Assembly (NCBI RefSeq): GCF_000337555.1 | Contig: NZ_AOIO01000049.1 | Coordinates: 21,880 to 85,879 of the forward strand | DNA length: 64,000 nucleotides | Source of the DNA: Natrialba asiatica DSM 12278 | GTDB taxonomy: Archaea > Halobacteriota > Halobacteria > Halobacteriales > Natrialbaceae | Direction: 5' to 3' | In this document: one piece after another, positions 1 to 64,000 of the stretch | Position numbering within the stretch: position 1 is the first letter of the stretch | How the letters are laid out: every line of letters starts with the position of its first letter | Notes under the pieces: generated by a model | The model's input: the letters and a program-made list of their open reading frames with translations, nothing else | Told to the model about the DNA's origin: nothing | Database searches by the model: none | Made by a program: the position numbers and the translations under genes

Positions 1-6
1 CTCTAT

Positions 7-294
7 ATGCCCGAAGAAGTCCTGTTCAAATCAGAGAGCGACCAGACCCGAGAAGACATCGCATCGTATCTTCGCAGTGTCGCTAATAAACTCGAACAAG
101 GGGGTGCAGTCACACTAAAATCCGGTTCCGAGTCCGTGACAATGGAACCGCCAGCCCGTCCGACGTTTGAGGTCAAAGCCGAACGCGAAGGGCCAACGGA
201 CGGACCTGGTGAATTGAGTATCGAGTTCGAACTCGAATGGGACGAGAACGGCAGTGAAGGGAACGGGGGGAGCAGCCAGTTAGAAATCGAGTAA
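7..294 (+). CDS. amphi-Trp domain protein
   Basis: Small acidic protein of 95 residues. The first 70 residues fit the short amphi-Trp domain family of haloarchaea (begins MPEEVLFKSE, then a helix with RSVANKLEQGG and a beta hairpin around SESVTMEPP). The C-terminal 25 residues are a Gly/Glu/Asn-rich tail. The family has no established biochemical role. ATG start lies six bases from the window edge, so its promoter is not visible. The next genes run on the other strand. Family call is by recognition; function is not known. Confidence 0.75.
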   Translation: MPEEVLFKSESDQTREDIASYLRSVANKLEQGGAVTLKSGSESVTMEPPARPTFEVKAEREGPTDGPGELSIEFELEWDENGSEGNGGSSQLEIE

Positions 295-375
295 TCAATT
301 AACACACTTACTGAGAGGGTGATTCACCGCAACGTAGGTGGAACAAACTCTTGGGAAAGTTTTATGACATCCACG

Positions 376-621
376 CTATCGGGCGTTCTCGAGCGTAGTG
401 AACGCTTCGCCAGTCGCAACGATCAACGCCTCTTCCGAATATCCGTCCTCGCCGTAAACCACGAGTTCGTTCGGCGCGTCAACGTTCTCGACATGTGCAT
501 GGTTTATCCGGTCTTCCCACTCGGGAACGGGCACATTGTTCACCGACTCGATAGAATCGGCGTCGACCCACTCAAACGCCGAAACTGACTTGCTCACGTC
601 TTTATCAGTAGCTTCATTCAC
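376..621 (-). CDS. small acidic hypothetical protein, last gene of leftward operon
   Basis: 81 residues, acidic, no membrane segment and no recognised motif. It contains a beta-rich stretch (NELVVYGEDGYSEEALIVATG). Its ATG overlaps the stop of the upstream gene by four bases. This is the seventh and last gene of a tight leftward operon that begins near 3519, so it is probably translated by coupling. Composition is typical haloarchaeal, which supports it as real coding sequence. Function unknown. Confidence 0.6.
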   Translation of the reverse strand: MNEATDKDVSKSVSAFEWVDADSIESVNNVPVPEWEDRINHAHVENVDAPNELVVYGEDGYSEEALIVATGEAFTTLENAR

Positions 622-1082
622 GCCCGCTCACCCCGTGAGCCCTCTGCAAACGCATCTGGTAGTGGGTCGCCGACATCGTCGGGATTGGCCGCTTGCAGCA
701 GTTGTGAGAGCGTTTCGTTATCGCGCTCGATGCCGTAGCGTTCCATCCGGCGGCGCATCATTTCGGAACCAGGACCATCCGGGAAGGTGTCGGCGAGGTC
801 CTGAAGCGTGTGATCGTAGTCGTGATACAGGTGCGCCAGCGTTCGCGGATCATCCCACGGGGCGAGCATGTCTGCATGGCGGAGTTCGCGAGCAACGGTT
901 CGGGAATCGGCGTCGACGGCGGCAGCGATTCGGTCGAGTCGATCGCCATCGCGATAGGATGCGAGGATAACCTCAGTCTTGTCGGGCGTGTAGGCTGCAA
1001 GCGTCTGCTGAGCGGTGCCGCTGGTCGTCTGCGTCGGGTTGCGTGTTGCCATCGTCTCTTTCGAGGGATTTCGGACGCTCAT
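618..1082 (-). CDS. HTH-containing plasmid/provirus protein
   Basis: 154 residues. Residues about 35-75 look like a homeodomain-type helix-turn-helix (ILASYRDGDRLDRIAAAVD then DSRTVARELRHADML), followed by a second helical repeat with the same flavour (HTLQDLADTFPDG). This suggests a DNA-binding adaptor with two small HTH units. Four-base overlaps on both sides place it in the 376-3519 operon. No enzymatic motif is visible. A regulator of the surrounding element is an inference. Confidence 0.6.
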   Translation of the reverse strand: MSVRNPSKETMATRNPTQTTSGTAQQTLAAYTPDKTEVILASYRDGDRLDRIAAAVDADSRTVARELRHADMLAPWDDPRTLAHLYHDYDHTLQDLADTFPDGPGSEMMRRRMERYGIERDNETLSQLLQAANPDDVGDPLPDAFAEGSRGERA

Positions 1083-1399
1083 CGGTCGGTTCCCCCATCG
1101 GCTCGAACTGGCTGCGAGGTATCTGTTGAAACAGTCGCGTAGCCGGTCTTCGGACGCTCATCAGGGCCGACACAGATGCTGTCGGTCACAAGATCGAGGT
1201 CTTGCAAGTCGTTCAGACACCGATAGGCCGTCGTTATCGAACATCCGAGTTCGTTGGTCAGTTCGCGAGCCGAGATCAGACCGTCGGCTCGATCAACGGC
1301 GACGTAGCATCGGGCACGATTCGGTTTGACGAACGCCAGTGCGTCGGGCAGTTCGCCCGTTCCGGTGAACTCGTCGGCGTCAACGAGTTTGTCGCTCAC
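1079..1399 (-). CDS. winged helix-turn-helix protein
   Basis: 106 residues. Residues 35-85 form a recognisable wHTH: ARCYVAVDRADGLISARELTNELGC is helix 1 to helix 2, and SITTAYRCLNDLQDLDLV is the recognition helix and start of the wing. The tail ends in VRADGGTDR, a disordered signature seen again in the upstream gene. It lies in the operon with four-base overlaps. Probable transcription regulator of the plasmid/provirus module; the target is unknown. Confidence 0.65.
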   Translation of the reverse strand: MSDKLVDADEFTGTGELPDALAFVKPNRARCYVAVDRADGLISARELTNELGCSITTAYRCLNDLQDLDLVTDSICVGPDERPKTGYATVSTDTSQPVRADGGTDR

Positions 1400-2805
1400 T
1401 GTCGGTCACCTCGCGTGTAATCGGGATCTGCACCCGCGCCACGTTGCAGGTCGCGGTAGGGAGTGCACTCGCGGCACGCCCACGTCGTGTCGGAATTGTC
1501 CCCGAAGACACGAGTGAACTGCTGTGTGACCTTCGAATCGCAGTTCTGGCAGCGGTTCTCGTCGTGGGTATGGGCAGTCGGTGTCCAGGCGGGCCGAGAG
1601 ACGATACCGCCGTCGCACCGAACCTCGGGGTCGGTCACGACGGTCAGTACGATCGGCTCCTCGCCCTGGTGTTTGATAGACACATTGTCCGGCGCTAACT
1701 TAGGATTGCCAGCGTCGCGGAACTCCTCGGCCGGCCCGAAGGCCGACTCGTCGATCATCCCGTAGTAGGGCTCGAGTTCACCGCCGCCAGACTGGTAGTG
1801 CTGGATCGTGCCCCGCGGCGTACGGAACACAACTTGACCGGTGAACTCGCGCAGTTGGGGTGGAATCCACAGTCCCGACTCGCCAATATGGGTCGTCGAC
1901 GGGAGTTCAGTCTGACCGCCGTCGGTTCGAAGATCAGTGAAATCCAAATAGCCAGGAGTTGTTTGGTGATAACAAGCAATGTCGGATGAAGATGAAAATG
2001 CAGACCTACTCGTCACTTGTGACCAATGCGGGGCAGCCTTTGCTGGGACAAGAACTGATGATGGGAAAATCCATCCCCTCGGTACTCGAGGCGGTTGCCG
2101 ATGCGGGGGTGCATCCTTTTCCCAGGTCGAAGAGGAAGATTTCAACGAAGCTATCGATGACAGTTGATCAGTCCCGTCTATAGAGTGACTGCCGTCAATT
2201 CGGAGATCGGCGTTGTGGTCAGTGTCCCTGTGAAGTGTGCGGCATAGAACACCGACATATTCATCATGAATTACAACTGTCTGTTTACTATGTCGCCCTC
2301 CACGAGCCAAGATTCGCTGAGTTCTCGACAAAGAATTGTACTGGCTGGACTCCTTCTGGTAATACTGGTGTACGGTGTACTCGTACTGGCAGGAGCATTT
2401 ATACCTGTTTCCAGAGAACCGGTTCAACTTGCAGTAATTGCATTCGTGATTTATCTGTTCTATCGGCTGGTGTTGGCTGCTGAACAAATCGCAGAGCAGA
2501 TGTAACTGCTCAGTACCGTCTGTAGGCTGACCGCCGTCAGTCATGAGATCGGTGTCACGATCAGTATCCGTGTCGAGATACTGGAGTGGCTTCCCAGTTC
2601 GAAGGAGCGCAGATTCGTGATCGTACTCGATCATTGCCTCTTTGCTATCGAATAGATCGGAACCAAACGGTCCACACTCCGGGCAAATGTCTGCCGGACC
2701 GGTTTCGGGATGGTTCCCTCGGGTCGTATCGACATACCCGCAAGCTCGGCAGTATTTCCGGCCAGTACCGCTCACAGACTCGTCGCTGTCGATATTGACG
2801 TTCAT
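1396..2805 (-). CDS. zinc-ribbon protein interrupted by two opposite-strand mini-genes
   Basis: The open frame encodes 469 residues, but only the ends read like protein. The N-terminal ~100 residues form a zinc ribbon (CRACGYVD, then CPECGPFG) and a disordered DTDTDRDTDLMTDGGQ linker. The C-terminal ~170 residues resume after TDLRTDGGQTELPS and end with a second Cys motif (CQNCD, then CREC). The middle third is poor in acidic residues and lies antisense to two credible + strand genes (1979-2167 and 2290-2505). Three diverged copies of the TDGG-coding linker bracket them. I infer an original gene of about 270-290 codons with two insertions that kept the frame open. Whether the full-length product is made is unclear. 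Confidence 0.55.
   Translation of the reverse strand: MNVNIDSDESVSGTGRKYCRACGYVDTTRGNHPETGPADICPECGPFGSDLFDSKEAMIEYDHESALLRTGKPLQYLDTDTDRDTDLMTDGGQPTDGTEQLHLLCDLFSSQHQPIEQINHECNYCKLNRFSGNRYKCSCQYEYTVHQYYQKESSQYNSLSRTQRILARGGRHSKQTVVIHDEYVGVLCRTLHRDTDHNADLRIDGSHSIDGTDQLSSIASLKSSSSTWEKDAPPHRQPPRVPRGWIFPSSVLVPAKAAPHWSQVTSRSAFSSSSDIACYHQTTPGYLDFTDLRTDGGQTELPSTTHIGESGLWIPPQLREFTGQVVFRTPRGTIQHYQSGGGELEPYYGMIDESAFGPAEEFRDAGNPKLAPDNVSIKHQGEEPIVLTVVTDPEVRCDGGIVSRPAWTPTAHTHDENRCQNCDSKVTQQFTRVFGDNSDTTWACRECTPYRDLQRGAGADPDYTRGDRQ
1979..2167 (+). CDS. small zinc-binding protein
   Basis: 62 residues, acidic. It has the motif CDQCGAAF at residues 14-21 and a second Cys pair in GGCRCGG at 39-45, a compact zinc-finger micro-protein of the kind common in haloarchaea. 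It lies antisense inside 1396-2805, between two copies of the linker repeat. Codon use and acidity favour this strand over the opposite one. ATG start at 1979. No SD is evident. Function unknown. Confidence 0.65.
   Translation: MSDEDENADLLVTCDQCGAAFAGTRTDDGKIHPLGTRGGCRCGGASFSQVEEEDFNEAIDDS
2290..2505 (+). CDS. small two-helix membrane protein
   Basis: 71 residues from the ATG at 2290 (MSPSTSQDS); an upstream ATG at 2266 gives a poorer N-terminus. Two hydrophobic segments, VLAGLLLVILVYGVLVLAGA and LAVIAFVIYLFYRLVLAA, form a helical hairpin with short polar ends. It lies antisense in 1396-2805 between the second and third linker repeats. Clear hydrophobic periodicity supports coding. Function unknown. 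Confidence 0.65.
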   Translation: MSPSTSQDSLSSRQRIVLAGLLLVILVYGVLVLAGAFIPVSREPVQLAVIAFVIYLFYRLVLAAEQIAEQM

Positions 2806-3041
2806 AGAACTGGCCTCTGGAATTGGCGGTTGCGCTCACGTTCCTCGCGGCGGCGCTGTCGGCGCTCATCAACAGGGTCCGGGTGGCGTTCAGCGAGAAC
2901 CTCCTGGTACAGTTCGTTGCGTTTGGCTTCAAGTTCTTCCACGACCTCCTCGGGAGCGACTTCACGAGCGGCTTCGACCGCGTCCCGAATCAGTTCGAGA
3001 CGGCGTTCGGCGTCAGCCTCGCTGTTGAACTCTCGCTCCAT
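2802..3041 (-). CDS. charged helical small protein
   Basis: 79 residues, almost entirely helical and highly charged (EFNSEADAERRLELIRDAVEA at the start, then an Arg/Glu-rich tail with RRQRRREERERNR). Probably a coiled-coil or nucleic-acid-binding adaptor. It is embedded in the leftward operon: its stop overlaps the next start by four bases, and its own start shares one base with the upstream stop. No named family recognised. Confidence 0.55.
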   Translation of the reverse strand: MEREFNSEADAERRLELIRDAVEAAREVAPEEVVEELEAKRNELYQEVLAERHPDPVDERRQRRREERERNRQFQRPVL

Positions 3042-3334
3042 TATGCCGCACCTCTATTGCGTGCGGCCGTGCGCGGAGACTCAAGGTTCTCACTGGTTAG
3101 CTCGGCTTTGCGCTCGTCGAGTGCGTCGAGGACTTCCGGGCGGCCACCGTCGGTGATCTGGCGTTCGACAGCTCGCCACGCTTCGAGCAGTTCCAAATCG
3201 CGGATGCCCGCGATCCGTGCGAACACGAGTTCCTTATTCGCTTGAAGGAACCGAGCAGGATCTTCCCCGTGTGTGGTTTCGATCTTGGAGAACTCGTGAC
3301 GGACGTCTGTGGCGGCCGCGTAACGACCGTTCAT
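3041..3334 (-). CDS. helical hypothetical protein
   Basis: 97 residues, mostly alpha-helical (DPARFLQANKELVFARIAG, then LLEAWRAVERQITDGGR), with a polar C-terminal tail. The 37-85 region resembles short helical repeat adaptors found in haloarchaeal plasmid operons; no enzyme motif. Its start overlaps the end of the upstream gene by four bases. Real coding sequence is likely from composition and operon fit; function unknown. Confidence 0.55.
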   Translation of the reverse strand: MNGRYAAATDVRHEFSKIETTHGEDPARFLQANKELVFARIAGIRDLELLEAWRAVERQITDGGRPEVLDALDERKAELTSENLESPRTAARNRGAA

Positions 3335-3519
3335 CGGCGAATCGCCTCCTCGATAAGAGAATCGTATTCACGGTCGTATCCTGGCGTGGCCGGGAGATCG
3401 ACGTTGATCTCGCCGTCTAGCGTGCCGACGACATGCGACTCGCTGGTGGTGTGTTCAGTGTTCTCTACTCCCGAATCGGTCCGACTAGATTTAAGTCGGT
3501 CTCGCTGTAACGTCTGCAT
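3331..3519 (-). CDS. first gene of leftward operon, hypothetical
   Basis: From the ATG at 3519 it encodes 62 residues (MQTLQRDRLK). A GTG at 3549 would add ten residues, but that segment lies in the conserved leader element described at 3535-3580, so I prefer the inner ATG. The C-terminal half contains DGEINVDLPATPGYDREYDS. No known domain. It opens the seven-gene operon that runs to 376 and is divergent from the regulator at 3729, sharing the operator-bearing intergenic region. Confidence 0.5.
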   Translation of the reverse strand: MQTLQRDRLKSSRTDSGVENTEHTTSESHVVGTLDGEINVDLPATPGYDREYDSLIEEAIRR

Positions 3520-3534
3520 GGTTCGGTGTCCTGT

Positions 3535-3580
3535 TTCCTGAGGGTACACGAACCGCGCGCGCCACGCCCTAACGTGGCGC
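3535..3580 (-). promoter_or_regulatory. leader element: conserved 15-mer plus 8-bp hairpin with TTAGGG loop
   Basis: On the minus strand a perfect 8-bp hairpin (arms 3559-3566 and 3573-3580) exposes the loop TTAGGG. Nine bases on is GTGTACCCTCAGGAA (3549 to 3535). The same 15-mer recurs at 13724-13710, again downstream of 8-bp hairpins with a TAGGG loop. The first gene starts 15 bases further on. This reads as a structured 5' leader or protein-binding site. Confidence 0.6.
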
Positions 3581-3655
3581 TTCTCCGAGACGATTAGTCA
3601 CACAGAGAGTGGTTCGTGCTAATTGATAGATAGAACTGTAGATACTTAATAATTC

Positions 3656-3697
3656 GCATTGTGCGGTCGCATAACGCGCATTGTGCGGTTGCACAAT
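3656..3697. promoter_or_regulatory. tandem operator palindromes
   Basis: Two copies of gcattgtgcgg-y-gca begin at 3656 and 3678, exactly 22 bases apart (two helical turns). The second contains the perfect dyad TTGTGC-ggtt-GCACAA; the first is degenerate in its right arm. They lie just upstream of a TATA box and the leaderless GTG of the wHTH gene at 3729. Autoregulation by that protein, or control of both divergent units, is the likely use. Confidence 0.65.
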
Positions 3698-3708
3698 ACT
3701 TTTTAAAC
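3697..3708 (+). promoter_or_regulatory. TATA box for leaderless wHTH gene
   Basis: The sequence tactttttaaac is centred about 26 bases before the GTG at 3729. This is the spacing expected for a leaderless archaeal transcript starting at the start codon. It abuts the right operator copy, so repressor binding would hinder TBP/TFB. Confidence 0.6.
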
Positions 3709-3728
3709 CCATTCTCGAATAGCAACTT

Positions 3729-3962
3729 GTGCCACCAGACCGTTTCGACCATGACCCTAACACTGGCGATTTCTCGTCTCAAATCCCAACAACACGGATT
3801 CTGGATGTCGTTCGTCTGAACGAACCTGTTTCGACTGGCGAAGTAGCTAACGAACTTGATTGTCACCGGAATACTGCGCGGTACCGATTGAAGAAACTCG
3901 AAGAGAAGGGTCAGGTCGAAAAGGAGAAAATCGGCCAGCAGTTCGTCTGGCAGTCGGTCTGA
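3729..3962 (+). CDS. winged helix-turn-helix regulator
   Basis: 77 residues, GTG start. Classic small archaeal wHTH: IPTTRILDVVRLNEP, then VSTGEVANELDCHRNTARYRLKKLEEKGQVEKEK, where CHRNTARYRLKKLEEKG is the recognition helix, followed by a beta wing (QQFVWQSV). The closely placed tandem palindromes upstream suggest it binds its own promoter. It probably controls the divergent 3519-376 operon; that is inference from position. Confidence 0.75.
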   Translation: MPPDRFDHDPNTGDFSSQIPTTRILDVVRLNEPVSTGEVANELDCHRNTARYRLKKLEEKGQVEKEKIGQQFVWQSV

Positions 3963-4022
3963 GTTTACTTTCGCTGTGTCGGGGAAGCACTTATATTCCT
4001 ATTTGTAGTAGGACCTATCACA

Positions 4023-4556
4023 ATGGCAGTTAATTCTGGCCAGGCCGGAAGCGGCGATTCCGGAGGTGAACGCGAGCAACTGAGTCAAAAAGAGCGTATC
4101 GAGCATCGGCAACGTGATATTTCAGAAGCGATTGACGATCTCGAAAATACTGCACCAAATGAGCAAGTTGAAGCATTAGCCGAACTGCTCCGCCAAATGG
4201 ATATCGAACTGAAACGACTCGAGGCTCGCAACCGACAACTGACGAGTCGGCTCAAGAAGGTGGAGGCTGTCAACGGGCTCACCGGCACCGAGATCACGTT
4301 CAGCGATACGTCGATTCTCGATCACCGAGACGAAAAGGTTGTCAAGGCGATCGTCGCTGACGAACTCGAGATGGTGACGTTAGCTGATCTGCAAGAACTG
4401 TATCGAAACCACACAGACATCCGCGACAGGGAAACGCTTCGCAGTCGGATCAAGGACCTCACCCGGCGTGGACCGTTCGAGCACGAACAGTCGGGGATGC
4501 AAAGTTCAGTGTGGCGATTCACTGGACTGGCAGACAGTAGTAACAATAGTTGGTAA
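4023..4556 (+). CDS. coiled-coil / wHTH protein
   Basis: 177 residues. N-terminal disordered head, a heptad-rich coiled coil at about 25-90 (QKERIEHRQRDISEAIDDLEN, then ELLRQMDIELKRLEARNRQL), then a C-terminal wHTH (VVKAIVADELEMVTLADLQELYRN followed by RETLRSRIKDLTRRGPFE). The sequence cacttatattccta about 30 bases upstream is a TATA box. The domain order resembles the longer coiled-coil/wHTH protein at 38836-39732; both may be plasmid-maintenance or regulatory proteins. No catalytic motif. Confidence 0.65.
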   Translation: MAVNSGQAGSGDSGGEREQLSQKERIEHRQRDISEAIDDLENTAPNEQVEALAELLRQMDIELKRLEARNRQLTSRLKKVEAVNGLTGTEITFSDTSILDHRDEKVVKAIVADELEMVTLADLQELYRNHTDIRDRETLRSRIKDLTRRGPFEHEQSGMQSSVWRFTGLADSSNNSW

Positions 4557-4744
4557 TACAGTTTCTTTATTCAAAAACACCTGTGGAACTGTCACGCAAT
4601 TTAGAGCAGGGATATTACAGAATGTATGGAGAGTATAAGAATTATTTTTGGAGAGCAAAACTAATACCAAGGTCGTTAACAGAGATGTTGGCCCAAATAT
4701 CTTGATTACGTTATTCCGATTGAATCCCATATTTAGGACGTTTA

Positions 4745-4798
4745 GGTTCCCAACAGATACTTTGTTACCGCACAATCACGGGTCTATGGTTGGGAACC
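4745..4798. repeat. 10-bp inverted repeat with 34-base loop
   Basis: ggttcccaac at 4745-4754 is the exact reverse complement of gttgggaacc at 4789-4798. It lies just left of a truncated gene (4812-4985), so it could be a terminator-like hairpin or the scar of a small mobile element. No transposase is adjacent. The rest of 4557-4811 is AT-rich and holds nothing else I can support. Confidence 0.5.
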
Positions 4799-4811
4799 CG
4801 GTCTAACTAAT

Positions 4812-4985
4812 TTGGATGTCCAGCCAGTTCAGAAGACCGAGACTCGTGTCGTCTTCGACTTCCAAGATGTCGAGAGCGGGGCCCAGGTTGTCCTTTCCCA
4901 CGAACTCCCCCAGAACGGTCCTAACAGTGCTGCCGATGGAAGGAGTGAAATGCTTGACGCCCTTGAAACGCTGGTCCAGGGATAA
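4812..4985 (+). pseudogene. C-terminal fragment of an Aha1/SRPBCC-type protein
   Basis: Reading from 4812 gives VQPVQKTETRVVFDFQDVES, then VVLSHELPQ and a final helix ending LDALETLVQG before the stop. This matches the last strands and helix of the AHSA1/START-like (SRPBCC) fold. The N-terminal half of the domain is absent and no start codon or promoter is placed sensibly. I call it a 5'-truncated relic. Homology to the fold is by pattern only. Confidence 0.5.
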
Positions 4986-5060
4986 CCCTTTTCGGGAGGA
5001 ACAGCTACCACTTTCAGCCTGCTAGGTGAACGTACTTGTCGACGGACGACGTCGATACGG

Positions 5061-5483
5061 ATGGGAAAGAAAATGATCGAAAAGCTCCGTCTCACAACCC
5101 GTTTCGTCGACGATCAAGACGAAGCGCTACGTTTCTACACTGAGAAGCTCGGTCTCGTGAAGAAAGCTGACGAACCGTTCGGGCCCGATAACCGCTGGGT
5201 CACTGTCGCCCCCGAACAGGACGAGACCGTGGAAATCGTCCTCGAACTCCCCGATTGGTCCGAGGACGAGGAAGAGGTCGACCGTCGAGCCGCGATGGTC
5301 GGTGAGCAACCGGCTCTCGCCTTCACCGTGGACGATTGCCACACAACCTACGAAACCCTGCGCGAGCGCGGTGTCGAGTTCACAACCGAGCCCCAAGAAC
5401 AGCCCTACGGTATCGAGGCCGTCGCACGTGACCTCTATGGGAACGGCGTCGTCCTCGTCGAACGCTCACCAGAGGCAGCCTAA
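5061..5483 (+). CDS. VOC/glyoxalase family protein
   Basis: 140 residues. Single VOC module pair: KLRLTTRFVDDQDEALRFYTEKLGL (first beta-alpha-beta), RWVTVAPEQDETVEIVLELP, then PALAFTVDDCHTTYETLRERGVEF and the closing AVARDLYGNGVVLVE. The family covers glyoxalases, dioxygenases and resistance proteins; substrate cannot be told. Possible metal ligands are not all in canonical places. ATG at 5061, with a second ATG at 5073 equally good. It looks like an ordinary metabolic passenger gene next to the replication region. Confidence 0.8.
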   Translation: MGKKMIEKLRLTTRFVDDQDEALRFYTEKLGLVKKADEPFGPDNRWVTVAPEQDETVEIVLELPDWSEDEEEVDRRAAMVGEQPALAFTVDDCHTTYETLRERGVEFTTEPQEQPYGIEAVARDLYGNGVVLVERSPEAA

Positions 5484-5486
5484 ACC

Positions 5487-5624
5487 CCACCTTGTCCGCT
5501 GTTCTTTCGGCACCAGTTGCACAGCACACACCACTTTGTCCGCTGTTCTCACCACACCACGTTGTCCGCAGAACACGCCACCCTGTCCGCTGCTCCATAC
5601 CCACACCACTTTGTCCGTAGTAAT
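5487..5624 (+). repeat. five origin iterons downstream of orc1
   Basis: Five direct copies of a ~19-base unit with core CCAC-nn-TGTCCGCTGTT begin at 5487, 5531, 5557, 5578 and 5606. Spacing is 44, 26, 21 and 28 bases; the third and fifth copies are degraded at the right end. A C-string precedes the core, as in haloarchaeal ORB elements. They lie just beyond the 3' end of the Orc1/Cdc6 gene, with further copies on its 5' side. Confidence 0.8.
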
Positions 5625-5634
5625 TCTTTCATTT

Positions 5635-6876
5635 TCAAGAATAGTCACTCAGAGTTCGGTCCTTATCAACGAGATCTACAATCGACTCATGAATACCGAC
5701 CTCTGTAACCGTTTCATCAAGTGCATTGACAATCATATTGACGTCCATATCGATCGAATACTCTCGATAGGTCCCTCCACGGCGGCCTTCATTTCGCTCG
5801 ACTGCTGAAATAATCCCGAGCATAGAGAGTTCACCGAGATGATCACGCATTCGTCGAGGAACAAGTGGATCAACCCCGATTTGCTCAGCAAAGTTAGTGT
5901 ATCTAGGGCGGATATCACGGGAGCGGATTGGCGTCTCATTCTGCATTTCGAGAGTGATTAGCGCATAGAGGACGAGATGGCCATGTTGGGTGAGTCCGGT
6001 AATCCCTTCTCTGATACGACCACGCTCGAGTTCCTCTCTGGCATCCCGCACAAGATCTTCAGTAATCGTTTCAGTGTCCCTGTCGCGAGCAAGGTCGCCA
6101 GCTTTCATTAAGAGATCTAATGATTGACGAGCATCACCCGCATCCTTAGCACCGTAAGCGGCACAAAGTTCGATAACACCGGTATCAAGAACATTATCGC
6201 GGAATGCAGCATCAGCTCGTTGTTGCAAGATCTCAATCAATTCCTGGGCATCATAGGCAGGAAACTGAAGTTCTTCCTCACAGAGTGAACTCTTGACTTT
6301 TGGAGAAAGGTCGTCTCGGAAGGAAAAGTCGTTCGAGATTCCAATGATGCCGATCTTCGCCTGTGAGAGGTTTTCGTTTGCCCGTGCTCGAGGCAACTGA
6401 TAGAGAATGCTGTCGTCCTGAATATGATCGACCTCGTCAAGAACAATGAGGAGAGTGCCACCACAGGAATCTAATTCCTCCCAGAGCATATCATAGACTG
6501 TGGGTCGAGGGTATCCCGTCGTAGAGATCTGGTTCGACTCGTCTCTGAATTTGTTAACGAGGCGCGTTGCGATTTGATAACTACTGGAGAGTCCATCACA
6601 GTTCAACAGCTTGACTGTGAGCTTGATGTCGTCATACTGAGCAGCATCGTCAATGAGATGATCGAGAAGGAACCGAGTCCCGGCGGTTTTCCCGACTCCA
6701 GTTTTCCCATAGAGAAAGATATTGTTTGGTTGTTCGCCATTGATAACGGGTTGGAGTGCGGTTTTGTATCGCTCGAGTTCTTTATCTCGACCGACAAGCT
6801 CACTCGGTTGATAATCTTCTCGAAGCGCGTCTCTATTGTGGTAAATATCTGTATCGCGTTCGAACATTCCACCCAT
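5635..6876 (-). CDS. orc1/cdc6: Orc1/Cdc6 replication initiator
   Basis: 413 residues. AAA+ ATPase with Walker A GKTGVGKTAG at about 57-66 and Walker B LLIVLDEVDHI around 142-152. A sensor/arginine-finger region follows (RARANENLSQAKIGIIGIS) and then a C-terminal winged helix from about 300 (GHLVLYALITLEMQNETPIRSRDIRPRY is one helix pair, split here for description). It binds origin repeats and loads MCM. The start could be MFERDTDIY at 6867, the more usual N-terminus. Iterons of one type flank the gene on both sides, so it is the cognate initiator of this origin. Confidence 0.9.
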   Translation of the reverse strand: MGGMFERDTDIYHNRDALREDYQPSELVGRDKELERYKTALQPVINGEQPNNIFLYGKTGVGKTAGTRFLLDHLIDDAAQYDDIKLTVKLLNCDGLSSSYQIATRLVNKFRDESNQISTTGYPRPTVYDMLWEELDSCGGTLLIVLDEVDHIQDDSILYQLPRARANENLSQAKIGIIGISNDFSFRDDLSPKVKSSLCEEELQFPAYDAQELIEILQQRADAAFRDNVLDTGVIELCAAYGAKDAGDARQSLDLLMKAGDLARDRDTETITEDLVRDAREELERGRIREGITGLTQHGHLVLYALITLEMQNETPIRSRDIRPRYTNFAEQIGVDPLVPRRMRDHLGELSMLGIISAVERNEGRRGGTYREYSIDMDVNMIVNALDETVTEVGIHESIVDLVDKDRTLSDYS

Positions 6877-7277
6877 ATTCTCTTAGCAAGGGTTACGTAG
6901 GAAGGATAATAAAACCACCCCCCACCGCAGAGTCCGTTGTGTCCTCTGTTCCTCGGAGCATAAAGAAGGTAGGTACCCTCCCACCCCACTATGTCCGCTG
7001 TAATTCAAAGAGGGTAGACTAGAGGTAGAGTAGAGATAGTCTTATTGATCTAGGAAAGCTTTATTGGTGTAGATAGAATATCGTCCGAACGATAGCTGTT
7101 ATCCATTGAGTGAAGGATCTTCGATCCGAACTCTGGTTTGTGGTTGCTTTCAATCTCAGAGAAACAGCGGACATTGTGGGGTGGGTGTGTCGTTTGGTGC
7201 TTGTTCACTGAACGTTCCTTTCCAGACACGCATCAATACATTCACATCAAATATTAGAGCCAACCACCGCTCGAATA
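6877..7277. other. putative replication origin
   Basis: This gene-free stretch upstream of orc1 holds an iteron in the same orientation as the 5487-5624 set (6986-7004, with a degenerate copy near 6930-6955). An inverted copy lies at 7163-7179. Between the opposed copies is a TA-rich 150-base segment (for example around 7020-7085) that could be the duplex-unwinding element. Opposed origin recognition boxes around an AT-rich segment beside an orc1 gene is the standard haloarchaeal origin layout. The call is from pattern only. Confidence 0.7.
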
Positions 7278-7559
7278 TTACTCATTTGGAATATATTCAT
7301 AAACTGTATCACCAGTCTCAGTCAGCCCATATAGCCGGTGATGCGGCTGATCAGGTGTCAAGCACTTAATTAACTTCGGATCAGTCTTTTTCAGTTCTCG
7401 AAAGTAATTTGAGACGGAATCTGTTTGCAACCCAATTTCGCTCGCTATTTCCGACGCGCTAGCTGGCTCTTCATGTAGTCTATTTATTATCTGCGACTTT
7501 CGTCGAGATCTTCTAACCTCTGAAACTAGATCCCATGGTACGTTTGGATCAAATGACAT
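7278..7559 (-). CDS. MarR/ArsR-like winged helix regulator
   Basis: 93 residues. VRRSRRKSQIINRLHEEPASASEIASEIGLQTDSVSNYFRELKK is the HTH core (quoted in pieces: helix 2 ASASEIASEIG, recognition helix TDSVSNYFRELKK), followed by a wing HHRLYGLTETGDTVYEYIP. Typical haloarchaeal small regulator of plasmid regions. It is convergent with the origin region and divergent from the repeat-bearing segment at 7588-8150. The target is unknown. Confidence 0.75.
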   Translation of the reverse strand: MSFDPNVPWDLVSEVRRSRRKSQIINRLHEEPASASEIASEIGLQTDSVSNYFRELKKTDPKLIKCLTPDQPHHRLYGLTETGDTVYEYIPNE

Positions 7560-7587
7560 GATATTGAGTTACTTGGGATGGATAAAA

Positions 7588-7626
7588 GTCCTATGGTGAG
7601 AATCATCTTGAGGGCAACCATAGGAC
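7588..7626. repeat. 9-bp perfect inverted repeat
   Basis: gtcctatgg (7588-7596) and ccataggac (7618-7626) form a perfect dyad with a 21-base loop, 29 bases upstream of the regulator start at 7559. The position suits an operator for that gene. The 13-mer gaccaaccgttag starts in its right arm at 7624 and recurs at 7785-7797. Confidence 0.5.
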
Positions 7627-7703
7627 CAACCGTTAGCCCAATTATTACATCATTGGCTAGGAATCATTGGCAACATTTAAGTAACCCTGTGTTAGAAGAT
7701 AGG

Positions 7704-8150
7704 TTGGTGAGATGCGGAGGTTCTGGCACTCATTTTGCCAGACCCTAATCAAACGACTGTTATAGATATTTTTGCGGGTTTTGAGACCAACCGTTAGTAC
7801 AACCCTTTGAGCTATGGCAAGGCCAATTGAAAGATGAACCACAAGGGCAACCGTATGGCATATCTGAAGGGCCATCGTAAGGGCAATTTCTAGAATATAA
7901 AGTATGTCGTATAACCCAAGTTATTTTAGAATTGGAATTCATAACCGAACCCTTCTTATCAAAATATAGATATAGAAAATATACACAAAACAGGGGATAG
8001 AAGGACCATTAGTGCGGTACGAAGAAACTACTTCGAAAAGGCTGATCCATTTGTAACAGAACTCCTGATTCACAGGCAGGAGAACACTTATTAGCCCTTC
8101 CCCCATACCCATAAACCGGATGCTCTGACAGGACCTCCGCATCTCACCAA
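7704..8150. repeat. 22-base inverted repeats bounding a gene-free segment
   Basis: ttggtgagatgcggaggt at 7704 and its reverse complement at 8129-8150 match in 21 of 22 bases. They enclose about 400 bases of AT-rich DNA that lacks a credible gene and carries degenerate short repeats of the type gggcaaccgta. It could be a MITE-like non-autonomous element. It could also be a second replication or partition site, since an origin lies next door. The flanking part 8151-8228 shows no feature. Confidence 0.55.
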
Positions 8151-8228
8151 TCGAGGTCCCGCATCCTGATCGCGATGTTCACTCGGACATCAACATCCAT
8201 GTGAATTCTCAGACTAGGATGAGAAGAC

Positions 8229-9428
8229 ATGGGCGATCGTCAGATACCTCGAAACATGAAGGTAGACACGATCGAACTCGACGGCGATACGCTGTCGGCA
8301 AGTAAGAGAGTCGAAGTAGCGTCGAAACAATTTGAAACACCGGTCAAAGCCCTCCAAGTGGGGAAACTCCGAGCCTCAGAAAAGGTATCCCCACTTGCCC
8401 GGGGGATCGTCGAAATCTACGGGAAAGCAAGCGCAGCTGCGTTAACAAATTCCCGCAGTGGATGGACTGGGTTGGCGAAAAAACTCGAACGGCAGGAGAA
8501 AAACGCCCACAATGACGAGTTTGTGGTCCCGTTCATCGAGTACGATGATTCTTCTAATTTAGAAGCCGAGAACGCTGCTGAGATCGCGAAGTTACAGACA
8601 AACTATGGGGACATTCTCACCGTTCCCCTTATGAGCGAACTCGTCGATGCTGCTGAAGATGGCGATGGTCGTACGACCCCACATGTGACAGCGATTATAG
8701 AGAACACCAAGCAGTTCCTAAAGGCAGTGGATAAACTGGGGGTCGATAAACCAGTGATGGGGGTAATCCCGCCAATTAGTCACGACTGTACGCAGGCGCT
8801 CGTAGATGTGTACTTAGATCACGGTCTCCGTGCGTACTGTGTCGACTTTAACCGTAGGTCGCCGATGGCACAGTCGCAAATCGATCACGTGATAAACCCG
8901 CTTATGCAATCGCTCAGCAGCTACAATACACGAGAGGAGAGCCTCCTATACGGTGTAAACGCTAATGACAGCCGACCAGTTACAGGCAAGCGGCGAACCT
9001 CGGACGCAGTATACGCATATACACTCGGTTTCGACATTGTGGGTGACAACCATATTGCACCAAAGCTTCCTGAAGAAGTCTTCGAGGAACTAGCGAAGAA
9101 AGCCGCAAAGGGAGAAGTCGAATTGAAGCTGTTTGACATCGATACGGTATCAATAGTCGAAGTCCCAGTAAGCGAACTGGGGTCCTTCCTACCCGATGAT
9201 GCGGAAATCCCAGTTGATCGCATCCAGGATCGTATTAAACAGGATCCAGATGAGCAATACCGGTTCACCAAGTTGATAAATGCAGAATTGATTAGCCTCT
9301 ACCTCGAATCGGAGGGCGGTATCGATCCGCAGAAGATATTCGTCGACCTGAGAACCGGAGCGTATACTCAGAACTCCGATCTCGAGAGGGTTCGAGAGTT
9401 GTCAACAGAGGTTCTCAGCGGTTCCTAA
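8229..9428 (+). CDS. hypothetical protein, possible alpha/beta barrel
   Basis: 399 residues; MKVDTIELDG at 8256 is an alternative start. No signal or membrane segment. Alternating beta/alpha pattern: LTVPLMSELVDAAEDG, KPVMGVIPPISHDCTQALVDVY, LRAYCVDFNRRSPMAQ and YAYTLGFDIVGDNHI. This suggests an alpha/beta barrel like those of nucleotide- or base-modifying enzymes, but I do not recognise the family. The C-terminal part (from about 300) is acidic and helical. It stands alone behind the inverted-repeat segment. Function not assigned. Confidence 0.65.
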   Translation: MGDRQIPRNMKVDTIELDGDTLSASKRVEVASKQFETPVKALQVGKLRASEKVSPLARGIVEIYGKASAAALTNSRSGWTGLAKKLERQEKNAHNDEFVVPFIEYDDSSNLEAENAAEIAKLQTNYGDILTVPLMSELVDAAEDGDGRTTPHVTAIIENTKQFLKAVDKLGVDKPVMGVIPPISHDCTQALVDVYLDHGLRAYCVDFNRRSPMAQSQIDHVINPLMQSLSSYNTREESLLYGVNANDSRPVTGKRRTSDAVYAYTLGFDIVGDNHIAPKLPEEVFEELAKKAAKGEVELKLFDIDTVSIVEVPVSELGSFLPDDAEIPVDRIQDRIKQDPDEQYRFTKLINAELISLYLESEGGIDPQKIFVDLRTGAYTQNSDLERVRELSTEVLSGS

Positions 9429-9454
9429 CGGATTCGGCTGGTCACTCGTTTTAG

Positions 9455-9871
9455 TTATTTTTTGCAAGTCCCGGTGACAGAACGTCGTCGATGAGCAACT
9501 GTAGAAATTGGTTCATTGCAATGTGGACAAATATCATACTGTGGTATTTCACCATAGAAGTCCAGACACACCTCTGCACTCTCCTCCCAACCCGCTTCGG
9601 TATACTGCCAGAACATAGCCTCTTTATTTGGGCCCGGTGCTGTCAGAAGATATTGTTCGTGATTACTGTGGGCTTCAATTCGAATCTTTGGGCCATAATA
9701 CGTCAAATCTCGTTGCACAACTGTAGCAGTATCTGGAATATGTCCATCTCGGATAGTATTTATAACATCACATATCTCAAGAGTATCATTATGCTCAGCC
9801 CGCATGAAAACACGTTTAGTTGGATGTTTGGTTTCCGACGTCCTATTATGTTGATTAGGGGCGACAGCCAT
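9455..9871 (-). CDS. zinc-finger-tailed hypothetical protein
   Basis: 138 residues. The central beta-rich region (TVVQRDLTYYGPKIRIEAHS, then EQYLLTAPGPNKEAMFWQY) is followed by a C-terminal metal motif, CPHCNEPISTVAHRR with a further Cys near the end. The N-terminal 30 residues are polar and probably disordered. It is convergent with 8229-9428 with a 26-base gap. A nucleic-acid-binding accessory protein is plausible; no family name can be given. Confidence 0.6.
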   Translation of the reverse strand: MAVAPNQHNRTSETKHPTKRVFMRAEHNDTLEICDVINTIRDGHIPDTATVVQRDLTYYGPKIRIEAHSNHEQYLLTAPGPNKEAMFWQYTEAGWEESAEVCLDFYGEIPQYDICPHCNEPISTVAHRRRSVTGTCKK

Positions 9872-10202
9872 ATTAAGACCTCAAACAGCTATCCCTAGAA
9901 GTGTTACGGTAGAGAGAAAGCCCTGCCGCTAAAATCAAGGACTGGTTAAATGTCTAGATGGAGTATATTCCAGAGATTGTATATCGGTAAAATTTGTTTT
10001 CGACTATACACACGAAAAAAGCCAGTGTGTATCTCTGAACTGATCCGCTCTGCGGGCGGAACTCATCCGCATTTGCTAGCACAGTTTCCCAATTCCAAAC
10101 CGGAATAGAGTCGTTCAATAAGTCAAAAAGTTACGAGATCGGGAGTTGTGTGTACGAGCAGACGGATCGAACTGATGGCGACTATTTGACAGGCTCATCA
10201 CG
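9872..10202. other. intergenic stretch with 8-bp inverted repeat
   Basis: No credible gene. It holds atacacac (10006-10013) with gtgtgtat (10025-10032), a perfect 8-bp dyad with an A-rich loop that could serve as a bidirectional terminator or operator. A similar dyad (cacacaa/ttgtgtg) occurs at 42069-42093 with the same preceding TTATA. Confidence 0.4.
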
Positions 10203-13200
10203 TTAGTCCGCTACAGCACCGACCGTCGTTTCCGCAAGCGTTGCCTGGTCTGGCGTCTCGCCGATCGTTACGTCGTAGAAAGACTGCCCGACGTAGTCGG
10301 GGTTGGGTTTCAGTAACGATGCGAGGATATCGATCCAATCGTCGATCCATGGGCCAACCGCAGCGATGAACTTGCCCCGATCCAACGGCTGTTCGAACGC
10401 CTCAATCAGCTCGGAATTACCAAGATTGTAACCGAGTTCATCGAGTGCATCGAACAGCACACCATCGACAGTCGTGGTCCCGGTCGTCACACGGCCAGCA
10501 CTAGGTTTCGTCGCATCAGTCTCTGGAACGTACCAGGGTGCGACTGTCGCTGTCCACTTGCCGCCGTCGACCCGTGTGAGGATATCCAGCGCCTCAAGAC
10601 GGTCAATGTGTTTCCGATAGGCCTCCCCCGAACAGCCGACACGCTTGAGGAGGTCTGATCGCCCGATCGGGCCGTCTGCCGTAAGCACAGCGTGCAAGAT
10701 CTTGCCGGGCGTCGGGGCATACAGATCGGGGAACAGACGATCGGCCGGCAGCGTCGAGAGTGCGTACTCAATATCGGCGATTGTAACGTCACCTGGTTGT
10801 GCCGATCGAGTGAGCGCGGTCAGTGCGTCGACGACGTCGACCGGCGAGCCAGTGTAGGCTTCGAACAGTCGCGTGGTGCGGCGCATTGCATCGGATTCGT
10901 GAGCCGGACAGAGATTCTTTTTCGTGAGCACTGTTTCGACGGCATGACGCATGGCCGCGTAGTCTGATGTATCGGTGACCGGCACGTTGAGTTTGACCGG
11001 GTCGTAGTCCGTGCGGTCGTCGAGGCGCTGCTCGTTGCGAGCGGCAATCGCCCCGCGAATCTGTTCGGCGTAGTCCGAGATTCCCGGGCCAGAGAGAACC
11101 CACGACGCTCGAAGATGGCCATTGGGGTCCGATGGGTCCACATTGCGAGCCATCGCCGTGGTCCGTTTCTGACTGTCCGGTTCCCAGAAGTTTCGATGCA
11201 GCGAGTGCATTCCATACGAAGACTGCCGTGTCGTGACTTCGGAGGCAAATCGACAGAAGTCTGCAGCAGGAAGGTTGTTCGGGTCGGGAATGCGGATTTC
11301 AATCGAGATATCGACGCCGATCGCGTCGTAGAGCGCTGTCGCCGACATGAGAAGACCATGGGCTTTCCGAAGCGTCTCAACGCGTTCGTCTTCGTCCAGA
11401 CTATCCAGCTCACCGAGTTTGCACAACAAGGCAGACCGGACGCCTGCGTACCGGTCCTTGAGCAGGTCGTAAGCCCGTTCATCCTCGGAGAGCCACCCGA
11501 CTTGCGCCGCCCGGACAAGATGGTCATAGACATCGCGACTGTTGTTGATGGCGTCGCCGAAACAGTGCTCAAGTTCGTCGCCGAGTGCCGACGGCGTGAG
11601 AACGGTGCTCCACAACTTATCGTCAAGTAACGCCGTTGCAAGCCGCACCAGTGTGGGTAGCGTTCCGCCGTACTGCGTACTCACGGCCAGGTGGTCCTCC
11701 ATGCAACTCACGTAGGTCACTCGGCCGTCGTCCCACCGTTCTACAGGGTAGTCGTTCAGGTTCACGCCATCGCGTACGTCAGCGGCCGTAATACGGGCAT
11801 GTAGCGGCCAACTGCTGTCACCTAGCTTCGGTAACCACTGCACGTAGCCGGTCGTCTCAGCATCGCCCGTATCGGCCAGCATACCTTCCGCCGAACGGCC
11901 GTCCTCACCAGCACCCATCCCGTCGGCCGACCCATACACTGTACTTGCTGACTGACTTGGGGTCTCAGTAACGCTGCCAGAATTGGGATTTGAATCTGGA
12001 TGCTCTGGCTGGTCGAACGCGGCAAAAACCGTCTCTTGAGCGGGATGAACAACCCGATGATCGTCTGTGATGAGGCCGGCAGCAGCCTTCCCACGCTCGG
12101 ACAGGGACATCGTGTTCTCGGTACCGCGTCGATCGACGTCGACGTAGTCGTGGTCAGATTCGAGGGCGTCGATGTACGGCCGGATTGAGCCCCGGGAGAG
12201 ATCAATATCGGTGTCGTTAGCTATGTCTTTGACCGTTGCGTCGGGATTCCGTTCGAGGTGGTTCAATATCGCGAGTTTGCCTGCGCGCTTATCCATCAAC
12301 TCGAGATCGGTGTAGATCGACTCCTCATCACAGACAGTCGGAGCACTGGAAGATTGGGTAGTCTGTCGCCCCGGCATGTTGACCTGAGTAACGCGAGCAA
12401 CGAACTCGGGATGGGAGGATTCGAGAGTCTGGAAGACCCGCGGTGAGGTTACAATCGTGATATCGGCACCAGCCGCGAGCTGTTCCAAGGCAGTCAGTGT
12501 CTTCGCTCGTGTCGACCGATGGGCTGACTCAAGCCATGTTTCTCCGTCGAATCGAACGACGATCTGTGGTGTCACGTCGGCAGCTTCGAGTATGGACACG
12601 ATCGTCGCCGCAAGGTCGTCGTGTGAGAGACCGAGCGCGTTCCGACCGGTGCCGATCTCGGTCAACGCCGTTCGTGCCCAGTCACGATTCTGCTTGTGAT
12701 ACTCGCGAGCCTGATCGGACAAGTCCTGGTTCTCAAGGTCGACATCATGATACTCACACGCGTACGTGGCCAGCACGCTCGCGAAGTCGGACCAATCGTC
12801 GGGGATACCGTACTCGGCGATCAGCAGATCGGCCATGTGACCAGCATCGATTTTGTCCTCGACTAGTTTGTCGACGGCCCGAACCAGCGTTGGCAGCAGG
12901 TCCGCAAGCACAGTTGGGAGCCACTCGGAAACTGTCGGCGGCACATCGGCCGCAATCGTATTGAACTGCTGTTGGGCCGGCGGCGTTGGCTGGATAGACA
13001 GCGATTCGATCTCCAGGTCAGGATCACGGCTGGGTTCAACTGGCTCCGGATCGGTCAGCGTCCGATCATCGTGGGGTTCGCCGTAGTAGCTCCGGAGTTG
13101 GTCATCAAGAGAGACAAGATCGCTGTCACGGGACTTGGCGATTGTCTCAAACTCCTGGTCTCGGTCATAGAACTGCTCGAGCCGATATTCGTTTAGTGCC

Positions 13201-13610
13201 TCGAACTTCGGCGTCTTGGATTCCTGAATGGAGTCGAGAAGGTCGGCAAACCGATCGGAACCGATCGGCTTGAGGTCCATCTTCTCGGCAGTGAGCGTGA
13301 ACGACTCGATTTGGCCGTCGATTTCCGCGAGTTGATCGCCATACTGCCCGTGTTCGAGTGTAAGATCGTTGTACGATTGGGCCTCGCCAGCACGTTTCGC
13401 GAGATAGCGGGCTCGCCATTCACCCGCGGCCTCGCGCGTCGGGAGGCTCTTGAGACACTTGACAGTCGACGGATCGTGTTGTGCGCCACAGTGTGGGCAG
13501 TTGATCGATGCTTGCTCGCGCCACTGGCCATGGCCAGTCCACTCGTCAGTGTTCCGAATCCAAGGTGTCGTGCAGGTCTTACAGACCAGTACGTCGAACT
13601 CGTCGGTCAC
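10203..13610 (-). CDS. giant DUF5817-type zinc-ribbon / multi-wHTH protein
   Basis: About 1135 residues from the GTG at 13610 (VTDEFDVLVCKTC); the frame extends to a TTG at 13661, which is less likely. The N-terminus matches the haloarchaeal DUF5817 zinc ribbon (CKTCTTPW, then CPHCGAQH, then KSLPTREAAGEWRARYLAKR). A wHTH is visible near 465-520 (AILNHLERNPDATVKDIAND) and another near 1010-1060 (DGPIGRSDLLKRVGCSGEAY). Between them is a mostly helical region with no enzyme motif. Shorter DUF5817 proteins occur on plasmids and proviruses; this length is unusual. Possible replication, packaging or conjugation-linked DNA-binding protein; function not established. Confidence 0.65.
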   Translation of the reverse strand: MTDEFDVLVCKTCTTPWIRNTDEWTGHGQWREQASINCPHCGAQHDPSTVKCLKSLPTREAAGEWRARYLAKRAGEAQSYNDLTLEHGQYGDQLAEIDGQIESFTLTAEKMDLKPIGSDRFADLLDSIQESKTPKFEALNEYRLEQFYDRDQEFETIAKSRDSDLVSLDDQLRSYYGEPHDDRTLTDPEPVEPSRDPDLEIESLSIQPTPPAQQQFNTIAADVPPTVSEWLPTVLADLLPTLVRAVDKLVEDKIDAGHMADLLIAEYGIPDDWSDFASVLATYACEYHDVDLENQDLSDQAREYHKQNRDWARTALTEIGTGRNALGLSHDDLAATIVSILEAADVTPQIVVRFDGETWLESAHRSTRAKTLTALEQLAAGADITIVTSPRVFQTLESSHPEFVARVTQVNMPGRQTTQSSSAPTVCDEESIYTDLELMDKRAGKLAILNHLERNPDATVKDIANDTDIDLSRGSIRPYIDALESDHDYVDVDRRGTENTMSLSERGKAAAGLITDDHRVVHPAQETVFAAFDQPEHPDSNPNSGSVTETPSQSASTVYGSADGMGAGEDGRSAEGMLADTGDAETTGYVQWLPKLGDSSWPLHARITAADVRDGVNLNDYPVERWDDGRVTYVSCMEDHLAVSTQYGGTLPTLVRLATALLDDKLWSTVLTPSALGDELEHCFGDAINNSRDVYDHLVRAAQVGWLSEDERAYDLLKDRYAGVRSALLCKLGELDSLDEDERVETLRKAHGLLMSATALYDAIGVDISIEIRIPDPNNLPAADFCRFASEVTTRQSSYGMHSLHRNFWEPDSQKRTTAMARNVDPSDPNGHLRASWVLSGPGISDYAEQIRGAIAARNEQRLDDRTDYDPVKLNVPVTDTSDYAAMRHAVETVLTKKNLCPAHESDAMRRTTRLFEAYTGSPVDVVDALTALTRSAQPGDVTIADIEYALSTLPADRLFPDLYAPTPGKILHAVLTADGPIGRSDLLKRVGCSGEAYRKHIDRLEALDILTRVDGGKWTATVAPWYVPETDATKPSAGRVTTGTTTVDGVLFDALDELGYNLGNSELIEAFEQPLDRGKFIAAVGPWIDDWIDILASLLKPNPDYVGQSFYDVTIGETPDQATLAETTVGAVAD

Positions 13611-13709
13611 ACGACCACCCCACTGTCGACTGGGTGGGGTGTGAAAACGCTCATCGCGCAACGGCCAGCGGAAAATCTAGTTTGAGTGCTTGACCGTTGT
13701 TCCATAGTG

Positions 13710-13804
13710 TTCCTGAGGGTACACAGTTGCCGTTGCCGGCCAGTTGGCGGCTGCCCTACCAGCCGCCGAGGAATTGTCTCGAGCCTGCTGCCCTACCAGC
13801 AGGC
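13710..13804 (-). promoter_or_regulatory. leader element: two hairpins with GTAGGG loops plus conserved 15-mer
   Basis: Two perfect 8-bp hairpins (13746-13767 and 13783-13804) each expose, on the minus strand, the loop GTAGGG. Twenty-one bases downstream is GTGTACCCTCAGGAA (13724-13710), identical to 3549-3535. A 15-codon ORF could be read from that GTG (begins VYPQEHYG), but the shared 15-mer more likely marks a common leader or binding site. The long gene begins 100 bases on. Confidence 0.6.
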
Positions 13805-13825
13805 CGACCGATACCTCCGTGATGG

Positions 13826-14140
13826 TCATCGCTGCACGGACACCTCTATCACGTCCATCGATGCCAGCACTTTGTGCATCCACCCGGGCACGCGCTCGGG
13901 CTTTGCGGCGTTCTCGGCTCCGAAAACGCCGGTGAGTTCAGCAGTTGAGCCGCTTCCCTCGACGATCCAGCGCTTCCCGACGAACGCGAGTTCAATCGTG
14001 AAGCTGCCTGAAGTGCCACGGAACGTCACGTCGCAGGTCGCGTCGTCGGGCAAGTCGTCGACCGCTTGGCCGATCTCGATCTCGTCGGTCAGCTCGATGC
14101 GGCGCGCGTCGTCGGACCGATCAGTTTGCGTGATTGCCAT
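13826..14140 (-). CDS. hypothetical beta-rich protein
   Basis: 104 residues from the ATG at 14140 (MAITQTDRSDD). An ATG at 14332 would add 64 polar residues of uncertain reality. The conserved-looking core is DATCDVTFRGTSGSFTIELA, then FVGKRWIVEGSG and LTGVFGAENA, a small beta sandwich or barrel. It ends 20 bases from the hairpin element that precedes the giant gene, so both may be one transcription unit. No family recognised. Confidence 0.55.
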   Translation of the reverse strand: MAITQTDRSDDARRIELTDEIEIGQAVDDLPDDATCDVTFRGTSGSFTIELAFVGKRWIVEGSGSTAELTGVFGAENAAKPERVPGWMHKVLASMDVIEVSVQR

Positions 14141-14574
14141 GACAGAGAGAAGGGATGAGACACACTTAGCTTGGGGAGGGTCGTTTCCGGCACTTCCGGC
14201 CTCGCAGTCTGGCGATTTTTCATTTCCGCCCTCCTGTTGGCGGTCGCGCGGACTGGTCTCGAAGCCAGACGCTGCGCGCGGCGCAACCGTCTTCCGTACG
14301 GTATTGTTTTGCGAGTGCGTGTCGTCTGTCATGGTGGGTTGTCAGAGGTTTTGACCCCTGGGCGGGCGTGTTGAGGTCACGCCCGTCCGTTCGTTTTCAC
14401 GGACAGGTAGTCTGTCCAGAGCGTCGTACTTTCTGACAGTGCACTCGTTGCGAGGGAGTCATCATAAAGTTTGTCGTCATATAGAGACATATATTCCTAT
14501 GAGAAGACACCTATACCTTATATGGGGACAGATACAATCGTTCCATATGAAACTAAGAGTCGGTCGTAAGAACG
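14141..14574. other. regulatory gap with 8-bp hairpin and divergent promoters
   Basis: No supported gene unless the upstream start of the preceding ORF (14332) is used. A perfect 8-bp hairpin lies at 14363-14385 (cgggcgtg / cacgcccg, 7-base loop), 31 bases upstream of that alternative start. TATA-like elements for the rightward gene occur around 14486-14524 (acatatattcctat, cttatatgg). The former resembles the promoter of the 4023 gene. Confidence 0.45.
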
Positions 14575-14880
14575 TTGGGCCAGATGCGCCCGCGAGTAGC
14601 ATGGATGACGGGGAATGATGACTCTATCCTCGAATTCCTCGGGGAGAATGATGTCGCCCTTGCCCCCCGCGGCTTAGAGATCAATCTCCAACGGGAGGGT
14701 ATTTCTATATCTAAACGCACCATCCAGCGCCGAGTAAAGAAACTTCATGAAAAAGGACTCATAGAAAAAGTTCACGAAAACGCGGGATACTATGCAATTA
14801 CGGATAAAGGACGGCAGTATCTCGAGGGCGAGCTCGACGCAAGCGAACTTGAGGATGACGGGGACAACGATGGGAAATAG
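14575..14880 (+). CDS. PhiH1-repressor-like winged helix protein
   Basis: 101 residues; the natural start may be one of the internal Met codons (MRPRVAWMTGNDDS). The core matches the haloarchaeal phage PhiH1 repressor family: WMTGNDDSILEFLGEN, LAPRGLEINL, SKRTIQRRVKKLHEKGLIEKV and the signature tail YYAITDKGRQYLEGELDASEL. It represses lysogenic or plasmid promoters in related elements. Its stop overlaps the start of the next small gene. A second intact paralog lies at 41742, and relics at 15865 and 19715. Confidence 0.85.
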   Translation: MGQMRPRVAWMTGNDDSILEFLGENDVALAPRGLEINLQREGISISKRTIQRRVKKLHEKGLIEKVHENAGYYAITDKGRQYLEGELDASELEDDGDNDGK

Positions 14881-15085
14881 CCCCGACGCCCCGTCTCAAC
14901 TCGCCGAACTCACAGGCGAACCACGCGAGAAATTCGAGTTCACGGACGAGATTCGTGACCTCTCGGAGATGGAACCAAAGCCGATCGACGGCGACGGTGT
15001 CGATGTCGGGTTTGGTCCGTTCGACGCACTGGCTCATCGCCACCGTGATCGAGGCACGGACAAATCTGAAGCCGACAATGAGTGA
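14870..15085 (+). CDS. small acidic protein, first of two paralogs
   Basis: 71 residues starting inside the end of the PhiH1-like gene (ATG at 14870). Conserved block shared with the copy at 15923: PDAPSQLAELTGEPREKFEF, then IRDLSEMEPKPID and FDALAHRHRDR. No membrane segment or known domain. Its stop overlaps the ATG of the membrane protein at 15078. Likely a partner or regulator of that protein; function unknown. Confidence 0.6.
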   Translation: MGNSPDAPSQLAELTGEPREKFEFTDEIRDLSEMEPKPIDGDGVDVGFGPFDALAHRHRDRGTDKSEADNE

Positions 15086-15683
15086 CAACGAACGTCGGGA
15101 TGCAATTAATCGGTATGAGCGAACACTCGATCATCAAGTCGCTCTTCTGGACGGCATTGACGAGAAAGCACAGAAAATCGTCCAATATACGGGCGTTGTA
15201 ATTGGATTGGTACTGACGGTCGTTTCACTTATCCCACGGGTGGAGGGAATCACATTTGGCGATATTCCCTACTCCTCACAGATAACATTTGCACTCGGTA
15301 TCTTTGCACTCTTAGGCGCAATTGCGTTCGGGATGATTACGTATCTTAGTAGTGTGATTGAGTATGGCCTTGGTGGAGAATTCGGCCATTCTGTCGCTTC
15401 TGGCACCGTCGAATCCCCGTTTTATGAAGAAGTCGTTTTGAACTCCTACGCAACTGCAGTGGAAAGTAACCGTGAGGTGATAAATATAAACGCAGTTCGA
15501 TTTCGACGAACCTTAGAGTTTCTTATCACTGGAATTGCGCTATTGGTGCTCTCTGGGCTGTATTTTCTCTTTCAAGTACCGTTATGGCATGAAATAGGTG
15601 TTGGAGCTCTCTATTCGCTTTTATTGGGCCAACTCCTGGTGTATATTCACAGGGAAGAATACTTAGTCTTGGATCGCAATTAA
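15078..15683 (+). CDS. four-helix membrane protein, Pycsar-effector-like
   Basis: 201 residues. A polar N-terminal helix (RYERTLDHQVALLDGIDEKAQ) runs into TM1 (IVQYTGVVIGLVLTVVSLI). TM2 (ITFALGIFALLGAIAFGMI), TM3 (LEFLITGIALLVLSGLYFL) and TM4 (GALYSLLLGQLLVYI) follow. The DEKAQKI-TM1 junction resembles the PycTM/DUF5706 and SLATT-type membrane effectors of nucleotide-signalling defence systems, but no cyclase lies nearby. It overlaps the upstream gene. Membrane topology is seen; the defence role is speculation. Confidence 0.65.
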   Translation: MSDNERRDAINRYERTLDHQVALLDGIDEKAQKIVQYTGVVIGLVLTVVSLIPRVEGITFGDIPYSSQITFALGIFALLGAIAFGMITYLSSVIEYGLGGEFGHSVASGTVESPFYEEVVLNSYATAVESNREVININAVRFRRTLEFLITGIALLVLSGLYFLFQVPLWHEIGVGALYSLLLGQLLVYIHREEYLVLDRN

Positions 15684-15689
15684 TCAGAT

Positions 15690-15818
15690 ATGAGTGAATC
15701 GGAGACCGACAAGCGGCAACTAGTTGCGGATGCCGATGGCGTCTTTATCGATGATGATGGCCGTGTCCGTGCAAAGATGGTCAAAAATTCGAAGGGCGGT
15801 ATTCCGGACTCTGAATAA
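15690..15818 (+). CDS. 42-residue acidic micro-protein
   Basis: ATG at 15690, six bases after the membrane-protein stop. The sequence reads MSESETDKRQLVADADGVFI then DDDGRVRAKMV and ends GGIPDSE. Its strongly acidic, haloarchaeal composition and close spacing suggest a genuine micro-protein in the 14575-16144 unit. No family known. Confidence 0.5.
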   Translation: MSESETDKRQLVADADGVFIDDDGRVRAKMVKNSKGGIPDSE

Positions 15819-15864
15819 CGTCTCACTGTTCTTTTCAGGCGTATTCTGTTGTGGTCCCTGTATA

Positions 15865-15930
15865 GCGGATCCAGAAGCCGATTTTACTGCCGAGATCGAC
15901 TCAAGTGAACTCGAGGAGAGCCATGAGTGA
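15865..15930 (+). pseudogene. tail remnant of a PhiH1-repressor-like gene
   Basis: The frame ending at 15930 finishes ADFTAEIDSSELEESHE, echoing the C-terminus of the intact gene at 14575 (GELDASELEDDGDND). As in the intact pair, the next small gene (15923) starts inside this tail. It looks like the stub left when a wHTH plus small-gene unit was duplicated and its first gene decayed. Confidence 0.4.
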
Positions 15931-16144
15931 TAGACCTGATGCACCGGCTTGTCTGGTCGAACTCACGGGTGAGCAGCGCGAGGAGTTCGAGTACACAGGT
16001 AAAATTCACGATCTCTCAGAGATGGAGTCGACACCGATCGACGAAGCCGATGTCGGTGGTGTCGATGTCGGGTCTGATCCGTTCGATGCGCTTAGCCACC
16101 GCGACTGCAATCAAGACACTGACGAGGCTGCCGTCGATACGTGA
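15923..16144 (+). CDS. small acidic protein, second paralog
   Basis: 73 residues (MSDRPDAPACLVELTG), paralogous to 14870-15085: both share PDAP, ELTGE-RE-FE-T, IHDLSEME-PID and a VDVG-PFDAL-HR segment. Divergence is substantial, so the duplication is not recent. No membrane protein follows this copy; after about 140 bases comes the TcmP gene. Function unknown. Confidence 0.55.
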   Translation: MSDRPDAPACLVELTGEQREEFEYTGKIHDLSEMESTPIDEADVGGVDVGSDPFDALSHRDCNQDTDEAAVDT

Positions 16145-16282
16145 GAGACTCGCCGCGAGCGAACTCACGGACGAGGAAACGGTAAGAGTCTTACTCAGTG
16201 TATATACATCTGAGCGATTGTTGTTTGTGTATATGCGTAGACCCGAACATTAATGTCATGATAGAATAGACTCTGGTTCAAC

Positions 16283-17152
16283 ATGTCGAACCACTTTTCA
16301 GGGGGCGATCTCAAAACCGCAGCCAAGTTGGTGATATTAGAAGAATATCTAGATGTATACACAACAATTCTTGACACGCACTGGGAATGGGGTGACCTTT
16401 GGTATGTTGATACACACTCAGGGACAGGAAAAACTCATATTGATGAAAAAGGTATTGATATTGATGGATCCGCAATTCGAGCGATTGAAGACTATAGTGG
16501 TTTCTTCGACAGGTTTTATTTATATGAGCTAAACGAAGAACACTTCCATACGCTCCATCAGACACTATCTGAGATATTTGACCTGTCATTTGATGTTAGT
16601 CCGGTTGACACAAATGGTGAAGACTTTCTAGTTGCACGATGCGATGATCCCTATATTCGTATTATGCAAATGGATTCTAATCAGGGGGTGAGTTTCTTAG
16701 CGGACAATGCTAATAGTACTTCCCACTGGTTTACATTCATTGATCCAAAAGGACTGACTGCTAAAAGATCAACTCTAGACACCTTACTAGATCGAGGGAA
16801 CGTAGATATATTATTGAATTATCAAACCACTGGCGTAATGAGGAGTGCAGCGGCAGAACACGCTCACGGTGCAGTAAGACGTACAATGGGTGATGATGAC
16901 TGGCCGGAAGCAGCTTCAAGAGAAGAATATGCTGAGATATATAAACAGAAGCTTGAGGAAAACCGGGATATCCGTCCAGTGTTGACAAAGGGCCTTGAAT
17001 CACCAGATGACCGTCGATGTCGATTTGATTTGGTTTTTGCCTGTACAAATGACGGTGCCCGTAATGCAATGGAATCAATCATGGATCAAGACACCCTCTG
17101 GGAAAAAGCCCAAGACGAATTTGGTCAGTCTGGACTAAGCGATTTCTTTTAG
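16283..17152 (+). CDS. tcmP: three-Cys-motif partner protein TcmP
   Basis: 289 residues. Matches the TcmP family: SNHFSGGDLKTAAKLVILEEYL near the N-terminus (split here: HFSGGDLKTAAKLVILEE), WYVDTHSGTGKT, SHWFTFIDPKGL and NVDILLNYQTTGVMRSAAA. Family members accompany phage Gp37/Gp68-type proteins with a three-Cys motif, one of which is the convergent gene 31 bases downstream. The WYVD-HSGTG region recalls an adenosylmethionine-dependent methyltransferase fold. The chemistry is unknown. AT-richer than neighbours, which suggests separate acquisition. Confidence 0.8.
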   Translation: MSNHFSGGDLKTAAKLVILEEYLDVYTTILDTHWEWGDLWYVDTHSGTGKTHIDEKGIDIDGSAIRAIEDYSGFFDRFYLYELNEEHFHTLHQTLSEIFDLSFDVSPVDTNGEDFLVARCDDPYIRIMQMDSNQGVSFLADNANSTSHWFTFIDPKGLTAKRSTLDTLLDRGNVDILLNYQTTGVMRSAAAEHAHGAVRRTMGDDDWPEAASREEYAEIYKQKLEENRDIRPVLTKGLESPDDRRCRFDLVFACTNDGARNAMESIMDQDTLWEKAQDEFGQSGLSDFF

Positions 17153-17183
17153 ACTTTATTATACTATTTGCAAAATCTCGACC

Positions 17184-18233
17184 CTAAACACTCATATGGG
17201 GGATATTTGGAATTGGTGAGGCGGGGTCTTCTCTCTCTGCAAACTCTTCCGGTGACTGCCGATCACGCCATGACTGTAACCATATCTGCTCTTCATCGGA
17301 AACATGCTTGATCAATTGCTTGTCTGGCCACAGATGCACCGGCAGTCCCATCTCTTGACCAATCTCTTGGACCCATCGAAGATGATTCGTTGCGTACTCA
17401 ATCCATCTTTCTCGATTACGTAAACGATCCAATTCCTCAGCCAACTTCTCTTCACCTGCATCCCGAGCAGCTTGCACGGTCATCTCAAAGTTTCCACCAC
17501 GGGGATTGATTGGCTCGTGGAAAACAACAGCAGGATCACACTCGGCTACACGCTCGAGATGCTCACGAAGATTGTTCTTGTCCTGCGTTGGATAGGTCGG
17601 ACTCATACTCACAAAAGTCTGCACACCATGTTTATTGAACTCTTTGAGACCCCGAAGTCGGTGCTCTGGCGCTGGCGCATTTGACTCAATAGCAGTCACT
17701 TGACCAGCATCCATACAGGGGATGGACGAACCAATCGTAACGTACTCTCCGGCAGTCTGAAACACATCCAAATCCTGGAGTGCAAGGATCGGATTCCGCG
17801 TCAGAACACGCGTGTACTTTTCGTGGTCTGTGAGTGCCTTCACGACATTACGCGTGATTTTCCCCGAACGACCGTCCATATAACAATCTGTAGAAAAGGA
17901 GACACCAACCACGCCACGGCCACGCCGCGTCTCTCGCCATTTCCGCTTTCGGTCTAGATGGCCGTCAAGTCGTTCACCAAGCTCATCACGATAGAGAACA
18001 TAGCTACCCCATTCTTTTTGACCATTTTCTACATCGACTTCTTCCTCCAACATATCCGGTCGCGTGCGGATATTTGGTGTCGATGGGACGTAACAGAATT
18101 TGCACCCGTGGCGGCAACCAGTTGCAACATTCACAACATAATCACAAAGATGCTTACTGTTGAGACCAGACTCACTGAGGATCGCCTTCGTCGGGTCGTC
18201 TCCAGTCCGTACTCCCTCGTGGTCCTCAGACAT
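17184..18233 (-). CDS. three-Cys-motif radical-SAM-like protein
   Basis: 349 residues. Key motif TGCRHGCKFCYVPSTP gives Cys-x3-Cys-x2-Cys as in radical SAM iron-sulfur enzymes; other landmarks are GVSFSTDCYMDGRS, RVLTRNPIL, VTIGSSIPCMD and VVFHEPINPRGGNFE. This is the TcmP partner type related to phage Gp37/Gp68 (PF07505). It is convergent with tcmP and divergent from a second paralog at 18366. The substrate is unknown; nucleic-acid or nucleotide modification in a phage-defence or counter-defence role is plausible inference. Confidence 0.75.
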   Translation of the reverse strand: MSEDHEGVRTGDDPTKAILSESGLNSKHLCDYVVNVATGCRHGCKFCYVPSTPNIRTRPDMLEEEVDVENGQKEWGSYVLYRDELGERLDGHLDRKRKWRETRRGRGVVGVSFSTDCYMDGRSGKITRNVVKALTDHEKYTRVLTRNPILALQDLDVFQTAGEYVTIGSSIPCMDAGQVTAIESNAPAPEHRLRGLKEFNKHGVQTFVSMSPTYPTQDKNNLREHLERVAECDPAVVFHEPINPRGGNFEMTVQAARDAGEEKLAEELDRLRNRERWIEYATNHLRWVQEIGQEMGLPVHLWPDKQLIKHVSDEEQIWLQSWRDRQSPEEFAEREDPASPIPNIPHMSV

Positions 18234-18365
18234 AGTTCTAGTATTCAGGTATTATCTCTCCACTCACAAAATTCTTGCTAGTCATTATAGGTTTCACTTT
18301 CACTTTCACTACACTTGGATCGCCTCTTTTGGCTTACAGTTGGATATTGGAATAAGGCGATCCAT

Positions 18366-19712
18366 ATGGAGCTCACCTGGGAAACAGGCGACAGCTGGTT
18401 CGAGCGAATATATTCCATTGAGAGCGACAATGGCCAAACAATCGAAACTCTTGGAAGCCAGCCCACCCTCGATGAACTCCGTGAAATCGAACGTCGACAT
18501 GGCGATCCAACCACCCGGTTAAATCTGTGGCAAGCGGGTCTCCTCTGTGCTGACTGCAGCAGTGAAATTAATGGTCGTTTCGCGGCTGCTCCTTCTGGGG
18601 CGATTCTCTGTTGGGACTGTGCAATGGATACCGAAAGCGCGAATCAAAGTGATATCCGCGTCAACACCGATCCAACAAAATCGGTAATGAGCGAATCACA
18701 TCTTCACACGAAGAGCCTTTGCGATCACGTCATCAACGTTGCGACCGGCTGTCGTCACGGCTGTGAGTTCTGCTACGTGCCAACAACACCAGCAATCGAC
18801 AACCGGGACGAAATGCTTGCCGACCAGGCCGACGTTGACGACCCGCAAGCGGACTGGGGGAGCTACCTCCTGTACCGTGATGATCTCCCAGAACGGCTTG
18901 GTCGCATCCTCGAGGACCGCGATCCAAGCGACCGAAAGCACACCGATCGCGGTCGCGGTATCGTCATGCTCTCGAGTGGAACTGATTGCTACCAAGATCG
19001 TCGAACTGCTCAGATCACGCGAGGTGTCGTAACTGAACTCGTGACTCACGACATCCCAGCGCGAATACTTACTCGTAGTCCAGCAGTCGTTCGCGACATT
19101 GACCTTTTCCAGGAAGCTGGTGACTGCATCACAGTCGGATCGTCGATCCCCTCGTTCGAAGCCCCACTCGTCAGTGCGATCGAACCGAACGCGCCACCGC
19201 CGATGAAACGATGGGAAGCGCTCGATCGACTTCAGCAAGCCGGTGTACCGGTGTTCGTCTCACTGTCACCCACGTACCCGACGATGGACGAAGACGACTT
19301 CCACGAGCTACTGAGCTACTTCCGAGCACTGGGCGAGACCATCGTCTTCCATGAGCCAATCAATCCCCGTGGTGCGAACTTTCAGCAGTGTCTTGAGGCA
19401 GCTACCGATGCCGGATACGACGACGTCGCTGCAGAACTGCAGCGAATGCGTGACGATCGCCAGTACTGGGCCGAATACGCACTCGAGCAACTCAATACGG
19501 TTCAACAGGTTGCGAAACGATTCAACGGTCTGCAAGTCCACTCGTGGCCCGACAATGAACTCATTCGATCGACGAGTGGCCAACTCAGATCAAAGCTGAC
19601 TGCGATGCAACAGGCTGTTTCAGCTGAGTCATTTGCCACGACTGAACCCGATACTCCACCAAAACAGCCTGTGCTGGCGGAAAGTGGCGAAACGGTCCAA
19701 CAATTAATGTAG
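18366..19712 (+). CDS. three-Cys-motif radical-SAM-like protein with zinc-ribbon N-terminus
   Basis: 448 residues from the ATG at 18366 (MELTWETGDSWFERIY). The N-terminal ~110 residues carry a zinc ribbon (CADCSSEI, then CWDCA). The rest parallels the 17184 protein: TGCRHGCEFCYVPTTP, LSSGTDCYQDRRT, ARILTRSPAVV, ITVGSSIPSFE and IVFHEPINPRGANF. A decayed third copy is at 43744-43890. Two paralogs head to head with one TcmP suggests paired or alternative partners. Radical chemistry is inferred from the Cys motif only. Confidence 0.75.
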   Translation: MELTWETGDSWFERIYSIESDNGQTIETLGSQPTLDELREIERRHGDPTTRLNLWQAGLLCADCSSEINGRFAAAPSGAILCWDCAMDTESANQSDIRVNTDPTKSVMSESHLHTKSLCDHVINVATGCRHGCEFCYVPTTPAIDNRDEMLADQADVDDPQADWGSYLLYRDDLPERLGRILEDRDPSDRKHTDRGRGIVMLSSGTDCYQDRRTAQITRGVVTELVTHDIPARILTRSPAVVRDIDLFQEAGDCITVGSSIPSFEAPLVSAIEPNAPPPMKRWEALDRLQQAGVPVFVSLSPTYPTMDEDDFHELLSYFRALGETIVFHEPINPRGANFQQCLEAATDAGYDDVAAELQRMRDDRQYWAEYALEQLNTVQQVAKRFNGLQVHSWPDNELIRSTSGQLRSKLTAMQQAVSAESFATTEPDTPPKQPVLAESGETVQQLM

Positions 19713-19714
19713 AT

Positions 19715-19806
19715 ATGGTTCGCCGAGTGTCCCGAAGAATTTACTACGAATCACTGATCTCGGTGAGCAGTATCTTGAGGGAAAATTCGACTCAAACACC
19801 ACATGA
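19715..19806 (+). pseudogene. relic of a PhiH1-repressor-like gene
   Basis: After a one-base frameshift near 19752 the sequence reads TDLGEQYLEGKFDSN before a stop. This matches the family tail (ITDLGKQYLKGELNAGE at 41742). The segment before the shift (RRIYYE) matches the preceding strand. Only about 30 codons remain. It sits beside the old, trailer end of CRISPR array 1. Confidence 0.55.
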
Positions 19807-19870
19807 TGGCATCGGTCACGAAACACTCACGACCTCGCCTCGGGCGCGGTCCAACAGCAAGGTGCTGCCG

Positions 19871-20777
19871 GTTTCAATCCCGTTGTGGGTTTCTACCGCG
19901 TCGCGACCGAACTGCTCGACGATGCTGGTCGGGCACTATCTGTTTCAATCCCGGTGTGGGTTTCTACCGCACTTCGACTCGACCTTTCCGACCAGGCTCC
20001 TTCGGGCGCGTCGGTGTTTCAATCCCGATCTGGGTTTCTACCGCACTTCGACTCGATGCTGCGGATGGAACCGAACAACAACTCGCTTTGTTTCAATCCC
20101 GATCTGGGTTTCTACCGCACTTCGACTCCCGGTTCTATGACAACTGCACCAATATCACCATGTTTCAATCCCGATCTGGGTTTCTACCGCACTTCGACCT
20201 TGTAATCTGAACCTTCTTCCCACGAGTCCTTGCGTTTCAATCCCGATCTGGGTTTCTACCGCACTTCGACCCGACCGGAGACCCGCCAGAGATAGCGATA
20301 GCGGAGTTTCAATCCCGATCTGGGTTTCTACCGCACTTCGACGATATAGTGGTACGGTTCGAGGGATTCGACCTCATGTTTCAATCCCGATCTGGGTTTC
20401 TACCGCACTTCGACCAATGAGCACGAGCAACCGCCTCGGAGATCTAATGTTTCAATCCCGATCTGGGTTTCTACCGCACTTCGACACCGTGGAAGTTGAA
20501 CTTATCATTGCGCGTCTTATAGTTTCAATCCCGATCTGGGTTTCTACCGCACTTCGACGGGCACAACAACCCGGCAGTCGTCCTGGCGATCGTCGTTTCA
20601 ATCCCGATCTGGGTTTCTACCGCACTTCGACCCTTCGCCGCGGATTTCGGCGAGGGCCTGTTCGATCGTTTCAATCCCGATCTGGGTTTCTACCGCACTT
20701 CGACCGAACCCGTCACCGCCGCCGAGTCCGAACCCGTCTCGTTTCAATCCCGATCTGGGTTTCTACCGCACTTCGAC
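19871..20777 (-). CRISPR. CRISPR array 1, 13 repeats, transcribed leftward
   Basis: Thirteen 37-base repeats start at 19871, 19942, 20016, 20090, 20162, 20234, 20306, 20378, 20449, 20522, 20595, 20668 and 20741; the 12 spacers are 34-37 bases. On the minus strand the repeat begins GTCGAAGTGCGG and ends CGGGATTGAAAC, giving the usual ATTGAAAC 5' tag. The two leftmost repeats are variant (cacaacggg and cacaccggg in place of cagatcggg), marking that side as the old end. The leader is therefore on the right, beside cas2. Confidence 0.97.
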
Positions 20778-20890
20778 AGGGGGTGAATTTTGCTTGAGCG
20801 GGTCTATAAACCTTGCTCTACCCACGACGGCGCGGCCCGCTCTCGTGGACCCCTGCTATACACGGCTTTGAAAAAGGTCGACGAAGACCG
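20778..20890 (-). promoter_or_regulatory. leader of CRISPR array 1
   Basis: Lies between the newest repeat and cas2. On the minus strand, 20883-20843 contains cgacctttttcaaagccgtg and ends gggtccacga. This near-identical ~40-base block also occurs in the leader of array 2. A TATA-like ggtttatag (near 20808) sits close to the first repeat. It should hold the array promoter and integration signals. Confidence 0.75.
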
Positions 20891-20893
20891 ACG

Positions 20894-21166
20894 TTAGATA
20901 ACGTTCGATTGCTCGTCTGGTGGTTCGGTTCCGAGATCTGTCGTCGCCTCTTGGCAGGCTTCGCAGAGCCGATACAGCCGGATTCGATCTCCGTCCGCCG
21001 GCTCGATGTGTCCTTCGAGTTCGTCTTCGAGTTCGACCCGCTCGCTCTTCGAGACGTCGAGTTCGAAGACGCTGTACTGGCGCCACGCCCCGTATCGTTC
21101 CAGCGTCCGGTAGACACGCCGACGATTCGTATCGTCGCTGACGTCGTACGTTACTGCGAGTCTCAT
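20894..21166 (-). CDS. cas2: CRISPR adaptation endonuclease Cas2
   Basis: 90 residues, the normal size. Ferredoxin-like fold: MRLAVTYDVSDDTNRRRVYR (the Asp in YDVSDD is the conserved acidic residue), RYGAWRQYSVFELDVSK and IRLYRLCEAC. Forms the Cas1-Cas2 integrase that inserts spacers at the leader end. Its start overlaps the end of cas1 by four bases. Last gene of the cas operon and adjacent to the leader of array 1. Confidence 0.95.
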   Translation of the reverse strand: MRLAVTYDVSDDTNRRRVYRTLERYGAWRQYSVFELDVSKSERVELEDELEGHIEPADGDRIRLYRLCEACQEATTDLGTEPPDEQSNVI

Positions 21167-22158
21167 CGCGACACCTCCAGTGCGTGGTAGTCGTCGAGTT
21201 CACCTGTGATCGCTTTCCGCAAGAGGATCACTTGCTGTCGGATCGCTTTTCGACGGCTCACGCGGTACTCGAAGTGCGGGTGTGTCAACTCTTCGCCCAT
21301 GTAACCGTCGAACTTGTCCAAGTACGCTTGGAAGCCGTCGTCGGTGAGTCGATTGTCATTTCCGAACTGATCGTGCGTGATCGTCCCACGGTTGATCAGG
21401 CGCGTGACGAACGCGTCACAGAACAGCGGCCGGAACTCCTCTTGGAGGTCGAGCGCGAGCGACGGTCGTCCGTGTCGATCGGCGTGGAGCACGCCCAGGA
21501 AAGGATCGAGGTTGTAGCAGCGTAGCGCGCTCAACACCTCATTCTTCATCATCACGTAGGTCAGCGACAGCAGCGAGTTGATGTGGTCTTCGGGCGGTCG
21601 TTTACTGCGCGTTTCGAACGTCCAATCGTCGACGAGCGTTTCGTCGAGTCGGCCGAAGTAGCGTTCTGCGGCCTCGCCCTCTATCCCGCGAAGGTCGTCC
21701 TTGTTCGACGCAGTCGAAACGCGTTCGCCGAGGTCCTTGAGGACGGTCGTCCCTCGGACGCCCTTCCGCGAGAGGAGCGTCCGCGCGTTTCGGACCTTCG
21801 CTGCGATCATCGCCTTCGCGATTGCCAGCTCGTCGCGGTCGTCAAGCGCATACTGCGCGCGGCGGACTTCGGCGATTGTGTTGCGCTCCGGGACGAAGCT
21901 CCCCCGATACTTCCCGTTCTGCGTGAAGTAGTTGAGCACAATCCCGTGCTCGTTCGCCGTTGCGACGAACGGCGTCGAGAAGTTGACGCCACCGAAGACG
22001 TTGATCGTGTCGAGTTTCTCGACGGGGAACGATCCGAGTTCGCCGTCGTCGCCCTCCACATCGTAGATGACGACTTGGCCGCCGTCGATACGCACCTGCG
22101 AGCCCTGCGTCGTGACGTAGACGACCGAGTCCTCAAACATTCCCTGGCTCTCTTTCAC
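21163..22158 (-). CDS. cas1: CRISPR integrase Cas1
   Basis: 331 residues. N-terminal beta domain (VVYVTTQGSQVRIDGGQVVI) and C-terminal helical domain with likely metal ligands Glu160 in LRGIEGEAAERYF, His225 in VLHADRHGRPSL and Asp237 in LALDLQEEFRP. Acts with Cas2 and Cas4 in spacer acquisition. It overlaps cas4 and cas2 by four bases each. All catalytic positions appear intact, so the adaptation module should be functional. Confidence 0.95.
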   Translation of the reverse strand: MKESQGMFEDSVVYVTTQGSQVRIDGGQVVIYDVEGDDGELGSFPVEKLDTINVFGGVNFSTPFVATANEHGIVLNYFTQNGKYRGSFVPERNTIAEVRRAQYALDDRDELAIAKAMIAAKVRNARTLLSRKGVRGTTVLKDLGERVSTASNKDDLRGIEGEAAERYFGRLDETLVDDWTFETRSKRPPEDHINSLLSLTYVMMKNEVLSALRCYNLDPFLGVLHADRHGRPSLALDLQEEFRPLFCDAFVTRLINRGTITHDQFGNDNRLTDDGFQAYLDKFDGYMGEELTHPHFEYRVSRRKAIRQQVILLRKAITGELDDYHALEVSR

Positions 22159-22778
22159 GCCAGATCACCCGGTGTCGTTCCCTCCCATCCGGTTCCTTTG
22201 GCATCGGACGGCGAGAGGAGCGCCGTCTCACCGGGCATACAGTACGTCCTCGCTGAACACGCCTCGCACTTCGACTGGCTCTGCGTCAGCGACGGGATCG
22301 AATCGACCGACATCGACCGGATACGTTGCAGTATCTTCTGGACGGTCTCGCGGTGGTCCTGCGTGATCCGGACTGAGTGACGCGTGTCGGTCGAGTAGAG
22401 GTAGATGTACCCCACGTTCACGGGTTCGCCGAGGGCCTCTTCGAGCAGCATACAGTAGCCAGCGAGTTGGACTTCGTCGCTCGGGTAGTACGATCCGCTC
22501 TCGGAACGCTTCCGTTCGACCGGGGTCGGTGTCCCGTCCTCGGTGTCGACGAGGTCGATCTTTCCGTGCATCCCGAGGTTGTCGGAGCGGAAGTACCGCT
22601 CTGTCACCCAGTTCCCGCGACGGGATGCGTGTTCATGCTTCGAGCGGCCGTCGACGAGTTCGTAGGGTTCGCTGATTTCATCGTAGTACCGCTGGTAGTA
22701 GTACCGTCGGGGACAGTAGACGAACTCGTTCAACGCGCTCACGTAGACCAGTTCGTCCTTGAAGCTTGAACCCGTCAT
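22155..22778 (-). CDS. cas4: Cas4 RecB-like nuclease
   Basis: 207 residues from the ATG at 22778, two bases before the cas3 stop; longer upstream frames are shadows of cas3. Iron-sulfur cysteines: Cys22 (FVYCPRRYYYQRY) and the C-terminal CEACSARTYC. RecB nuclease motifs: GMHGKIDLVD, PVERKRS and DEVQLAGYC. In related systems Cas4 trims prespacers and checks the PAM before Cas1-Cas2 integration. Canonical size and motifs. Confidence 0.93.
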   Translation of the reverse strand: MTGSSFKDELVYVSALNEFVYCPRRYYYQRYYDEISEPYELVDGRSKHEHASRRGNWVTERYFRSDNLGMHGKIDLVDTEDGTPTPVERKRSESGSYYPSDEVQLAGYCMLLEEALGEPVNVGYIYLYSTDTRHSVRITQDHRETVQKILQRIRSMSVDSIPSLTQSQSKCEACSARTYCMPGETALLSPSDAKGTGWEGTTPGDLA

Positions 22779-22779
22779 C

Positions 22780-24930
22780 TCAGAGATCGATTCCCAAACT
22801 CTCCAAGTCGACGGCATTCTGCGACTCTTGGACCGCACAGTGGAGGTAGAGTGCATCGACTCCAAGCGCGGCACACCACTGTTCGTCACCAACTGTGAGC
22901 GGGTAGAGGAAGAGGAACTTTCCGAGGTTGTACTGATTCTTGACCTGTCGTGGATGTTTTGCGACCGCATAGCAGAGCACATTGAGGTCCTCGCGCATCT
23001 CGTCGCGGAGGTGTTCGATCGATGTGATCCGATCCGCGCCGTCGGGGTCGATGTCGATACCAATTCCGCCGAGTTCGCGCGGCTTCCGTGTCTCATCGTC
23101 GATGCCGTCGTCGGCGCGTAACCAGCCGTAGATCTCGGAGATGGCCTCGAGACGGACGCTCCGTCCGTAACCGTCGTCGTTCGTTTCGATCGTTCCGTCG
23201 TACGTGCAGTAGCCCGTGACGTATGGCGCGAGGTGAGAGACGTCGTCGTCGTGCTCGTCCGGGACAACTTCGTCGAACCCGGTACGTGAGAAGAACTCGA
23301 CGTCGCCATGCCGTAGAAGGTAGAAGAGATCGTACGTCTTTATCGGATCGTCCGCGCCTAGCGTCCGGTCGTAGACGAGTGCCTGGAGCGACCCGCCGCG
23401 GTACCACTGAAGCGTCCGTTCGACGGCATTATCGATGACGTCGGCGTGCGCTTTGACGTCCGACCGGGTGAGTGGTGGATCACCACCGCCGAAGTGTCGG
23501 AGGATGCGCTCCCAGCCCTCCTCACGAATCTCTTCGGCACGTTCCGAATTGGCGTCGTAAGCGCGGCGTTCAACGTGGTGGTAGGCTTCGGCCGCCGAGT
23601 ATCGCCAGTCAAACGAGTCGAACTTCCGGGGATCATGATAGGCATCTTCGAGCGTTTCGACAAGGCGTGCTCGCAGGACCTTCCCGTCGTATTCGATCTC
23701 AGAGAGCGAAGCAGCGACGGTAGACGAGACATAGCAGCGGGCGGGTTGCGGCTTCGATCGCGTTCGGAGGCGGCCGAGACGCTGGACGAAACTCGCCCGG
23801 TCGGGTGCCGAGAACACGAGACGGTCGACCGAGAAGTCGATCCCGACTTCGACGGCAGAGTTGCTCACGAGTACGTCGAAGTCGTTGAGTTTTTCTTTGG
23901 AGTCGCCGCGGTGGAACCCGTCGATGCGAACGATGGTCCGGTCGTCAAGCGCGTTCGAGAGGCGAGTATAGACTTCATCCACCTCGTGAACCCCATCGAG
24001 GATGAAGACGGTCTTTCCGGGCTGCCGGGCGAACGCTTCGGTGTCGTCCCAGTCCTCACCGAGAAGTTTACTCGCGGTGTCGAACGTCGACGCCGAACGG
24101 ACGTCGAGGTTGACGGGTGGCATGACTGCACCCCATCCGTTCGTCGGTGTCTCATCGAAGGGGCGCTCCTCGGTCGTCTCCCGCTCCGATGTCACACGGT
24201 GATACGGCGCGTTCATCGCCTCTTCGAAGCGGTGTTCGAGGCGGGTGGTCGGTGTCGCGCTGAGGAGGACGATCTTCGAGAGTGCACACTGGATCTCCGG
24301 AAGGTCGTACATCTCGTCGAGCAAGAAGAGCAACGTGTTCTGCTCTTTCCTGTCGGCGCGGTGGAACTCGTCGACAACGATGGATTCGAACTCGTTGAGT
24401 TGTCTGACCCGGGATCCGGGATCGCCGGTGCGCCCGTAGATATGTCTCCGCATCATCACGAGGATGTCCGGGTTCGTCAACACGAGTACCTGATTTTCGC
24501 TCTGATACACATGCTTCCGGAGGAGAGCGCGGAGTCGCTCGCCGTTCGTCTTCGCGTTCGGGTACTCGGCCGCGTACCGCGTCCGGAGCGTGTCGGCCGT
24601 GATCGGGAGCACCTCGACGTCTGACCCCAACTCGGGGAATTTCCCGTCGAGTTCGTCCGTGAGCTGATCGTACTGGTCGTGGATGAGCGCGTTCGTCGGG
24701 TAGACCGCGAGCGCGTGCTCTCCGCGTTCGACAACGGGTGCGAGCCACGACATCGTCTTCCCACCGCCGGTGGGGCTGTCGTTCACCGCGAGGAACTCGC
24801 TCGAGGTCTGGAACAACTCTTGAAGGTCCTGTTGGTGAGCGTACGGTTCGAATTCGGGCCCTTCGACCGGGTACTTGGGATCGTCATGCCGTCGTAGTTC
24901 GACGCCCGAGAGGGGGAATGTCGTCCTCAT
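22780..24930 (-). CDS. cas3: Cas3' helicase of type I-D
   Basis: 716 residues. Superfamily 2 helicase with Walker A DSPTGGGKT at 51-59, DEFH box at 187-190, motif III LLSATPT at about 222-228 and a C-terminal helicase lobe (DVLVSNSAVEVGIDF, then QRLGRLRTRS). There is no HD nuclease domain. In type I-D the HD nuclease is in Cas10d, so its absence here supports the subtype. It unwinds target DNA after Cascade binding. Overlaps csc1 by four bases. Confidence 0.92.
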   Translation of the reverse strand: MRTTFPLSGVELRRHDDPKYPVEGPEFEPYAHQQDLQELFQTSSEFLAVNDSPTGGGKTMSWLAPVVERGEHALAVYPTNALIHDQYDQLTDELDGKFPELGSDVEVLPITADTLRTRYAAEYPNAKTNGERLRALLRKHVYQSENQVLVLTNPDILVMMRRHIYGRTGDPGSRVRQLNEFESIVVDEFHRADRKEQNTLLFLLDEMYDLPEIQCALSKIVLLSATPTTRLEHRFEEAMNAPYHRVTSERETTEERPFDETPTNGWGAVMPPVNLDVRSASTFDTASKLLGEDWDDTEAFARQPGKTVFILDGVHEVDEVYTRLSNALDDRTIVRIDGFHRGDSKEKLNDFDVLVSNSAVEVGIDFSVDRLVFSAPDRASFVQRLGRLRTRSKPQPARCYVSSTVAASLSEIEYDGKVLRARLVETLEDAYHDPRKFDSFDWRYSAAEAYHHVERRAYDANSERAEEIREEGWERILRHFGGGDPPLTRSDVKAHADVIDNAVERTLQWYRGGSLQALVYDRTLGADDPIKTYDLFYLLRHGDVEFFSRTGFDEVVPDEHDDDVSHLAPYVTGYCTYDGTIETNDDGYGRSVRLEAISEIYGWLRADDGIDDETRKPRELGGIGIDIDPDGADRITSIEHLRDEMREDLNVLCYAVAKHPRQVKNQYNLGKFLFLYPLTVGDEQWCAALGVDALYLHCAVQESQNAVDLESLGIDL

Positions 24931-25655
24931 CGTTTGGTCTCGAGGAACGTTGCGTCAGCAGGGAGCTGAATGCCGTCGTCGTCCGATCCCAGGGATGTGA
25001 GTTCGACATACGCGCCCTCGTAGGATGCCTGCATTATGAGTGGCGTCGGTCGCATTCGTTTCGTGACGAGGTTCCCAACCGGCGTGAGGGCCGTGTCGTA
25101 CGCTCCGATCGGATGGCCGAGGTCAAACTCACCGTCGCCTTCCGAGACATCGAGAGGCTCGGTCTCGACACGGGCTTTGCCGCGTTTCTTCCCGAGACGG
25201 ATGTAGCCGGGGACACGCAACTCGAGTTCACCCGCGCTGAGGCCGCGTCCAAGCAGGTAGAACGTGAGTTCGTTCCCGTGACCGAGCACGCGACGACGAC
25301 CATACGTCGGAAGGTTCTGCTTCGCGTCCGGATCCTCCTGCGCCGAGTAGTTGATCGTCGCGTAGTCGTCGCTGCTCGTGTTGTACGTCGACGTGATCCG
25401 GTTGGCGAGCCCCGGCCCGGTGCTGTCAGACGGCGCTGCCGGCGTTACGTACAGTTCATCGGCGACTGCGTCGGTGTCGTCGAGGTACGTCGGCTCGAAT
25501 GAGCGGTCAACGTACCGACCGGACGCGAACCCGAGCGCATAGTAGAGCGCTGTGTTCAGGAAGTATGGCTCCGTATCCGCGAGCCGGCCGACCTCACGGC
25601 TCGCGAACCAGATCTCTCCCTGCGTCCGGAGCGTCACTTCGAGTGCTGCCGTCAT
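24927..25655 (-). CDS. csc1: Cas5-type subunit Csc1
   Basis: 242 residues. Starts with the RRM-like strand ALEVTLRTQGEIWFASREVG and has the family landmark EPYFLNTALYYALGF. The middle contains YGRRRVLGHGNELTFYLLGRG. In type I-D this Cas5 protein caps the crRNA 5' tag and helps recognise the PAM with Cas10d. Lies between csc2 (three-base gap) and cas3 (overlap). Slightly longer than some bacterial homologs. Confidence 0.88.
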   Translation of the reverse strand: MTAALEVTLRTQGEIWFASREVGRLADTEPYFLNTALYYALGFASGRYVDRSFEPTYLDDTDAVADELYVTPAAPSDSTGPGLANRITSTYNTSSDDYATINYSAQEDPDAKQNLPTYGRRRVLGHGNELTFYLLGRGLSAGELELRVPGYIRLGKKRGKARVETEPLDVSEGDGEFDLGHPIGAYDTALTPVGNLVTKRMRPTPLIMQASYEGAYVELTSLGSDDDGIQLPADATFLETKR

Positions 25656-25658
25656 GTC

Positions 25659-26645
25659 CTAGGCGGTCTGTTCGAGGAACGCGTGCGAGGCGTCCAATTG
25701 CGTTTCGAGGACATCGGCGAGCGAGTCGCCGGTCGCGGCTTCGAGCAGGTCGTCGACGGTCTCGTCCGGGACGCGTTTGAGGTCGAGCCCGCCGCGCTCG
25801 GCGTCGACCCGGTCGTCGAAAGCGGACTGGAGGAGTTCGCCGACGAGTTGCGGGTCGTGCGCTGCTGCCGTGATGACGTCCTGAATCGAGTCGACAGTCG
25901 TCTCGTCGCTGTCACGGAGTCGGGTGACGACGTTCCTGGTCAACTCGAGGTTCGCTGGCCCTTCTTCGCTCCCCGTGTAGACGCCGAGGACGTGGTTCTT
26001 GACGCGACCGAGACGTGATGTCGCGGCGCCGTAGCGTTTGTTCTTCGCTGCGATCCCGAGAACGAACGCGACCTCCTCAGGCGTTGCATCCCGAAGCGTA
26101 ATGACCGACGGGAACAGCGTCCCAGGCTCGAAGAAATCGGGTTCGCGGATCGTCGCTTCGGCGGTCTTCGCGTAGTCATCACCGGGCGCGTTCTGGAACT
26201 TCTCGTCGATCGTCGCGGTTGCGTCCCGGAGCGTGTAGGCGGTATCGTACATCACACGGGACGTGATCGAGAGCTGCTGGTCGGCATCGTCACTCGCGGC
26301 GCTCCCGTAGAGGATGCACTCGACGCAGTCTTGGCACATGCCGTTGACCTGCATCGTACACTCGGTCCCGAGAAGGTTCCGCTGGAGGGACTTTCCGAAG
26401 CGTCGGTCGCTCCCCGTCTGCTTGCGCATAAACATCAGGCCCGGCGAGTACGTCTCACGATCGTCACCCGATCCGACCGCGACGTTCGCGAGGTCGGCGC
26501 TCTGCCCGTCGGTCGTGAAGATCGCATGGCTCTCTAGTTCGCGCAGAACGAGGATGTTCGTGAAGTTGTTCTGTGGGGCGATCGTCATCTCGTCTCGGGA
26601 AACGGTGCCGCGCTCTAGTTCGGGGTATGTGTCGTAGTCAAACAT
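25659..26645 (-). CDS. csc2: Cas7-type backbone subunit Csc2
   Basis: 328 residues. Family signature at about 112-126: a Cys cluster followed by ILYGSA (NGMCQDCVECILYGSA), plus TLFPSVITLRDATPEEVAFVLG and NKRYGAATSRLGRVKNHVLG. Several copies polymerise along the crRNA to form the type I-D Cascade backbone. Two bases separate it from the small-subunit gene upstream. Size is normal for Csc2. Confidence 0.92.
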   Translation of the reverse strand: MFDYDTYPELERGTVSRDEMTIAPQNNFTNILVLRELESHAIFTTDGQSADLANVAVGSGDDRETYSPGLMFMRKQTGSDRRFGKSLQRNLLGTECTMQVNGMCQDCVECILYGSAASDDADQQLSITSRVMYDTAYTLRDATATIDEKFQNAPGDDYAKTAEATIREPDFFEPGTLFPSVITLRDATPEEVAFVLGIAAKNKRYGAATSRLGRVKNHVLGVYTGSEEGPANLELTRNVVTRLRDSDETTVDSIQDVITAAAHDPQLVGELLQSAFDDRVDAERGGLDLKRVPDETVDDLLEAATGDSLADVLETQLDASHAFLEQTA

Positions 26646-26647
26646 CG

Positions 26648-27085
26648 TTAGTTGGTCTCTGTCGTGTTGTCGGTTGTCTCGCGCTGCAGTTGGATCGTCG
26701 CCGCGTAGAACCCGTCCGCGAGGTTGTTTGCCCGCCGCTTCAACAGCGACGGCTTCCCCTCACAGCGGTCGACGAGGAGTCGCTGCGCGAATGCGTTCGC
26801 GTATCGCTCGATACGCTCATTCAGATGGTCGCCGCTCCGACTCTTCTCGGCGGGTACCGGCCACACCTGTTCGCTTCGCTGGTGGAGTTTTTCAAGTCGG
26901 CCAGCGACGAGAAGTGCCGCCTCGTCGACGCTCAGCCGAAACTCGTTCGAGTCCTTCACGGCCTTTACTGATTCTCGAAACACTCGCTCGATGGCGTACG
27001 GCTTGTCGTTCCCGTACGCGGGCCGTATTGCGTCATAGGCGAGTTCCGCGAGTTCGGTCACATCGTCCTTGGTTGTGTTCGTCAT
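26648..27085 (-). CDS. cas11d: stand-alone small subunit Cas11d (candidate)
   Basis: 145 residues, all-helical: TELAELAYDAIRPAYGNDKP, then AIERVFRESVKAVKDSNEF, LSVDEAALLVAGRLEKLHQR, LNERIERYANAFAQRLL and LLKRRANNLADGFYAATIQL. This layout matches the C-terminal domain of bacterial Cas10d, which in studied type I-D systems is also made separately by internal translation and serves as small subunit Cas11d. Here it is its own gene, with its ATG overlapping the cas10d stop (ATGA), as if the gene had been split at the domain border. Assignment is by position and fold pattern. Confidence 0.72.
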   Translation of the reverse strand: MTNTTKDDVTELAELAYDAIRPAYGNDKPYAIERVFRESVKAVKDSNEFRLSVDEAALLVAGRLEKLHQRSEQVWPVPAEKSRSGDHLNERIERYANAFAQRLLVDRCEGKPSLLKRRANNLADGFYAATIQLQRETTDNTTETN

Positions 27086-29583
27086 TCGTGAATCACTGTC
27101 GTCGTATCCGCATCGTTCGTCGGATTTCCATACCGGTCGAGGTAGTCCGCTTCCTCGAGCAGATACCGTGCGGCCCCGCCGTCATCGGAATCCTGCACGG
27201 CCCGTTTCAACAGGTACGACCCAGGTAGCGGCTTATTCCGGACAATCCGGAGATACTTCGCGAACCGGGCGTCGTCGCGGGCAAGTGCGTAGCCGAGTTC
27301 GATCAGGGCGGCGGCTGATCCGAGTCGGTTTCGAAGCTTCGAAAGCGGAATCTCCCGGCCGTAAAACCCGTTGACGGTCGTGAATCCGGCGTCGAGCTTC
27401 ATCATCTCCGGGAAGTCGCGTCCCCGGACCTCCGGAATCGGGGACTGTGAGACGTACGCTCGCAGCCCCATTGTCGACGCGACCGCGAGACCGACGAAGA
27501 CGCCGAAGAACTGGAATTCCGTCTCGTTGTCCTGTGGCTTGTAGAACGAGAGCGTCTGCGTCCCGAACCCGGCGTCGGGGTCGAATCCATTCTGGAGCTG
27601 CTCGATCATTGAGAGTCCGCCCATGTCCTCGGCTCGCGTCGCCTCGCGGAGGACGGTCGATACCGACTCGGAGATCGGCGTCTCGTCCGCTCGGTCATGG
27701 TCTTCTCCAGTAGTCGCGACGTCGAACATCGCAGAGCTGAGACGACCGACCCGGGTCATCGCCTCCCCCGTGAACCGCGCGAAAATTTCGTCGGTGTAGA
27801 GGTCCCACATCGTCGGCGTGTAGAAGTAGTCCGGCACCAGATGGACGAAGAGGCGACCGGCGTCGCGCTGACTCGATCCGGTCTCGCGGAGGGAGAACTC
27901 GATCTGACACGGCGTACAGACGAGGAGTTTCTCTGGCTGGCCGGCGTCGGCAGGGATCCGGTTCGAGTACCCTGCTTGGAGCGTCGTAAGCGACTTCGGC
28001 GCTTTCATGTCGCTCTTTCGGGTACTCGTCGTCCCGCGGTTGCAGAATGTACACGTTTTCCCCCGTCGAGTCGCGTGGTGCTCTTCGAACGGGTCGGAGA
28101 GTTCGTTCATCTCCGCGGTCGGTGGGGACGCCTGACCACCGACGCGGAGGGCGTCACCGATGTATGCCCGGAGTTCGGTCTCGAATTGGCCCGTGTGTGC
28201 GCCCATGACAATGTCGTCCCACTCCTCGTCGAGCGCGTCGAGGTTCGTAATGAGGAGTTTCGCGACCTCGCCCGGAACGTCCTGCCAGCCCTCACGACGC
28301 GCTCGATCAGCGATGTGCTGACCGACTGCGTACGCGTAGTCCCACTTCCCACCAGCTGTGAGGTCGACGTCCTCGTCGTCGCGGATCTCCCGGAGGCCGT
28401 CGAGGATGTTCTCGTTGATTTCGAAGAGCCGACACGTGACGGTGAGGGCATCGTCGTCTGTCAGGCCGGCATTGACGAGCGGATCGACGAACGCGCGTTT
28501 GAACGTGTACACCAGTCGCGCGTAACCAGGGGCGACTCGTGTCGTCGTGTCGATGTCGATCGGGAGACGCTCGTTCAGCGTCTCCATCGTCTCCGCCATG
28601 CTGTCAGTCGGTCCCGAGTCGGGGTCCGCGTCTTGCTTGGCCTTCAACGCGGTCGCGTAGAGGAGGTTCCGCGCGCCAGCGTAGAAGAAGTCTTGGTCGT
28701 TGATCGTGTAGAACCCTTGTGACTGCGTCGAAAGGTTGTCCGCGAGCGCGCTGTGACTGTCGTATGCGTCATGGGATTCGGGGATATCTGCCCGAAGCCG
28801 GTCGTACACGTTGCTAATCAGGTCCTTGTCGACTGTCGGTTCCGAAGAGCTCCCATCGGTTAGGTAGACGCAGCCATCTTGGTAGATGAGGAGTCGCTCG
28901 TATCCCAGGCGTTCCTCAAGGACGTGGCTGACCGCGCCGTTGAGGAGGTTGGTGAACACGCCCTTCACGTCGTCGAGCGTGTGGTGCCGGAGCTCGAGGT
29001 CGGTTCCGGGGTATGCGACTTCCAAACCCGTCTGATTCCGGTCGACCGTCGCCGCTTCCGGTGTCTCGCAGGACGCGAACGCGTCGGCGAGACGAACGTA
29101 GGGCCGGAGGTGGTCGTACGTCCGAGTGGCGTGCTCCGGATTCGAGTTCCACGTGTTCGAGTGATCGACCGCGCATGCGTGGAAGGTCTCGATCCGAAGG
29201 TCGGGTGCAAATGCGTCGACACCGAGCACATCGACAAGGTCTGCCACTTCGTCCGTGTCGATGTCGTACTCCTTGTCCATCTTCTGCTCGTCACGGAGCT
29301 TGTGGAGATCGTGAATGGCGAACAGCGCGACAACCTTTCGAAGTTCGTCGTCGCTCAACTCGTAGGCACCGAACGACGGTGCAATCTCGTTCAGGTGCAC
29401 GATGGCGAACACGCCGTTCCGGACATGGTTGAGCATTGACTGGTCGGTCAGGCCGTATTCGACGCTCTTCGCCGTCTCGAAGGACCACCCGACATCAAGG
29501 AGGTGGGGGTCGACATTGGCGAGGTACTCCGCCAGGACGGGATGAAGGTCCTGATCGCCCCAGATAGATGTGCTATCGGGCAC
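27082..29583 (-). CDS. cas10d: large subunit Cas10d (Csc3) with HD nuclease
   Basis: 833 residues, GTG start. HD-type nuclease domain at the N-terminus: FAIHDLHKLRDEQ with His91-Asp92 and a later His141 (AVDHSNTW). A zinc finger has Cys511, Cys514, Cys556 and Cys559 (CTFCNRG, then CTPCQ). No GGDD cyclase motif is present, as expected for type I-D. The usual C-terminal small-subunit domain appears to be missing and is encoded by the next gene. Cas10d recognises the PAM and cuts target DNA with Cas3'. It has its own upstream gap, separate from cas6. Confidence 0.92.
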   Translation of the reverse strand: MPDSTSIWGDQDLHPVLAEYLANVDPHLLDVGWSFETAKSVEYGLTDQSMLNHVRNGVFAIVHLNEIAPSFGAYELSDDELRKVVALFAIHDLHKLRDEQKMDKEYDIDTDEVADLVDVLGVDAFAPDLRIETFHACAVDHSNTWNSNPEHATRTYDHLRPYVRLADAFASCETPEAATVDRNQTGLEVAYPGTDLELRHHTLDDVKGVFTNLLNGAVSHVLEERLGYERLLIYQDGCVYLTDGSSSEPTVDKDLISNVYDRLRADIPESHDAYDSHSALADNLSTQSQGFYTINDQDFFYAGARNLLYATALKAKQDADPDSGPTDSMAETMETLNERLPIDIDTTTRVAPGYARLVYTFKRAFVDPLVNAGLTDDDALTVTCRLFEINENILDGLREIRDDEDVDLTAGGKWDYAYAVGQHIADRARREGWQDVPGEVAKLLITNLDALDEEWDDIVMGAHTGQFETELRAYIGDALRVGGQASPPTAEMNELSDPFEEHHATRRGKTCTFCNRGTTSTRKSDMKAPKSLTTLQAGYSNRIPADAGQPEKLLVCTPCQIEFSLRETGSSQRDAGRLFVHLVPDYFYTPTMWDLYTDEIFARFTGEAMTRVGRLSSAMFDVATTGEDHDRADETPISESVSTVLREATRAEDMGGLSMIEQLQNGFDPDAGFGTQTLSFYKPQDNETEFQFFGVFVGLAVASTMGLRAYVSQSPIPEVRGRDFPEMMKLDAGFTTVNGFYGREIPLSKLRNRLGSAAALIELGYALARDDARFAKYLRIVRNKPLPGSYLLKRAVQDSDDGGAARYLLEEADYLDRYGNPTNDADTTTVIHE

Positions 29584-29646
29584 TGGTATTCCCCCTGTCA
29601 GACCATGACCGACCCCCGGTTTGAGCGATCACGCCCCCGTAAGAAG

Positions 29647-29660
29647 CATCGTATATCTCG
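29647..29660 (-). promoter_or_regulatory. candidate TATA box for the cas10d-cas2 operon
   Basis: On the minus strand, gagatatacgatg lies 65-75 bases upstream of the cas10d GTG. It is the best TATA-like site before this operon. A G-rich SD-like ggggg lies just before the start codon. If used, interference and adaptation genes are transcribed independently of cas6. Confidence 0.4.
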
Positions 29661-29834
29661 CCCGTTGATCGACCAGCCGGTCGAAACCGTCGGTCTACTG
29701 GATGTCGATACGGCTGGGTTCCATTTCTGACACGGAAACCCACGCTCAAACGCTCTACGAGTCCGGCGTTATCTGATCCTCTTAATTTAGTCCTAGCTAT
29801 CATGCGCCTCGGCTTGGTGTACACACCGAAGACA

Positions 29835-29868
29835 CTAAAATTTCTAGTGGCCCTTGTATGGGTACCGC
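29835..29868 (+). promoter_or_regulatory. candidate creT promoter with CreA target site
   Basis: A TATA-like ctaaaattt (29835-29843) points to a start near 29865. The site cttgtatgggtaccgc (29853-29868) overlaps the predicted start. It matches the spacer-like sequence that follows the degenerate repeat at 29908-29944 at positions 1-5, 7-11 and 14-16. Positions 6 and 12, which Cascade leaves unpaired, are two of the three mismatches. The three bases 5' of the site are GCC. Confidence 0.55.
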
Positions 29869-29869
29869 T

Positions 29870-29941
29870 ATGCAGAACCTTCGAGTACTTCGGGGAACGT
29901 ACTCCTTGATGCGACCCCTGAAGAAATCCAAACGGAATTGA
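29870..29941 (+). CDS. candidate CreT toxin mini-ORF
   Basis: A 23-codon ORF starting four bases after the predicted transcription start: MQNLRVLRGTYSLMRPLKKS, ending KRN. The product would be basic, unlike the acidic proteins around it. It ends inside the degenerate CRISPR repeat. CreT toxins may act as RNA or as tiny proteins, so translation is not required for the model. Purely a candidate. Confidence 0.35.
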   Translation: MQNLRVLRGTYSLMRPLKKSKRN

Positions 29942-29970
29942 AACCTTGTCTGGGTCGCGCACGCACCCTC
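29908..29970 (+). ncRNA. candidate CreA: degenerate CRISPR repeat plus spacer-like guide
   Basis: 29908-29944 resembles the array repeat: it ends cggaattgaaac versus cgggattgaaac and contains aagaaatcca versus tagaaaccca. With one gap, 19 of the 25 3'-proximal positions agree. The following bases, cttgtctgggtcgcgc, form a guide with a partial match 92 bases upstream. A hairpin gagtac/gtactc (29883-29904) precedes the repeat. It lies between cas6 and the large-subunit gene, where CreTA was found in a haloarchaeal type I-B system. Confidence 0.6.
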
Positions 29971-30819
29971 TCATTCTTTCACCTCCACAGAAACCGTCCC
30001 ACACCCTCTGGAGACGAACGCACCGACGCCGGCGTACTCGCTGAAGAGCGCGAGCGCCGTCACTGCGGTCCGGATGGCTTCGCTCGCGCCCTTGAACTTG
30101 TACGTGCAGTCAGCGGTGAACCCCTGGCGGAGAATCGGGCCGCCATCCTCGCCGCGGTTGACGAGGACGGTGTGCGTCTCGTAGGTGTCTGCGTCGGGTT
30201 TTTCGATGAGGTTTGTCCCGAAGTCCTCGCGGGTCATCGCGATTTTGAACTCGTCCGCCCGTTCGTCTGGGATCGTCGTGTTCCACTTGTGTAATATCGA
30301 GGCGAATACGTGTTGCCTCGCGGGAAACATGTTGGTTATGTTGCTACTCTCCTTGACGCACGTCGGCGTCTCGAAGCGGACCTTGATCTCGAAGGTGTTG
30401 TGTTTCCGGGCGGCGATCTCTGAGGCTTTGGTAAGGAGGTCTTCGTGGGTTGTGTTCGTGCTCGCGAAGTCGCGCACGCGGAAGTTGCCATCCGCGAGTT
30501 CGAGTGTGTCGTCGCTGAAGACGAACGCGTCAGCAAGTGCTTGGAAGACCTCTTGGTCGCGGGGATCGGCGACGCCCAACTTGAGAGTGTACGTCTCGTC
30601 GCGGATCACGCGTTTGTGGTGGTCGCGATGGCTCTCGTCGAACGTCCCGAGGAGGCCGCTGTTCGTCAGACTCCCGATTGAGGAATCATGGACGCGCGTG
30701 CTCACATCCTCGTCGACACCGTTGAGTGCCGAGAGGACCGCGCCGTAGATCTGGTAACCATTCGCGGTCGGCACCGGGAACGAGCCCTCTGGCTCAACCG
30801 TTAACTCGATTCGACGCAT
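29971..30819 (-). CDS. cas6: CRISPR RNA endonuclease Cas6
   Basis: 282 residues. Two ferredoxin-like folds; begins RRIELTVEPEGSFPVPTANG and ends with the Gly-rich loop GVGAFVSRGCGTVSVEV typical of Cas6. RVHDSSIGSLTNSGLLG and FEIKVRFETPTCVKESSN are other landmarks. It cuts repeat RNA to leave the ATTGAAAC tag. First gene of the leftward cas cluster, divergent from csa3. The 387-base gap to cas10d suggests independent control. Confidence 0.92.
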   Translation of the reverse strand: MRRIELTVEPEGSFPVPTANGYQIYGAVLSALNGVDEDVSTRVHDSSIGSLTNSGLLGTFDESHRDHHKRVIRDETYTLKLGVADPRDQEVFQALADAFVFSDDTLELADGNFRVRDFASTNTTHEDLLTKASEIAARKHNTFEIKVRFETPTCVKESSNITNMFPARQHVFASILHKWNTTIPDERADEFKIAMTREDFGTNLIEKPDADTYETHTVLVNRGEDGGPILRQGFTADCTYKFKGASEAIRTAVTALALFSEYAGVGAFVSRGCGTVSVEVKE

Positions 30820-30840
30820 AACACCTCACGACAGTAGACA

Positions 30841-30860
30841 ATCGTATGTCGATACATGAT
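30841..30860. promoter_or_regulatory. imperfect 20-base palindrome between cas6 and csa3
   Basis: atcgtatgtcgatacatgat pairs at 7 of 10 positions around its centre and lies 22 bases upstream of the cas6 start, facing the divergent csa3 promoter. A binding site for the Csa3 regulator is a natural candidate. A TATA-like ccgtttaat near 30962 precedes csa3. Confidence 0.4.
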
Positions 30861-30993
30861 CACATCTGGATCCGTCACCACCTTGAATCTTTTTGCGATT
30901 CCGAAAACGTATTCAGTCATTCGGGATCGTAACCGGACGATTACGCAATTTCGAAGCCAAACCGTTTAATCGAACATGACTGCAATTGGATGT

Positions 30994-31626
30994 ATGCGTA
31001 CGTACGTCTCCACGATCGGGCACTACAGCCCGCGGGTGATGCGCCCGATACTCGATAACGGCCTCGATGCCGACGACGTTATCGTTCTCCTTCGACCGCG
31101 CGGCGACACGAGCGATAGGGCGAAGAGCGCGATCCAGGATGTTAACCAGACCGTCAACGAACTCGGTCCCGGAGCTGATATTGTTGTCGAGGAGGTAAGC
31201 TACGAGGCGTTCGAAGCCGCTGTGTTAGAATGCGTCGACGTCCTTGAAGCCGCCGAGGGGACGGTAGTACTCAACTTCGACGGGGGTCCGCGGGAGATCT
31301 TTCTCCCGCTGACCGTCGCCGCGATCGCCCGGCCGAACGTCGTCGACCTCGCACTCCAGTTCAGAGATATCGACGAAAAGATCGAAGAGATCGGCCTGCC
31401 GAACCTGATGGGGCGCCCGTCCGACGCGACTCTCGACACGCTCCAATATCTCGTCTCCATCGACGAAAGTACGACCCTTCCTGGAATCTCCGAGGAGACC
31501 GGGAAATCGAGAAGTACTGTCGGTCGACACCTCGACGCGCTCGAATCTGATGGCGCCGTCGAGACGTGGATGGAGGGCAAAACCCGTCACGTCGCACCGA
31601 CACTTGCCGGCCGACTCCACACGTGA
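30994..31626 (+). CDS. csa3: CARF-wHTH CRISPR regulator Csa3
   Basis: 210 residues from the ATG at 30994 (MRTYVSTIGHYSPRVMRPIL). CARF domain at about 1-135 with the ligand-loop motif VVLNFDGGPREIFLPLT, followed by a wHTH (DTLQYLVSIDESTTLPGISE, then GKSRSTVGRHLDALESDGAV). Csa3 proteins sense cyclic oligonucleotides or other ligands and control cas genes or arrays. It is divergent from cas6 and ends 12 bases before the leader of array 2, so it could act on both. Confidence 0.9.
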   Translation: MRTYVSTIGHYSPRVMRPILDNGLDADDVIVLLRPRGDTSDRAKSAIQDVNQTVNELGPGADIVVEEVSYEAFEAAVLECVDVLEAAEGTVVLNFDGGPREIFLPLTVAAIARPNVVDLALQFRDIDEKIEEIGLPNLMGRPSDATLDTLQYLVSIDESTTLPGISEETGKSRSTVGRHLDALESDGAVETWMEGKTRHVAPTLAGRLHT

Positions 31627-31637
31627 GTTCCAATTTT

Positions 31638-31743
31638 CGTCGACCTTTTTCAAAGCCGTGTACAGCTAGGGTCCACGAACCACTCTCCCCTTCTCGCAAC
31701 TTCAGAGAAAACTATAGGTGCTATCCCTGAGAAAACACCCCCT
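31638..31743 (+). promoter_or_regulatory. leader of CRISPR array 2
   Basis: 31638-31678 (cgtcgacctttttcaaagcc to gggtccacga) is nearly identical to the leader block of array 1. Downstream is actatagg (31717-31724), a possible promoter element about 20 bases before the first repeat. The conserved block probably carries integration and promoter signals shared by both arrays. Confidence 0.75.
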
Positions 31744-33819
31744 GTCGCGATGCGGTAGAAACCCAGGACGGGATTGAAACCTCTCTGATCCGGATTCCTG
31801 GTAAGCGATCGAGATGTCGCGATGCGGTAGAAACCCAGGACGGGATTGAAACGATTCGACCGTCGGCTCGTTATGATTCGCGAACGGATGTCGCGATGCG
31901 GTAGAAACCCAGGACGGGATTGAAACAACCGGAACCGGCGGACTGCCGTCACTGCGACCGGAAGTCGCGATGCGGTAGAAACCCAGGACGGGATTGAAAC
32001 GAGGATATGATGCTCGGAATCGACTGCACGAAATGCGTCGCGATGCGGTAGAAACCCAGGACGGGATTGAAACAGACGGCAACTCGAGCGCGAACTCGGA
32101 GACCATTTCGTCGCGATGCGGTAGAAACCCAGGACGGGATTGAAACAGAAACGGCTTCGTTGCATTTCTGGATCGATTCGGTCGCGATGCGGTAGAAACC
32201 CAGGACGGGATTGAAACAATCAAATGTCCGAATTGTGGGAACGTAGCTGTCTGGTCGCGATGCGGTAGAAACCCAGGACGGGATTGAAACCTTGTCCCCG
32301 CTGTGCAGGTCACCATGGAGGGCATGTGTCGCGATGCGGTAGAAACCCAGGACGGGATTGAAACACTGCGAAGGGGAAGCAGTCGGTGATCGGGCTCGAG
32401 GTCGCGATGCGGTAGAAACCCAGGACGGGATTGAAACATAAGTACCGAGAGACGCCACTCCCCGATAACCTCGGTCGCGATGCGGTAGAAACCCAGGACG
32501 GGATTGAAACAAGAGCAGGGCCGAAGGGACCGATCTAGAAGTCCGTCGCGATGCGGTAGAAACCCAGGACGGGATTGAAACACGCTTTTACGTCGCTTAG
32601 CTCAGGCTGAATGTCTCGTCGCGATGCGGTAGAAACCCAGGACGGGATTGAAACAGAACTGGGGAGCCACTTTCGCCCCGCCCGCGCCGATGTCGCGATG
32701 CGGTAGAAACCCAGGACGGGATTGAAACAGCACCGAGAGCACGGTTTCATCGAGTTGTCGAACCGTCGCGATGCGGTAGAAACCCAGGACGGGATTGAAA
32801 CAGAACGTGTTGCCCGACGCATCAATGTCGTCAGTCAGGTCGCGATGCGGTAGAAACCCAGGACGGGATTGAAACACTACGTGACGAGCGTGATCGACGA
32901 CAAGCGCGCCGGTCGCGATGCGGTAGAAACCCAGGACGGGATTGAAACCGGGCGCGATCTACGAACTGACTGAGGACCAGTTTGGTCGCGATGCGGTAGA
33001 AACCCAGGACGGGATTGAAACATCAATAAGAACTGGAACCGGTTCATGTCGTGGGTCGCGATGCGGTAGAAACCCAGGACGGGATTGAAACACCACCGAG
33101 TCAATCAACGACGTGCCGCCGGCCACTGGTCGCGATGCGGTAGAAACCCAGGACGGGATTGAAACCGTCGTCGTCTGTTTCTCCGGTCTGTCCCTCGTCG
33201 TGTCGCGATGCGGTAGAAACCCAGGACGGGATTGAAACTTCCGTGTTAAGCGATACCTAAACTTAGTTCCTCCGGTCGCGATGCGGTAGAAACCCAGGAC
33301 GGGATTGAAACCTTGGAGTTGTTTGCTTTCTAGTGATTATCATAATGTCGCGATGCGGTAGAAACCCAGGACGGGATTGAAACTTTGAGGGCCTGTTTCG
33401 GGCACTTGACCTTAATGTGGTCGCGATGCGGTAGAAACCCAGGACGGGATTGAAACAGTCAGTCGGGATGGACACGATAGAAAGCAACGTCGCGATGCGG
33501 TAGAAACCCAGGACGGGATTGAAACAATACCTCGGCAAGTACCTGAGCGCGATATACGGCGGGTCGCGATGCGGTAGAAACCCAGGACGGGATTGAAACT
33601 GCGCCACCGCCAGATTCGCTGTTAGACTCGTCTTGTCGCGACGCGGTAGAAACCCACACCGGGATTGAAACAATCAGTAGGTGGCAATCCAATCACTCCC
33701 ACACTGGGGAGTCGCGACGCGGTAGAAACCCACACCGGGATTGAAACGAGACTATCGCCCGATCGGAAACGGCGTCCGTCCTGTCGCGATGCGGTAGAAA
33801 CCCACACTGGGATTGAAAC
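31744..33819 (+). CRISPR. CRISPR array 2, 29 repeats, transcribed rightward
   Basis: Twenty-nine 37-base repeats, from 31744 to 33783 at 71-76-base intervals, with 28 spacers of about 32-39 bases. The repeat begins GTCGCGATGCGG and ends CGGGATTGAAAC. The last three repeats (33635, 33711, 33783) carry cacaccggg or cacactggg in place of aggacggg. The first two of those three also have GTCGCGACGCGG. These are the same variants as the distal repeats of array 1. This fixes the old end on the right and the leader on the left. Spacers are all different from each other. Confidence 0.97.
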
Positions 33820-33903
33820 TCTCTCTACGCTCTTGTGAAGGTGATTGTTGGTAACCGCGATTAGAACAGCAAATCCCGTATCTAATGAACTCGAGTTCAC
33901 CGA

Positions 33904-34980
33904 CTAGGGCTCGATCTCTCCATCCAATACCTGCTGGACAATTTCGCGGAGCTCGTAGGCCGGCCCGTTTTGTACGTCACGTTCGCAGATGAGATCTCGT
34001 GTTTTAAAATCACTTAACCAGTCTCGAATCGCCCGTTGACTACGTTCCTCGTCAATCCGCATATCTGAACAGTAACTATCTGTAATCGGACCGCTGGTTT
34101 CCGGGCCGATCTTCCCGATCACTTCTAGACAAATGCGTTGTGAGCGTGAGATTGCCGAAAGGTGTGATCGGATCACGTCCGACTGAGACATTGGGGAGCC
34201 TTTATCGAGCAGATCGGTTGTCACCTCGCCGGCCCCTTCTGATCGAGCATGGAGGACTGTGTTTTTGAGAATCGAAATCGCACGCCTTGCGTCGTTTCTC
34301 GAGCGCTCGGCGATAATTTGCAAGTGTTCGCGTTCGACGACACCACGTTCGAGTCCGACATTTGCTCGCGCCTGAAGGATCTTGACCAGCGTACTTTCGT
34401 CGTAGGAGCGGAACGGAATCGGTGTGAGGGCGGTCAGTCGCGAGTCCAGACGATCCTCGGCGTCGGCGAACAACTGGTGACTCTTGGTGACGATCGGGAG
34501 TAGGGCTACCCCCGTCATTTCATAGAGTTCTTTGAGCACATCCTTTTCGCCGATCTGGTCGGCCTCGTCAAGTACGACGATCAGGTGCCCGTCAATCGCG
34601 TCGAGTATCTGCCGGCGCAATTGGTCGGTCGCAGCGGAGGGGCGCGTCTGGGCTGGCCCCTCGCCGAGCGTCTCGAGAAGTTCCTGATAGACGTCGCGTC
34701 GGGACTTTCCATTGTAGCAATCGATGTATGCCGTTTCGATCGGCTCACCGCTAGTCCCGTTTTCAGTGACAGTAGTCGCCGGAATCTCATTGAGAAGTAC
34801 GTTTGCGGCACACGTCTTGCCTGATCCCGGTGGTCCATAGATGAACGCACCGCTGGTCTGGTGGCCGTTCGTCACGGGTTCAAAAATACTCGATAGTGTG
34901 TTGATCTCGCTGTTTCGATGGACGATCAACTCCCGTGGTGGTTGTTTTTTCGGTTCGAGAGCGTCCTGGTCCACGATCAT
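33904..34980 (-). CDS. orc1/cdc6: second Orc1/Cdc6-type AAA+ initiator
   Basis: 358 residues from the ATG at 34980 (MIVDQDALEP). A GTG at 35001 is possible, but a TATA-like gattatatg at 35003-35013 fits a leaderless start at 34980. Walker A GPPGSGKT, Walker B LIVVLDEADQI, sensor region TPIPFRSYDESTLVKILQAR and a C-terminal winged helix (LEVIGKIGPETSGPITDSY). I see no iteron set like that at 5487-7179 around it, so it may be a non-origin paralog or control another origin. Confidence 0.85.
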   Translation of the reverse strand: MIVDQDALEPKKQPPRELIVHRNSEINTLSSIFEPVTNGHQTSGAFIYGPPGSGKTCAANVLLNEIPATTVTENGTSGEPIETAYIDCYNGKSRRDVYQELLETLGEGPAQTRPSAATDQLRRQILDAIDGHLIVVLDEADQIGEKDVLKELYEMTGVALLPIVTKSHQLFADAEDRLDSRLTALTPIPFRSYDESTLVKILQARANVGLERGVVEREHLQIIAERSRNDARRAISILKNTVLHARSEGAGEVTTDLLDKGSPMSQSDVIRSHLSAISRSQRICLEVIGKIGPETSGPITDSYCSDMRIDEERSQRAIRDWLSDFKTRDLICERDVQNGPAYELREIVQQVLDGEIEP

Positions 34981-35121
34981 ACCTATCTGGATGTACGACA
35001 CTCATATAATCGGAGGGGTATCCATTCCGATGTTTTCGGTCCTGTGACCATCGATCATACGCATTGTATGGCCTTTCTTTGCAATGGATACTCTTATCAC
35101 CCAATATACCAAATCACTTGT

Positions 35122-35406
35122 ATGTACGATCTTACGGGTTTCCAGCGCGACCTATTGTATACAATTGCCGGCCAAGATGATCCACATGGTTTGGCAGTCA
35201 AAGATGAACTCGAAGAATATTATGAGAAAGAGATCCATCACGGCCGTCTCTATCCGAATCTCGATACACTTGTAGACAAAGGTCTCGTTGAGAAAGGCCA
35301 AGAAGATCGCCGGACGAACTTCTACTCGGTTACACGTCGCGGAACTCGTGAGATTGAAGCACGGCGTGAATGGGAAAATCAGTACGTTGATCTCGACGGT
35401 AGCTAG
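35122..35406 (+). CDS. PadR-family transcription regulator
   Basis: 94 residues from MYDLTGFQRDLLYTIAG. Full haloarchaeal PadR core: HGLAVKDELEEYYEKEIHHG, RLYPNLDTLVDKGLVEKG and DRRTNFYSVTRRGTREIEAR. The TATA element ccaatatacc (35101-35110) is spaced for a leaderless transcript. It is divergent from the orc1 gene. Serves as the intact comparator for the deleted PadR at 41154-41507. Confidence 0.85.
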   Translation: MYDLTGFQRDLLYTIAGQDDPHGLAVKDELEEYYEKEIHHGRLYPNLDTLVDKGLVEKGQEDRRTNFYSVTRRGTREIEARREWENQYVDLDGS

Positions 35407-35465
35407 GATTGATTTCCTTTACCTCGGAGGTTAGTAAGAGTGTTGAGCCATGGGAAACAGCGCTC

Positions 35466-35801
35466 TTAGCGGACACCCATATATCCAGCAGTTTCGGCAG
35501 CGATTTTTTCTGCCGTCGCCTCAACAAGATGCCCCTCTTCGTGCTTCATGTCGGCATGCCGAATCGTGACGACTGTCCACGGATTTACGTAGCTCTTCCT
35601 TGGTAGACCGCCCGAGACGAAGTCATCGTCAGTGAGCGGGACAGCAGCCACCCGTCGCGTCGTCGTGGCCGCCGCATAGAGCGCTTCTTCATCGTGGAAC
35701 GGGTGTGTACGATCACTCAGGCAGACGTACGGCCGATAGTCGTGGCCCGCAAGAAGGTCGGGGCCTTTTACAACCGCGCCGCGCTCGTAGACATCTGTCA
35801 T
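35466..35801 (-). CDS. PemK/MazF-like toxin
   Basis: 111 residues. SH3-like barrel features: ERGAVVKGPDLLAGHDYRPY (entry strand and loop), VAAVPLTDDDF and KSYVNPWTVVTIRHADM. These match haloarchaeal PemK/MazF-type growth inhibitors, which usually act as mRNA interferases. It overlaps the upstream wHTH gene by four bases, a toxin-antitoxin arrangement. Catalytic residues cannot be confirmed by eye. Confidence 0.7.
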   Translation of the reverse strand: MTDVYERGAVVKGPDLLAGHDYRPYVCLSDRTHPFHDEEALYAAATTTRRVAAVPLTDDDFVSGGLPRKSYVNPWTVVTIRHADMKHEEGHLVEATAEKIAAETAGYMGVR

Positions 35802-36118
35802 TCCTCGTCGTTGTAGTAATCGTCCGTCGTTGAATCGGAACTGGCGTTCATCTGTGCAGCGTAGGAGGCGAGACGGTCGTCTTCGGCGATGGCCCAGTAT
35901 CGGCCCCGGTGGCGAACGAGGCCGCGATCTTCAAGGCGGGAAAGTGCAGCGCCGACGCTCCCGCGCTTGATGCCGGTCGCTTCGTGAAGTTCTGTCTGCG
36001 TGAACGCCTGAGCGCTGTGGGCCGTGAGGAACTGCAGCAGCCGATACGGGTGCGTTCCTTCTTGGAGATCAAGTGCGTCCACGGGTTCTTCGTCGAACCG
36101 GTCAATGCTGATTGGCAT
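35798..36118 (-). CDS. wHTH antitoxin-like regulator
   Basis: 106 residues. HTH core: HPYRLLQFLTAHSAQAFTQT, ELHEATGIKRGSVGAALSRL and EDRGLVRHRGRYWAIAED. The acidic C-terminus (TTDDYYNDEE) probably contacts the PemK-like toxin encoded by the overlapping next gene. AT-rich sequence just upstream (36119-36150) would supply a leaderless promoter. Antitoxin role is inferred from the pairing. Confidence 0.7.
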   Translation of the reverse strand: MPISIDRFDEEPVDALDLQEGTHPYRLLQFLTAHSAQAFTQTELHEATGIKRGSVGAALSRLEDRGLVRHRGRYWAIAEDDRLASYAAQMNASSDSTTDDYYNDEE

Positions 36119-36325
36119 ATGTAATAAAATGCAATATAGCGCAATAAGTCTGTGGGTGAGGTGGATAAGAAATCCTGTGGTACCGACGGACAGCGGGCGT
36201 GATTAGAACGACCCCTGAAATCCACATCCAGTACAGATGCGTTGCAGTGCGCTCTGGTTCCACTCTCCGAAGGTAGGTATGAAAATACGCGTAATACCTA
36301 TTGGGCATTACCCCTTAGTAAAGAT

Positions 36326-36607
36326 ATGCCGCGCGTTACCACCAAAGGCCAAGTCACTATCCCGAAGGAAATTCGGGACACGCTCGGAATCGAACCCGGT
36401 GACGAAATCGCGTTCGAAGAGGCTGAGGCTGGCTACAAAATCCGAAAAAAAGAACCGACTACCGCAGACGGAGAAGATCCCTTCGAAAAATACCGTGGCA
36501 GTGCCGAAAGCGATGAGACAATGCCGGATCGAATGCGTCGGCTCCGAAGCGAGTACCCCCGTGATGTCGGTAACGATGAAGACGATGAGTCGGAGGGAGA
36601 GGCGTGA
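36326..36607 (+). CDS. vapB: AbrB/MazE-type antitoxin
   Basis: 93 residues. SpoVT-AbrB swapped-hairpin domain at the N-terminus: MPRVTTKGQVTIPKEIRDTL then GIEPGDEIAFEEAEAGYKI. The rest is an acidic toxin-binding tail. ATG at 36326; upstream Met codons are outside the domain. A TATA-like ccccttagtaaag lies directly before. Its stop overlaps the GTG of the PIN toxin. Confidence 0.88.
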   Translation: MPRVTTKGQVTIPKEIRDTLGIEPGDEIAFEEAEAGYKIRKKEPTTADGEDPFEKYRGSAESDETMPDRMRRLRSEYPRDVGNDEDDESEGEA

Positions 36608-37080
36608 TCACGGCAGTCGATACAAACGTTCTTCTCGCTCTTTTGTACGAAGACGAACATGCCAACAAAAGTGAAGTAGAACTTCGGCGCGTCTACAGAG
36701 AGGGGCGGGTCGTTATTACACCACTGGTGTACGCTGAACTCACAGCAGATGGCCACTTCGATACCACATCAGAACTCGATCAGTTTCTTGAGGACTTCAG
36801 TATTCAGCTCGTTGAACCATCACGAGAGGCATTATTCCGAGCAGGTGAGCAATTCCAGCAGTATACTGTTCGGCGTCCAGATGGACTTCAATGCCCGTCT
36901 TGCGGGACGAAACAGACCGTCCGTTGTGAGGAGTGTAGTGAGGATCTTGCACCGCGTCAGCATATTGCTTCGGACTTTGTCATTGGTGGACATGCGACTG
37001 TCGACGGAGATGCATTGGTCAGCTTCGATAACGCCTTCTACGAAACATATTTCCCAGCATTGACTGTATACCCTAAGTAA
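36604..37080 (+). CDS. vapC: PIN-domain toxin VapC with zinc-finger insert
   Basis: 158 residues, GTG start in the antitoxin stop. PIN acidic residues: Asp6 (TAVDTNVLL), Glu in VYAELTADG, and Asp residues in ASDFVIGGHA and VSFDNAFY. Between the central helix and the third acidic motif there is a two-pair Cys insert (CPSCGTKQTV, then CEECSEDL) that would bind zinc. VapC toxins cleave RNA. The family usually runs about 130-140 residues, and the insert explains the extra length. Confidence 0.85.
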   Translation: MITAVDTNVLLALLYEDEHANKSEVELRRVYREGRVVITPLVYAELTADGHFDTTSELDQFLEDFSIQLVEPSREALFRAGEQFQQYTVRRPDGLQCPSCGTKQTVRCEECSEDLAPRQHIASDFVIGGHATVDGDALVSFDNAFYETYFPALTVYPK

Positions 37081-37152
37081 AATGACGGACCATGACCCGG
37101 GCCGGAACTGATACGCCTACTGCCTGTCGTGAACTCAAAACCCGTATGTCGA

Positions 37153-37494
37153 TTAGCCCTCCCCGAGCGAGTTCACTTTCTCGAATCGACTCCAATCGTA
37201 GTGATCGCTCGTTTGCGTAACCACGATAGCTCGAGTTCCGCCGTCGACGATCGAGACGATAATCACGATCTTCTCGTCTTGCCCGTGATTCCAGTTCTCG
37301 TTGTGGACCTCGCGATAGACAGGAATCAGGTACTGGTCCCGCTGCGGGTTGTAGTACACCGTGTTGGGATCGTGGATGTGTTCCTCGATTTCCCAGGCTT
37401 TGAGGTAGCGAAATTCCTTCGACTTGGCAGTGTGGCTCATCGTTACCTCATACTGGTCGATCTTATCCGACTGCTCGTCACCCATTGGCGTCAC
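37153..37494 (-). CDS. small hypothetical protein, toxin-like size
   Basis: 113 residues; MSHTAKSKEFRYLKAW at 37440 is an alternative start. Pattern of alpha then beta: AWEIEEHIHDPNTVYYNPQR, YLIPVYREVHNENWNHGQ, KIVIIVSIVDGGTRAIVVTQ. This resembles small RelE- or DUF4258-type folds, but no catalytic motif is certain. It is convergent with vapC and has no obvious antitoxin partner. Confidence 0.5.
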   Translation of the reverse strand: MTPMGDEQSDKIDQYEVTMSHTAKSKEFRYLKAWEIEEHIHDPNTVYYNPQRDQYLIPVYREVHNENWNHGQDEKIVIIVSIVDGGTRAIVVTQTSDHYDWSRFEKVNSLGEG

Positions 37495-37855
37495 CGGGTC
37501 TGGTTCCCGATTGGATGACCATAACCGGCTGACTCTGTCGGCACGCCATACGAACCAATACGCAAGACAGTCACATAACTAGTAGGGCCACTACCGGCGA
37601 GTCAATCATATGGCTGTTGTGTGGCCGCGCTCTGTCGCTCCGACCGGTGGGACGACAGACAAGATGGAGTCGCGCGTATGGTCATTCTCGGCGTCCAATC
37701 GGCCAGCACGAACACACCGCTATCGAACTGTTAAAATCACATCTGTATTCTGGTATATCATTTCGAAATCAGCACACCGGTATGGGGTTATATGATAGTC
37801 AGAATATAGAGGGGTACCACTAACCTTTATCATGAATGCGGCCTAGGCACTAGAC
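37495..37855. other. gene-free stretch
   Basis: Several short frames exist but none has haloarchaeal composition or a promoter. No repeat was seen before the structured element at 37856. Confidence 0.4.
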
Positions 37856-37917
37856 GAACTCAGGGCTCGCCGAAGTAAGGATTCGGCCGGGCGGTAAGGA
37901 CGCCCGACCCTGGGTTC
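37856..37917 (+). ncRNA. three-way-junction RNA element with two GUAAGGA hairpins
   Basis: An outer 10-bp stem (gaactcaggg 37856-37865 with ccctgggttc 37908-37917, one G-T pair) encloses two adjacent perfect 6-bp hairpins: gccgaa/ttcggc (37869-37887) and cgggcg/cgcccg (37888-37906). Both loops are exactly GTAAGGA although the stems differ. That points to selection for the loop and for pairing rather than a simple repeat. It ends 25 bases before the ATG at 37943, so it is probably a 5' leader bound by protein or a ligand-responsive element. Confidence 0.65.
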
Positions 37918-37942
37918 ACCCGACGTAATAGAGTGAACACCA

Positions 37943-38434
37943 ATGGCTACGAACGCAGTTCTTGATAAGCGTACCGACGACCAACCGATCCGCAGACAGC
38001 GCCACATCGAACCGGTCCCTGCCGACTGGGCCCGACTCGGTCGCGACGAACACATTCTCGAAGGCTACTCTCGATTTGTCGCTGAGAAAGTCTGCTACGA
38101 ATACCGCCTCGAGCGCGATCCCCACGCCGTCGGCGGCCATGTTGAACGCCACCTGCTCTTTGTTGCCTACCGGCAGCCCGAAACCGATGAAGTAATCGAA
38201 CGGAGCTATCAGGCGTCAGTCGCCGAAACTGACGCTGGGTCGCTGTCAGTCCCGACCTCGGAACGCGACGGTGACTTAGGTCCCGATGATTGGGGCCGGA
38301 TCGACTACCAGGCGATCGAACCGACTGATAGTATCGCCGTGATTCCGAAATGTGTCCGAAGCGGCGAACCACGAAACTTCCGGGCGAGCGTGGCTGTTCA
38401 GTCCAGTGAGCCACGAATAGTGGGAGAAGAATGA
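37943..38434 (+). CDS. hypothetical beta-rich protein
   Basis: 163 residues. KVCYEYRLERDPHAVGGHVE, HLLFVAYRQPETDEVIERSY and IAVIPKCVRSGEPRNFRASV suggest a small beta-sandwich. No signal peptide, no Cys cluster. The structured element at 37856-37917 directly precedes it. No family recognised; role unknown. Confidence 0.6.
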   Translation: MATNAVLDKRTDDQPIRRQRHIEPVPADWARLGRDEHILEGYSRFVAEKVCYEYRLERDPHAVGGHVERHLLFVAYRQPETDEVIERSYQASVAETDAGSLSVPTSERDGDLGPDDWGRIDYQAIEPTDSIAVIPKCVRSGEPRNFRASVAVQSSEPRIVGEE

Positions 38435-38454
38435 ACGTCAATTAGGCGTCCGTG

Positions 38455-38600
38455 AGCGGATTCCGGTTGATACCGGCCTGTGTGGATTGCGATTGCCGTG
38501 GAATGGAACTGCGACTGACCGACTGCGTCAAGATTCTGATGGTGATCGATGATTCAACTGTTTCACCGCCGATTCCACGGGTTACGTCGATCTACCTCAA
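38455..38600 (+). pseudogene. relic of a Cys-rich zinc-finger gene
   Basis: The sequence around gtggattgcgattgccgtgg parallels 46330-46420 (gtggattgtgactgctgtgg and the next ~60 bases). The better-preserved copy reads CDCCGTELRPNDRVEVLVAI; this one reads CDCRGMELRLTDCVKILMVI and loses the frame afterwards. No intact gene remains in 38435-38835, and nothing else was seen there. Confidence 0.5.
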
Positions 38601-38835
38601 ACTCTATCGCCTTCTCTTGAGGAGATCGTGCTGGTCTAGTTTCCCAGTCTCCGGTGACACCTGACGTCTTCAGTGAACTCTCTTGGGCCGTCGTTCGTTA
38701 TAGACCGACGACGACCGATCGAGCGACAGACAAGCGAGTAGCCAGACAAGCAAACAACCGCTTTCGTGCTGGGTTTCTGTTAGCTGTAGAGTCTGAAAGC
38801 CTTCTCAGGGTAGTGTAAGCAAGCCGGCGACAGCT

Positions 38836-39732
38836 TCACCTATCGACATCAGCTGTCTCCGGATTGTTCTGTTCAGTTGCTCCTGTCCCTTCACCAGGGA
38901 CCTCTGCATCGTCCATCAGGAGAACGCGGCGTTCGGTGTATTCGAGGCCATTTTTGCGCTGACGCTTCCGTTTGATTGCGAGCCGATTCTTCGAAAGATC
39001 GAGTAGAGCGTCGATCGTCCTCGAGACGAGCTTCTTCGCATAGCCGTCACTGATCCCCTTCTCTTGCCGACGGATCCAGTGTTTCATATCGCTAGCCGAG
39101 ACGTATTCACGGACGCCTGCACTCCCTTTCTCCCACGGGTTATCTCCTACTCCTGGGTCGGTGCGTGCCTTCCAGAGCTTTGCTGCGAGGCGTGAGGGAA
39201 GCGAAGACGTTGTTGCATGGAGCATGTCGTCGTCCATCTTGGCGAGTTGCTGAATCGGAAGCAGATCACTATGCGCTAACGCGACATCACCGCCACGCTC
39301 GAGTGGATCATCACTCTCGGGAAGGCGGAAATACTGCTCGCCGTCGTCCTTACTGATTCGCTCGAGACGACCATCGACAACGTCGATTTCGCTCTCGTCG
39401 ACGTGGTCCTCGAGTAGGTGGGCCCCTTTCTCGAGTTCACGTGCTTGGAGCTCGCCGACGCGGTCTTTGTTCGCGTTGAGTTTCTTCTCGTGAGCGTCTA
39501 GGCGAGCCTCGATCGGCGTCCGTGTTGCTTCGAGTTCAACGACGCGTTCCTCAAGGTGATCGTTCTCTGTCTTGGTTTGTTCGAGTTCAGTTTCGAGCCG
39601 GTCGAGGCGTGTCTCCTTCTGCTCGAGGGTGGACTCAAGGGTCCTGATCCGCTCCCGAAGTGACTCGAGTTCATCTGCCAATGCCTGGGTCGTCGCTGCG
39701 TTCGGTCCGGATTGCTCGGAATTTGTGCTCAT
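38836..39732 (-). CDS. long coiled-coil protein with C-terminal wHTH
   Basis: 298 residues from the ATG at 39732 (MSTNSEQSGPNAATT). Strong heptads from about 15 to 105 (ELESLRERIRTLESTLEQKE, LDRLETELEQTKTENDHLEE). A middle domain follows (LLPIQQLAKMDDDMLHATTS), then a putative DNA-binding region (ASDMKHWIRRQEKGISDGYA, AIKRKRQRKNGLEYTERRVL). Similar coiled-coil/wHTH proteins are common on haloarchaeal plasmids and are suspected partition or replication factors. Role inferred. Confidence 0.65.
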   Translation of the reverse strand: MSTNSEQSGPNAATTQALADELESLRERIRTLESTLEQKETRLDRLETELEQTKTENDHLEERVVELEATRTPIEARLDAHEKKLNANKDRVGELQARELEKGAHLLEDHVDESEIDVVDGRLERISKDDGEQYFRLPESDDPLERGGDVALAHSDLLPIQQLAKMDDDMLHATTSSLPSRLAAKLWKARTDPGVGDNPWEKGSAGVREYVSASDMKHWIRRQEKGISDGYAKKLVSRTIDALLDLSKNRLAIKRKRQRKNGLEYTERRVLLMDDAEVPGEGTGATEQNNPETADVDR

Positions 39733-39893
39733 GGATGATGTCGGTGGTTGCAGTGTGGTCGAAAACCGGTGCAACTGGGTGCGCTGTTGCTGTCAGTGGG
39801 GGTGGCGGGGGCGGCCGGTCGCAGTCGAGATGTGAGAGAGTGATGCCACTTGTGGGACCACCGTAGTCCCGTTCGTCGCTGGGCTGTCGGTGG

Positions 39894-40586
39894 CTAGCCA
39901 TTGTTCTCAGCGATGCCACCATCAGCAAGCACTGCGGGCCGATCGTCTGGGGAAGTCGGCCGAGAAGGCCGATAGGCACACTGCTGGCCGGGATAGTATC
40001 GCTGTGCAAGAACCTTCGCGGCGTTGTGATCGGCGTAGACGCCGTCGACGTGACAGTCCGGGTTGGTACACCGGAAGGTCTTGTTCAGTGGCCGTTCACC
40101 CAGAACACCGCAGACGTGGCACTCCTGGGAAGAGAACTCTTCTGGAACTGTTGTGACCTCGATACTGTACTCGGCAGCGATCGTGCGGAGCCGGCGATGG
40201 GCTATTGGCAGCAGCCACGAGGTTCCTCGATGAGCGTCAGGGTCGGTGACCCACGCCCAGAGGTCAGGCTTGAAGTGACTATCTTCGGTGACCAGAACGG
40301 GATGTTCGTATGCGCTCGCGTACTCACAGAGTTCTCGAGCGGCAGCGTCGATCGCCTCGATGAGGGCAACTCGACGGTCCTTGACGTACGCCACGATTGT
40401 GTCCCGGTCATACTCGCTGCCAAGTAGGGCGGCAGTCTGTTCGCGAAGCGCGTCTAACTGAACACAGAGGTCGTCGCCGCTGATCGTGTAGGCGCCCTTC
40501 CAATCCGGCATTTTCACCGGACAGGCGGTGTAGAGATTGTACTCGCCGAGGTCGACCCCAATCGCGGTGGGGTCGGACTTATGCAT
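39894..40586 (-). CDS. TnpB-type RuvC nuclease without N-terminal RNA-binding domain
   Basis: 230 residues from the ATG at 40586; longer frames are shadows of the next gene. RuvC residues Asp12 (AIGVDLGEYNLYTA), Glu101 (VLVTEDSHF) and Asp186 (VYADHNAAKVL) are all present. A zinc finger sits between the second and third (CHVCGVLGERPLNKTFRC, then CTNPDCHVDG). The WED/REC part of IS605 TnpB is missing and no TnpA or element ends were found. It overlaps the upstream gene by eight bases in an operon, which suggests a domesticated accessory nuclease. Confidence 0.72.
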   Translation of the reverse strand: MHKSDPTAIGVDLGEYNLYTACPVKMPDWKGAYTISGDDLCVQLDALREQTAALLGSEYDRDTIVAYVKDRRVALIEAIDAAARELCEYASAYEHPVLVTEDSHFKPDLWAWVTDPDAHRGTSWLLPIAHRRLRTIAAEYSIEVTTVPEEFSSQECHVCGVLGERPLNKTFRCTNPDCHVDGVYADHNAAKVLAQRYYPGQQCAYRPSRPTSPDDRPAVLADGGIAENNG

Positions 40587-41154
40587 CGCGACCACCTGGT
40601 GAGGGCCCCGTCTCGAGTGCGTCGGGAGCAGGCCCCTGGTCAGCGGTCGTTGCGCCATCGGAGTCGATAATCGCTGATGTGTCAATGGCCTCCTCGAGGT
40701 CGGTCTCGAGGCAGTCCTGTGCCTTTCGCAATCGAGCGGCCCAAGACGCTGCTTTGGTTGTCGAGATGCTGGGGACTTGTTCCCAGTCGAGCTGTTCGTG
40801 GCCAGTCGCGAGTTTCTCAAGGCGGTTCAGTGTTCGGTGACCGTCGATCTGGCTCTCAAGGTCGGCGATGGCATGTTCGTCATCGCGGTCTTCCATGGGC
40901 TGGCTCCCGCCCGCCTGAACCGGGTGATCGCCCATCGAGTCGTCCTGGTCACCAGTCGGGTTGCGCAACTGGACACAGACGTTCGAAATCGGTTCGCGAC
41001 CGGTTTCCCGCCACTCGCCGTCGCGGTGTTCGTGGGTGATCCGCCACGCTTCCCCGCCCGTGTCGGGGATGATCGTCACGCGACGGCGACGATTGTCGAT
41101 CGTCCGGTACTCGAAGATGAACTCGAGTGGATAGTCCGCGGTATTTTCCATCAC
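40579..41154 (-). CDS. hypothetical protein, operon partner of TnpB-like nuclease
   Basis: 191 residues. N-terminal beta domain (YPLEFIFEYRTIDNRRRRVT, then GGEAWRITHEHRDGEWRETG) and a C-terminal helical part (LESQIDGHRTLNRLEKLATG, TKAASWAARLRKAQDCLETD). Overlaps the genes on both sides. Possibly supplies the nucleic-acid contacts that the shortened TnpB-like protein lacks; this is speculation. No family recognised. Confidence 0.55.
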   Translation of the reverse strand: MMENTADYPLEFIFEYRTIDNRRRRVTIIPDTGGEAWRITHEHRDGEWRETGREPISNVCVQLRNPTGDQDDSMGDHPVQAGGSQPMEDRDDEHAIADLESQIDGHRTLNRLEKLATGHEQLDWEQVPSISTTKAASWAARLRKAQDCLETDLEEAIDTSAIIDSDGATTADQGPAPDALETGPSPGGRDA

Positions 41155-41507
41155 TACTCACCCCCATCGGCGACCGGCTGGTGCGGTGTGATATTACAGG
41201 CGTCTGCAAGCTGGCGGGTACGCTTCTTGAGGAGTGCGTGTGCGATGCCGGTGAGCGTATACTCGTTCGTGCGACGGTCGAGTTCGGATTTCTCGAGAAG
41301 GTTCTGGTCGACGAGGTCGTCTTTGATTGCGAGCCCGTAGGACGGGTCGGCACTGTTTTCGAGACGGGCGATCGCTGCGAGGATATCGCGTTGGAACGCA
41401 GTGAGATTGGCCCAAGTCGTGTCGTCGTCGGCGGGTTGGTTGGTGTTCTCGAGCGATGCCTCTAGTCGTTCGGGACCTTCAAGGTCCCGTGAAGTGTTGT
41501 CGGACAT
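41154..41507 (-). CDS. PadR-like protein with deleted recognition helix
   Basis: 117 residues from MSDNTSRDLEG at 41507. The PadR frame is clear at both ends (LTAFQRDILAAIARLENSAD, SYGLAIKDDL, then LLEKSELDRRTNEYTLTGIA). About 20 residues that contain the recognition helix and GRLYPNLDTL in the intact paralog (35122) are missing between LAIKDDL and VDQNLLEKSELDRR. The frame is preserved. It may be a dimer-only decoy or a damaged regulator. It starts the 41507-39894 operon. Confidence 0.65.
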   Translation of the reverse strand: MSDNTSRDLEGPERLEASLENTNQPADDDTTWANLTAFQRDILAAIARLENSADPSYGLAIKDDLVDQNLLEKSELDRRTNEYTLTGIAHALLKKRTRQLADACNITPHQPVADGGE

Positions 41508-41566
41508 GGCTTCCGTACCGCGTCTACGGGAGCCGTGCGGGTCTGGTGGTACCATCACCAACCCGC
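41508..41566 (-). promoter_or_regulatory. two strong hairpins abutting a start codon
   Basis: Hairpin 1 pairs ggcttccgta (41508-41517) with tacgggagcc (41525-41534), 10 bp including one G-T, and touches the ATG at 41507. Hairpin 2 (41537-41566) pairs gcgggt and tggtg with cacca and acccgc around a one-base bulge. In an mRNA leader these would hide the start codon. Confidence 0.55.
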
Positions 41567-41741
41567 GTTTTCCACACGAGTCTGACAGATTGTCAGCCTC
41601 AGGTGAAACTCCCGTTAACCAACCATTCGAAACCCCATCATAATAAATTCTTCTACGATATAGTTGAGGAAGATCTTCGATATAGTTGAATTGTTCAGCC
41701 ATTTCGAACCATGTAAGAAGGTCGGGAGAAAGGTCCGGATC

Positions 41742-42011
41742 ATGAGAAAGCCCGGTGATTGGATGCAGAATCCGACCGATGAGAGGATTCTCGAGGTTCT
41801 GAACACCGGGCTGGAACTAGGACCGACGACCATCGCGAGAAACATTGACCGTGATCGAACGGGTGTAAGCCGGCGACTGTCGGTCCTAATCGACTATGGA
41901 CTAGTGAACAGAGTAGAGGAAGGCTATTACGAGATTACCGATCTCGGTAAGCAATATCTCAAGGGCGAGCTCAACGCGGGCGAACTTGAACCGATCGGGG
42001 ACACTGAATAA
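41742..42011 (+). CDS. PhiH1-repressor-like winged helix protein
   Basis: 89 residues from MRKPGDWMQNPTDERILEVL. Full family core: ELGPTTIARNIDRDRTGVSR, RLSVLIDYGLVNRVEEGYYE and the tail ITDLGKQYLKGELNAGELE. Divergent from the PadR-like operon at 41507. Better preserved than the 14575 paralog at its N-terminus. Probable repressor of a provirus or plasmid promoter. Confidence 0.87.
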   Translation: MRKPGDWMQNPTDERILEVLNTGLELGPTTIARNIDRDRTGVSRRLSVLIDYGLVNRVEEGYYEITDLGKQYLKGELNAGELEPIGDTE

Positions 42012-42748
42012 GGATATCTGCTCAGGTTACCTACACAAGACACGGTTAGCCTGTTGGTGAACACAGACTCTATATTTCGTACCGTCTCATTATGACCTGA
42101 GTTCCAGTATGTGTGAAGGATAGATTGGAGAAACACTATGGAAATCTCTGTGGTGCATTCCGATTATACACACAATTGGTCCGCGCTTGTGTGCATATTC
42201 GGGAAGCGGAGTTTAGTGGTGTGCAACCTCCAGGAGCCGTAAGGTGGAGAAGAAAATACGGCTAGTTTTAGAGCTACATCTCTTACTGCGAGTTACAGTT
42301 GCAACAGCAGATATAAATAATTGTATTTATACACTCAGAATGAAAATTAAGCATATTTCTCACATATTCACCTGCTTGCAGCTAAGAATATAGGAGAGTT
42401 TGGAGAAGAACTCGAAATAAAATATGAGGTAGGACAGGAATGGTTTTAAAATCAAGAAGTAATCAACACTCAGAATATTACTGATTTTGACCACTCTGAA
42501 ATGGTGTGTACCCTGTTTTGACTGGAATTGCAGAACCTGGTGATAAGTTTGGACCTTTGGTCTTAGCCACGCTACTCGAGTTGGCGAACCACGTACTTAC
42601 TATGAGTCCATGCTCATCCGCGAGCTCGGCTACAAGGTCAAAGCCCAGCTAGTCTTCTTTCTAGATTCCCTTATGCCCCTGAGCAAGCCAATGCAAGTGC
42701 GTAGACGATCAGTAGGCCGTCTTGTGGATATCAATGTGTCCTAACTCA
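42012..42748. other. gene-poor AT-rich stretch with dyad and direct-repeat half
   Basis: No intact gene supported. It contains the dyad cacacaa/ttgtgtg (42069-42093) and an AT-rich segment (42260-42480). The 13-mer tggtcttagccac (42558-42570) recurs at 46160-46172 on the other side of the next island. A frame from about 42590 to 42741 (ESMLIRELGYKVKAQ) could be a transposase scrap but is too short to name. Confidence 0.4.
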
Positions 42749-43078
42749 CTATACTGGTGCAGCCAGGTAGTTGAAGGCAAAACTAATGGTGAAATATATG
42801 AAAGCTGCTACGAAGATACCCGCCTTAATTGAATTCTTTGCTCTTTTAACTAATCCTATAGAGGCGACGACCGCTGCCGCCAAATCAATTATTATCGCCA
42901 ATTTTGTGGTGGGGGCGATAGTCATCACCCCCGCATAGAATAACCGCACAATTTTCTTTGTGTTCTGTACTGTATCGGGGTCAGAAGTTACGGAAAAATC
43001 TATTGTCGAGATTATAATCCCTCCGGTTAGAAGCAACGCAAGAAAAAATGCAGTTTCAATCATGTCCTCAATATCCAT
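42749..43078 (-). CDS. small polytopic membrane protein
   Basis: 109 residues from MDIEDMIETAFFLALLL; upstream Met codons add a non-hydrophobic extension. Hydrophobic segments: IETAFFLALLLTGGIIIS, IVRLFYAGVMTIAPTTK, LAIIIDLAAAVVASIGLV and AGIFVAAFIYFTISFAFN, giving three or four membrane helices. AT-rich coding. It belongs to the 42.7-46.1 kb island together with the unknown two-gene operon. No family recognised. Confidence 0.55.
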   Translation of the reverse strand: MDIEDMIETAFFLALLLTGGIIISTIDFSVTSDPDTVQNTKKIVRLFYAGVMTIAPTTKLAIIIDLAAAVVASIGLVKRAKNSIKAGIFVAAFIYFTISFAFNYLAAPV

Positions 43079-43397
43079 ACCATCATTTGGACTTGTAATT
43101 CTATAAATACATTGTCTAAATCTAAAAGCCATAATATAGGGTGGAGTAATAAAAGGGATGCCTAATCTCGTCTGGCCAACCATCGTTTCGTCTGATTTGA
43201 GAACTTGACCGATCCACACCCTGATAGCCTATACAATTCCCTTCTACTCATTCCGACACCTATTTTTCCAACCACAGTCACGCACATACAAGATGCCTTG
43301 AACAGGCCTGCTCAAACAACCTCCCCAGAGCCTCAAAGCGGCCGAACCCCGCTCACTGCAGCGTACCCACTGCTTGCGAGTCCCTGAATACACGGCG

Positions 43398-43710
43398 ACA
43401 AGGCTGCCTTTGTCGACCGTCTCCGCAACTCCCGGAAACGTTCGATCGACGACAGCGACCTCACTACAAAGATCCCGCCGACTTCCTCCGCAACGAGTTC
43501 GAATCGAACGGACTAGAACGAGCAACGACCTCAGCACTACACTTATTGGGTTCCGTCAATGAGGCCCTCGGCAATCCGATCACGGTAAGTAGCCAACATG
43601 AGTTCATTACAGCTGCTGTACTCGTTATGTTGATCCTGTTGGCGGTGGCTCTATGTAAGAGTCTTTCATCGGCCGTTCGAAATCATACCCCAAATTTTGA
43701 ATTTAGATAA
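43398..43710 (+). pseudogene. frameshifted haloarchaeal gene with C-terminal membrane segment
   Basis: Frame 1 reads KAAFVDRLRNSRKRSIDDSD. Near 43470 the credible reading moves to another frame: DPADFLRNEFESNGLERATT, LHLLGSVNEALGNP and a final membrane helix ITAAVLVMLILLAVALC, ending in a stop at 43710. Both halves have haloarchaeal composition, so one frameshift in a former gene is the simplest explanation. Family unknown. Confidence 0.5.
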
Positions 43711-43743
43711 GTGATTGACCGGAAGTGGTGGTGTTTCTACACC

Positions 43744-43890
43744 AGAGTCAACGCCGCGACCGGCTGTCGATATGGCTGTGTGTTTTGCTATGTGTCAATA
43801 ACGATAGGATACTAGCTGAACTCGCCAGACATGATATTCCAGTCTGGATCCTCAATGCAGTCCAACCGCCATCCGCGATATCGATCTCTT
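43744..43890 (+). pseudogene. relic of three-Cys radical-SAM-like gene
   Basis: RVNAATGCRYGCVFCYVSI reproduces the three-Cys motif of the proteins at 17184 and 18366 (INVATGCRHGCEFCYVP). After a stop and a large deletion the text continues LAELARHDIPVWILN, matching VTELVTHDIPARILT of the 18366 protein. Internal loss of roughly 110 codons. It shows that a third copy once existed. Confidence 0.7.
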
Positions 43891-43961
43891 TTAGGTTATC
43901 CAGTGCCTTCGTAGTATCTACTGAAAGAACATATGAAGAAGCTCACTAAATAATTCATTAT

Positions 43962-44873
43962 TCATTCTAGAAGATCGTCAGCTTCTTCTTCGAGATACTC
44001 CGTATACCCGTCATGGTTAAATTCAAGATAACCTTTGGCTGCTGGCTGTTGAAGAGTCAAATCTGTCTCGACACCAACTTCAACTTCCTCAGGTAGAATA
44101 CTCTGTTCATATGTGTCCGAATTAATCTCTCGGCGGCGGTAAGGACGTTCAACAGCAATGTAGTCGCGCATCTTCTCAGCAGAAGCAAGTGATCTGAGTA
44201 ATGTTGCTGCTTCAGCCTCAGACATACTCAAAGCATCTTGCGTTCCTGACCTTAACTGAAATTCCTTTTTTGCGCTTCTGAAATCACCTTCGTTCATTTC
44301 TCGGAGTGTCTTTGATGTCCTTCTAAACAACCGAACAATTCGATCTGGAATAGCAGTGGAGAAGCACTGCTGTACTCCTACATTAACAGTCATATCGACA
44401 CCATCAATTCTGAGATCTCTCCAAATGTCTTGGAAAGTTGCAGGGTCTTCTATTCTGGCTTGAACCCAGTATTGGTGTGTTCCTTCCTGTTTCATTGGAT
44501 CTTCTACTGTGTCGACATCTACTACACGGTCCAAAACACTATCAGAGACTTGCCCTTCTAACGTAACTAAGAACATATCATAATTTGGCAAATCTTCAGG
44601 GTCAAGCACCCATTCGCCGTCCTCTTTGCTCCAAGCAGCATCCTTGACTTCCTGAAACCGAGGTGTGATGGTTTCTTTTATTCTATACCCTTCCGCTGGG
44701 ATTCTGATATCTCCGGAATGGCGAGCGGAGTTATTTGGGACATTAATTTTCACTTTAATTTCGCTTGTTTTGTTGCCATAATCATATTTCAGAGACTGCA
44801 TGTCAGGGTCATAGCCGCTTAAAAATTCTCTACTACGATCAACAAATTCGAAGATGTCTAAGCCTGCACTCAT
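43962..44873 (-). CDS. unrecognised protein, second gene of two-gene module
   Basis: 303 residues. N-terminal beta-rich half (YDYGNKTSEIKVKINVPNNS, ITPRFQEVKDAAWSKEDGE, MFLVTLEGQVSDSVLDRVVD) and a helical C-terminal half (IVRLFRRTSKTLREMNEGDF, AEAATLLRSLASAEKMRDYI). No Cys cluster, Walker motif or signal. It overlaps 44870-46057 by four bases. AT-richer than the window average. I do not recognise either protein; an uncharacterised defence or surface module is possible. Confidence 0.6.
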   Translation of the reverse strand: MSAGLDIFEFVDRSREFLSGYDPDMQSLKYDYGNKTSEIKVKINVPNNSARHSGDIRIPAEGYRIKETITPRFQEVKDAAWSKEDGEWVLDPEDLPNYDMFLVTLEGQVSDSVLDRVVDVDTVEDPMKQEGTHQYWVQARIEDPATFQDIWRDLRIDGVDMTVNVGVQQCFSTAIPDRIVRLFRRTSKTLREMNEGDFRSAKKEFQLRSGTQDALSMSEAEAATLLRSLASAEKMRDYIAVERPYRRREINSDTYEQSILPEEVEVGVETDLTLQQPAAKGYLEFNHDGYTEYLEEEADDLLE

Positions 44874-46057
44874 AGGTCTGATTTGATTTCTTTTCTCAGC
44901 TCATCTAATTCGGATGGGTCAATCTGTACCTGGTTCCAATTTGTGTTTAATTCTAACTCTGCTATTCCTCCGGAAGTTCGTTTATCCTCTACTTGAATTT
45001 CGATTACTTCTGACTCATACCGATTACCCATCTTATCAGACAGTTCAAATCCAATGTTAAAGGAATTAAGCCTATTCTCAATCTCTATTGTTGTCTGTGG
45101 GCTTTGCATTTGGACATTATTTGCGGGATGTCGATCAACCACATCCAGAATTGAATTCATTAACAAGTACTCGAAATGCTTGTATATAGAACTCATATCA
45201 AATTCAGCATCTTCTGTCTCAACTATCTCAGAGATCCGTTCAATTTCTTCACTACTATATTCTTCTATTAGAGATTCGTTAGATAGCCACTGTCTAAAGT
45301 CTTCAACTGTATTTTTAATTGTCTCATCGGCAATTTCTACAGGTACATCTTCACGTACCTCATCGGGAAATTCCATCAAAGTCGCATCATCCGCGGTGGT
45401 CCCCTCTATCAATGCTTCTGCAAGGTCCCGGTATACACTCTCTTCTTGTGAAAGCAACTCACCTTCACCCCATGCCTCAGTTTCCACCTGTGCTAAATTG
45501 AACCCAATTTGTTCCATATCAGCCTCAATAGTTCCTGGATAGTCTGTTCTTTCAACTCTCTCTTCTGATTGGTCATATATCACTACTACCCCATCATTTT
45601 CTAGTTTGATTTGTTCTGGAATATCTCGAATATGAATCAACGGTCGGGTTGTGAATGTGAGATTTTTATCTGTTTCAACCCAGTCATTCCCTACAAACTC
45701 TGATTTAACGATATGACCGACAAGTGGCTCTTCATGTAAATCAGGAACTGTAATTATCGCGCTTAGATAGCCCGAACTGATTAGGTCTTTTGAAGGTATT
45801 CTAACAAGAGTATAATCCCCGTCATCCCCCGATTCCCGTTCAATATATTCGTCTTTTTCACCGACTATGTTAAATAATTCTTTCACTTCGAGGTCTCCTG
45901 CTAGTTTCAGACGAACCTTCTCAATTTCACCCTCCCATATGTAGTGGAGCGGACGCTCCTCATTCGCAAGCCCCCATGGTGCGACGAAACTATCTTCTAA
46001 GTCAATATGTGTCTTTGATTCACTCATTTCTATTCTTACTGGATCTTCATAGCCCAT
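44870..46057 (-). CDS. unrecognised protein, first gene of two-gene module
   Basis: 395 residues; MSESKTHIDLEDSF at 46027 is an alternative start. Beta-rich N-terminal part (HYIWEGEIEKVRLKLAGDLE, YLSAIITVPDLHEEPLVGHI, FTTRPLIHIRDIPEQIKLEN). Acidic helical segment at 190-300. C-terminal beta part (NRLNSFNIGFELSDKMGNRY, SGGIAELELNTNWNQVQIDP). The start and end recall immunoglobulin-like modules, but no family is evident. Coupled to the downstream gene by ATGA overlap. Confidence 0.6.
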   Translation of the reverse strand: MGYEDPVRIEMSESKTHIDLEDSFVAPWGLANEERPLHYIWEGEIEKVRLKLAGDLEVKELFNIVGEKDEYIERESGDDGDYTLVRIPSKDLISSGYLSAIITVPDLHEEPLVGHIVKSEFVGNDWVETDKNLTFTTRPLIHIRDIPEQIKLENDGVVVIYDQSEERVERTDYPGTIEADMEQIGFNLAQVETEAWGEGELLSQEESVYRDLAEALIEGTTADDATLMEFPDEVREDVPVEIADETIKNTVEDFRQWLSNESLIEEYSSEEIERISEIVETEDAEFDMSSIYKHFEYLLMNSILDVVDRHPANNVQMQSPQTTIEIENRLNSFNIGFELSDKMGNRYESEVIEIQVEDKRTSGGIAELELNTNWNQVQIDPSELDELRKEIKSDL

Positions 46058-46159
46058 AACGAGTTTGACTGATTCTTTCTTATTGTTACTATATCAAACC
46101 TTCGTTGACAAGTAACTAAATTGTATTATACCATTCGGAGGACGGTTAGTTTAGATCTC

Positions 46160-46172
46160 TGGTCTTAGCCAC
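46160..46172 (+). repeat. 13-base direct repeat, right copy
   Basis: tggtcttagccac is identical to 42558-42570; the agreement extends to 17 of 19 bases to the left. The two copies bracket the AT-rich island with the unknown operon, as attachment sites or target duplications would. The rest of 46058-46326 shows no gene. Confidence 0.4.
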
Positions 46173-46326
46173 AATCTTCACCCCTGCAGTATGCATTTCT
46201 TCGCATCTTCAGTTGTAGGGTCGCATCGCTGTACTGTCTCAAATCGGACGGCCCGACAAACCACGGAATCGAAGCCGATCGATAAATGCCGACCAAGCGT
46301 TCGCGAGCGGGATTCGTGTTGATCAC

Positions 46327-46542
46327 GGCCAGCGCGTGGATTGTGACTGCTGTGGAACGGAACTGCGACCGAACGATCGTGTCGAGGTCCTAGTGGCGAT
46401 CGACGATTTGACTGCCGATGTGGTGTCGACGCGTGGGCGCTGTTGCGCTCGCGGTGAGATGGCCCATGGAATGAGCCCTTGTGCTTGCTTGTTTGTGGGA
46501 CGCTTGCAGCCTCTGTCGATTCGCAAGGTCGGTCAGAAGTGA
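46327..46542 (+). pseudogene. Cys-rich zinc-finger gene, probably truncated
   Basis: The frame from 46336 reads MDCDCCGTELRPNDRVEVLV, then AIDDLTADVVSTRGRCC, and later degenerates into non-haloarchaeal text. The zinc-finger part is credible, while the start and tail are not. A more decayed sister lies at 38455-38600. The interval 46543-46671 has no feature. Confidence 0.4.
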
Positions 46543-46671
46543 TTGTCTTCGGTTCTTTAGTATCGGAACAATCCGAAAATTAAATTCTTATCTGTCGTAT
46601 CAGTGGATAGCCGGCGCTTCGCACCGGTAGAAAAATTTAGTTCTTCTCTAAACTCTGAGGGGGCCAGTTAG

Positions 46672-47115
46672 TTAGCTCCAGTCCCAATCAAAACTGGTGA
46701 CCGTACTTTCGTCGTCACCAGCGATCGCAACAACATTTGCAGAGCCGCTGGCATCCGTTAAGAGATCTTCACCATTAGACGAGTCATTGGAGACTCTGAT
46801 TGTATCCCCAGTCTCATTTAGAGTAAGAGTAGCATTGCTCGTAACATTTTCTCCTGCTAGTTTGAACTCTTCAGCATCACCCATTGTGTCGACACTAATT
46901 GTCACTTGTTGGTCTGTGTTACTAACGTCAGCACTCACACCTGCGTTCACCTGGCCTTGACCCATATTATCGCCCATATCCAGCACGAATGCTGCGATGA
47001 CAGCTGCTAAAATTACAGTAATAGCAACCATCAAAATAACTCCTATGACGGGAGATACAGCGCGTTCATCTTTCGATCCGACCAGTTTGTTACGGATTGT
47101 TTTTCCGTCCATCAT
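46672..47115 (-). CDS. type IV pilin (class III signal peptide)
   Basis: 147 residues. N-terminus KDERAVSPVIGVILMVAITV followed by ILAAVIAAFVLDMG is the archaeal pilin signature: a short basic leader cut by PibD, then a hydrophobic helix that packs in the filament core. The rest is Thr/Ser/Asn-rich with several N-glycosylation sequons (NATL, NDSS). Likely an adhesion pilin. No pil operon partners nearby. Confidence 0.9.
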   Translation of the reverse strand: MMDGKTIRNKLVGSKDERAVSPVIGVILMVAITVILAAVIAAFVLDMGDNMGQGQVNAGVSADVSNTDQQVTISVDTMGDAEEFKLAGENVTSNATLTLNETGDTIRVSNDSSNGEDLLTDASGSANVVAIAGDDESTVTSFDWDWS

Positions 47116-47441
47116 TGTTTCACTGCACCGAAACAGACAGAAAGGTTATACACAGGGCCGTGATACGGCCACCCGTGCGGATGGGGGCTCCACACCGACC
47201 CACCTGCACACCCTTCCTCGCTGTTGATTGGTGCTGATAGCAACCAGTGAAGCACCGGTATATATAACTAATCGATAGTGTACGGTTTCGGGTCACATCA
47301 GGTTCTGCATGGGTTTCACATCTGATAATCAGGGGGACACAGAAGACTTACAGCACTCCCTTGAACCGACGCCGTCTTGCGATTTCCTAATTTAGGCCTG
47401 AAACGGCAATACCCAAGCCAGTTCAACGACACGAATCACAT
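47116..47441. other. pilin promoter side and gene-free stretch
   Basis: Contains a 6-bp hairpin ggccgt/acggcc with a three-base loop near 47157-47171 and AT-rich sequence around 47260-47280 that suits a promoter. No gene is supported here. Confidence 0.4.
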
Positions 47442-48230
47442 ATGAGCGAGATCGAGTTCGTGACCGCGCGTGATCTCGCGCGCACCTACGACGGCGGGTC
47501 TTATCGTGATGCCTGGGAGGCCGTCGAACAGTATCGTGAGGCGGCGCGATATGCAAACACTCACGATGCTGGCTCAAGCGCAGCCGCATCGGCGCTGGAC
47601 CTTCCCCGAAGCCGACTTCGAACATGGGTTGATGATGGCGGCAAGCCAGACGTAGTCCGTGGTATCGACACGGCCCGCAAGCACGGTTGGCTCGAGTGCA
47701 CGACTGACGATGATGTGTTCACCGCGCTGAACGCGCTCGTTGCGAACGTCTTCGCGGGCGGCGCGATTGCCGAGCAGTACTATCGACCCTCGTTCGCGCT
47801 GAACCATCTCGGTGAGGACTCGCACGTGATCGACGCGCTCGAGCTGGCCGGTGTCGACTACCAGATCGTCGACGATCGCGACGGCCGGGCCGACGAAGTC
47901 CGCCCGACTGAAGACGGGACCGTTCTCGGGCGCGTGCTCGCTGTCCTTGGCGCTCCCGTTGGCCCGAAGGCCGACCAAGATATCTCGTTACCGACGTATC
48001 TCGTGACTGGACCCGATGTTCGAGAGACGTTCGTCTATGCGTATCTCGAGAACCGTGCAGTCAAACATGATGGCAAAGATACGCTCACAGTTCGTGAGAA
48101 GCGCAACGACGACTACCTCGCGGGGTTAGCCGCAGTAATCAACGACGTTGCGGGCGGGGGCGTCAAGCGTGGTGAGGAGTTCATCACGATCTCCGCTGAG
48201 GCTGCTCGATCGCTTGGAACAGTGCGCTGA
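47442..48230 (+). CDS. HTH-containing plasmid/provirus protein, homing-endonuclease-like C-terminus
   Basis: 262 residues. N-terminal HTH-like helices (FVTARDLARTYDGGSYRDAW, then AAASALDLPRSRLRTWVDDG). The C-terminal half has beta-alpha units (HVIDALELAGVDYQIVDDRD, PTYLVTGPDVRETFVYAYLE, NDDYLAGLAAVINDVAGGGV) that recall LAGLIDADG-type folds, without a clear double acidic motif. Proteins of this look occur in haloarchaeal proviruses. Function uncertain. Confidence 0.55.
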   Translation: MSEIEFVTARDLARTYDGGSYRDAWEAVEQYREAARYANTHDAGSSAAASALDLPRSRLRTWVDDGGKPDVVRGIDTARKHGWLECTTDDDVFTALNALVANVFAGGAIAEQYYRPSFALNHLGEDSHVIDALELAGVDYQIVDDRDGRADEVRPTEDGTVLGRVLAVLGAPVGPKADQDISLPTYLVTGPDVRETFVYAYLENRAVKHDGKDTLTVREKRNDDYLAGLAAVINDVAGGGVKRGEEFITISAEAARSLGTVR

Positions 48231-48456
48231 CCGAATCGGTTTTCCTGGTGATTTCCGTGACCAATATCCCAGACCTGCTGGCTCATACGTGGGCGGTTGG
48301 ATGTTTCGGTTGATGGGGTGAACACTCGGAAGTAATCGTTAGCGGAGTCGATGTGATTGATTTGTCTAAGTAGCTTAAACAGCTGCTTCATTCCTTATAA
48401 TTGAATAGACTAGTTTTCGTGAAGGTATATACGTGATCATTGCCAAGACAGTGTAA

Positions 48457-48726
48457 ATGGGAACTAGTCCAACCAAACTAACGAGACCCGAGGATGACGA
48501 GTCTCATGAAATATCTGCCTTAATCGAGACAGCAATCTCGACAAAGGAACGCGTCGTTGAGGGCAAAGTTGATCTGTGTATCCCGAGAGACTCCGCAACA
48601 CGAACTCGTCAACCTGATAAATTATCTGTCTCCTTGGCAGTTGATGGCAATGTCCGAACGGCGATTATCGATCGCGAGGAGATTGAAAATCTGTTTGAAG
48701 AGGCTGATTCCCAAGAGGAATACTGA
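48457..48726 (+). CDS. small acidic hypothetical protein
   Basis: 89 residues: DESHEISALIETAISTKERV, VEGKVDLCIPRDSATRTRQP and LSVSLAVDGNVRTAIIDREE. Compact alpha/beta pattern; no known domain. ATG at 48457. Convergent with the asparagine-synthase-like gene. The interval 48231-48456 has no other feature. Confidence 0.55.
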   Translation: MGTSPTKLTRPEDDESHEISALIETAISTKERVVEGKVDLCIPRDSATRTRQPDKLSVSLAVDGNVRTAIIDREEIENLFEEADSQEEY

Positions 48727-48792
48727 CTAGGTTGGTCCTTCCCTTCTGTTCTTGTGTGTTCCAGCAGTGAACGTGATGAAGAACGAGCGGAT

Positions 48793-50373
48793 CTATTGTT
48801 CGCTAGTTTCAAACGATAATTCACCAAGACGCTCAAGAGCCCGATATCCACGTAAATCGGAGTCGCCAGTGTAGTTCTCACAAAAGGTTTCACGTCCAAC
48901 CATGCCGTTTTGCGAGAGGACATTATCTTCCCACCCCTTCTCTGGTGTATCGAATACCGATCGGTATGCGGGCCGTAGGTATGGCCCAACAGCTGATCCG
49001 CTTATTTTTCGTTTTACCTTCTCTATTGTAGACAAATCAGCATACTCCGTTCGTTTTACTGGCTCGTCACAGAGTTCATCATATTTTGATTGAACGTATG
49101 AGTCATAGAATTCTTTCCCAAGACGCTGTTGTAGTGGTGTCTGGAGCCAGAACTCGAAGAATGATTGTTCCCAGAAAGGCATTCTCCAGTCAAGATCGAG
49201 AAATTCGTGATATCGAATGTGATTATTTATATGCTTCACCTGTCGTTCCTGCCAATCCCATCGCTCGTATACTTCCATAGCGGTTTTGCCGGTGGCAGCG
49301 TCTGGATAATCTATAATCGATTGGATGCGACGACGGATTTCAGGAGTGTGCTCTTCGGGTAACTCATTATACCGATAGTGGACATCCAAAACCGCATCCA
49401 CGACGGTTTCTCGCGTGACTGACTGACTCGTTGCCAAATCAGGAATAAGATGGCTTCCGGCAAGGAAATCGGCAGAGTATCCTGGGATTATGATCGAATC
49501 GTCTACAAGGACTCCCTTCTCTTTCAGTTTCTTGAGTGCTGGAAATTCCCGAGTTGGTGGTACAGTGACCAAGTCTAGCGTTTCGTCAAACTCCTTTCTA
49601 GCATCTTTTTGGTAAAACAAACGCCACATGTCATGAGTATATTCAACAAAATGCCATGGAACATCAACTGATTCAGCTACATCCTTGCTGACTGTAGAGT
49701 TGTGATTTCCAGGGTTTCCGTAGGTATACGTATGAATATTCTCATACCCAACCTCGATGAGTTTAAGCAATATTAATCGAGAGTCAAGTCCTCCGCTGAG
49801 TGGAATCCATATCGGTCGACCTGCGGCTTGAGCGGCGATTCTCTTGAAAATAGTAGTGAGGAGACTGTCAAGTTCGTCATGGGTTCTTTTCTCACTGCCT
49901 TTATATTCAAAATCGAAATGACGATGTCGATTAACGTTCCCCGATTGCAGAACGACGGTCTGACCGGCCTGGACCTGTGAGAGATCAGTCAGACGTGTAT
50001 CTGGGCCGGAGACATAGCCCAGGGTTCTAAATTCGCTCTCTGAGACCGAATCATGATCAGACGAGACATAATTTCGAATCCAGCTTAAATCATCAGAAAA
50101 CAGGATACCGTTAGTTGTCGTATAGTACAGTGGGATAGAGGAAACACGGTCAGTAACAAGAACAGTTCCTTTGTCTATCTCTGTGACAAGTGCAAAGAAA
50201 CCATCAATATTCTTAATGATGGCGTTTATACCTTCCACATCCGATTGTTCCTCAACCATCTCTGCAACTTCGGCAGAACTGGATAGTGAATCACTGAAAC
50301 AATCACCAAGAACTACAGTCTCACCACAGGTTACTGCGTCCCGTGAGATGTGACGTCTTATTGATTGCGACAT
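48793..50373 (-). CDS. asparagine-synthase-like amidotransferase
   Basis: 526 residues. PP-loop SGGLDS at 193-198 (WIPLSGGLDSRLILLKLIEV) defines the AMP-forming synthetase domain. The N-terminal glutaminase-like domain (GINAIIKNIDGFFALVTEID) lacks the catalytic Cys2 after the initiator Met (MSQSIRR), so glutamine hydrolysis is unlikely. Such proteins often amidate sugars or surface polymers rather than aspartate. Isolated gene with AT-richer coding; a cargo gene is likely. Confidence 0.8.
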   Translation of the reverse strand: MSQSIRRHISRDAVTCGETVVLGDCFSDSLSSSAEVAEMVEEQSDVEGINAIIKNIDGFFALVTEIDKGTVLVTDRVSSIPLYYTTTNGILFSDDLSWIRNYVSSDHDSVSESEFRTLGYVSGPDTRLTDLSQVQAGQTVVLQSGNVNRHRHFDFEYKGSEKRTHDELDSLLTTIFKRIAAQAAGRPIWIPLSGGLDSRLILLKLIEVGYENIHTYTYGNPGNHNSTVSKDVAESVDVPWHFVEYTHDMWRLFYQKDARKEFDETLDLVTVPPTREFPALKKLKEKGVLVDDSIIIPGYSADFLAGSHLIPDLATSQSVTRETVVDAVLDVHYRYNELPEEHTPEIRRRIQSIIDYPDAATGKTAMEVYERWDWQERQVKHINNHIRYHEFLDLDWRMPFWEQSFFEFWLQTPLQQRLGKEFYDSYVQSKYDELCDEPVKRTEYADLSTIEKVKRKISGSAVGPYLRPAYRSVFDTPEKGWEDNVLSQNGMVGRETFCENYTGDSDLRGYRALERLGELSFETSEQ

Positions 50374-50521
50374 TCTATATCTATTGTGACTATCAGAACA
50401 TCTTATATATAGTGGTAACTGGTGGTTCTGAAAGAGTATAGGTTACGACCGAATGTTTATGTCTGTGTGACAGTGTAGCTACTAACTGTACCCCGGCACC
50501 TGCACAGTCCTCGGGGGCTCC

Positions 50522-50725
50522 TCACTCCGATTCGTTTTCGTCGGTGTTGAAGTTGATTGTCAGTGACGACGCGTTGTTTACGAGCCATGCTGCCCGACGT
50601 AACCGGGCAGCGTTATTGTATTCGTCTCCGAACCGCTCGCCGAGTTCGTCCAATTCAGATTTCGGCATCTTGACTGTCACCGACACGTCTTCGTCATCTT
50701 CGTCACCGACGGGCTCATCGCCCAT
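50522..50725 (-). CDS. small ribbon-helix-helix-like protein
   Basis: 67 residues. DVSVTVKMPKSELDELGERF gives a beta strand then helix, and EYNNAARLRRAAWLVNNASS a second helix, the order of a ribbon-helix-helix DNA-binding protein. Acidic ends. No toxin partner adjacent. Probably a regulator of the rightward structural module; inference from position. Confidence 0.6.
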   Translation of the reverse strand: MGDEPVGDEDDEDVSVTVKMPKSELDELGERFGDEYNNAARLRRAAWLVNNASSLTINFNTDENESE

Positions 50726-50880
50726 ACTGAATACTCATAGCGACACGACAAAAACGCTAGTCGTTTGAACCGATTGCTCTCTATTGTAATGACTTGCTAA
50801 GAATGTTTCAGACTTGTTGAGACACTAGTTAGCGGTAAGTTAATGTATCTAGAAGTGTTCAGACCATATAGATAGCCGGC

Positions 50881-50999
50881 GCGGGCGTGTTCCACACGTT
50901 CACCGCATCGAGATCTGGGTCACAGTCCCAGTTTCGACACGTGACAGTCCCGATGGACTGGCCGCGTTCGGTAGACGACTAGCCGCAAGTATCCGCCCG
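50881..50999 (+). promoter_or_regulatory. multi-hairpin leader before the 51-64 kb module
   Basis: Hairpins cgtgt/acacg (50886-50898), ctggg/cccag (near 50915-50931) and cagtcc/ggactg (50945-50960) lie in series. cgggcg (50882) can pair with cgcccg (50994-50999) to close the set. It ends seven bases before the ATG at 51007. The short stems are individually unremarkable; the arrangement is the point. Confidence 0.35.
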
Positions 51000-51006
51000 A
51001 AATTTT

Positions 51007-51684
51007 ATGAGCCCAACACAGACCCAGCGTGAGCACCAGCGAGCTGCAGCACTGGCTGACTCGCCCTACCGTCGCGATTCATGGTGGGGCGACAGCGATA
51101 CTGATACCCCGGGGACAACAGGCCATGACCCGCAACCGTTTGACTACCAGCGTGAGCGGGCGGCCCATGTGTCCCACTCGTACCATCGCGACCACACACG
51201 CAAACTGTGCCCAGTAACGCTGTTTGCGACGCCAGATAATCAGTTGACAATCCTGTTTGACTGGCTCGAGAACTGGCATCCAGAACTTGAGGACTGGGAA
51301 AGCGAGTTCGAGCACGATCCGCTCGCGTTGCACACACACAACCACGAGACCGAACTGACCGACCCTGAGCTCCACGTTCCCCACGACGCACCAGCGTGGG
51401 TTGGTGTTGAAGAATACGGCCAGCAGCGCCATCGAAGCCGATACAACGAGCGTTTCGGGCATATTACAGGACCATATCTCGCCGATCTCGACGTTGACGA
51501 GTTCATGGCCGAAGTTGCGGACCTACTCGACTTCTGGGGCAACACCTACGGTCTCGGCGACGATGATCGCGAGCAACTTCGGAACCGAGCAAAACGAATG
51601 AAACACCAGGGTGACCACCGCGACGTGGATATCCTCGAGACACTGATCCATACGGTCACATCAGGTGGCCAGATTACGGCATAA
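51007..51684 (+). CDS. hypothetical protein, first gene of structural module
   Basis: 225 residues, soluble, His-rich and acidic (SHSYHRDHTRKLCPVTLFAT, NHETELTDPELHVPHDAPAW, YNERFGHITGPYLADLDVDE). C-terminal helices (VADLLDFWGNTYGLGDDDRE). No family recognised. Nine bases before the large exported protein, so co-transcribed. Could be an assembly or regulatory protein for the exported products downstream. Confidence 0.6.
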   Translation: MSPTQTQREHQRAAALADSPYRRDSWWGDSDTDTPGTTGHDPQPFDYQRERAAHVSHSYHRDHTRKLCPVTLFATPDNQLTILFDWLENWHPELEDWESEFEHDPLALHTHNHETELTDPELHVPHDAPAWVGVEEYGQQRHRSRYNERFGHITGPYLADLDVDEFMAEVADLLDFWGNTYGLGDDDREQLRNRAKRMKHQGDHRDVDILETLIHTVTSGGQITA

Positions 51685-51693
51685 CTGATTATC

Positions 51694-54600
51694 ATGACAC
51701 GCAACAACGCAGACACGGAGAGCAACTGGTTTCCCCTTCCGACGCGCCGACAGCTCGGAGTACTCGTGCTGGCTACACTACTGGCCACGTCGATGCCGCT
51801 GGCCTATACCAGTGGACTATTCGGAAGCGATCAGCACAGTAGTACTGTACTCGCACAAGATAGTACGCAAGACGGTGGAAACGTTTCTGCTTATGAGGAT
51901 TTCGAAGATGGGAACTATGATGGATGGGAAGCCTTCCATTCCGATAGTGCAGTAAATATCGTTGAGGAAAGCTTCTATGGGAACCACTCTGTTCAAATAG
52001 ATGATGATAACGACCAAGCCCAGCTATTTTGGACAGATGGGCAATCATTTGACCTAGGGAACACATTTGAAATTTCAGGAACGTACTACGCGGAAGATGG
52101 ATCATCGTCGCCTCCGATTCGGTTTGGAATTAATGACCCTGATGCTGATGATGTTGTCAACTCCGAGAACCAAGCGCTAGTCAATATTGAGCAGGAACAT
52201 AACGCAATCTATCTTGCGACCCACTATGATGACGCCGTTCCAGCAGACGAAGACAAGTACATTACTGACGCGATGCTTAACCAGTGGAACAATTTTCGCT
52301 TGCAGATTGATTCAGGCAAGGCTCGGTTGAAAGTCTGGGAAAGTGGGACTTCTGAACCGTCAGAATGGATGGCAACTCGTGATTACGACGAGTTCGAGGG
52401 ACAATTCTACGCAAATTCTGGTAACGATGTGGGTGAGCGTCGCCTCCTATTAGACGAGATCGACGCTGGCGGACACAGCATTTCAGGTCAGGTCATTGAT
52501 GGTGACGGAAATCCAGTCGATAACGCAACCGTTGAAACGATCGGTGTAGACTTCGATGGGCTTAAAGAAGAACTCAATGACACATCTGCCGATCTTGAAG
52601 CTGAAGCCGACGAACTCCTTGATCAGGTTGATGACGTTGAACCTGACTCGTGGAACGAAGACTACGATCTCACAAGCCACTTCCAAGATGCAAATGGCGA
52701 GTATCTGTTAGCGCACCAGCAGAACGACTGGGGCCTCGGCCAGACCTTGGCGATCGACTCGAATGTTGATGCGCCGCGTCTGAGTATGGATAGTGATAGT
52801 TCGGTGTACCTCTCAGTCTGGGATGCGACAAATGGTTCTGGTATCTTAGGGAACCAAGTCGACAATTCATTCCCCGGTAGTGTTGTCAAACAGCCAATTG
52901 TCGTCGAACAGATCGGTGCAGGTGGAGAAACGATCCAATCCACAACTCATGATCCGGAAGTGATTGCTGAGACGACGGGTGGTCGTGTAACCGGCACGAA
53001 CAAACACTACGGAGTTGATATTGACCTCAGTGTTGGATTCTACCGCGCCTATCCAGAGGGAAGTCCTGAGAAAGGGTATACGTTCGTTGTCGGTGATGCA
53101 CAGGAACTCATCGGGATGTTTCAGGACCAACTTCGGACTGAGGCTGGTGAGTTGACCGAACGGTCTGAGGAACTCTCGGAAACCGTCAAGGGCGGTTTGT
53201 TCGAACGACGTACGACGACGACCACCGAAAACGGGACGTTCAATCTGCGAGTCCAGCAGGGAGTCGAACGCGCAACGGTGCAAACCTATCGTGCTGATGG
53301 GCAGCAACTCACCGAGATCACAGGTCCATCCTTCGGTGATCTCCGGGATATCGCCGACGGTGCGTATAACGGATCGTTCGTTGTTGCGTCCCCACAGCGG
53401 TTCGATGTCCCGAACGAAAACGTCACGATCCAAGCCTACCGTACAGATGAGTTGCCGTTCCGAAATATCGAGGACTACGACAGCCTTCAAGAGTGGCTTC
53501 AAGACCAACGCATGAAGGAACGCCTCGATGAAATTAGTGAGGAGTACGATGAGCGACTAAGCGAACTTGACCGTGCTCGACTTGAGCAAGTCTATTCGTC
53601 ACATCGTCTGCTTGTCGAGACGATCCCTAGCGCTGAAGACAACTATCTCTCGGAGAGTTCGTTCGACGAGATTCAGGACGGCGAAGACCTCTCGAACGAT
53701 GAACTTGAGACAGAGACTGAGTTGATGCAATCGGCGTTGATCGGTGCGGGCGATCTCGATAATATCGATGATCTTGAACCGCCCGAGATACCTGAGGACC
53801 CAATCGACGTCACTGACGGCACACTCAATGCTGAGTATCCGATACCAGGCAACCTCAATCTCGACAGCATTACGCCCGAGATCCATTACTCCGATGGAAC
53901 CTCGGAACAAATTAGTGACGAGTATTGGTCGGTCGATGAGAGTATGACTCCTCTCGGAACGGATACGCTCGTTATTGAGGACTACCCACTCGGTGACGGT
54001 GTCTCTGCGTTCGATGTACGGATCATGGGGGCATCTGAAAACGGACTCCTCGATGATCGTATCAGCGGTGTCAATCCTGACTTCGCAGGCGAACTCGTCG
54101 ATATCGATGCAATCGACTTCTCGACACTAGCCCCCAGCGCTGACGAACGTGTCTACGTCAGTGTCGATGCTGCATCTGGTCAAGATACGATCGTCGGTGT
54201 TGACGTGTTCGGACCGAATGGCCAGCAACTCGGAAGCGAGGTCAGTAACGAGAGCGACCAAGCATCGTTCCGCACCAACGGCGAGGGTGCACATCACGTC
54301 CGGCTCACGCTCGAATCGACGAGTGGGCACCAATTCACCGTCTCCGAGTCAATCCGCGCGCTTGAACAGTCACGAAGTGATCCAGCAACGGTTCGGATCG
54401 GGAAATCGACACTCGGACCGCACGCTGTGGTTGGTGAGCGGCTCGAATCTGCCCGCGTTGATTCTCTCGAGAATCCGTCGATCGATGCGATCGCCGAGGC
54501 TGACGATGCGCCAGGTGAGATCCACATCAAACCCGGTGATAACCTGCGTGGAACGTCGAATACGCTCGATGTGAATCTCTTGCACGGGAGCGATGAGGAG

Positions 54601-54975
54601 CAGGTCAGACGGAATGCCATGGTCTACGTCCACATCGATGGCGGGCTTGGTGACAAGGATATCTCGTGGGTCAATTCGAACCCTATTACGCAGGACGGAC
54701 AAACCCGATGGGGTGAGGTTGAACATGGCGAAAGCGACGGGAAGTCGGTTCTTGTGACTGTGACTGACGAGCGTGGCCAAGCGAGCATCGAAATCGAACG
54801 TGATGCCGGTCCGATCGCCCGGATGGTTCACTGGATGTCCTACTCGATTCCCGGTTCGGACCTGCTCACATCGATTTTCGCTCCATTGTATCAATTCATT
54901 CTCACTGTTGCAGCTGAGCCCGTAACAACCGTGTCGCCTGTTTCACCGACTGTTCCAGTCGCTGCTACCGTTTGA
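51694..54975 (+). CDS. large exported surface/spike-like protein
   Basis: 1093 residues. An N-terminal membrane segment (RRQLGVLVLATLLATSMPLA) serves as signal or anchor. A jelly-roll-like region follows (EDFEDGNYDGWEAFHSDSAV, FEISGTYYAEDGSSSPPIRF). Next is a carboxypeptidase-regulatory-like domain (GHSISGQVIDGDGNPVDNAT), a coiled coil near 620-660 and further beta domains. A hydrophobic C-terminus (SIFAPLYQFILTVAAEPVTT) could be an anchor. Very acidic and Asn/Thr-rich. The context suggests a virion or vesicle spike or S-layer-type protein; not proven. Confidence 0.65.
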   Translation: MTRNNADTESNWFPLPTRRQLGVLVLATLLATSMPLAYTSGLFGSDQHSSTVLAQDSTQDGGNVSAYEDFEDGNYDGWEAFHSDSAVNIVEESFYGNHSVQIDDDNDQAQLFWTDGQSFDLGNTFEISGTYYAEDGSSSPPIRFGINDPDADDVVNSENQALVNIEQEHNAIYLATHYDDAVPADEDKYITDAMLNQWNNFRLQIDSGKARLKVWESGTSEPSEWMATRDYDEFEGQFYANSGNDVGERRLLLDEIDAGGHSISGQVIDGDGNPVDNATVETIGVDFDGLKEELNDTSADLEAEADELLDQVDDVEPDSWNEDYDLTSHFQDANGEYLLAHQQNDWGLGQTLAIDSNVDAPRLSMDSDSSVYLSVWDATNGSGILGNQVDNSFPGSVVKQPIVVEQIGAGGETIQSTTHDPEVIAETTGGRVTGTNKHYGVDIDLSVGFYRAYPEGSPEKGYTFVVGDAQELIGMFQDQLRTEAGELTERSEELSETVKGGLFERRTTTTTENGTFNLRVQQGVERATVQTYRADGQQLTEITGPSFGDLRDIADGAYNGSFVVASPQRFDVPNENVTIQAYRTDELPFRNIEDYDSLQEWLQDQRMKERLDEISEEYDERLSELDRARLEQVYSSHRLLVETIPSAEDNYLSESSFDEIQDGEDLSNDELETETELMQSALIGAGDLDNIDDLEPPEIPEDPIDVTDGTLNAEYPIPGNLNLDSITPEIHYSDGTSEQISDEYWSVDESMTPLGTDTLVIEDYPLGDGVSAFDVRIMGASENGLLDDRISGVNPDFAGELVDIDAIDFSTLAPSADERVYVSVDAASGQDTIVGVDVFGPNGQQLGSEVSNESDQASFRTNGEGAHHVRLTLESTSGHQFTVSESIRALEQSRSDPATVRIGKSTLGPHAVVGERLESARVDSLENPSIDAIAEADDAPGEIHIKPGDNLRGTSNTLDVNLLHGSDEEQVRRNAMVYVHIDGGLGDKDISWVNSNPITQDGQTRWGEVEHGESDGKSVLVTVTDERGQASIEIERDAGPIARMVHWMSYSIPGSDLLTSIFAPLYQFILTVAAEPVTTVSPVSPTVPVAATV

Positions 54976-54984
54976 GGTATCATT

Positions 54985-55776
54985 ATGTCTGACCAGTCAC
55001 TCTCGAGACGCGAGTTCATCGCGAGCGGTGTCGCCGCCGTTGGCGCTGTCCTTGGGACCCAATCAGCATCGGCTGATATCTGGTCTGATGAGGGCGGCTC
55101 GTGGGCAGCCAGCCACATCACCCACGTCGGCGACGATGCTGCTGAACTCGAGAAATACCAACCACGGCTGGTTACGCTTCCCGAGGATCGCCAACGCATG
55201 ATCGGCATCTACGGCTGGTATGCTGACTCGGACCGGTACAATACACGCGCGTACAATTACTGGATGAAGTACTCCCACCAGGACTCTCTAACCGACCGAA
55301 TCCCGTTCCTTGGGTCGCTATTTGCCGAGGACGCCCACCTTGGGGACCACGAACCGTTCACGGCACTGGTTGATTCTGAAACCGGTGCGGTTCAAGAGGT
55401 TCTGTACTCCGGGTATCATCACTATGCGTCCGTGTTAGCGGCCGAGAACGCACACCTTTCGGCTGAGGCTGTCGAGGGCAAGGAAACCCACACGCCGCTT
55501 GAGGTCGTCACCCCTCACCATCACTATCGACTCGCGGGCACAGACGACGGAGTCCTCGCGAGCAATACAACCAGCATGGAGTCATTTCTGGACGCGTTTC
55601 CCGTGTGGGATGACGACGGTGTCTGGGCGTCGACGGATCGGCGAACCGTCGCCGATCCATGGCGAGTCCGAGATACCGGGACATGGTGGGATAAGAGCAC
55701 ACTCGACTACCAGTTTGCACGGATTCAACTGTTCTTAGCCTGGCGCGATGAACACGACAACCTTGTGGGGGTGTGA
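54985..55776 (+). CDS. Tat-exported hypothetical protein
   Basis: 263 residues. Tat signal LSRREFIASGVAAVGAVLGT at residues 5-24. The mature part is rich in Trp, His and Tyr (WMKYSHQDSLTDRIPFLGSL, VLYSGYHHYASVLAAENAHL, VVTPHHHYRLAGTDDGVLAS). No known enzyme motif, although the His clusters could bind metal. Ten bases after the spike-like gene, so in the same operon. Confidence 0.65.
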   Translation: MSDQSLSRREFIASGVAAVGAVLGTQSASADIWSDEGGSWAASHITHVGDDAAELEKYQPRLVTLPEDRQRMIGIYGWYADSDRYNTRAYNYWMKYSHQDSLTDRIPFLGSLFAEDAHLGDHEPFTALVDSETGAVQEVLYSGYHHYASVLAAENAHLSAEAVEGKETHTPLEVVTPHHHYRLAGTDDGVLASNTTSMESFLDAFPVWDDDGVWASTDRRTVADPWRVRDTGTWWDKSTLDYQFARIQLFLAWRDEHDNLVGV

Positions 55777-55778
55777 CC

Positions 55779-55916
55779 ATGTCTGAGCACCTAAGACGCC
55801 ATCCTCCGCCACCTACCGACTACTACTCCGACGCGACTCACACGAAACTACGGGTACTCGGACCCGATACACCCGAGTTCTTGACACACCAATCATGGAT
55901 AGACGAGAGTTCTTAG
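55779..55916 (+). CDS. 45-residue micro-protein
   Basis: ATG at 55779, two bases after the previous stop. It reads MSEHLRRHPPPPTDYYSDAT, then THTKLRVLGPDTPEFLTHQS, and ends overlapping the start of the protease gene by 22 bases. It fills the only gap in a tight operon, which supports translation. Function unknown. Confidence 0.45.
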   Translation: MSEHLRRHPPPPTDYYSDATHTKLRVLGPDTPEFLTHQSWIDESS

Positions 55917-58285
55917 GACTAACAGGGGCTGCTGCGACCCTTCAACCGTCGTTCCTCGGTTTCTCGATCGCCGACAGTGATACGCTCACGCCACTGGCGA
56001 CCGAGTGGGGATCGTTCTGGCGGCCAGAGGTATCGACTGCCGACATACCGACGTATGGTGATAATGGGAATGCGGCATGGGCAGTGACCTACTCCGACGA
56101 CGGGTGGGACTCACTCAGCAAGGAGATCGAAAATCGCGATGGTGTGACGCAACTGTCCCACCTCGAAGATTCCAAAACAGTGTTTCTCGCCAGTTCGGAC
56201 AGCGATATTGGCGTTGGAACGCTCGACCGAATCCTCGGAAATGGTCTTCAATCACTCGATGAGGTCGAACGGGTTGACCTCGTCGTCGACTTCGCTCGCC
56301 CTGAACCAGTTACGTCGATGCTTGATGAGGGCGAGTTCGAACAACCAGGCTGGTGGGAAGCCGGCCGACGAACTCTCGACACGACTGGTATTGCATTCGA
56401 GGCTTCGGAGACGACGACGCTTAGGGATGCTCGCGAGACGCTCGGAGTCCACAATGCAAATTTCCCGGCACTGCCAGACCTTGAGACAGTGCGAGTCGGA
56501 GTCGTCGATACGGGCATCAACGTCGATAATGGCCAGGTGTTCGGCCGCGGAGCACGCCGATCCCCAATCCGAATTCCGGCTGCAAAGGACTTCTCAAAGG
56601 ATGAGACGGATGAAGCCGTTGTTTCCTACGGACGTGTTCGGATTACCCACACATCTGGCGAGGATTTTGATGCTGGCACGTGGACAAACCTCTCCTCTGG
56701 GGCGACAGGCGACGATGCCTATCTCATGCTCGACCTTGCTAAAAGCCGGGCTGTCAGTACGCAAGCGGAGTTTCAGGATGGGACACTCACGGATACAGTT
56801 GCAACGAGTTCAGACGATCTCGAACTCGATACCGATGGGAGCGGAAACTATCTCTCCTCAGGGACGTACGATTCCCAGTGGTTCGACTTCGGTGTCACGA
56901 CGACCTTCCAGAGTGCGACGATCAATGAGACACTGAACGCTGAGACAACCACATGGGAATATCGCTCAAGTCCCGATGGGACGGCTGAAAACGCTTCTGC
57001 GTGGCAGTCATCTCTCACGGATGTTCCTAACGACCAGTTCCTCCAGGTGCGCGTGACACTGAACTCGTCGGATGGTTCCGCGACGCCACAGGTCCACGAC
57101 TACACAATCGATGCAGAAGCGTTGCAAGCCGAATACACGGGCGATGTGCACGTGATGGAAGACATCGACCGCGCGTTCGTCGACGTAACACTCGATCTTG
57201 CAGATGCGACGGTAACGCTCGAGGGCCGCGGTGACGATACCGAGTCTTGGACAACTGTCCACTCCGAAACCGTCTCATCGACTGACGAGCATCTATTTGG
57301 AGTATCCAGCGGAAGCGATTACGCTGAATGGCGCTGGAGAATCTCGATTGACACCGGTACCGACGGTTCGAGTGCGACCGGCGAAATCCACGCTGAGGGG
57401 CTCGAAAGCCCCGAGCAGATCATGAACGAGGATTCGGATTGGTCGCCAGTTGCAGACGGAGATGGACACGGTTCATGGTGTGCTGCGATGATCGGTGCGC
57501 ATCCCGACAATGCGTTGTATCGGGGTATCGCTGCCGATGCACCGGTCGACTTCTACGTTGCAAAGGCGCTCGCAGACGATGGTAGTGGCTCGACACAGTC
57601 GATAGCTGAAGCAATTGACTGGATGGATAACCAGGGCGTCGATGTCATCAATCTCTCGCTCGGATCGCAGTTCTACAACGAAGTCATTGATGACGCAATC
57701 CAGAGTTTCCTCGACAATGGTGGATCGGCCGTGGCCGTCGCAGCGGGCAACGACCGGCAGGTGTCCCGATGGATTAACTCACCATCAGACAGTGCGAATG
57801 TTGTCACGGTAGCTGCAACCACGAACGAAGCACCAGAGGATGCCTCGGTTGGCTACTTCTCGAACGTTGGTCCGTCCGATGGCGTTTCGAACCTTTCAGA
57901 CGGCAAAACACGAGGCGAGACGGTAGATATTGCTGCACCGGGTATCGATATTGAGGCAATGTATCCGTCTTCGACGGGTATCCCGAAGACTCGAACGCTC
58001 ACCGGGACCAGCATGGCGACACCCGCGGTCACTGGGGCAATTGCGCTCCTGCTCGCGTCAGAACCATCGCTCAAGGGCGATCACGAGGAAATTAAAACTC
58101 GGCTCAAGGAGACCGCCGAGCCTATCCCAGCGGCCGGTGAGACGGAGGTCGGCGCGGGGATGCCACGGGTTGATCGGCTACTAGCTGACGACCGCGACGG
58201 GCCGACACAATCGGAGGCGGTCGAACTTCCGGCGGCCACCCGCGACCGTGCAAATGAGACTATGACTGGAAGCTCGTTCCTATGA
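55895..58285 (+). CDS. Tat-exported subtilisin-like serine protease with large insertion
   Basis: 796 residues. Tat-type start MDRREFLGLTGAAATLQPSF. S8 triad: Asp205 (RVGVVDTGIN), His525 (DGDGHGSWCAAM), Ser706 (TGTSMATPAV); oxyanion Asn619 (VAAGNDRQ). About 320 residues separate Asp and His, against some 35-45 in ordinary subtilases. The insert is beta-rich (TWTNLSSGATGDDAYLMLDL, DVHVMEDIDRAFVDVTLDLA). It may process the surface proteins of this module. Overlaps the next gene by four bases. Confidence 0.88.
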   Translation: MDRREFLGLTGAAATLQPSFLGFSIADSDTLTPLATEWGSFWRPEVSTADIPTYGDNGNAAWAVTYSDDGWDSLSKEIENRDGVTQLSHLEDSKTVFLASSDSDIGVGTLDRILGNGLQSLDEVERVDLVVDFARPEPVTSMLDEGEFEQPGWWEAGRRTLDTTGIAFEASETTTLRDARETLGVHNANFPALPDLETVRVGVVDTGINVDNGQVFGRGARRSPIRIPAAKDFSKDETDEAVVSYGRVRITHTSGEDFDAGTWTNLSSGATGDDAYLMLDLAKSRAVSTQAEFQDGTLTDTVATSSDDLELDTDGSGNYLSSGTYDSQWFDFGVTTTFQSATINETLNAETTTWEYRSSPDGTAENASAWQSSLTDVPNDQFLQVRVTLNSSDGSATPQVHDYTIDAEALQAEYTGDVHVMEDIDRAFVDVTLDLADATVTLEGRGDDTESWTTVHSETVSSTDEHLFGVSSGSDYAEWRWRISIDTGTDGSSATGEIHAEGLESPEQIMNEDSDWSPVADGDGHGSWCAAMIGAHPDNALYRGIAADAPVDFYVAKALADDGSGSTQSIAEAIDWMDNQGVDVINLSLGSQFYNEVIDDAIQSFLDNGGSAVAVAAGNDRQVSRWINSPSDSANVVTVAATTNEAPEDASVGYFSNVGPSDGVSNLSDGKTRGETVDIAAPGIDIEAMYPSSTGIPKTRTLTGTSMATPAVTGAIALLLASEPSLKGDHEEIKTRLKETAEPIPAAGETEVGAGMPRVDRLLADDRDGPTQSEAVELPAATRDRANETMTGSSFL

Positions 58286-59247
58286 CACTGCTCAAAGTCG
58301 AGCGTATCGGGTTTAACGTTCCCGACGGTGGGAACCTCCACGTCGTCGATGGCGTAGCCCCGCAGTATCTTCGCGTCGGTCGCTATGGAGTTGGATTCGG
58401 GCCGCTTCGGTTGACTCCCTTCGAAGATAGCACGGCCGTCATTGATGGCCTACGCTATACGACGCCCGAAGATGACGGCTGGTTCCCACTCGCGGCGTCA
58501 GCGGGCGCTGTCGGGGCTGCACTGCACCACGATCGACACGATGAGCCGATCGATCCAGAATCCACACAGGCGAGTCGCCGACAGGTCCTAGCTGCGACCG
58601 GTGCGGGACTGCTGGCACTGACGACCGCCGGCATTGCGTCGGCACAAGAAGACGACGGCCCATACCAGGTCGCCGAGTTCGAGCTGACCGCGAGCAACCG
58701 CGGTCTGAATATTGCCGTCGATCCGCTGGTTGCGGATTATCTCCCCGATAAGCATACGTTCTACGTGAGCGTCAACGACAATAGCATCGGGCGGTTTCAG
58801 GCTGGCGAGGAGTCACTGACGCTCAATCCTGGTGTCGAAGGTACGGTCACGCTTGAGAGCGACGACGCATTGTCGTTCGTCGCGAAGATCATCGCTCGTG
58901 TGACTGCCGACGACGAAATCGAATATGAGTTCCAACCAGCGGCCGTCTCGAACGGATCTGAGTATCAGTCCTTTGCGGACGCTGCTGTCGGCGAGGAGAT
59001 TGTCCTCTCGGACCAACCGATTCTCGTCGATCCGATAGATACCGCCGAGCCAGAAGCGACGATCGTCACGATGAACGATGAGACGATCCCGCACGCCGAT
59101 GACGGTGATAGCCTTCTCGGTGAGTGGTACGTGCAGGATGGCCGCCAACTGGTCTACGTGGCTGGTGAGGATGCACCGGATACCTCACTCGTCAATATCC
59201 AGGTCAATGTTGGCCGCCTTGCATCGTTCCGTGCCCGATACCTTTAA
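58282..59247 (+). CDS. protein with internal Tat-like signal
   Basis: 321 residues. Residues 1-90 form a soluble N-terminal domain (LLKVERIGFNVPDGGNLHVV, LRVGRYGVGFGPLRLTPFED). A twin-arginine plus hydrophobic stretch sits at about 95-122 (SRRQVLAATGAGLLALTTAG), followed by a beta-rich domain (YQVAEFELTASNRGLNIAVD). An internal start would give a normal Tat precursor, but the upstream part has good coding character and overlaps the protease gene. Membrane-anchored fusion is the alternative. Confidence 0.6.
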   Translation: MTLLKVERIGFNVPDGGNLHVVDGVAPQYLRVGRYGVGFGPLRLTPFEDSTAVIDGLRYTTPEDDGWFPLAASAGAVGAALHHDRHDEPIDPESTQASRRQVLAATGAGLLALTTAGIASAQEDDGPYQVAEFELTASNRGLNIAVDPLVADYLPDKHTFYVSVNDNSIGRFQAGEESLTLNPGVEGTVTLESDDALSFVAKIIARVTADDEIEYEFQPAAVSNGSEYQSFADAAVGEEIVLSDQPILVDPIDTAEPEATIVTMNDETIPHADDGDSLLGEWYVQDGRQLVYVAGEDAPDTSLVNIQVNVGRLASFRARYL

Positions 59248-59258
59248 CCAGTGATATC

Positions 59259-59783
59259 ATGGCAGACAACGATACCGACAATCCACAGATATACGCAATC
59301 GACGAGCAGGACAGTACCGAACCAAGCGGAGACAAGGTCGAAATCCTCGGTTTTGAAGGTGCACTCTTTACGGAATCGAACGGCACAGCAACACTCGACA
59401 GCAGTGTCGACGCGGTTGATCTTGGGAATGCCGACGCGAAAAACGTCGACCGGTTTGAGTACAATGTTGCTGTTGACTCGCTTGGTGAGGCCGACCCTGC
59501 CTCAACGGTCACGATCGACGTGAGCAAGCGGTCGGTCTGGGAGTTGGTCGTCGACGGCGACACCGAGATCGGTTTTACCGGCGCGGCCGACGATGGCGTG
59601 TACTCGGCGACGGTGTTTATCGAGCACACCGGAAGCGAGACGATCACATTCGCGAGTGACGTAACCTTCGACGATAACAATGGCACACCGGACTTCTCGA
59701 CTGCCGGCGAGGTCGCAGTATCAGTCTTCAGTCGCGACGGTGGCAGCTCGTGGAAAGCACTCTCCGGGGGCGTGTGGACATGA
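59259..59783 (+). CDS. small beta-rich structural protein
   Basis: 174 residues, no signal. SNGTATLDSSVDAVDLGNAD, FEYNVAVDSLGEADPASTVT, VYSATVFIEHTGSETITFAS and FSRDGGSSWKALSGGVWT resemble the repeating beta units of phage or particle fibre proteins. Its stop overlaps the next start (ATGA). A fibre or decoration role is inferred from composition. Confidence 0.6.
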   Translation: MADNDTDNPQIYAIDEQDSTEPSGDKVEILGFEGALFTESNGTATLDSSVDAVDLGNADAKNVDRFEYNVAVDSLGEADPASTVTIDVSKRSVWELVVDGDTEIGFTGAADDGVYSATVFIEHTGSETITFASDVTFDDNNGTPDFSTAGEVAVSVFSRDGGSSWKALSGGVWT

Positions 59784-60478
59784 GTATGCAGTTCGGCGTT
59801 ACGTCGCAGCTGTTTCGAGGCCATGCAGTGCCAGATACGATACCTGATGATTCGATCGCCCAATGGAACCTCGATGAGGGAAATGGGTCTACGGCTGGTG
59901 ACTCCCAGGGGAGCAACGATTGGTCGCTCAACGGTCCAACATGGACAAGTGGAAGTCAGTACTACAGTGGAGAGACACTGGACTTTGGAGGAGACGATTA
60001 TGCAACGCTTTCCGAAATTTCGTCTGTAAGTGTAAATAGCGAGTTCACTGTTTCATTTTGGGTGACCCTTGATGATGTTTCGTCTACTTCAACCCTATTC
60101 TCCCACCATATCAGCGGCTCTAATCGAGTAACAATCGGTGTTTCAAATAGTACCTCGGGGGCGATCGAAACTGCGCTCTATGACGGGAGTACTTTCCTCT
60201 TTGACGACTATTTCCCGTCTGATTCGTACAATACTGGGGAACGAATAATGGTGACCCTCACATGGGATGGATCCTCAAGCGGGTCGTTCTATCTGAACAC
60301 AACAGCAGCAACCAATAGTGGAAGTAACGCCAGTACAACAGGGAATTACTCGGGCTACGTTATTGGATCAACTGACACAGGCCAGGAGTTCCTAAATGGA
60401 TCTGTTGATTTTGCAATCGCCTATGACTGGAAATTATCCGATACCGAAGTTTCGGACCTCTACGATGAGACAGTCTGA
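59780..60478 (+). CDS. LamG/concanavalin-like domain protein
   Basis: 232 residues. LamG signature: IAQWNLDEGNGSTAGDSQGS, LDFGGDDYATLSEISSVSVN, FTVSFWVTLDDVSSTSTLFS and ITVTLTWDG-type strands near 165-175. Ends AIAYDWKLSDTEVSDLYDET. Binds glycans or proteins in other contexts; here probably an adhesin or fibre tip. AT content rises in the second half, hinting at domain swapping. No signal peptide. Confidence 0.7.
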   Translation: MSMQFGVTSQLFRGHAVPDTIPDDSIAQWNLDEGNGSTAGDSQGSNDWSLNGPTWTSGSQYYSGETLDFGGDDYATLSEISSVSVNSEFTVSFWVTLDDVSSTSTLFSHHISGSNRVTIGVSNSTSGAIETALYDGSTFLFDDYFPSDSYNTGERIMVTLTWDGSSSGSFYLNTTAATNSGSNASTTGNYSGYVIGSTDTGQEFLNGSVDFAIAYDWKLSDTEVSDLYDETV

Positions 60479-60534
60479 TCCTCTTGAAACAATGATTCAC
60501 CCCTTCAACTAGACCATGATCCAACACACAATCC

Positions 60535-60603
60535 GCTACACGACTGGAGGAGTTCCACCACCCCCATCGGTTCCTCCACCGGCCGTTTTTCAAGTCGTGT
60601 AGC
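60535..60603 (+). promoter_or_regulatory. long stem-loop element between structural genes
   Basis: gctacacgact (60535-60545) pairs perfectly with agtcgtgtagc (60593-60603), 11 bp. Inside, ggagga (60546-60551) pairs with tcctcc (60572-60577). It stands 35 bases before the ATG at 60638 and just after a T-run (60586-60590), so terminator, leader or processing site are all possible. Confidence 0.5.
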
Positions 60604-60637
60604 CCGCTAACTGACCATTCTACAACACATCAACACA

Positions 60638-61666
60638 ATGAGACCCATCACCCGCAAACTCGCAACGCTGTTCATGATCTTCGCGGTCGTTACGTCCGGT
60701 CTCGGTACCTTCGCAGGTGCCGTAGCCGCCGAAACGACCACACTGGCCGGTGACGGCTCCGATCATGTTACCGGCTTCAATGCATCGCCAGACGACCACC
60801 TCGAACACGACCTCACGGCCGACAATACGGACTTTGCAACCGATGGGACCGAACTTGCACTCCTAAACATCACGTATGACGGCGAGGAGTACGTCTCGGT
60901 CGAGGAGTCAATCGAAGACACCTCAACCGCGAGTCACACATTTAACGTCACTCAGTCGGCACTCTCGGATCTTCCGGGTGACGCAGGTCAGAACACGACC
61001 ATCAACGTCACTGCATGGGGTGAGGACGCAAACGGTAACGAAACGACGGCGGCGACGAGCTTCGACGTGCCGATCACGTTTGACTCAACGTACGCAGCCA
61101 CGTCCGTCGACGATGACAGCGCCACGATTGAGGATATCGAACCTGGCTTCTTCGCATCGTCGCTGGATACACTTTCGTTCTGGTCGTCCTCAAGCGATGA
61201 CACGACGGATCTGCACACCTACGAACAGACCGTCGGCGTCGATGGCGATAACACGACCGTAACTGTTCGCGACGAGACCTCGAATGGTACCGATGCCTTT
61301 GACGATGCGATCGGCGACAAATCGTCCGGCGACCTGATCTACGGCGCGTCAGCCTCTGTCGAAGGAACTCCCGTGCTGGCCTTCTATGAGGGAGCAGACA
61401 CTGATATCGTCAACGAGTCGAGCACCTACGCAGTCTACAACGGCAACGGTGTCTGGACGTTCAACATCGGCGAAGAGCACTCCGACAAGTCCGAAGTCGA
61501 CGTGTACGTGAGTTCGCAGTCCTACACGAGCGTCGATAGCTTCGAGGCTGCTGACCTCGGGAGTCTGTTCATCGAGCAGGCCAGCCTCGGAGTGAGCGAT
61601 CTCGGCAGTGGCTTCGGCTACTTCGACACGTTCTCGTCGTTCTCACTGAGCGACCTGCTGTTCTAA
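60638..61666 (+). CDS. Sec-exported surface protein
   Basis: 342 residues. Signal peptide MRPITRKLATLFMIFAVVTS then GLGTFAGAVAAE with an Ala-x-Ala cleavage site. The mature part is acidic with many N-x-S/T sequons (FNVTQSALSDLP, NTTINVTAW) and beta-rich (LALLNITYDGEEYVSVEESI, YAVYNGNGVWTFNIGEEHSD). No anchor at the C-terminus, which ends SFSLSDLLF. Major surface or capsomer-like protein is possible. Confidence 0.65.
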   Translation: MRPITRKLATLFMIFAVVTSGLGTFAGAVAAETTTLAGDGSDHVTGFNASPDDHLEHDLTADNTDFATDGTELALLNITYDGEEYVSVEESIEDTSTASHTFNVTQSALSDLPGDAGQNTTINVTAWGEDANGNETTAATSFDVPITFDSTYAATSVDDDSATIEDIEPGFFASSLDTLSFWSSSSDDTTDLHTYEQTVGVDGDNTTVTVRDETSNGTDAFDDAIGDKSSGDLIYGASASVEGTPVLAFYEGADTDIVNESSTYAVYNGNGVWTFNIGEEHSDKSEVDVYVSSQSYTSVDSFEAADLGSLFIEQASLGVSDLGSGFGYFDTFSSFSLSDLLF

Positions 61667-61699
61667 GCGGTCCGTTCAACTCCCCTTCTTCCGCAATTC

Positions 61700-61746
61700 G
61701 CCCGCTCACGTAGGCGTGAGTGTCCGGTTCAACTCCGGCAGCGGGC
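61700..61746 (+). ncRNA. mini tRNA-like element, copy 1
   Basis: gcccgct (61700) pairs with agcgggc (61740-61746), an acceptor-like stem. Inside are a hairpin ctcacg/cgtgag with loop TAGG (61705-61720) and a T-arm-like ccgg-TTCAACT-ccgg (61724-61738) with a T-loop consensus. No D arm or anticodon arm of normal size. It ends seven bases before the ATG at 61754. Copy 2 is at 62002-62043. Confidence 0.5.
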
Positions 61747-61753
61747 CTGCCTT

Positions 61754-62002
61754 ATGGCAACCAGACAGACTCATCCGACTCACGAGACCGAGTCATCCCC
61801 GACCGAGATTGTGCTCTGGACCGGGATGCTCACCGTATCGCTGCTCACGAGCGCCATCCTATTCGCGAGCATTGCATTCGACTGGGGTGCCGTCGCCGTC
61901 GGCGGCACGACCGAGCCGATCACGGTCGCGACCGTCGCCGTTGGCCTCCCAGTGTGGATTGGCGTGATGTTCGCGAGCGAATACGATCTGCTGCCGTTCT
62001 GA
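61754..62002 (+). CDS. small two-helix membrane protein
   Basis: 82 residues. Two membrane segments: IVLWTGMLTVSLLTSAILFA and ITVATVAVGLPVWIGVMFAS, with a Gly-rich loop. ATG at 61754. It is bracketed by the two tRNA-like elements. Small membrane proteins in this position are common in haloarchaeal pleomorphic-virus-like modules; role unknown. Confidence 0.65.
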   Translation: MATRQTHPTHETESSPTEIVLWTGMLTVSLLTSAILFASIAFDWGAVAVGGTTEPITVATVAVGLPVWIGVMFASEYDLLPF

Positions 62003-62043
62003 CCCGCGTTGGCGTACCGTCGGTTCGACTCCGACGGGCGGGT
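62002..62043 (+). ncRNA. mini tRNA-like element, copy 2
   Basis: acccgc (62002-62007) pairs with gcgggt (62038-62043). The T-arm-like hairpin ccgtcgg-TTCGACT-ccgacgg (62017-62037) has 7 perfect pairs and an exact T-loop consensus. A short cg-TTGG-cg occupies the place of the TAGG hairpin in copy 1. The first pair of the outer stem changes from G-C to A-T between copies. The following text gccttgg parallels gccttatgg after copy 1. Confidence 0.5.
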
Positions 62044-62156
62044 GTCGCCTTGGTTCAGGGCATGGTACTGGACTTGGTAGGTGTGGGGCGCTTTCCTCGC
62101 CCTATTCACCGCACTCCCCTCTCACCCACCACACCCCTACCCTTTCAGTACAAACT

Positions 62157-62804
62157 ATGATACAATCTGATCCCGATGAGCGTCGCGTCTCCCGGCGGGC
62201 GTTCGTCACGACAACGGTCGCGTCGGTTGCGGCCGCAACCGTGCCGGCGAGCGCAGCCGCAGAGACGCAGATCAAAGAGAGCAACCGGATTGCGCTCCTC
62301 TTAGCGTCGGTCAACGGTAAGCGAAAGAGCGTCTGGGAACGATACGTGTGGCGGCAGTTCACGGGCGTTCCAGACGCCGAACAGACAGCACGTGACGCCA
62401 AAGCGGAGTTCAACCAGCACGCCGACGCGTGGGTCGACTACGTCAACGAGTATTCGAGTCTCGACGGCTCGATTCAAACACTCTCGCTCGAGTTCGCTCC
62501 CGCGGCCGATGAGGAGACAGACGTCGGCGACGTTGACTCACATACCGTCTATCTCGTCAGTGAGCATGACGGCGAGGGATACACCAGCGCCGAAATCGTC
62601 GACGAGACAGATCGCGATATCGACGAGCTGGTACAGTTCAAGTCAATCGCCGCGGACAACGCCGTCGACGAAATCGAATACGCCTACGAGAACTTCGTCG
62701 AACCGGACGAACCGCCCTCGGAATCACATCTTGCTCATCTCGGTGCGAAGTACCGCTTTGGCACCCAGCACGTCACGAGCACGATTCTCGGAGACGAGTT
62801 CTGA
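62157..62804 (+). CDS. Tat-exported hypothetical protein
   Basis: 215 residues. Tat signal RRVSRRAFVTTTVASVAAAT with Ala-rich cleavage region. Mature part helical then acidic beta (LLLASVNGKRKSVWERYVWR, VDYVNEYSSLDGSIQTLSLE, THTVYLVSEHDGEGYTSAEI is similar in frame). No lipobox Cys seen. Two bases separate it from the next gene. Periplasmic-side accessory protein of the module. Confidence 0.65.
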   Translation: MIQSDPDERRVSRRAFVTTTVASVAAATVPASAAAETQIKESNRIALLLASVNGKRKSVWERYVWRQFTGVPDAEQTARDAKAEFNQHADAWVDYVNEYSSLDGSIQTLSLEFAPAADEETDVGDVDSHTVYLVSEHDGEGYTSAEIVDETDRDIDELVQFKSIAADNAVDEIEYAYENFVEPDEPPSESHLAHLGAKYRFGTQHVTSTILGDEF

Positions 62805-62806
62805 CC

Positions 62807-63010
62807 ATGCCCTGGAAACGAGACACTGATGACTACAGCGACAAGCCGTATGGCAACCCGCGACGGGCGGCGAACATCCGCTGGGAATCCCGTTCCCGGC
62901 GAACGCTCAGGCGAACTCGAGAGGGCCTCGGATCGGTCTTCCGACTGCTCACGTGGCCGTTCCGGGCGGTCACAAGCCTGATTACTGTCTATACCGGGCG
63001 GGGGCGATAA
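62807..63010 (+). CDS. small basic protein
   Basis: 67 residues, unusually Arg-rich for this window (RRAANIRWESRSRRTLRRTR) with a hydrophobic C-terminal helix (LGSVFRLLTWPFRAVTSLIT). Could bind nucleic acid or the inner face of a membrane. Tight spacing on both sides supports translation. Confidence 0.6.
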   Translation: MPWKRDTDDYSDKPYGNPRRAANIRWESRSRRTLRRTREGLGSVFRLLTWPFRAVTSLITVYTGRGR

Positions 63011-63012
63011 CT

Positions 63013-63468
63013 ATGTCCGACCTTCGAAAAGCACCACGGCGAGCTGGTCAGCTACTCCTTTCCGGCGCTCGAGCATTCGTCATGCTCCCGGTGTCGATCG
63101 GCCGGGCTATCGCCTCGCAGACGCGTGGCACGTGGGCAAACGTCCGCGGGTTCGTCGGATGGCTCTCGATCGATCGGGCACTGCCCCCAGCAGTTGCGTC
63201 GACGCTCAAATGGCTTGGCGGGATTCTCCCGCAGGCGTTCGGAGCGGGTTCGTCGTACGAACAGACTGCAGCGTCGGGCGTCCTGATTCTCGGGGCTATC
63301 TCAGCAACCGTCCTGACATTCGGACTGACAGCGGCGATCGTCGTCGCCATGATCCCGTTCCTGTTCATCGGGATGTGGCGGTTCGTTCCGGTAGTGAACA
63401 CGTTCTGGAAACGCGGGCGACGGAAAATCACGTCTCGTGACGGTTCACTTCCTCGGTGGGATCGATGA
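63013..63468 (+). CDS. membrane protein
   Basis: 151 residues from the ATG at 63013 (MSDLRKAPRRAGQLLLSG). Amphipathic first half and two strong membrane segments near the end (SGVLILGAISATVLTFGLTA and IVVAMIPFLFIGMWRFVPVV), then a basic tail. Its stop overlaps the next start. Possibly the small membrane component that accompanies a spike protein in pleomorphic virus-like particles; inference only. Confidence 0.6.
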   Translation: MSDLRKAPRRAGQLLLSGARAFVMLPVSIGRAIASQTRGTWANVRGFVGWLSIDRALPPAVASTLKWLGGILPQAFGAGSSYEQTAASGVLILGAISATVLTFGLTAAIVVAMIPFLFIGMWRFVPVVNTFWKRGRRKITSRDGSLPRWDR

Positions 63469-64000
63469 GAGTTCTCGCCCTATGCCTGTTGCTCGTGCTT
63501 ACGCCGATCGCGGCCGCGGCACCCGCTACGGCCAGCACGGTGGCAACTGACGAGCAACCGCAGTGCGAGACGACGGTCACACACGATGCGTTCCGGACGG
63601 ACAATGCGACGGTCGCTGACGCCACCAACGGCACGGCGACGAGTACCGCCGACAATACGGAGGTATCGGTCGATACAAACGTCGCGTTCGTCCACCTGAA
63701 CGCGAAGAATCCGAACGGCTACTGCGTTCGGTACGTCGTCGAGATCGGTCCTGAAGTGATTGATCCGGCCGACCTCGGTCATATCGACGCGAACAACGGG
63801 AGCGAAGAAGCGACGTGGCGGGCGCTGCACGATTTCGATGCCGACGAGACGTACACGCAAGTCGAGTTCGTGCTTGAGGGCGGCGAGGAAGCCACATTCG
63901 CCCCCTCGAAGCTCCGGGTTACGTCGCTCAAATGGACGGGAACGGCGAAAAACGCCACCTCTGGTTTGCTCCCCGATATCGGACTTGGGTCGATCTTCGG
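63465..64000 (+). CDS. Sec-exported protein, 3' end beyond window
   Basis: At least 178 residues. Signal peptide MRVLALCLLLVLTPIAAAAP then ATAST. Mature part: two cysteines likely disulfide-bonded (QPQCETTVTHDAF and NPNGYCVRYVVEIGPEVIDP) and beta strands (TYTQVEFVLEGGEEATFAPS). ATGA overlap with the previous gene. The frame is open at the right edge, so the gene is partial here. Confidence 0.7.
   Translation, partial: MRVLALCLLLVLTPIAAAAPATASTVATDEQPQCETTVTHDAFRTDNATVADATNGTATSTADNTEVSVDTNVAFVHLNAKNPNGYCVRYVVEIGPEVIDPADLGHIDANNGSEEATWRALHDFDADETYTQVEFVLEGGEEATFAPSKLRVTSLKWTGTAKNATSGLLPDIGLGSIF

Follow-up and report, generated by a model that had tools for sequence, protein, structure and literature searches.

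A separate cas11d gene in the type I-D CRISPR-Cas operon of Natrialba asiatica and repeated switching between split and fused cas10d loci

The window analysed here is a 64,000-nt stretch of Natrialba asiatica DSM 12278 DNA (contig NZ_AOIO01000049.1, positions 21,880 to 85,879), and all coordinates refer to it unless stated otherwise. Its minus strand carries a full type I-D CRISPR-Cas operon. The cas6 gene (29971-30819; PDLC02043 Cas6d, 450 bits) is followed by cas10d/csc3 (27082-29583), which starts with GTG and encodes an 833-residue protein devoid of the Cas11 domain, and by cas11d (26648-27085), a separate gene for a small subunit of 145 residues. Downstream lie csc2 (cas7d; 25659-26645; TIGR03157), csc1 (cas5d; 24927-25655; TIGR03159), the cas3' helicase gene (22780-24930; TIGR03158), cas4 (22155-22778; TIGR00372), whose start was set at the ATG 1 nt past the cas3' stop upon comparison of the start candidates, cas1 (21163-22158; TIGR00287 over its cut-off, TIGR04093 as best match) and cas2 (20894-21166; TIGR01573). 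The csa3 gene for a CARF regulator (30976-31626, plus strand; TIGR01884) diverges from the operon, and each flank holds a CRISPR array of 37-nt repeats, 13 of them at 19871-20777 and 29 at 31744-33819. The type I-D character of the operon is indicated by a Cas10d/Csc3 protein (TIGR03174, E 1.3e-139) with an N-terminal HD (HDLHK at residue 91) and an inactive palm lacking the GGDD motif, by Csc2 and Csc1 matches well over cut-off, and by a separate Cas3' that scores 303 bits against a cut-off of 69.

The first repeat of the 19871-20777 array is unlike the others in that it ends with GTCGCGAC, as found in the 31744-33819 array, rather than with CTTCGAC; hence both arrays seem to share an older form of the repeat. 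Near the CRISPR locus, a 289-residue protein (16283-17152, plus strand) matches the PADLOC candidate defence family PDC-M41A (E 1.7e-14). The 31744-33819 array is adjoined by the gene for an Orc1/Cdc6-type AAA protein (33904-35001, minus strand), possibly the initiator of a megaplasmid; an orc1/cdc6 gene likewise lies near the plasmid-borne I-D locus of Halorussus pelagicus. A series of large genes at 51694-58285 (plus strand) includes those for a 1093-residue protein with a weak match to a carbohydrate-binding domain and for a 796-residue subtilase.

The original prediction had described the 145-residue gene as helical, starting in the cas10d stop codon and preceding csc2, had placed the end of Cas10d where its C-terminal domain would begin, and had concluded that Cas11d is encoded separately. 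Each of these points was borne out, beginning with the profile comparison with the Csc3 C-terminus that it had proposed. On the 946 positions of the Csc3 model TIGR03174, the 833-residue protein covers 2-781 and the 145-residue protein 814-946 (6.4e-22, 77.5 bits against a cut-off of 60); the latter interval is identical to that occupied by the Synechocystis Cas11d protein, whose extent was defined experimentally by cryo-EM. The PADLOC Cas10_Id model (PDLC02023) is divided in the same way, at 22-814 and 822-961. An AlphaFold2 model of the small protein, built from 24 aligned sequences (pLDDT 91.8), is mostly helical. When this model was compared to the PDB with Foldseek, the top rank went to the Cas11d chain 7sba_J (TM 0.69) and ranks 2-6 to type I-D Cas10d chains. 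VIA-align superposed it on residues 828-975 of 7sba_I with a Z score of 17.0 (rmsd 3.1 over 138), and on residues 718-844 of the Saccharolobus islandicus Cas10d with a Z score of 8.9, the next unrelated chain scoring 6.4. In the 7SBA entry, Cas11d corresponds to Cas10d residues 830-975 (146 residues). The Cas10d model from the window aligned to 7sba_I 2-829 and 6thh_C 2-725, and stops where the Cas11 domain of 7SBA starts. The end of the 833-residue protein, inspected for a complete Cas11-like domain, contains none: it reaches position 781 of TIGR03174 and residue 829 of 7SBA_I, and cas11d lies in another frame. The locus was consequently not assigned to the arrangement in which cas11d is found inside cas10d. 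Thus, the 145-residue product is the Cas11d small subunit, encoded as a gene of its own, and Cas10d is made without that domain.

The whole genome contained no Csc3-like sequence beyond these two TIGR03174 matches and no full-length Cas10d. Alignment of the archaeal Cas11d profile to the single Synechocystis Cas11d sequence with hhalign was weak (probability 34%, E 4e-4), and phmmer searches of the PDB sequences with Cas10d and Cas11d yielded no relative, so that the link to the PDB rests on the fold and on the Csc3 profile. No Pfam model matched either protein. NCBI calls both genes of the Halococcus dombrowskii pair Cas10d/Csc3, and PADLOC scores both as Cas10_Id; the small subunit is therefore concealed in annotation by these shared labels.

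At the junction of the two genes, the cas11d ATG (27085-27083) and the cas10d TGA (27084-27082, minus strand) share the sequence ATGA at 27082-27085, making a 4-nt overlap; the csc2 gene starts 2 nt past the cas11d stop. Four of the seven operon junctions measured are 4-nt overlaps of the ATGA type, indicating that the cas10d-cas11d overlap follows the usual style of the operon. In Haloferax volcanii, termination-reinitiation has been measured at overlapping genes, and short intergenic distances are 8-fold enriched for genes encoding subunits of the same complex (PMC6728339, PMC10666635). Being co-directed and overlapping by -4 nt at ATGA, cas10d and cas11d are candidates for a translationally coupled termination-reinitiation pair. 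The ATGA is the probable site at which ribosomes that end cas10d would re-initiate on cas11d. In the Synechocystis complex, the minor filament consists of the Cas10d C-terminus and two free Cas11d copies (PMC9123187). Since the window encodes no fused copy, free Cas11d would have to fill every position of the filament, including that of the Cas10d C-terminus in Synechocystis, and probably about three copies would be present. In the R-loop, the displaced DNA strand would presumably be held by these copies, just as Cas11d holds it in the known complex. Cas11d is far less acidic than Cas10d (22 K+R against 24 D+E, compared to 76 against 142) and has near-invariant residues K66, R70 and K116; its composition and these residues are compatible with a role in holding the displaced strand or target DNA.

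To place this arrangement, we turn to its distribution. By our count, 25 of 391 haloarchaeal genomes contained a Csc3 match, comprising 11 split pairs, 10 fused genes, 2 divergent fused genes and 2 remnants; a separate cas11d is found in about half of the haloarchaeal I-D systems detected. In a non-redundant set of 62 proteins, 29 loci are split and 33 fused, the gene pair of the window recurring in 28 other loci. Split haloarchaeal loci include those of Haloferax sulfurifontis, three Halarchaeum species, Halorhabdus amylolytica, a Halorientalis MAG and Halorutilus salinus. Outside the haloarchaea, the split is seen in ANME-2, Methanoperedens, Methanocrinis and many Methanothrix/Methanosaeta; within the Methanothrix/Methanoperedens lineage, each of the 11 members sampled has a separate cas11d. 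Fused genes are found in Methanomicrobia, in one haloarchaeal clade (Halorubrum lacusprofundi, Natribaculum luteum and others) and in the cyanobacterial and Chloroflexota plasmid loci examined, the cyanobacterial sample consisting of plasmid records. Two long loci (L091 and L092) were scored as fused by their length, the Cas11 part going undetected by BLAST. A search for Cas11d in viral contigs produced 26 pattern matches, none of which was confirmed.

A small frame change would join both frames of the window's pair, and fused relatives exist at 52-65% identity (two fused loci, L012 and L055, are 60-65% identical to the split Cas10d of the window). This could mean that the gene is in truth a fused one, like that of Halorubrum lacusprofundi, with the split reflecting a frameshift, a sequencing error or a dying gene. 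However, this ATGA junction is also seen in other, independent genomes. One example is the complete Halococcus dombrowskii plasmid NZ_CP095009, which carries the split pair with a Cas11d 97% identical to that of the window. A separate cas11d is present in 29 loci, and comparison with six relatives gave dN/dS values of 0.03-0.19 for cas11d, similar to those of cas10d (0.09-0.19). The cas11d sequence is a real gene under purifying selection, and an artefact, rejected on account of the junctions being conserved across many genomes, is extremely unlikely.

The two genes also evolve together. Pairwise identities of cas11d and cas10d over 54 loci were strongly correlated (Mantel r 0.94, none of 2000 permutations reaching as high), and the nearest relatives of the cas10d and cas11d parts agree for L051, L055 and the window. 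Both results, and the fact that exactly this domain is missing from Cas10d, speak against the 145-residue protein being a duplicate, or a Cas11 acquired from elsewhere, rather than the counterpart of the Cas10d C-terminus. It is well established that type I-E and type III systems have separate small subunits of their own, and Halarchaeum rubridurum has a cas11d that alone is divergent; still, we hold such an origin to be most improbable for the gene in the window. In the Halarchaeum case, the H. nitratireducens and H. rubridurum loci are mostly 91-97% identical in cas10d and 85-96% in csc2 while most of cas11d is 61-74% identical (L054 6001-6438, L056 6001-6441), a pattern that would fit an exchange of cas11d by itself.

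A tree was built from the Cas10d core without its Cas11 part (62 rows, unrooted). Split and fused rows were found intermingled, requiring 6 changes of arrangement, each forced by starred branches; 5 changes were obtained upon removal of long-branched rows. Topologies with all split rows in one clade (p-AU 1.3e-7) or all haloarchaeal fused rows in one clade (p-AU 1.4e-7) were rejected, although the groupings were chosen with the tree already in view, so that the p-values flatter the case. Hence, the arrangement switched at least 5-6 times. This number of switches, together with the wide occurrence of split loci, shows that the split in the window is not a one-off fission. As the tree is unrooted, the counts say nothing on whether fission or fusion came first; the original prediction is upheld as regards the separate gene but not as regards "gene fission", the tree not giving the order of the two states. 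Loci from MAGs labelled Mesotoga, Eremiobacterota, Omnitrophota and Ruminiclostridium fell within archaeal clades of this tree, a placement suspected to result from binning errors and given no weight here.

One reading of the tree takes the separate cas11d as the ancestral state, in parallel to type III, where the separate cas11 gene is established knowledge, and the fused cas10d with its internal start as derived by several fusions. By our reading of the topology, parsimony leans to a split ancestor of the clade formed by Methanothrix, ANME and the haloarchaea, and a highly divergent split locus (L038) lies outside this clade. Against this, all Methanomicrobia loci and the cyanobacterial loci examined are fused, a fused ancestor costs just about one step more, and on an unrooted tree, change counts do not tell gain from loss. 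We regard an ancestral split as less likely than not. It concerns only the evolutionary history and does not conflict with the mechanism proposed above.

How split and fused loci relate is suggested by the sequence around the cas11d start. Among the fused proteins, 30 of 31 have a Met (ATG) at the position where Cas11d begins. At the split junctions, the cas10d stop overlaps the start codon as ATGA or GTGA in 18 of 29 loci and lies within the Shine-Dalgarno sequence (AGGTGA) in 7 of 29, which places it inside the cas11d start signal itself in 25 of 29; in two others the stop is found 8 nt into cas11d, and the last two are different. Since cas11d starts at the position of the internal Met of its fused relatives, the internal start has not been replaced, contrary to what had been originally proposed; rather, a stop is superimposed on it. 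Split and fused loci have one common start site and appear to differ by a stop or a frame change beside it.

Fused loci of methanogens show a Shine-Dalgarno sequence directly before the internal Met, extending up to GGAGGTGAT, with duplex energies (dG) of -5.9 to -16.2 kcal/mol that are mostly within the lowest few percent among windows of the same gene. This sequence evidence suggests that the I-D systems of archaea, too, make Cas11d by internal initiation. Strong Shine-Dalgarno sites were sought in the haloarchaeal loci as well and were not found in general, consistent with the sparing use that haloarchaea make of such sequences. Four fused loci with a methanogen-type cas10d (L079, L082, L085 and L086) have a near-perfect in-gene Shine-Dalgarno sequence preceding the conserved internal Met.

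The cas11d start signal, be it ATGA or the Shine-Dalgarno sequence GGTGAT, holds a TGA in another frame. Because the TGA is inside the signal, a small frame change upstream could make or remove the split and leave the start untouched, and a net frame change within the short, poorly conserved linker may suffice to expose or hide the stop. We consider it an even call whether I-D systems change back and forth, repeatedly and reversibly, from a single gene that has an internal start to a pair of genes, which would make the fused Cas11 domain dispensable and let free Cas11d alone build the minor filament. In six Methanothrix loci (L067, L069, L070, L071, L074 and L076), the cas10d TGA lies inside the cas11d Shine-Dalgarno sequence and cas11d follows in-frame 6 nt on; reading through the stop would yield a fused protein in these loci.

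At most haloarchaeal junctions the two frames are one step apart, as would be needed for a programmed -1 frameshift to give some Cas10d-Cas11d fusion beside the free subunit. No slippery sequence common to the junctions compared was seen by eye, however, and the gap between the genes ranges from -65 to +40 nt with all three frames represented among the loci, a variation that a programmed shift would not tolerate. Such a frameshift is very improbable. Our confidence is high, on the other hand, in the scheme as a whole, in which Cas11d would be made separately by reinitiation at a start site shared with the fused loci, its free copies would fill the minor filament, and the arrangement switches repeatedly between split and fused.

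In type I-E (Cse2) and type III (Csm2/Cmr5) systems, the small subunit is the product of its own operon gene, as it is here; unlike those proteins, the small subunit of the window is the C-terminal domain of Cas10d itself turned out as a separate gene. The I-D Cascade of Synechocystis PCC 6803 (pSYSA; PDB 7SBA/7SBB) shares with the window cas3', cas10d, csc2, csc1 and cas6, and its 146-residue Cas11d agrees with that of the window in fold and in the positions covered on the Csc3 model; there, in contrast, Cas11d arises from an in-frame start inside cas10d and one copy remains fused. The Cas10d of S. islandicus LAL14/1 (PDB 6THH, 6YES) has the same domain order, with the Cas10d and Cas11d models aligning to 2-725 and 718-844 respectively, but is a fused protein of 847 residues, and its 14-kDa small subunit has been attributed to internal translation (PMC7689449). 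Another haloarchaeal small subunit, that of the type I-B Cas8b/Cas11b system of H. volcanii, is translated from a Met close to the C-terminal portion of the large-subunit sequence (PMC11899642); this system belongs to another subtype, and its internal start lies in-frame within a fused gene, no cas11 gene of its own being present.

In a 2011 survey, I-D operons were found to lack the small subunit (PMC3150331), the structural paper on S. islandicus describes I-D systems as being without a cas11 gene (PMC7689449), and according to a review, expression of Cas11d from an internal start seems widely conserved over all I-D lineages (PMC10212523). The passages retrieved from the 2025 classification paper (PMC12669027) do not mention a separate I-D cas11. 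No earlier description of such a gene was found in the literature searched, and we rate the subunit and the I-D system as known and the separate-gene arrangement, its frequency and the repeated switching as new, priority being uncertain. The split and fused loci amount to a natural experiment on why large and small subunits share one gene, and the split systems predict that the fused Cas11 domain is unneeded. They also offer natural two-gene versions ready for use in hosts in which internal starts do not work; according to PMC10212523, Tan et al. had to supply Cas11 separately.

The interval between cas6 and cas10d (29584-29970, minus strand) contains a degenerate CRISPR repeat, GTTTCAATTCCGTTTGGATTTCTTCAGGGGTCGCA, which follows a handle-like GCGCGAC and comes with an 11-nt pseudo-spacer. 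The pseudo-spacer is repeated some 80-95 nt downstream, with 10 of 11 positions matching in the window. Similar elements precede cas10d in L053 and L056. In Halarchaeum acidiphilum the recurrence is perfect (11/11, ACCCATACAAG); in H. rubridurum the pseudo-spacer has another sequence, again recurring at 11 of 11 positions and at the same offset (ACCAGTATAGG). The pseudo-spacer and its downstream copy have thus changed in step, which suggests a crRNA-like regulatory guide of the CreA/CreR type, here within a type I-D operon. Guides of this type are known from type I-B systems.

What the first reader, a model, noticed from the sequence alone, without database searches (positions are those of the whole stretch)
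29833..29970. Candidate CreTA-type CRISPR-regulated toxin-antitoxin in the cas6-cas10d gap of a type I-D locus
Seen: a degenerate CRISPR repeat at 29908-29944 ending in attgaaac, followed by a spacer-like tract. The first 16 bases of that tract match 29853-29868 except at positions 6, 12 and 13. The matched site overlaps the predicted start of a small transcript behind a TATA-like box. Known: in Haloarcula hispanica type I-B, CreTA lies between cas6 and cas8, CreA is crRNA-like, and Cascade guided by CreA represses the toxin promoter; type I crRNAs leave every sixth base unpaired. Inference: the same logic operates here with a Cas10d-type complex. I cannot say whether type I-D examples are already known.
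Basis: partly seen in the sequence, partly recalled or inferred. Interest (0 to 1): 0.93.

Follow-up and report, generated by a model that had tools for sequence, protein, structure and literature searches.

The report
CRISPR-like guide RNA silencing nearby promoter
Inside a type I-D CRISPR gene cluster of a salt-loving archaeon sits a small inserted cassette with a worn-down CRISPR repeat whose 'spacer' matches a start site 92 bases upstream; guide and target have changed together in five relatives, so the immune complex probably uses it to silence that site, though no toxin could be shown.

Summary
The degenerate repeat (29908-29944, ending ATTGAAAC) and the guide-target match (29945-29960 against 29853-29868) are present. 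They recur in all four relatives found with this cas6-cas10d insert: three Halarchaeum species and a Halococcus plasmid. Guide and target are always 92 nt apart. Across the five loci, 65 of 70 scored positions match at that spacing; the next best spacing gives 31. Guides and targets that differ between lineages changed together at 4 and 5 positions. Two relatives match at every position of 1-16 except 6 and 12, or 12 alone, as expected of a type I complex that flips every sixth base. GC at -3/-2 of the target is invariant. Protospacers of this locus's own spacers carry GCG there in 4 of 5 cases. Other haloarchaeal I-D loci have no insert. Best reading: a Cas6-processed, crRNA-like RNA directs the Cas10d complex to repress a small antisense-strand promoter (CreA/CreR type). 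The toxin half of CreTA is not established: no reading frame is conserved downstream of the target. I found no report of such a module in type I-D. New and unpredicted: a cas-sense frame stays open through the insert in all five without protein-level conservation.

The parts
29908..29944 (+). degenerate CRISPR repeat (psiR); last 8 nt ATTGAAAC = predicted crRNA 5' handle
   Evidence: conserved in five loci with TCC..GGA replacing CCC..GGG in the mini-stem
29945..29970 (+). spacer-like guide (psiS); 29945-29960 is the matching part, followed by a T-rich stretch at the cas6 stop
29853..29868 (+). target (protospacer) of the guide, 92 nt upstream; 13 of 14 non-sixth positions match
29850..29852 (+). 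PAM-like GCC (GCT or GCG in relatives; GCG at protospacers of array spacers)
29825..29843 (+). BRE/TATA-like stretch (CGAAGACACTAAAATTT), predicted promoter of the anti-cas transcript
   Evidence: sequence reading and alignment; inference
29858..29907 (+). predicted short leader or creT-candidate RNA between target and psiR; a 27-codon frame from ATG 29858 (to 29941) is open here and in Halococcus only
   Evidence: not conserved in the three Halarchaeum loci
29911..29958 (+). inverted repeat GCGACCC ... GGGTCGC that encloses psiR and the seed
29573..29974 (-). cas-sense open frame of 133 codons from an ATGA overlap with the cas6 stop into the cas10d start; open in all five loci, no codon-position bias
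29971..30819 (-). cas6
   Evidence: TIGR01877, below the family cut-off; annotated cas6 in Halococcus
27082..29583 (-). cas10d/csc3
   Evidence: TIGR03174

Best explanation
The insert makes a small crRNA-like RNA. A transcript from a promoter near 29825-29865 (+ strand, opposite to cas) runs through about 45 nt of leader and then psiR-psiS. Cas6 cuts psiR to leave the ATTGAAAC handle, and the type I-D (Cas10d) complex loads the RNA. Because only about 14-16 bases pair, the complex binds the GCN-flanked site at 29853-29868 without triggering destruction and blocks that promoter. The module therefore reports that Cas6 and the complex are intact; if they are lost, the promoter is released. Shown here: the anatomy, the guide-target covariation, the PAM agreement and the evolutionary insertion. 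Inferred: promoter, processing, loading and repression. What the released transcript does is open: an RNA toxin as in CreTA or feedback on the module or cas genes as in CreR, at about equal odds.
For: The guide-target pair at a fixed 92-nt spacing scores 65/70 over five loci; other spacings average 17.3 (sd 5.4, maximum 31). Identical co-changes occur at positions 1, 2, 14, 15 (H. nitratireducens) and 2, 4, 7, 8, 15 (H. rubridurum). Mismatches fall at 6 and 12 only, or 12 only, in Halococcus and H. acidiphilum. psiR ends GGAATTGAAA[C/T] in all five. GC at -3/-2 of the target is invariant, and 4 of 5 protospacers of the window's own spacers carry GCG there. The insert lies in one clade; other I-D loci, and the nested Haloferax sulfurifontis locus, lack it. 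There is precedent that CreA pairs through nt 1-5 and 7-11 and lies beside cas6 (PMC8501985).
Against: No RNA data exist. psiR is only 22/37 like the array repeat. The TATA-like stretch is poor in H. rubridurum. No clear second repeat (psiR2) was found. H. nitratireducens has seed mismatches at 7 and 8 as well as 6. One perfect Halococcus spacer match has AGA, not GCN, at the PAM place.
Confidence: 0.82

Rival explanations
1. CreTA proper: the released transcript (about 29858-29907) is a toxic RNA that kills or arrests cells that lose the I-D complex.
For: Operon-like order promoter-target / short stretch / psiR-psiS on one strand, as in H. hubeiense creTA. Insert beside cas6, like the cas3-csy1 insert of I-F CreTA. 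Window and Halococcus share a 27-codon frame whose ATG lies in the target.
Against: That frame stops after 8 codons in H. acidiphilum and has no ATG in H. nitratireducens or H. rubridurum. No run of rare codons seen and no common hairpin. The clean loss in H. sulfurifontis, nested in the clade, shows the system can be kept without the module.
Confidence: 0.42
2. CreR-like feedback: the target lies in a promoter of the cas10d-cas11d-csc2-csc1-cas3-cas4-cas1 genes, so excess complex turns down its own genes.
For: The insert separates cas6 from the rest of the operon. AAATTTTAG-like boxes can be read in the cas direction too. The H. hispanica cas6-cas8 gap holds a promoter for downstream cas genes (PMC9458426). 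CreR is reported in types I-B, I-E and V-A (PMC13131331).
Against: Such a start site would leave an untranslated leader of about 230 nt. The open cas-sense frame suggests cas10d is reached by translation from cas6. No guide match lies in the cas6-csa3 promoter region.
Confidence: 0.38
3. Closed autoregulation or antisense control: the only regulated product is the guide RNA itself and its read-through antisense to cas6.
For: The transcript would run into the 3' end of cas6 on the opposite strand. Full guide matches in the window occur only in the module.
Against: A guide whose only job is to repress itself gives no clear benefit, yet it is kept through wide divergence.
Confidence: 0.12
4. Coincidence or a coding artefact: the repeat-like string is conserved because it encodes VSIP[FL]GFL in a cas-sense gene, and the match is chance.
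For: A cas-sense frame is open across the whole insert in all five loci, and its N-terminus is the translation of psiR.
Against: Substitutions show no third-position excess (23/15/17; cas6 17/8/59). Conserved boxes sit in different frames in different species. The 9 co-changes and the sixth-base pattern are nucleotide-level.
Confidence: 0.05

Closest known systems
CreTA of Haloarcula hispanica / H. hubeiense (type I-B)
   Same: Haloarchaeal; degenerate repeat that keeps an 8-nt 5' handle; guide pairs through 1-5 and 7-11 with a PAM-flanked site upstream of the same small operon; placed beside cas6 or the cas operon (PMC8501985).
   Different: Cas10d effector and GCN instead of TTC PAM; pairing runs to 16 nt in two relatives; no recognised toxin or rare-codon mini-ORF; no clear second repeat; module sits antisense inside a continuously open cas-sense frame.
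CreTA of Acinetobacter (type I-F)
   Same: About 400-bp insert in an otherwise continuous cas operon, in a few related species only; PAM-flanked partial target (PMC10097628).
   Different: There a conserved 33-bp mini-ORF diverges from creA and two hairpin repeats flank the guide; here guide and leader share a strand and no ORF is conserved.
CreR cas-regulating RNAs (I-B, I-E, V-A)
   Same: crRNA-like RNA with partial promoter match and no toxin (PMC12737573, PMC13131331).
   Different: The target here is not shown to be a cas promoter; type I-D was not listed in the reviews read.

Membership tests
CRISPR-resembling guide RNA (CreA/CreR class) | degenerate ectopic repeat that keeps the 8-nt 5' handle | tested here: met
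   ATTGAAAC in four loci, ATTGAAAT in one; 12 of last 13 in the window, 0/1500 shuffles
CRISPR-resembling guide RNA (CreA/CreR class) | guide nt 1-5 and 7-11 match a nearby promoter-proximal site | tested here: met
   10/10 in four loci, 8/10 in H. nitratireducens; 65/70 over positions 1-16 without 6 and 12
CRISPR-resembling guide RNA (CreA/CreR class) | target flanked by the PAM of the local system | tested here: met
   GC at -3/-2 in all five; GCG at 4 of 5 window-spacer protospacers, fewer in Halococcus ones; -1 base varies
CRISPR-resembling guide RNA (CreA/CreR class) | Cas6-dependent mature RNA and effector-dependent repression | not testable with these tools
   needs RNA sequencing and reporter assays
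CreTA | toxic CreT RNA under the repressed promoter | not testable with these tools
   no expression or toxicity data
CreTA | recognisable CreT mini-ORF (start codon, SD or leaderless, rare or critical codons) conserved in close relatives | tested here: not met
   27-codon frame in window and Halococcus only; truncated or absent in the three Halarchaeum loci
CreTA | second repeat psiR2 (common but not universal) | tested here: inconclusive
   only a GTCGC-like string inside the guide; no second ATTGAAAC-type repeat in the gap
CreR | target lies in the cas operon promoter | tested here: inconclusive
   box can be read in both directions; no match at the cas6-csa3 promoter region
type I-D CRISPR-Cas | cas10d/csc3, csc2, csc1, separate Cas3' helicase | tested here: met
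   TIGR03174, TIGR03157, TIGR03159, TIGR03158

The most novel reading that the evidence does not exclude
A type I-D (Cas10d) effector, the hybrid between types I and III, runs an addiction module through a crRNA-like RNA; the cassette lies antisense inside the cas6-cas10d mRNA, whose reading frame is kept open purely so that ribosomes can pass, with a toxin of a kind not yet described.
Probability: 0.25. Interest if true: 0.8.

Novelty: new variant of a known kind. Interest (0 to 1): 0.66.

Why it matters
It extends crRNA-like self-regulation to the Cas10d effector, the type I/III hybrid, with evolutionary evidence (guide-target co-change, sixth-base pattern, independently derived PAM) that needs no experiment to see. 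It gives five natural guide-target pairs for swap tests, a nested relative that has lost the module, and a PAM prediction (GCN) for haloarchaeal type I-D. It also raises a testable idea about how a regulatory insert is tolerated inside a translated operon.

Tried and rejected
1) Rfam scan: only a sub-threshold CRISPR-repeat hit at 29920-29944 (E 0.79). 2) IMG/VR scan for GAAATCCNNNNGGAATTGAAA: 20 chance hits, none with a seed match within 400 nt; these served as a null. 3) Cas10d in IMG/VR: none. 4) Covariance model of the module over 391 haloarchaeal genomes: only the known cases plus one weak, unrelated hit without the handle. 5) BLAST similarities of 29668-29698 to other genomes (L069-L071): short matches in unrelated genes, taken as chance. 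6) Cas-sense protein as a real gene: rejected as a conserved protein, no codon-position bias. 7) T-loop-like TTCGAGT box in the leader: no stem, dropped. 8) Spacer searches against phage records gave one borderline halovirus hit (HJTV-4; further arrays); the PAM came from genome searches instead. 10) Modules of H. rubridurum and H. nitratireducens against plasmids: nothing new.

Full report
CHECK OF THE OBSERVATION. The sequence is as described. 29908-29944 is GATGCGACCCCTGAAGAAATCCAAACGGAATTGAAAC; the arrays at 31744-33820 use GTCGCGATGCGGTAGAAACCCAGGACGGGATTGAAAC. Identity is 22/37, 12 of the last 13 and 8 of the last 8. In 1500 dinucleotide shuffles of the 387-bp gap, 22/37 was reached 17 times and 12/13 never. 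A handle of at least 7/8 followed by a perfect ten-position seed match occurred twice. The guide 29945-29960 matches 29853-29868 except at 6, 12 and 13. The 11-mer CTTGTNTGGGT occurs only four times in the 4.4-Mb genome, two of them here.

THE LOCUS. Family models give cas10d/csc3 (27082-29583), a separate Cas11-like C-terminal piece (26648-27085), csc2, csc1, cas3', cas4 and cas1, all on the minus strand, and divergent csa3 (30976-31626). The gene at 29971-30819 scores as Cas6, below the family cut-off; its Halococcus homologue is annotated cas6. So this is type I-D.

RELATIVES. Searches with Cas10d over 125 family and 391 class genomes, a GTDB contig scan and plasmid records gave 24 I-D loci for comparison. 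In the 18 loci outside the clade of interest, little or nothing separates the cas6 stop from cas10d: the apparent gap in tblastn terms is mostly the N-terminal extension of Cas10d in frame after an overlapping or adjacent start codon (read by eye). Five loci carry a 290-400-bp insert: the window, Halococcus dombrowskii plasmid unnamed4 (L072), Halarchaeum acidiphilum (L020), H. nitratireducens (L019) and H. rubridurum (L018). They form one supported Cas10d clade, together with Haloferax sulfurifontis (L017), which lacks the insert and is nested inside, so one gain and one loss is the simplest history. The Cas6 tree also holds these six together.

GUIDE AND TARGET. In all five inserts psiR ends GGAATTGAAA[C/T], and the bases right after it match a site 92 nt upstream. 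Over positions 1-16 without 6 and 12 the own-pair scores are 13, 14, 14, 12 and 12 of 14. Pairs crossed between the three lineages score 7-9. The sum at this spacing is 65 of 70; all other spacings average 17.3 with maximum 31. Relative to the window group, H. nitratireducens has identical changes in guide and target at positions 1, 2, 14, 15, and H. rubridurum at 2, 4, 7, 8, 15. Position 12 is mismatched in all five and position 6 in three; Halococcus mismatches only 6 and 12, H. acidiphilum only 12. Matching begins exactly at guide base 1 in four of the five (in the window the preceding base, C, happens to agree) and fades after 16. This is the every-sixth-base pattern of type I complexes (general knowledge); CreA pairing through nt 1-5 and 7-11 is described for I-B (PMC8501985).

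PAM. The three bases before the target are GCC, GCT, GCG, GCG, GCG. I took spacers from the window arrays and looked for protospacers in 391 genomes. Of five distinct spacers with near-full matches, four have GCG at -3 to -1 (L104, L105, L106, L109), and the fifth reads GCCT before a mismatched first base. Halococcus spacers are less clear: one GCG, one GGC, others different, and one perfect match has AGA. GCG is also a common codon in these GC-rich genomes, so the count overstates the evidence somewhat. Type I-D Cascade studied in PMC9123187 reads GTN, with -3 and -2 most important. The reading here is a GCN PAM, well supported for the window, less so for Halococcus.

REPEAT FUNCTION. The array repeats can form a three-base stem CCC..GGG just before the handle; psiR has TCC..GGA in all five, a compensated change. 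A longer inverted repeat GCGACCC ... GGGTCGC encloses psiR and the seed. There is no second ATTGAAAC-type repeat. A T-rich stretch lies at the cas6 stop, so a one-handle RNA like that of H. hispanica is the likely product (inference).

PROMOTER AND TOXIN. A BRE/TATA-like stretch precedes the target at the same distance in four loci (CCGAAGACACTAAAATTT in the window) and is weak in H. rubridurum. Its AT core is nearly symmetrical and can be read in either direction. On the + strand the start would fall inside the target. The 40-50 nt between target and psiR contain a 27-codon frame (ATG at 29858) in the window and Halococcus, but only 8 codons in H. acidiphilum and none in the other two. The only long string conserved there is TTCGAGT (TTTGAGT in H. 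acidiphilum). So a CreT acting through a conserved mini-ORF is not supported. The I-F CreT acts through its nucleotide sequence, a hairpin and a start codon (PMC10097628), so a toxic RNA is not excluded either.

AN UNEXPECTED FRAME. Reading in the cas direction, an ATG overlaps the cas6 stop (ATGA) in all five loci. The frame stays open for 133, 133, 133, 100 and 134 codons, to the cas10d start. Shuffles are open in 0.05-0.7% of cases per locus. Yet substitutions among the three closest copies show no codon-position bias (23/15/17, 21/23/26, 28/20/25) and dN/dS of 0.64-0.75, against 0.09-0.23 for cas6 and cas10d. The protein outside psiR shows no evident similarity between the distant lineages. 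I infer selection for an open frame rather than for a protein, most simply to let ribosomes pass from cas6 to cas10d. This also explains why a promoter-bearing insert could be accepted in an operon whose genes normally overlap.

MECHANISM. The best reading is a crRNA-like RNA that sends the Cas10d complex to a promoter in the same insert. The consequence of release, toxin or feedback, is undecided. Shown: sequence anatomy, covariation, PAM agreement, phylogenetic restriction. Inferred: transcription, Cas6 cutting, loading, repression without cleavage.

NOVELTY. The papers read on CreTA, CreR and related modules do not mention type I-D (PMC8501985, PMC9458426, PMC12737573, PMC10097628, PMC12948488), and PMC13131331 lists CreR for I-B, I-E and V-A only. 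PMC10097628 says earlier creTA genes surround cas6 of type I or III systems, so the original prediction list, which I could not read, may hold I-D cases. I rate it a new variant of a known kind.

Noticed in passing
window 29573-29974 (-); L018, L019, L020, L072 equivalents: A cas-sense frame is kept open across the whole insert in five loci with no protein-level constraint, suggesting translational coupling of cas6 to cas10d through a regulatory insert.
   Followed up: partly
window arrays 31744-33820 and 19906-20777: Protospacers of the I-D spacers suggest a GCG/GCN PAM for this haloarchaeal I-D clade, unlike the GTN described for another I-D Cascade.
   Followed up: partly
L017 2000-2070: Haloferax sulfurifontis, nested in the module clade, has cas6 and cas10d joined in a TAATG overlap with no insert: a clean loss of the module with the cas genes kept.
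   Followed up: partly
window 26648-27085 (-): The Cas11-like C-terminal part of Cas10d is a separate gene here and in Halococcus, and at least two other genomes (L006, L007) also show the split; other haloarchaeal I-D loci have one long Cas10d.
   Followed up: no
G119:C1 546-559 kb and 611-617 kb (L032, L048): One genome carries two Cas10d loci about 60 kb apart with identical scores, apparently a duplicated I-D cluster.
   Followed up: no
window 32147-32180; L073: Spacer 6 of the main array matches Natrinema virus HJTV-4 and similar sequences in two genomes (L107, L108) at 88%, with a mismatched first base.
   Followed up: partly
L067 8246-8461: A Halarchaeum-genus genome (G302) holds only a short cas10d remnant with an internal stop.
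   Followed up: no

Follow-up and report, generated by a model that had tools for sequence, protein, structure and literature searches.

A Covarying Three-Way-Junction Leader of Haloarchaeal Mobile Elements and Its Likely Control by cis-Antisense RNA

Introduction

Bacterial countertranscript systems, such as CopA/CopT of R1, RNAI/RNAII and hok/Sok, set a cis-encoded antisense RNA against a folded leader. In archaeal viruses, antisense control reportedly rested largely on one phage and on work from 1993. Haloarchaea mostly use leaderless mRNAs. In the phage concerned, phiH, binding of T(ant) is reported to expose the T1 transcript to host RNases, which strip the first ORF of its ribosome-binding site (PMC4284463).

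The window analysed here is a stretch of 64,000 nt from Natrialba asiatica DSM 12278. It carries an RNA element ahead of a start codon which we consider likely to be a cis-antisense-controlled two-state mRNA leader, related in a more general form to phiH T1/T(ant). The family, the fold, the overlap of the stems P1 and P4, and the promoter motifs on both strands with their fixed geometry were computed directly.

The Leader and Its Relatives

Folding of positions 37846–37927 gives a three-way junction with a minimum free energy of −37.4 kcal/mol (z −2.9; 2 of 200 shuffles were equally good). The initial annotation had described a three-way junction at 37856–37917, and the fold returns exactly its 10-bp outer stem (P1) and two 6-bp inner hairpins (Table 1). 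Its remark that both inner stems carry the same loop 25 nt ahead of a start codon also holds for the window copy, where both loops are GUAAGGA and the element ends 25 nt 5′ of the ATG at 37943. That earlier picture was correct about the junction and overlooked a further hairpin, P4, that shares bases with P1, as well as the promoters of the two strands. The comparative support for the junction far outweighs that from the folding energy.

Table 1. Features of the leader locus in the window
Feature	Positions	Strand	Sequence and basis
Predicted sense promoter (BRE+TATA)	37819–37832	+	ACTAACCTTTATCA; score 12.9; predicted start at 37856, the first P1 base
P1, 5′ strand	37856–37865	+	GAACTCAGGG; predicted mRNA 5′ end; window fold and covariation in 89 distinct relatives
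P2 hairpin	37869–37887	+	stem 37869–37874/37882–37887, 6 bp; loop GUAAGGA; window fold; 99.5% of cells paired in the family
P3 hairpin	37888–37906	+	stem 37888–37893/37901–37906, 6 bp; loop GUAAGGA; abuts P2; window fold; 5 of 6 pairs covary
Lone unpaired junction A	37907	+	A in 97% of 92 elements
P1, 3′ strand	37908–37917	+	CCCTGGGTTC; P1 has 10 bp; P4 begins with the final 4 nt, GTTC
P4 hairpin	37914–37938	+	GTTCAC 37914–37919 with GTGAAC 37933–37938; 3′ end 4 nt before the ATG; excludes the outer P1
Predicted antisense transcription start	37939	−	motif start 37976 minus the 37-nt offset; one base past the P4 3′ end
Predicted antisense promoter	37963–37976	−	CGGTACGCTTATCA; score 4.8; within ORF codons 7–12
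Putatively regulated gene, 163-aa protein	37943–38434	+	no Pfam match; homologues in Natrialbaceae plasmids and virus ChaoS9

Upstream of nearly all intact homologues of the 163-aa ORF the same junction is found, with unrelated stem sequences. In a seed alignment of seven such leaders, located through homologues of ORF 37943–38434, 12 of 21 pairs had changed on both sides and the covariation score was 0.65 against 0.24 in shuffles. The covariance model R1 built from this seed matched 99 of 392 Halobacteriales genomes, spread over 45 of 95 genera, mostly ahead of genes other than the 163-aa ORF. For 80 stretches around R1 matches the sequence was retrieved. Over 92 elements (89 distinct), canonical pairs fill 96.2% of the pair cells, and compensatory changes occur in 16 of 21 pairs; the covariation score is 0.625 against 0.199 for shuffled alignments, and slid controls gave 0.06–0.13. 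MAFFT had put P1 one base off in some rows, and one J12 base was cut from three rows of the seed alignment A6 for R1. The alignment A8, for which the model aligned the unaltered sequences, is biased towards the structure. P4, the promoters and the codon statistics lie outside every covariance model.

The window copy scores 66.6 bits with R1 and 57.6 bits with R2, and has the covarying P1–P2–P3, the P4 overlapping P1 and the start codon 3′ of P4 which mark the R1/R2 leader family. A search with R2 across 393 genomes of the phylum matched 28 genomes, all Halobacteriales except one; that match (G708, L239) was not accepted, as the other hallmarks of the family are missing. Rfam gave no match in the window at gathering thresholds, and chance matches only at a relaxed threshold. 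The leader family is previously uncatalogued and is present in about a quarter of Halobacteriales genomes. The covariance-model search of haloarchaeal genomes that had been suggested for this element has found homologous structures, so that the objection of absent homologues fails, and the view of a structured regulatory RNA ahead of a start codon finds support in the fold and in covarying relatives.

Viral contigs scanned with P3 patterns hold true members as well (e.g., L160, L162, L189, L200, L207, L215). Other P3-pattern matches (L198, L203, L223, L193, L173, L201, L186) were false and come from GC-rich phages without promoter, P4 or ATG. The same Natrialba genome contains a second, more divergent copy (L231, G000:C23:4679-4740), which has P4 and an ATG and lies before a different gene. 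In phiCh1 (L224), positions 6054–6115 between the ORF48 repressor and ORF49 give a weak model match (E 0.14), which folds into an extended version of the junction; a sense promoter prediction falls at 6047, and GCCUUC/GAAGGC could make a P4 ahead of a GTG. The known repressor region of phiCh1 may hold a divergent member of the family.

The loops at 3567, 13754, 13791 and 61711 had initially been listed as related, which was not borne out: apart from the leader, the model matched the window just once, weakly, at 13922–13977 (E 0.007), and this match was rejected with P3 not formed and a position within a coding stretch. The loops at 13754 and 13791 belong to two adjacent hairpins with the same CTGGTAGGGCAG core (13744–13815, minus strand) directly 3′ of a stop codon, and are unrelated to the junction element.

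Two Exclusive Folds

A P4-type stem of at least 5 bp is present in 86% of the distinct elements, against 37% (maximum 49%) of partner-swapped and 24% of letter-shuffled controls. On the P1 3′ strand, 4–6 nt are taken up by P4, which usually finishes 0–1 nt 5′ of the ATG; the ATG itself stands 9–24 nt 3′ of the element in nearly every copy. Because P4 uses part of the P1 3′ strand, the two stems are mutually exclusive over their common stretch. The energy gap between the P4 form and the P1 form has a family median of 0.6 kcal/mol (interquartile range −0.6 to 2.8), and in the window copy the P4 form costs 1.8 kcal/mol. The arrangement of a P1-overlapping P4 beside the ATG was observed in nearly all copies, also in weak matches kept out of model building. 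Sequestration of a Shine–Dalgarno sequence was dropped as the main logic, since SD-like motifs between the P4 loop and the AUG are modestly enriched (39% vs 14%) and missing from most copies.

Promoter Motifs on the Two Strands

In 82 non-redundant elements, an unsupervised motif search over the 62 nt 5′ of P1 brought out a BRE+TATA motif, about CGTAAnnTTTAAG, which begins 37–38 nt before P1 in most of them. The transcript start is therefore predicted to lie at P1 itself. In the window, the sense promoter is the single site scoring above 3 within 37780–37850, and lies exactly 37 nt before P1.

Two further kinds of sites were seen around this promoter. CTAG is rare in haloarchaea as a rule; two CTAG tetramers are located at 37843–37853, past the TATA box and ahead of the predicted start, and CTAG-N3..8-CTAG occurs at the matching position in most of the leaders that precede genes of the 163-aa family. 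The paired tetramers could mark a site for a regulator. Farther upstream than the sense promoter, an imperfect, operator-like inverted repeat (TATTCTGGTATATCAT ... ATGATAGTCAGAATATAG) occupies 37746–37761 and 37792–37809; other elements have different inverted repeats around their own BRE/TATA.

A second constraint was found inside the genes. Nucleotides +25 to +37 of unrelated leader genes read GAWAAnnnTAYCG; the third base of codon 11 is T in 79% of leader genes vs 11% in codons 20–49, and that of codon 9 is A/T in 92% vs 24%. Since the signal sits at third codon positions, the constraint acts on nucleic acid, and a common N-terminal peptide was rejected as the conserved object. The sense-trained motif model was applied to both strands from −30 to +200 of genes. 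The best minus-strand site fell at +23/+24 in 55 of 82 leader genes, whereas among the other ORFs from these loci it did so in 6 of 677; in about a third of the leader genes the best antisense site is elsewhere than at the expected position. From the end of P4 to the antisense motif there are 36–38 nt in 58 of 71 cases, which mirrors the arrangement of the sense motif and P1. The window gene is one codon shorter near the antisense motif and its P4 is about 3 nt farther from the ATG; evidently, the spacing to P4 is kept and not the spacing to the ATG.

Genes Behind the Leader

About a dozen homologues of the 163-aa ORF are found in Natrialbaceae, mostly plasmid-borne, and one in Halobacterium virus ChaoS9 (gp64). 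The protein had no PDB match at E ≤ 0.001, and its predicted model has moderate confidence (pLDDT 68). Autoregulation by this protein was dropped, as the element precedes many unrelated proteins. Of the genes behind the leader, 7 of 55 scanned encode SWIM zinc-finger proteins; others encode small zinc-finger-like proteins, and many are unknowns. A small divergent ORF lies within about 170 nt of at least 24 elements, many of these ORFs being winged-helix regulators, and plasmid annotations likewise place winged-helix regulators divergent from the leader gene. Because unrelated genes and divergent winged-helix regulators adjoin the leaders, their setting is that of early or regulated operons of mobile elements (plasmids, proviruses). 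Examples of culturable carriers are Natribaculum and Haloterrigena turkmenica (pHTUR03).

In L138, L140, L106, L095, L096 and L097 the leader is followed by very short ORFs (19–36 aa) in which the in-coding antisense motif is kept; these could be decayed genes or leader peptides. Elsewhere in the window, the ORF at 39894–40820 on the minus strand resembles IS605-type TnpB, with a CxxC zinc motif near the C-terminus, by inspection. Upstream of the element, 36242–37080 holds an AbrB-like/PIN-domain pair (PIN by Pfam), likely a toxin–antitoxin module.

Strand Asymmetry and Loops

The substitutions in the stems differ between the three helices. P2 contains 51 G-U vs 2 A-C cells, and P1 75 vs 38; because G-U cells outnumber A-C cells, the P1/P2 fold is under selection in the sense RNA. 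For P3 the count is 0 G-U and 2 A-C among 532 cells. A P3 without G-U fits a hairpin that folds in both RNAs, and a need for stability could also explain it.

The loops of P3 contain YUNR on either strand in 59% vs 31% of shuffled cases, and P2 loops are depleted in this motif. The commonest P3 loop occurs in both orientations (GUUCCAGC 11 times, GCUGGAAC 9 times). The nearly identical leaders L134 and L135 have P3 loops that are reverse complements (UUCCAG vs CUGGAA), as if the loop had been inverted. Judged by these patterns, the two orientations fit a loop whose partner would be its own complement, and the loops appear to vary between elements as specificity determinants do.

Proposed Mechanism and Alternatives

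In the mechanism that we favour, the element would be the complete 5′ leader (about 75–88 nt) of an mRNA starting at the first P1 base. This leader would alternate between the P1–P2–P3 junction and a form in which P4 captures the P1 3′ strand and lies directly against the start codon. The opposite-strand promoter in codons 7–13 would yield an antisense RNA which starts from the end of P4 and is complementary to the entire leader. Such an RNA, we infer, would be produced and would act both in the window and across the family. The folded antisense RNA would pair with the leader, probably first through a kissing contact at the P3 loop, which would be shaped on both strands. Pairing would silence the gene through a block of initiation, through RNase cleavage of the exposed leader, or through both, as reported for phiH T1/T(ant). 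The divergent winged-helix repressor may often control the sense promoter too.

The widespread antisense start sites of haloarchaea count against reading an antisense RNA as necessarily functional (PMC6523106). One alternative is a bistable leader that controls translation alone or with ribosomes or initiation factors, beside an incidental antisense promoter. In its favour, P1 and P4 are exclusive and near equal in energy, P4 stands 0–1 nt from the AUG in most copies, and SD-like motifs are in modest excess ahead of the AUG. However, this explanation, which we regard as unlikely, leaves unexplained the minus-strand BRE/TATA at third codon positions of unrelated genes, with its fixed spacing to P4, and the P3 without G-U. 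A three-way junction with an alternative stem beside the start codon would also suit a metabolite- or ion-sensing riboswitch with P1/P4 as the expression platform, and the conservation of the junction A (97%) and, in part, of the purine-rich P2 loop speaks for it. Nevertheless, highly conserved unpaired positions are few, the downstream genes are unrelated, mostly unknown genes of mobile elements with no common pathway, and there was no Rfam match, which makes a riboswitch quite improbable.

The asymmetry of G-U and A-C cells in P1 and P2 is that expected of a sense RNA, and the placement of the element is fixed between promoter and start codon. Both observations speak against a DNA-level element (a cruciform, recombination site or replication origin), for which the location on plasmids and proviruses, the orc1/cdc6 genes nearby in several loci and a P3 perfect on both strands could be cited; we hold this to be very improbable. 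To an operator bound by a CsrA/RsmE-like or another loop-binding protein we give hardly any credence. The initial annotation had drawn attention to the paired AnGGA loops and to a partner of this kind, and the window copy does have AnGGA in both loops. It is the only one of the 92 elements to do so, and GGA is missing from at least one loop in 85 of 92; loops vary freely while stems are kept, and CsrA (Pfam PF02599) had 0 matches in the Natrialba genome, with control genomes positive. The evidence points to an antisense RNA as the partner in place of a protein.

Should antisense control of the leader be confirmed, the phiH arrangement would become a widespread regulatory module, carried by about one in four Halobacteriales genomes. 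It would place mobile-element genes of unknown function, in their hundreds, within one type of regulon, and archaeal antisense-RNA control would become testable in culturable strains. A translation start contested by two exclusive stems would be notable where leaderless mRNAs prevail. More tentatively, it is possible that haloarchaeal plasmids and proviruses have in common a large repertoire of orthogonal RNA switches for immunity or incompatibility, each made of a bistable leader and its own antisense RNA, in which the P3 loop, folded on both strands, serves as an exchangeable specificity determinant; an element already in the cell would thereby shut down a related newcomer in trans.

Comparison with Known Systems

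CsrA/RsmE-binding RNAs resemble the window copy in their paired AnGGA loops, but these are not a trait of the family, and CsrA is absent from the genome. At the ChaoS9 gp64 locus, the downstream protein is homologous (41% identity), the same junction occurs with P1 and P4, and the predicted sense promoter is one base from P1; the locus differs by a lower antisense-promoter score. In the ChaoS9 genome paper, the passages searched do not mention a structured leader.

With the bacterial countertranscripts the leader family shares hairpin loops that vary on stems that are kept, and YUNR-type loops; the YUNR enrichment of the P3 loops and their occurrence in both orientations would fit loop–loop kissing between sense and antisense hairpins. 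In contrast to the bacterial systems, the promoters here are archaeal, no sequence relation exists, and the leader is fused to many unrelated genes.

For phage phiH1, mapped start sites are on record for the early lytic transcripts T1–T3 and for the antisense RNA T(ant). To this phage we applied the motif model with the 37-nt offset, both of which had been derived independently of phiH1. The three best sites predict starts at 2583, 2733 and 2493, and the annotated starts are T1 at 2583, T(ant) at 38732 (2733 in the locus) and T(LX3) at 2492, so that the predictions agree within 0–1 nt. By inspection, GAGCAGG ... CCUGCUC ... GAGC-AUG shows strand sharing of the P1/P4 type: the sense start is at the GAGCAGG strand, and its partner CCUGCUC is also complementary to the GAGC before the AUG. 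T(ant) has its start one base ahead of the AUG and its BRE/TATA within the first codons, with the same 37-nt geometry, and a PadR-like/repressor context of a mobile element is common to both. The phiH1 leader differs in its length of 151 nt and in an inner fold that is other and larger. A search of the phiH1 stretch with R2 gave no match to the inner P2/P3 fold, and because it does not match the covariance model, phiH1 is kept outside the leader RNA family. In phiH, both start sites and the processing that depends on the antisense RNA are known by experiment, and the antisense RNAs of the window and the rest of the family are predictions from sequence. By analogy, the leader family may well work like phiH T1/T(ant), the kinship resting on promoter geometry and strand sharing, and the published mapping in phiH supports the view that such a geometry can yield both a sense and an antisense RNA.
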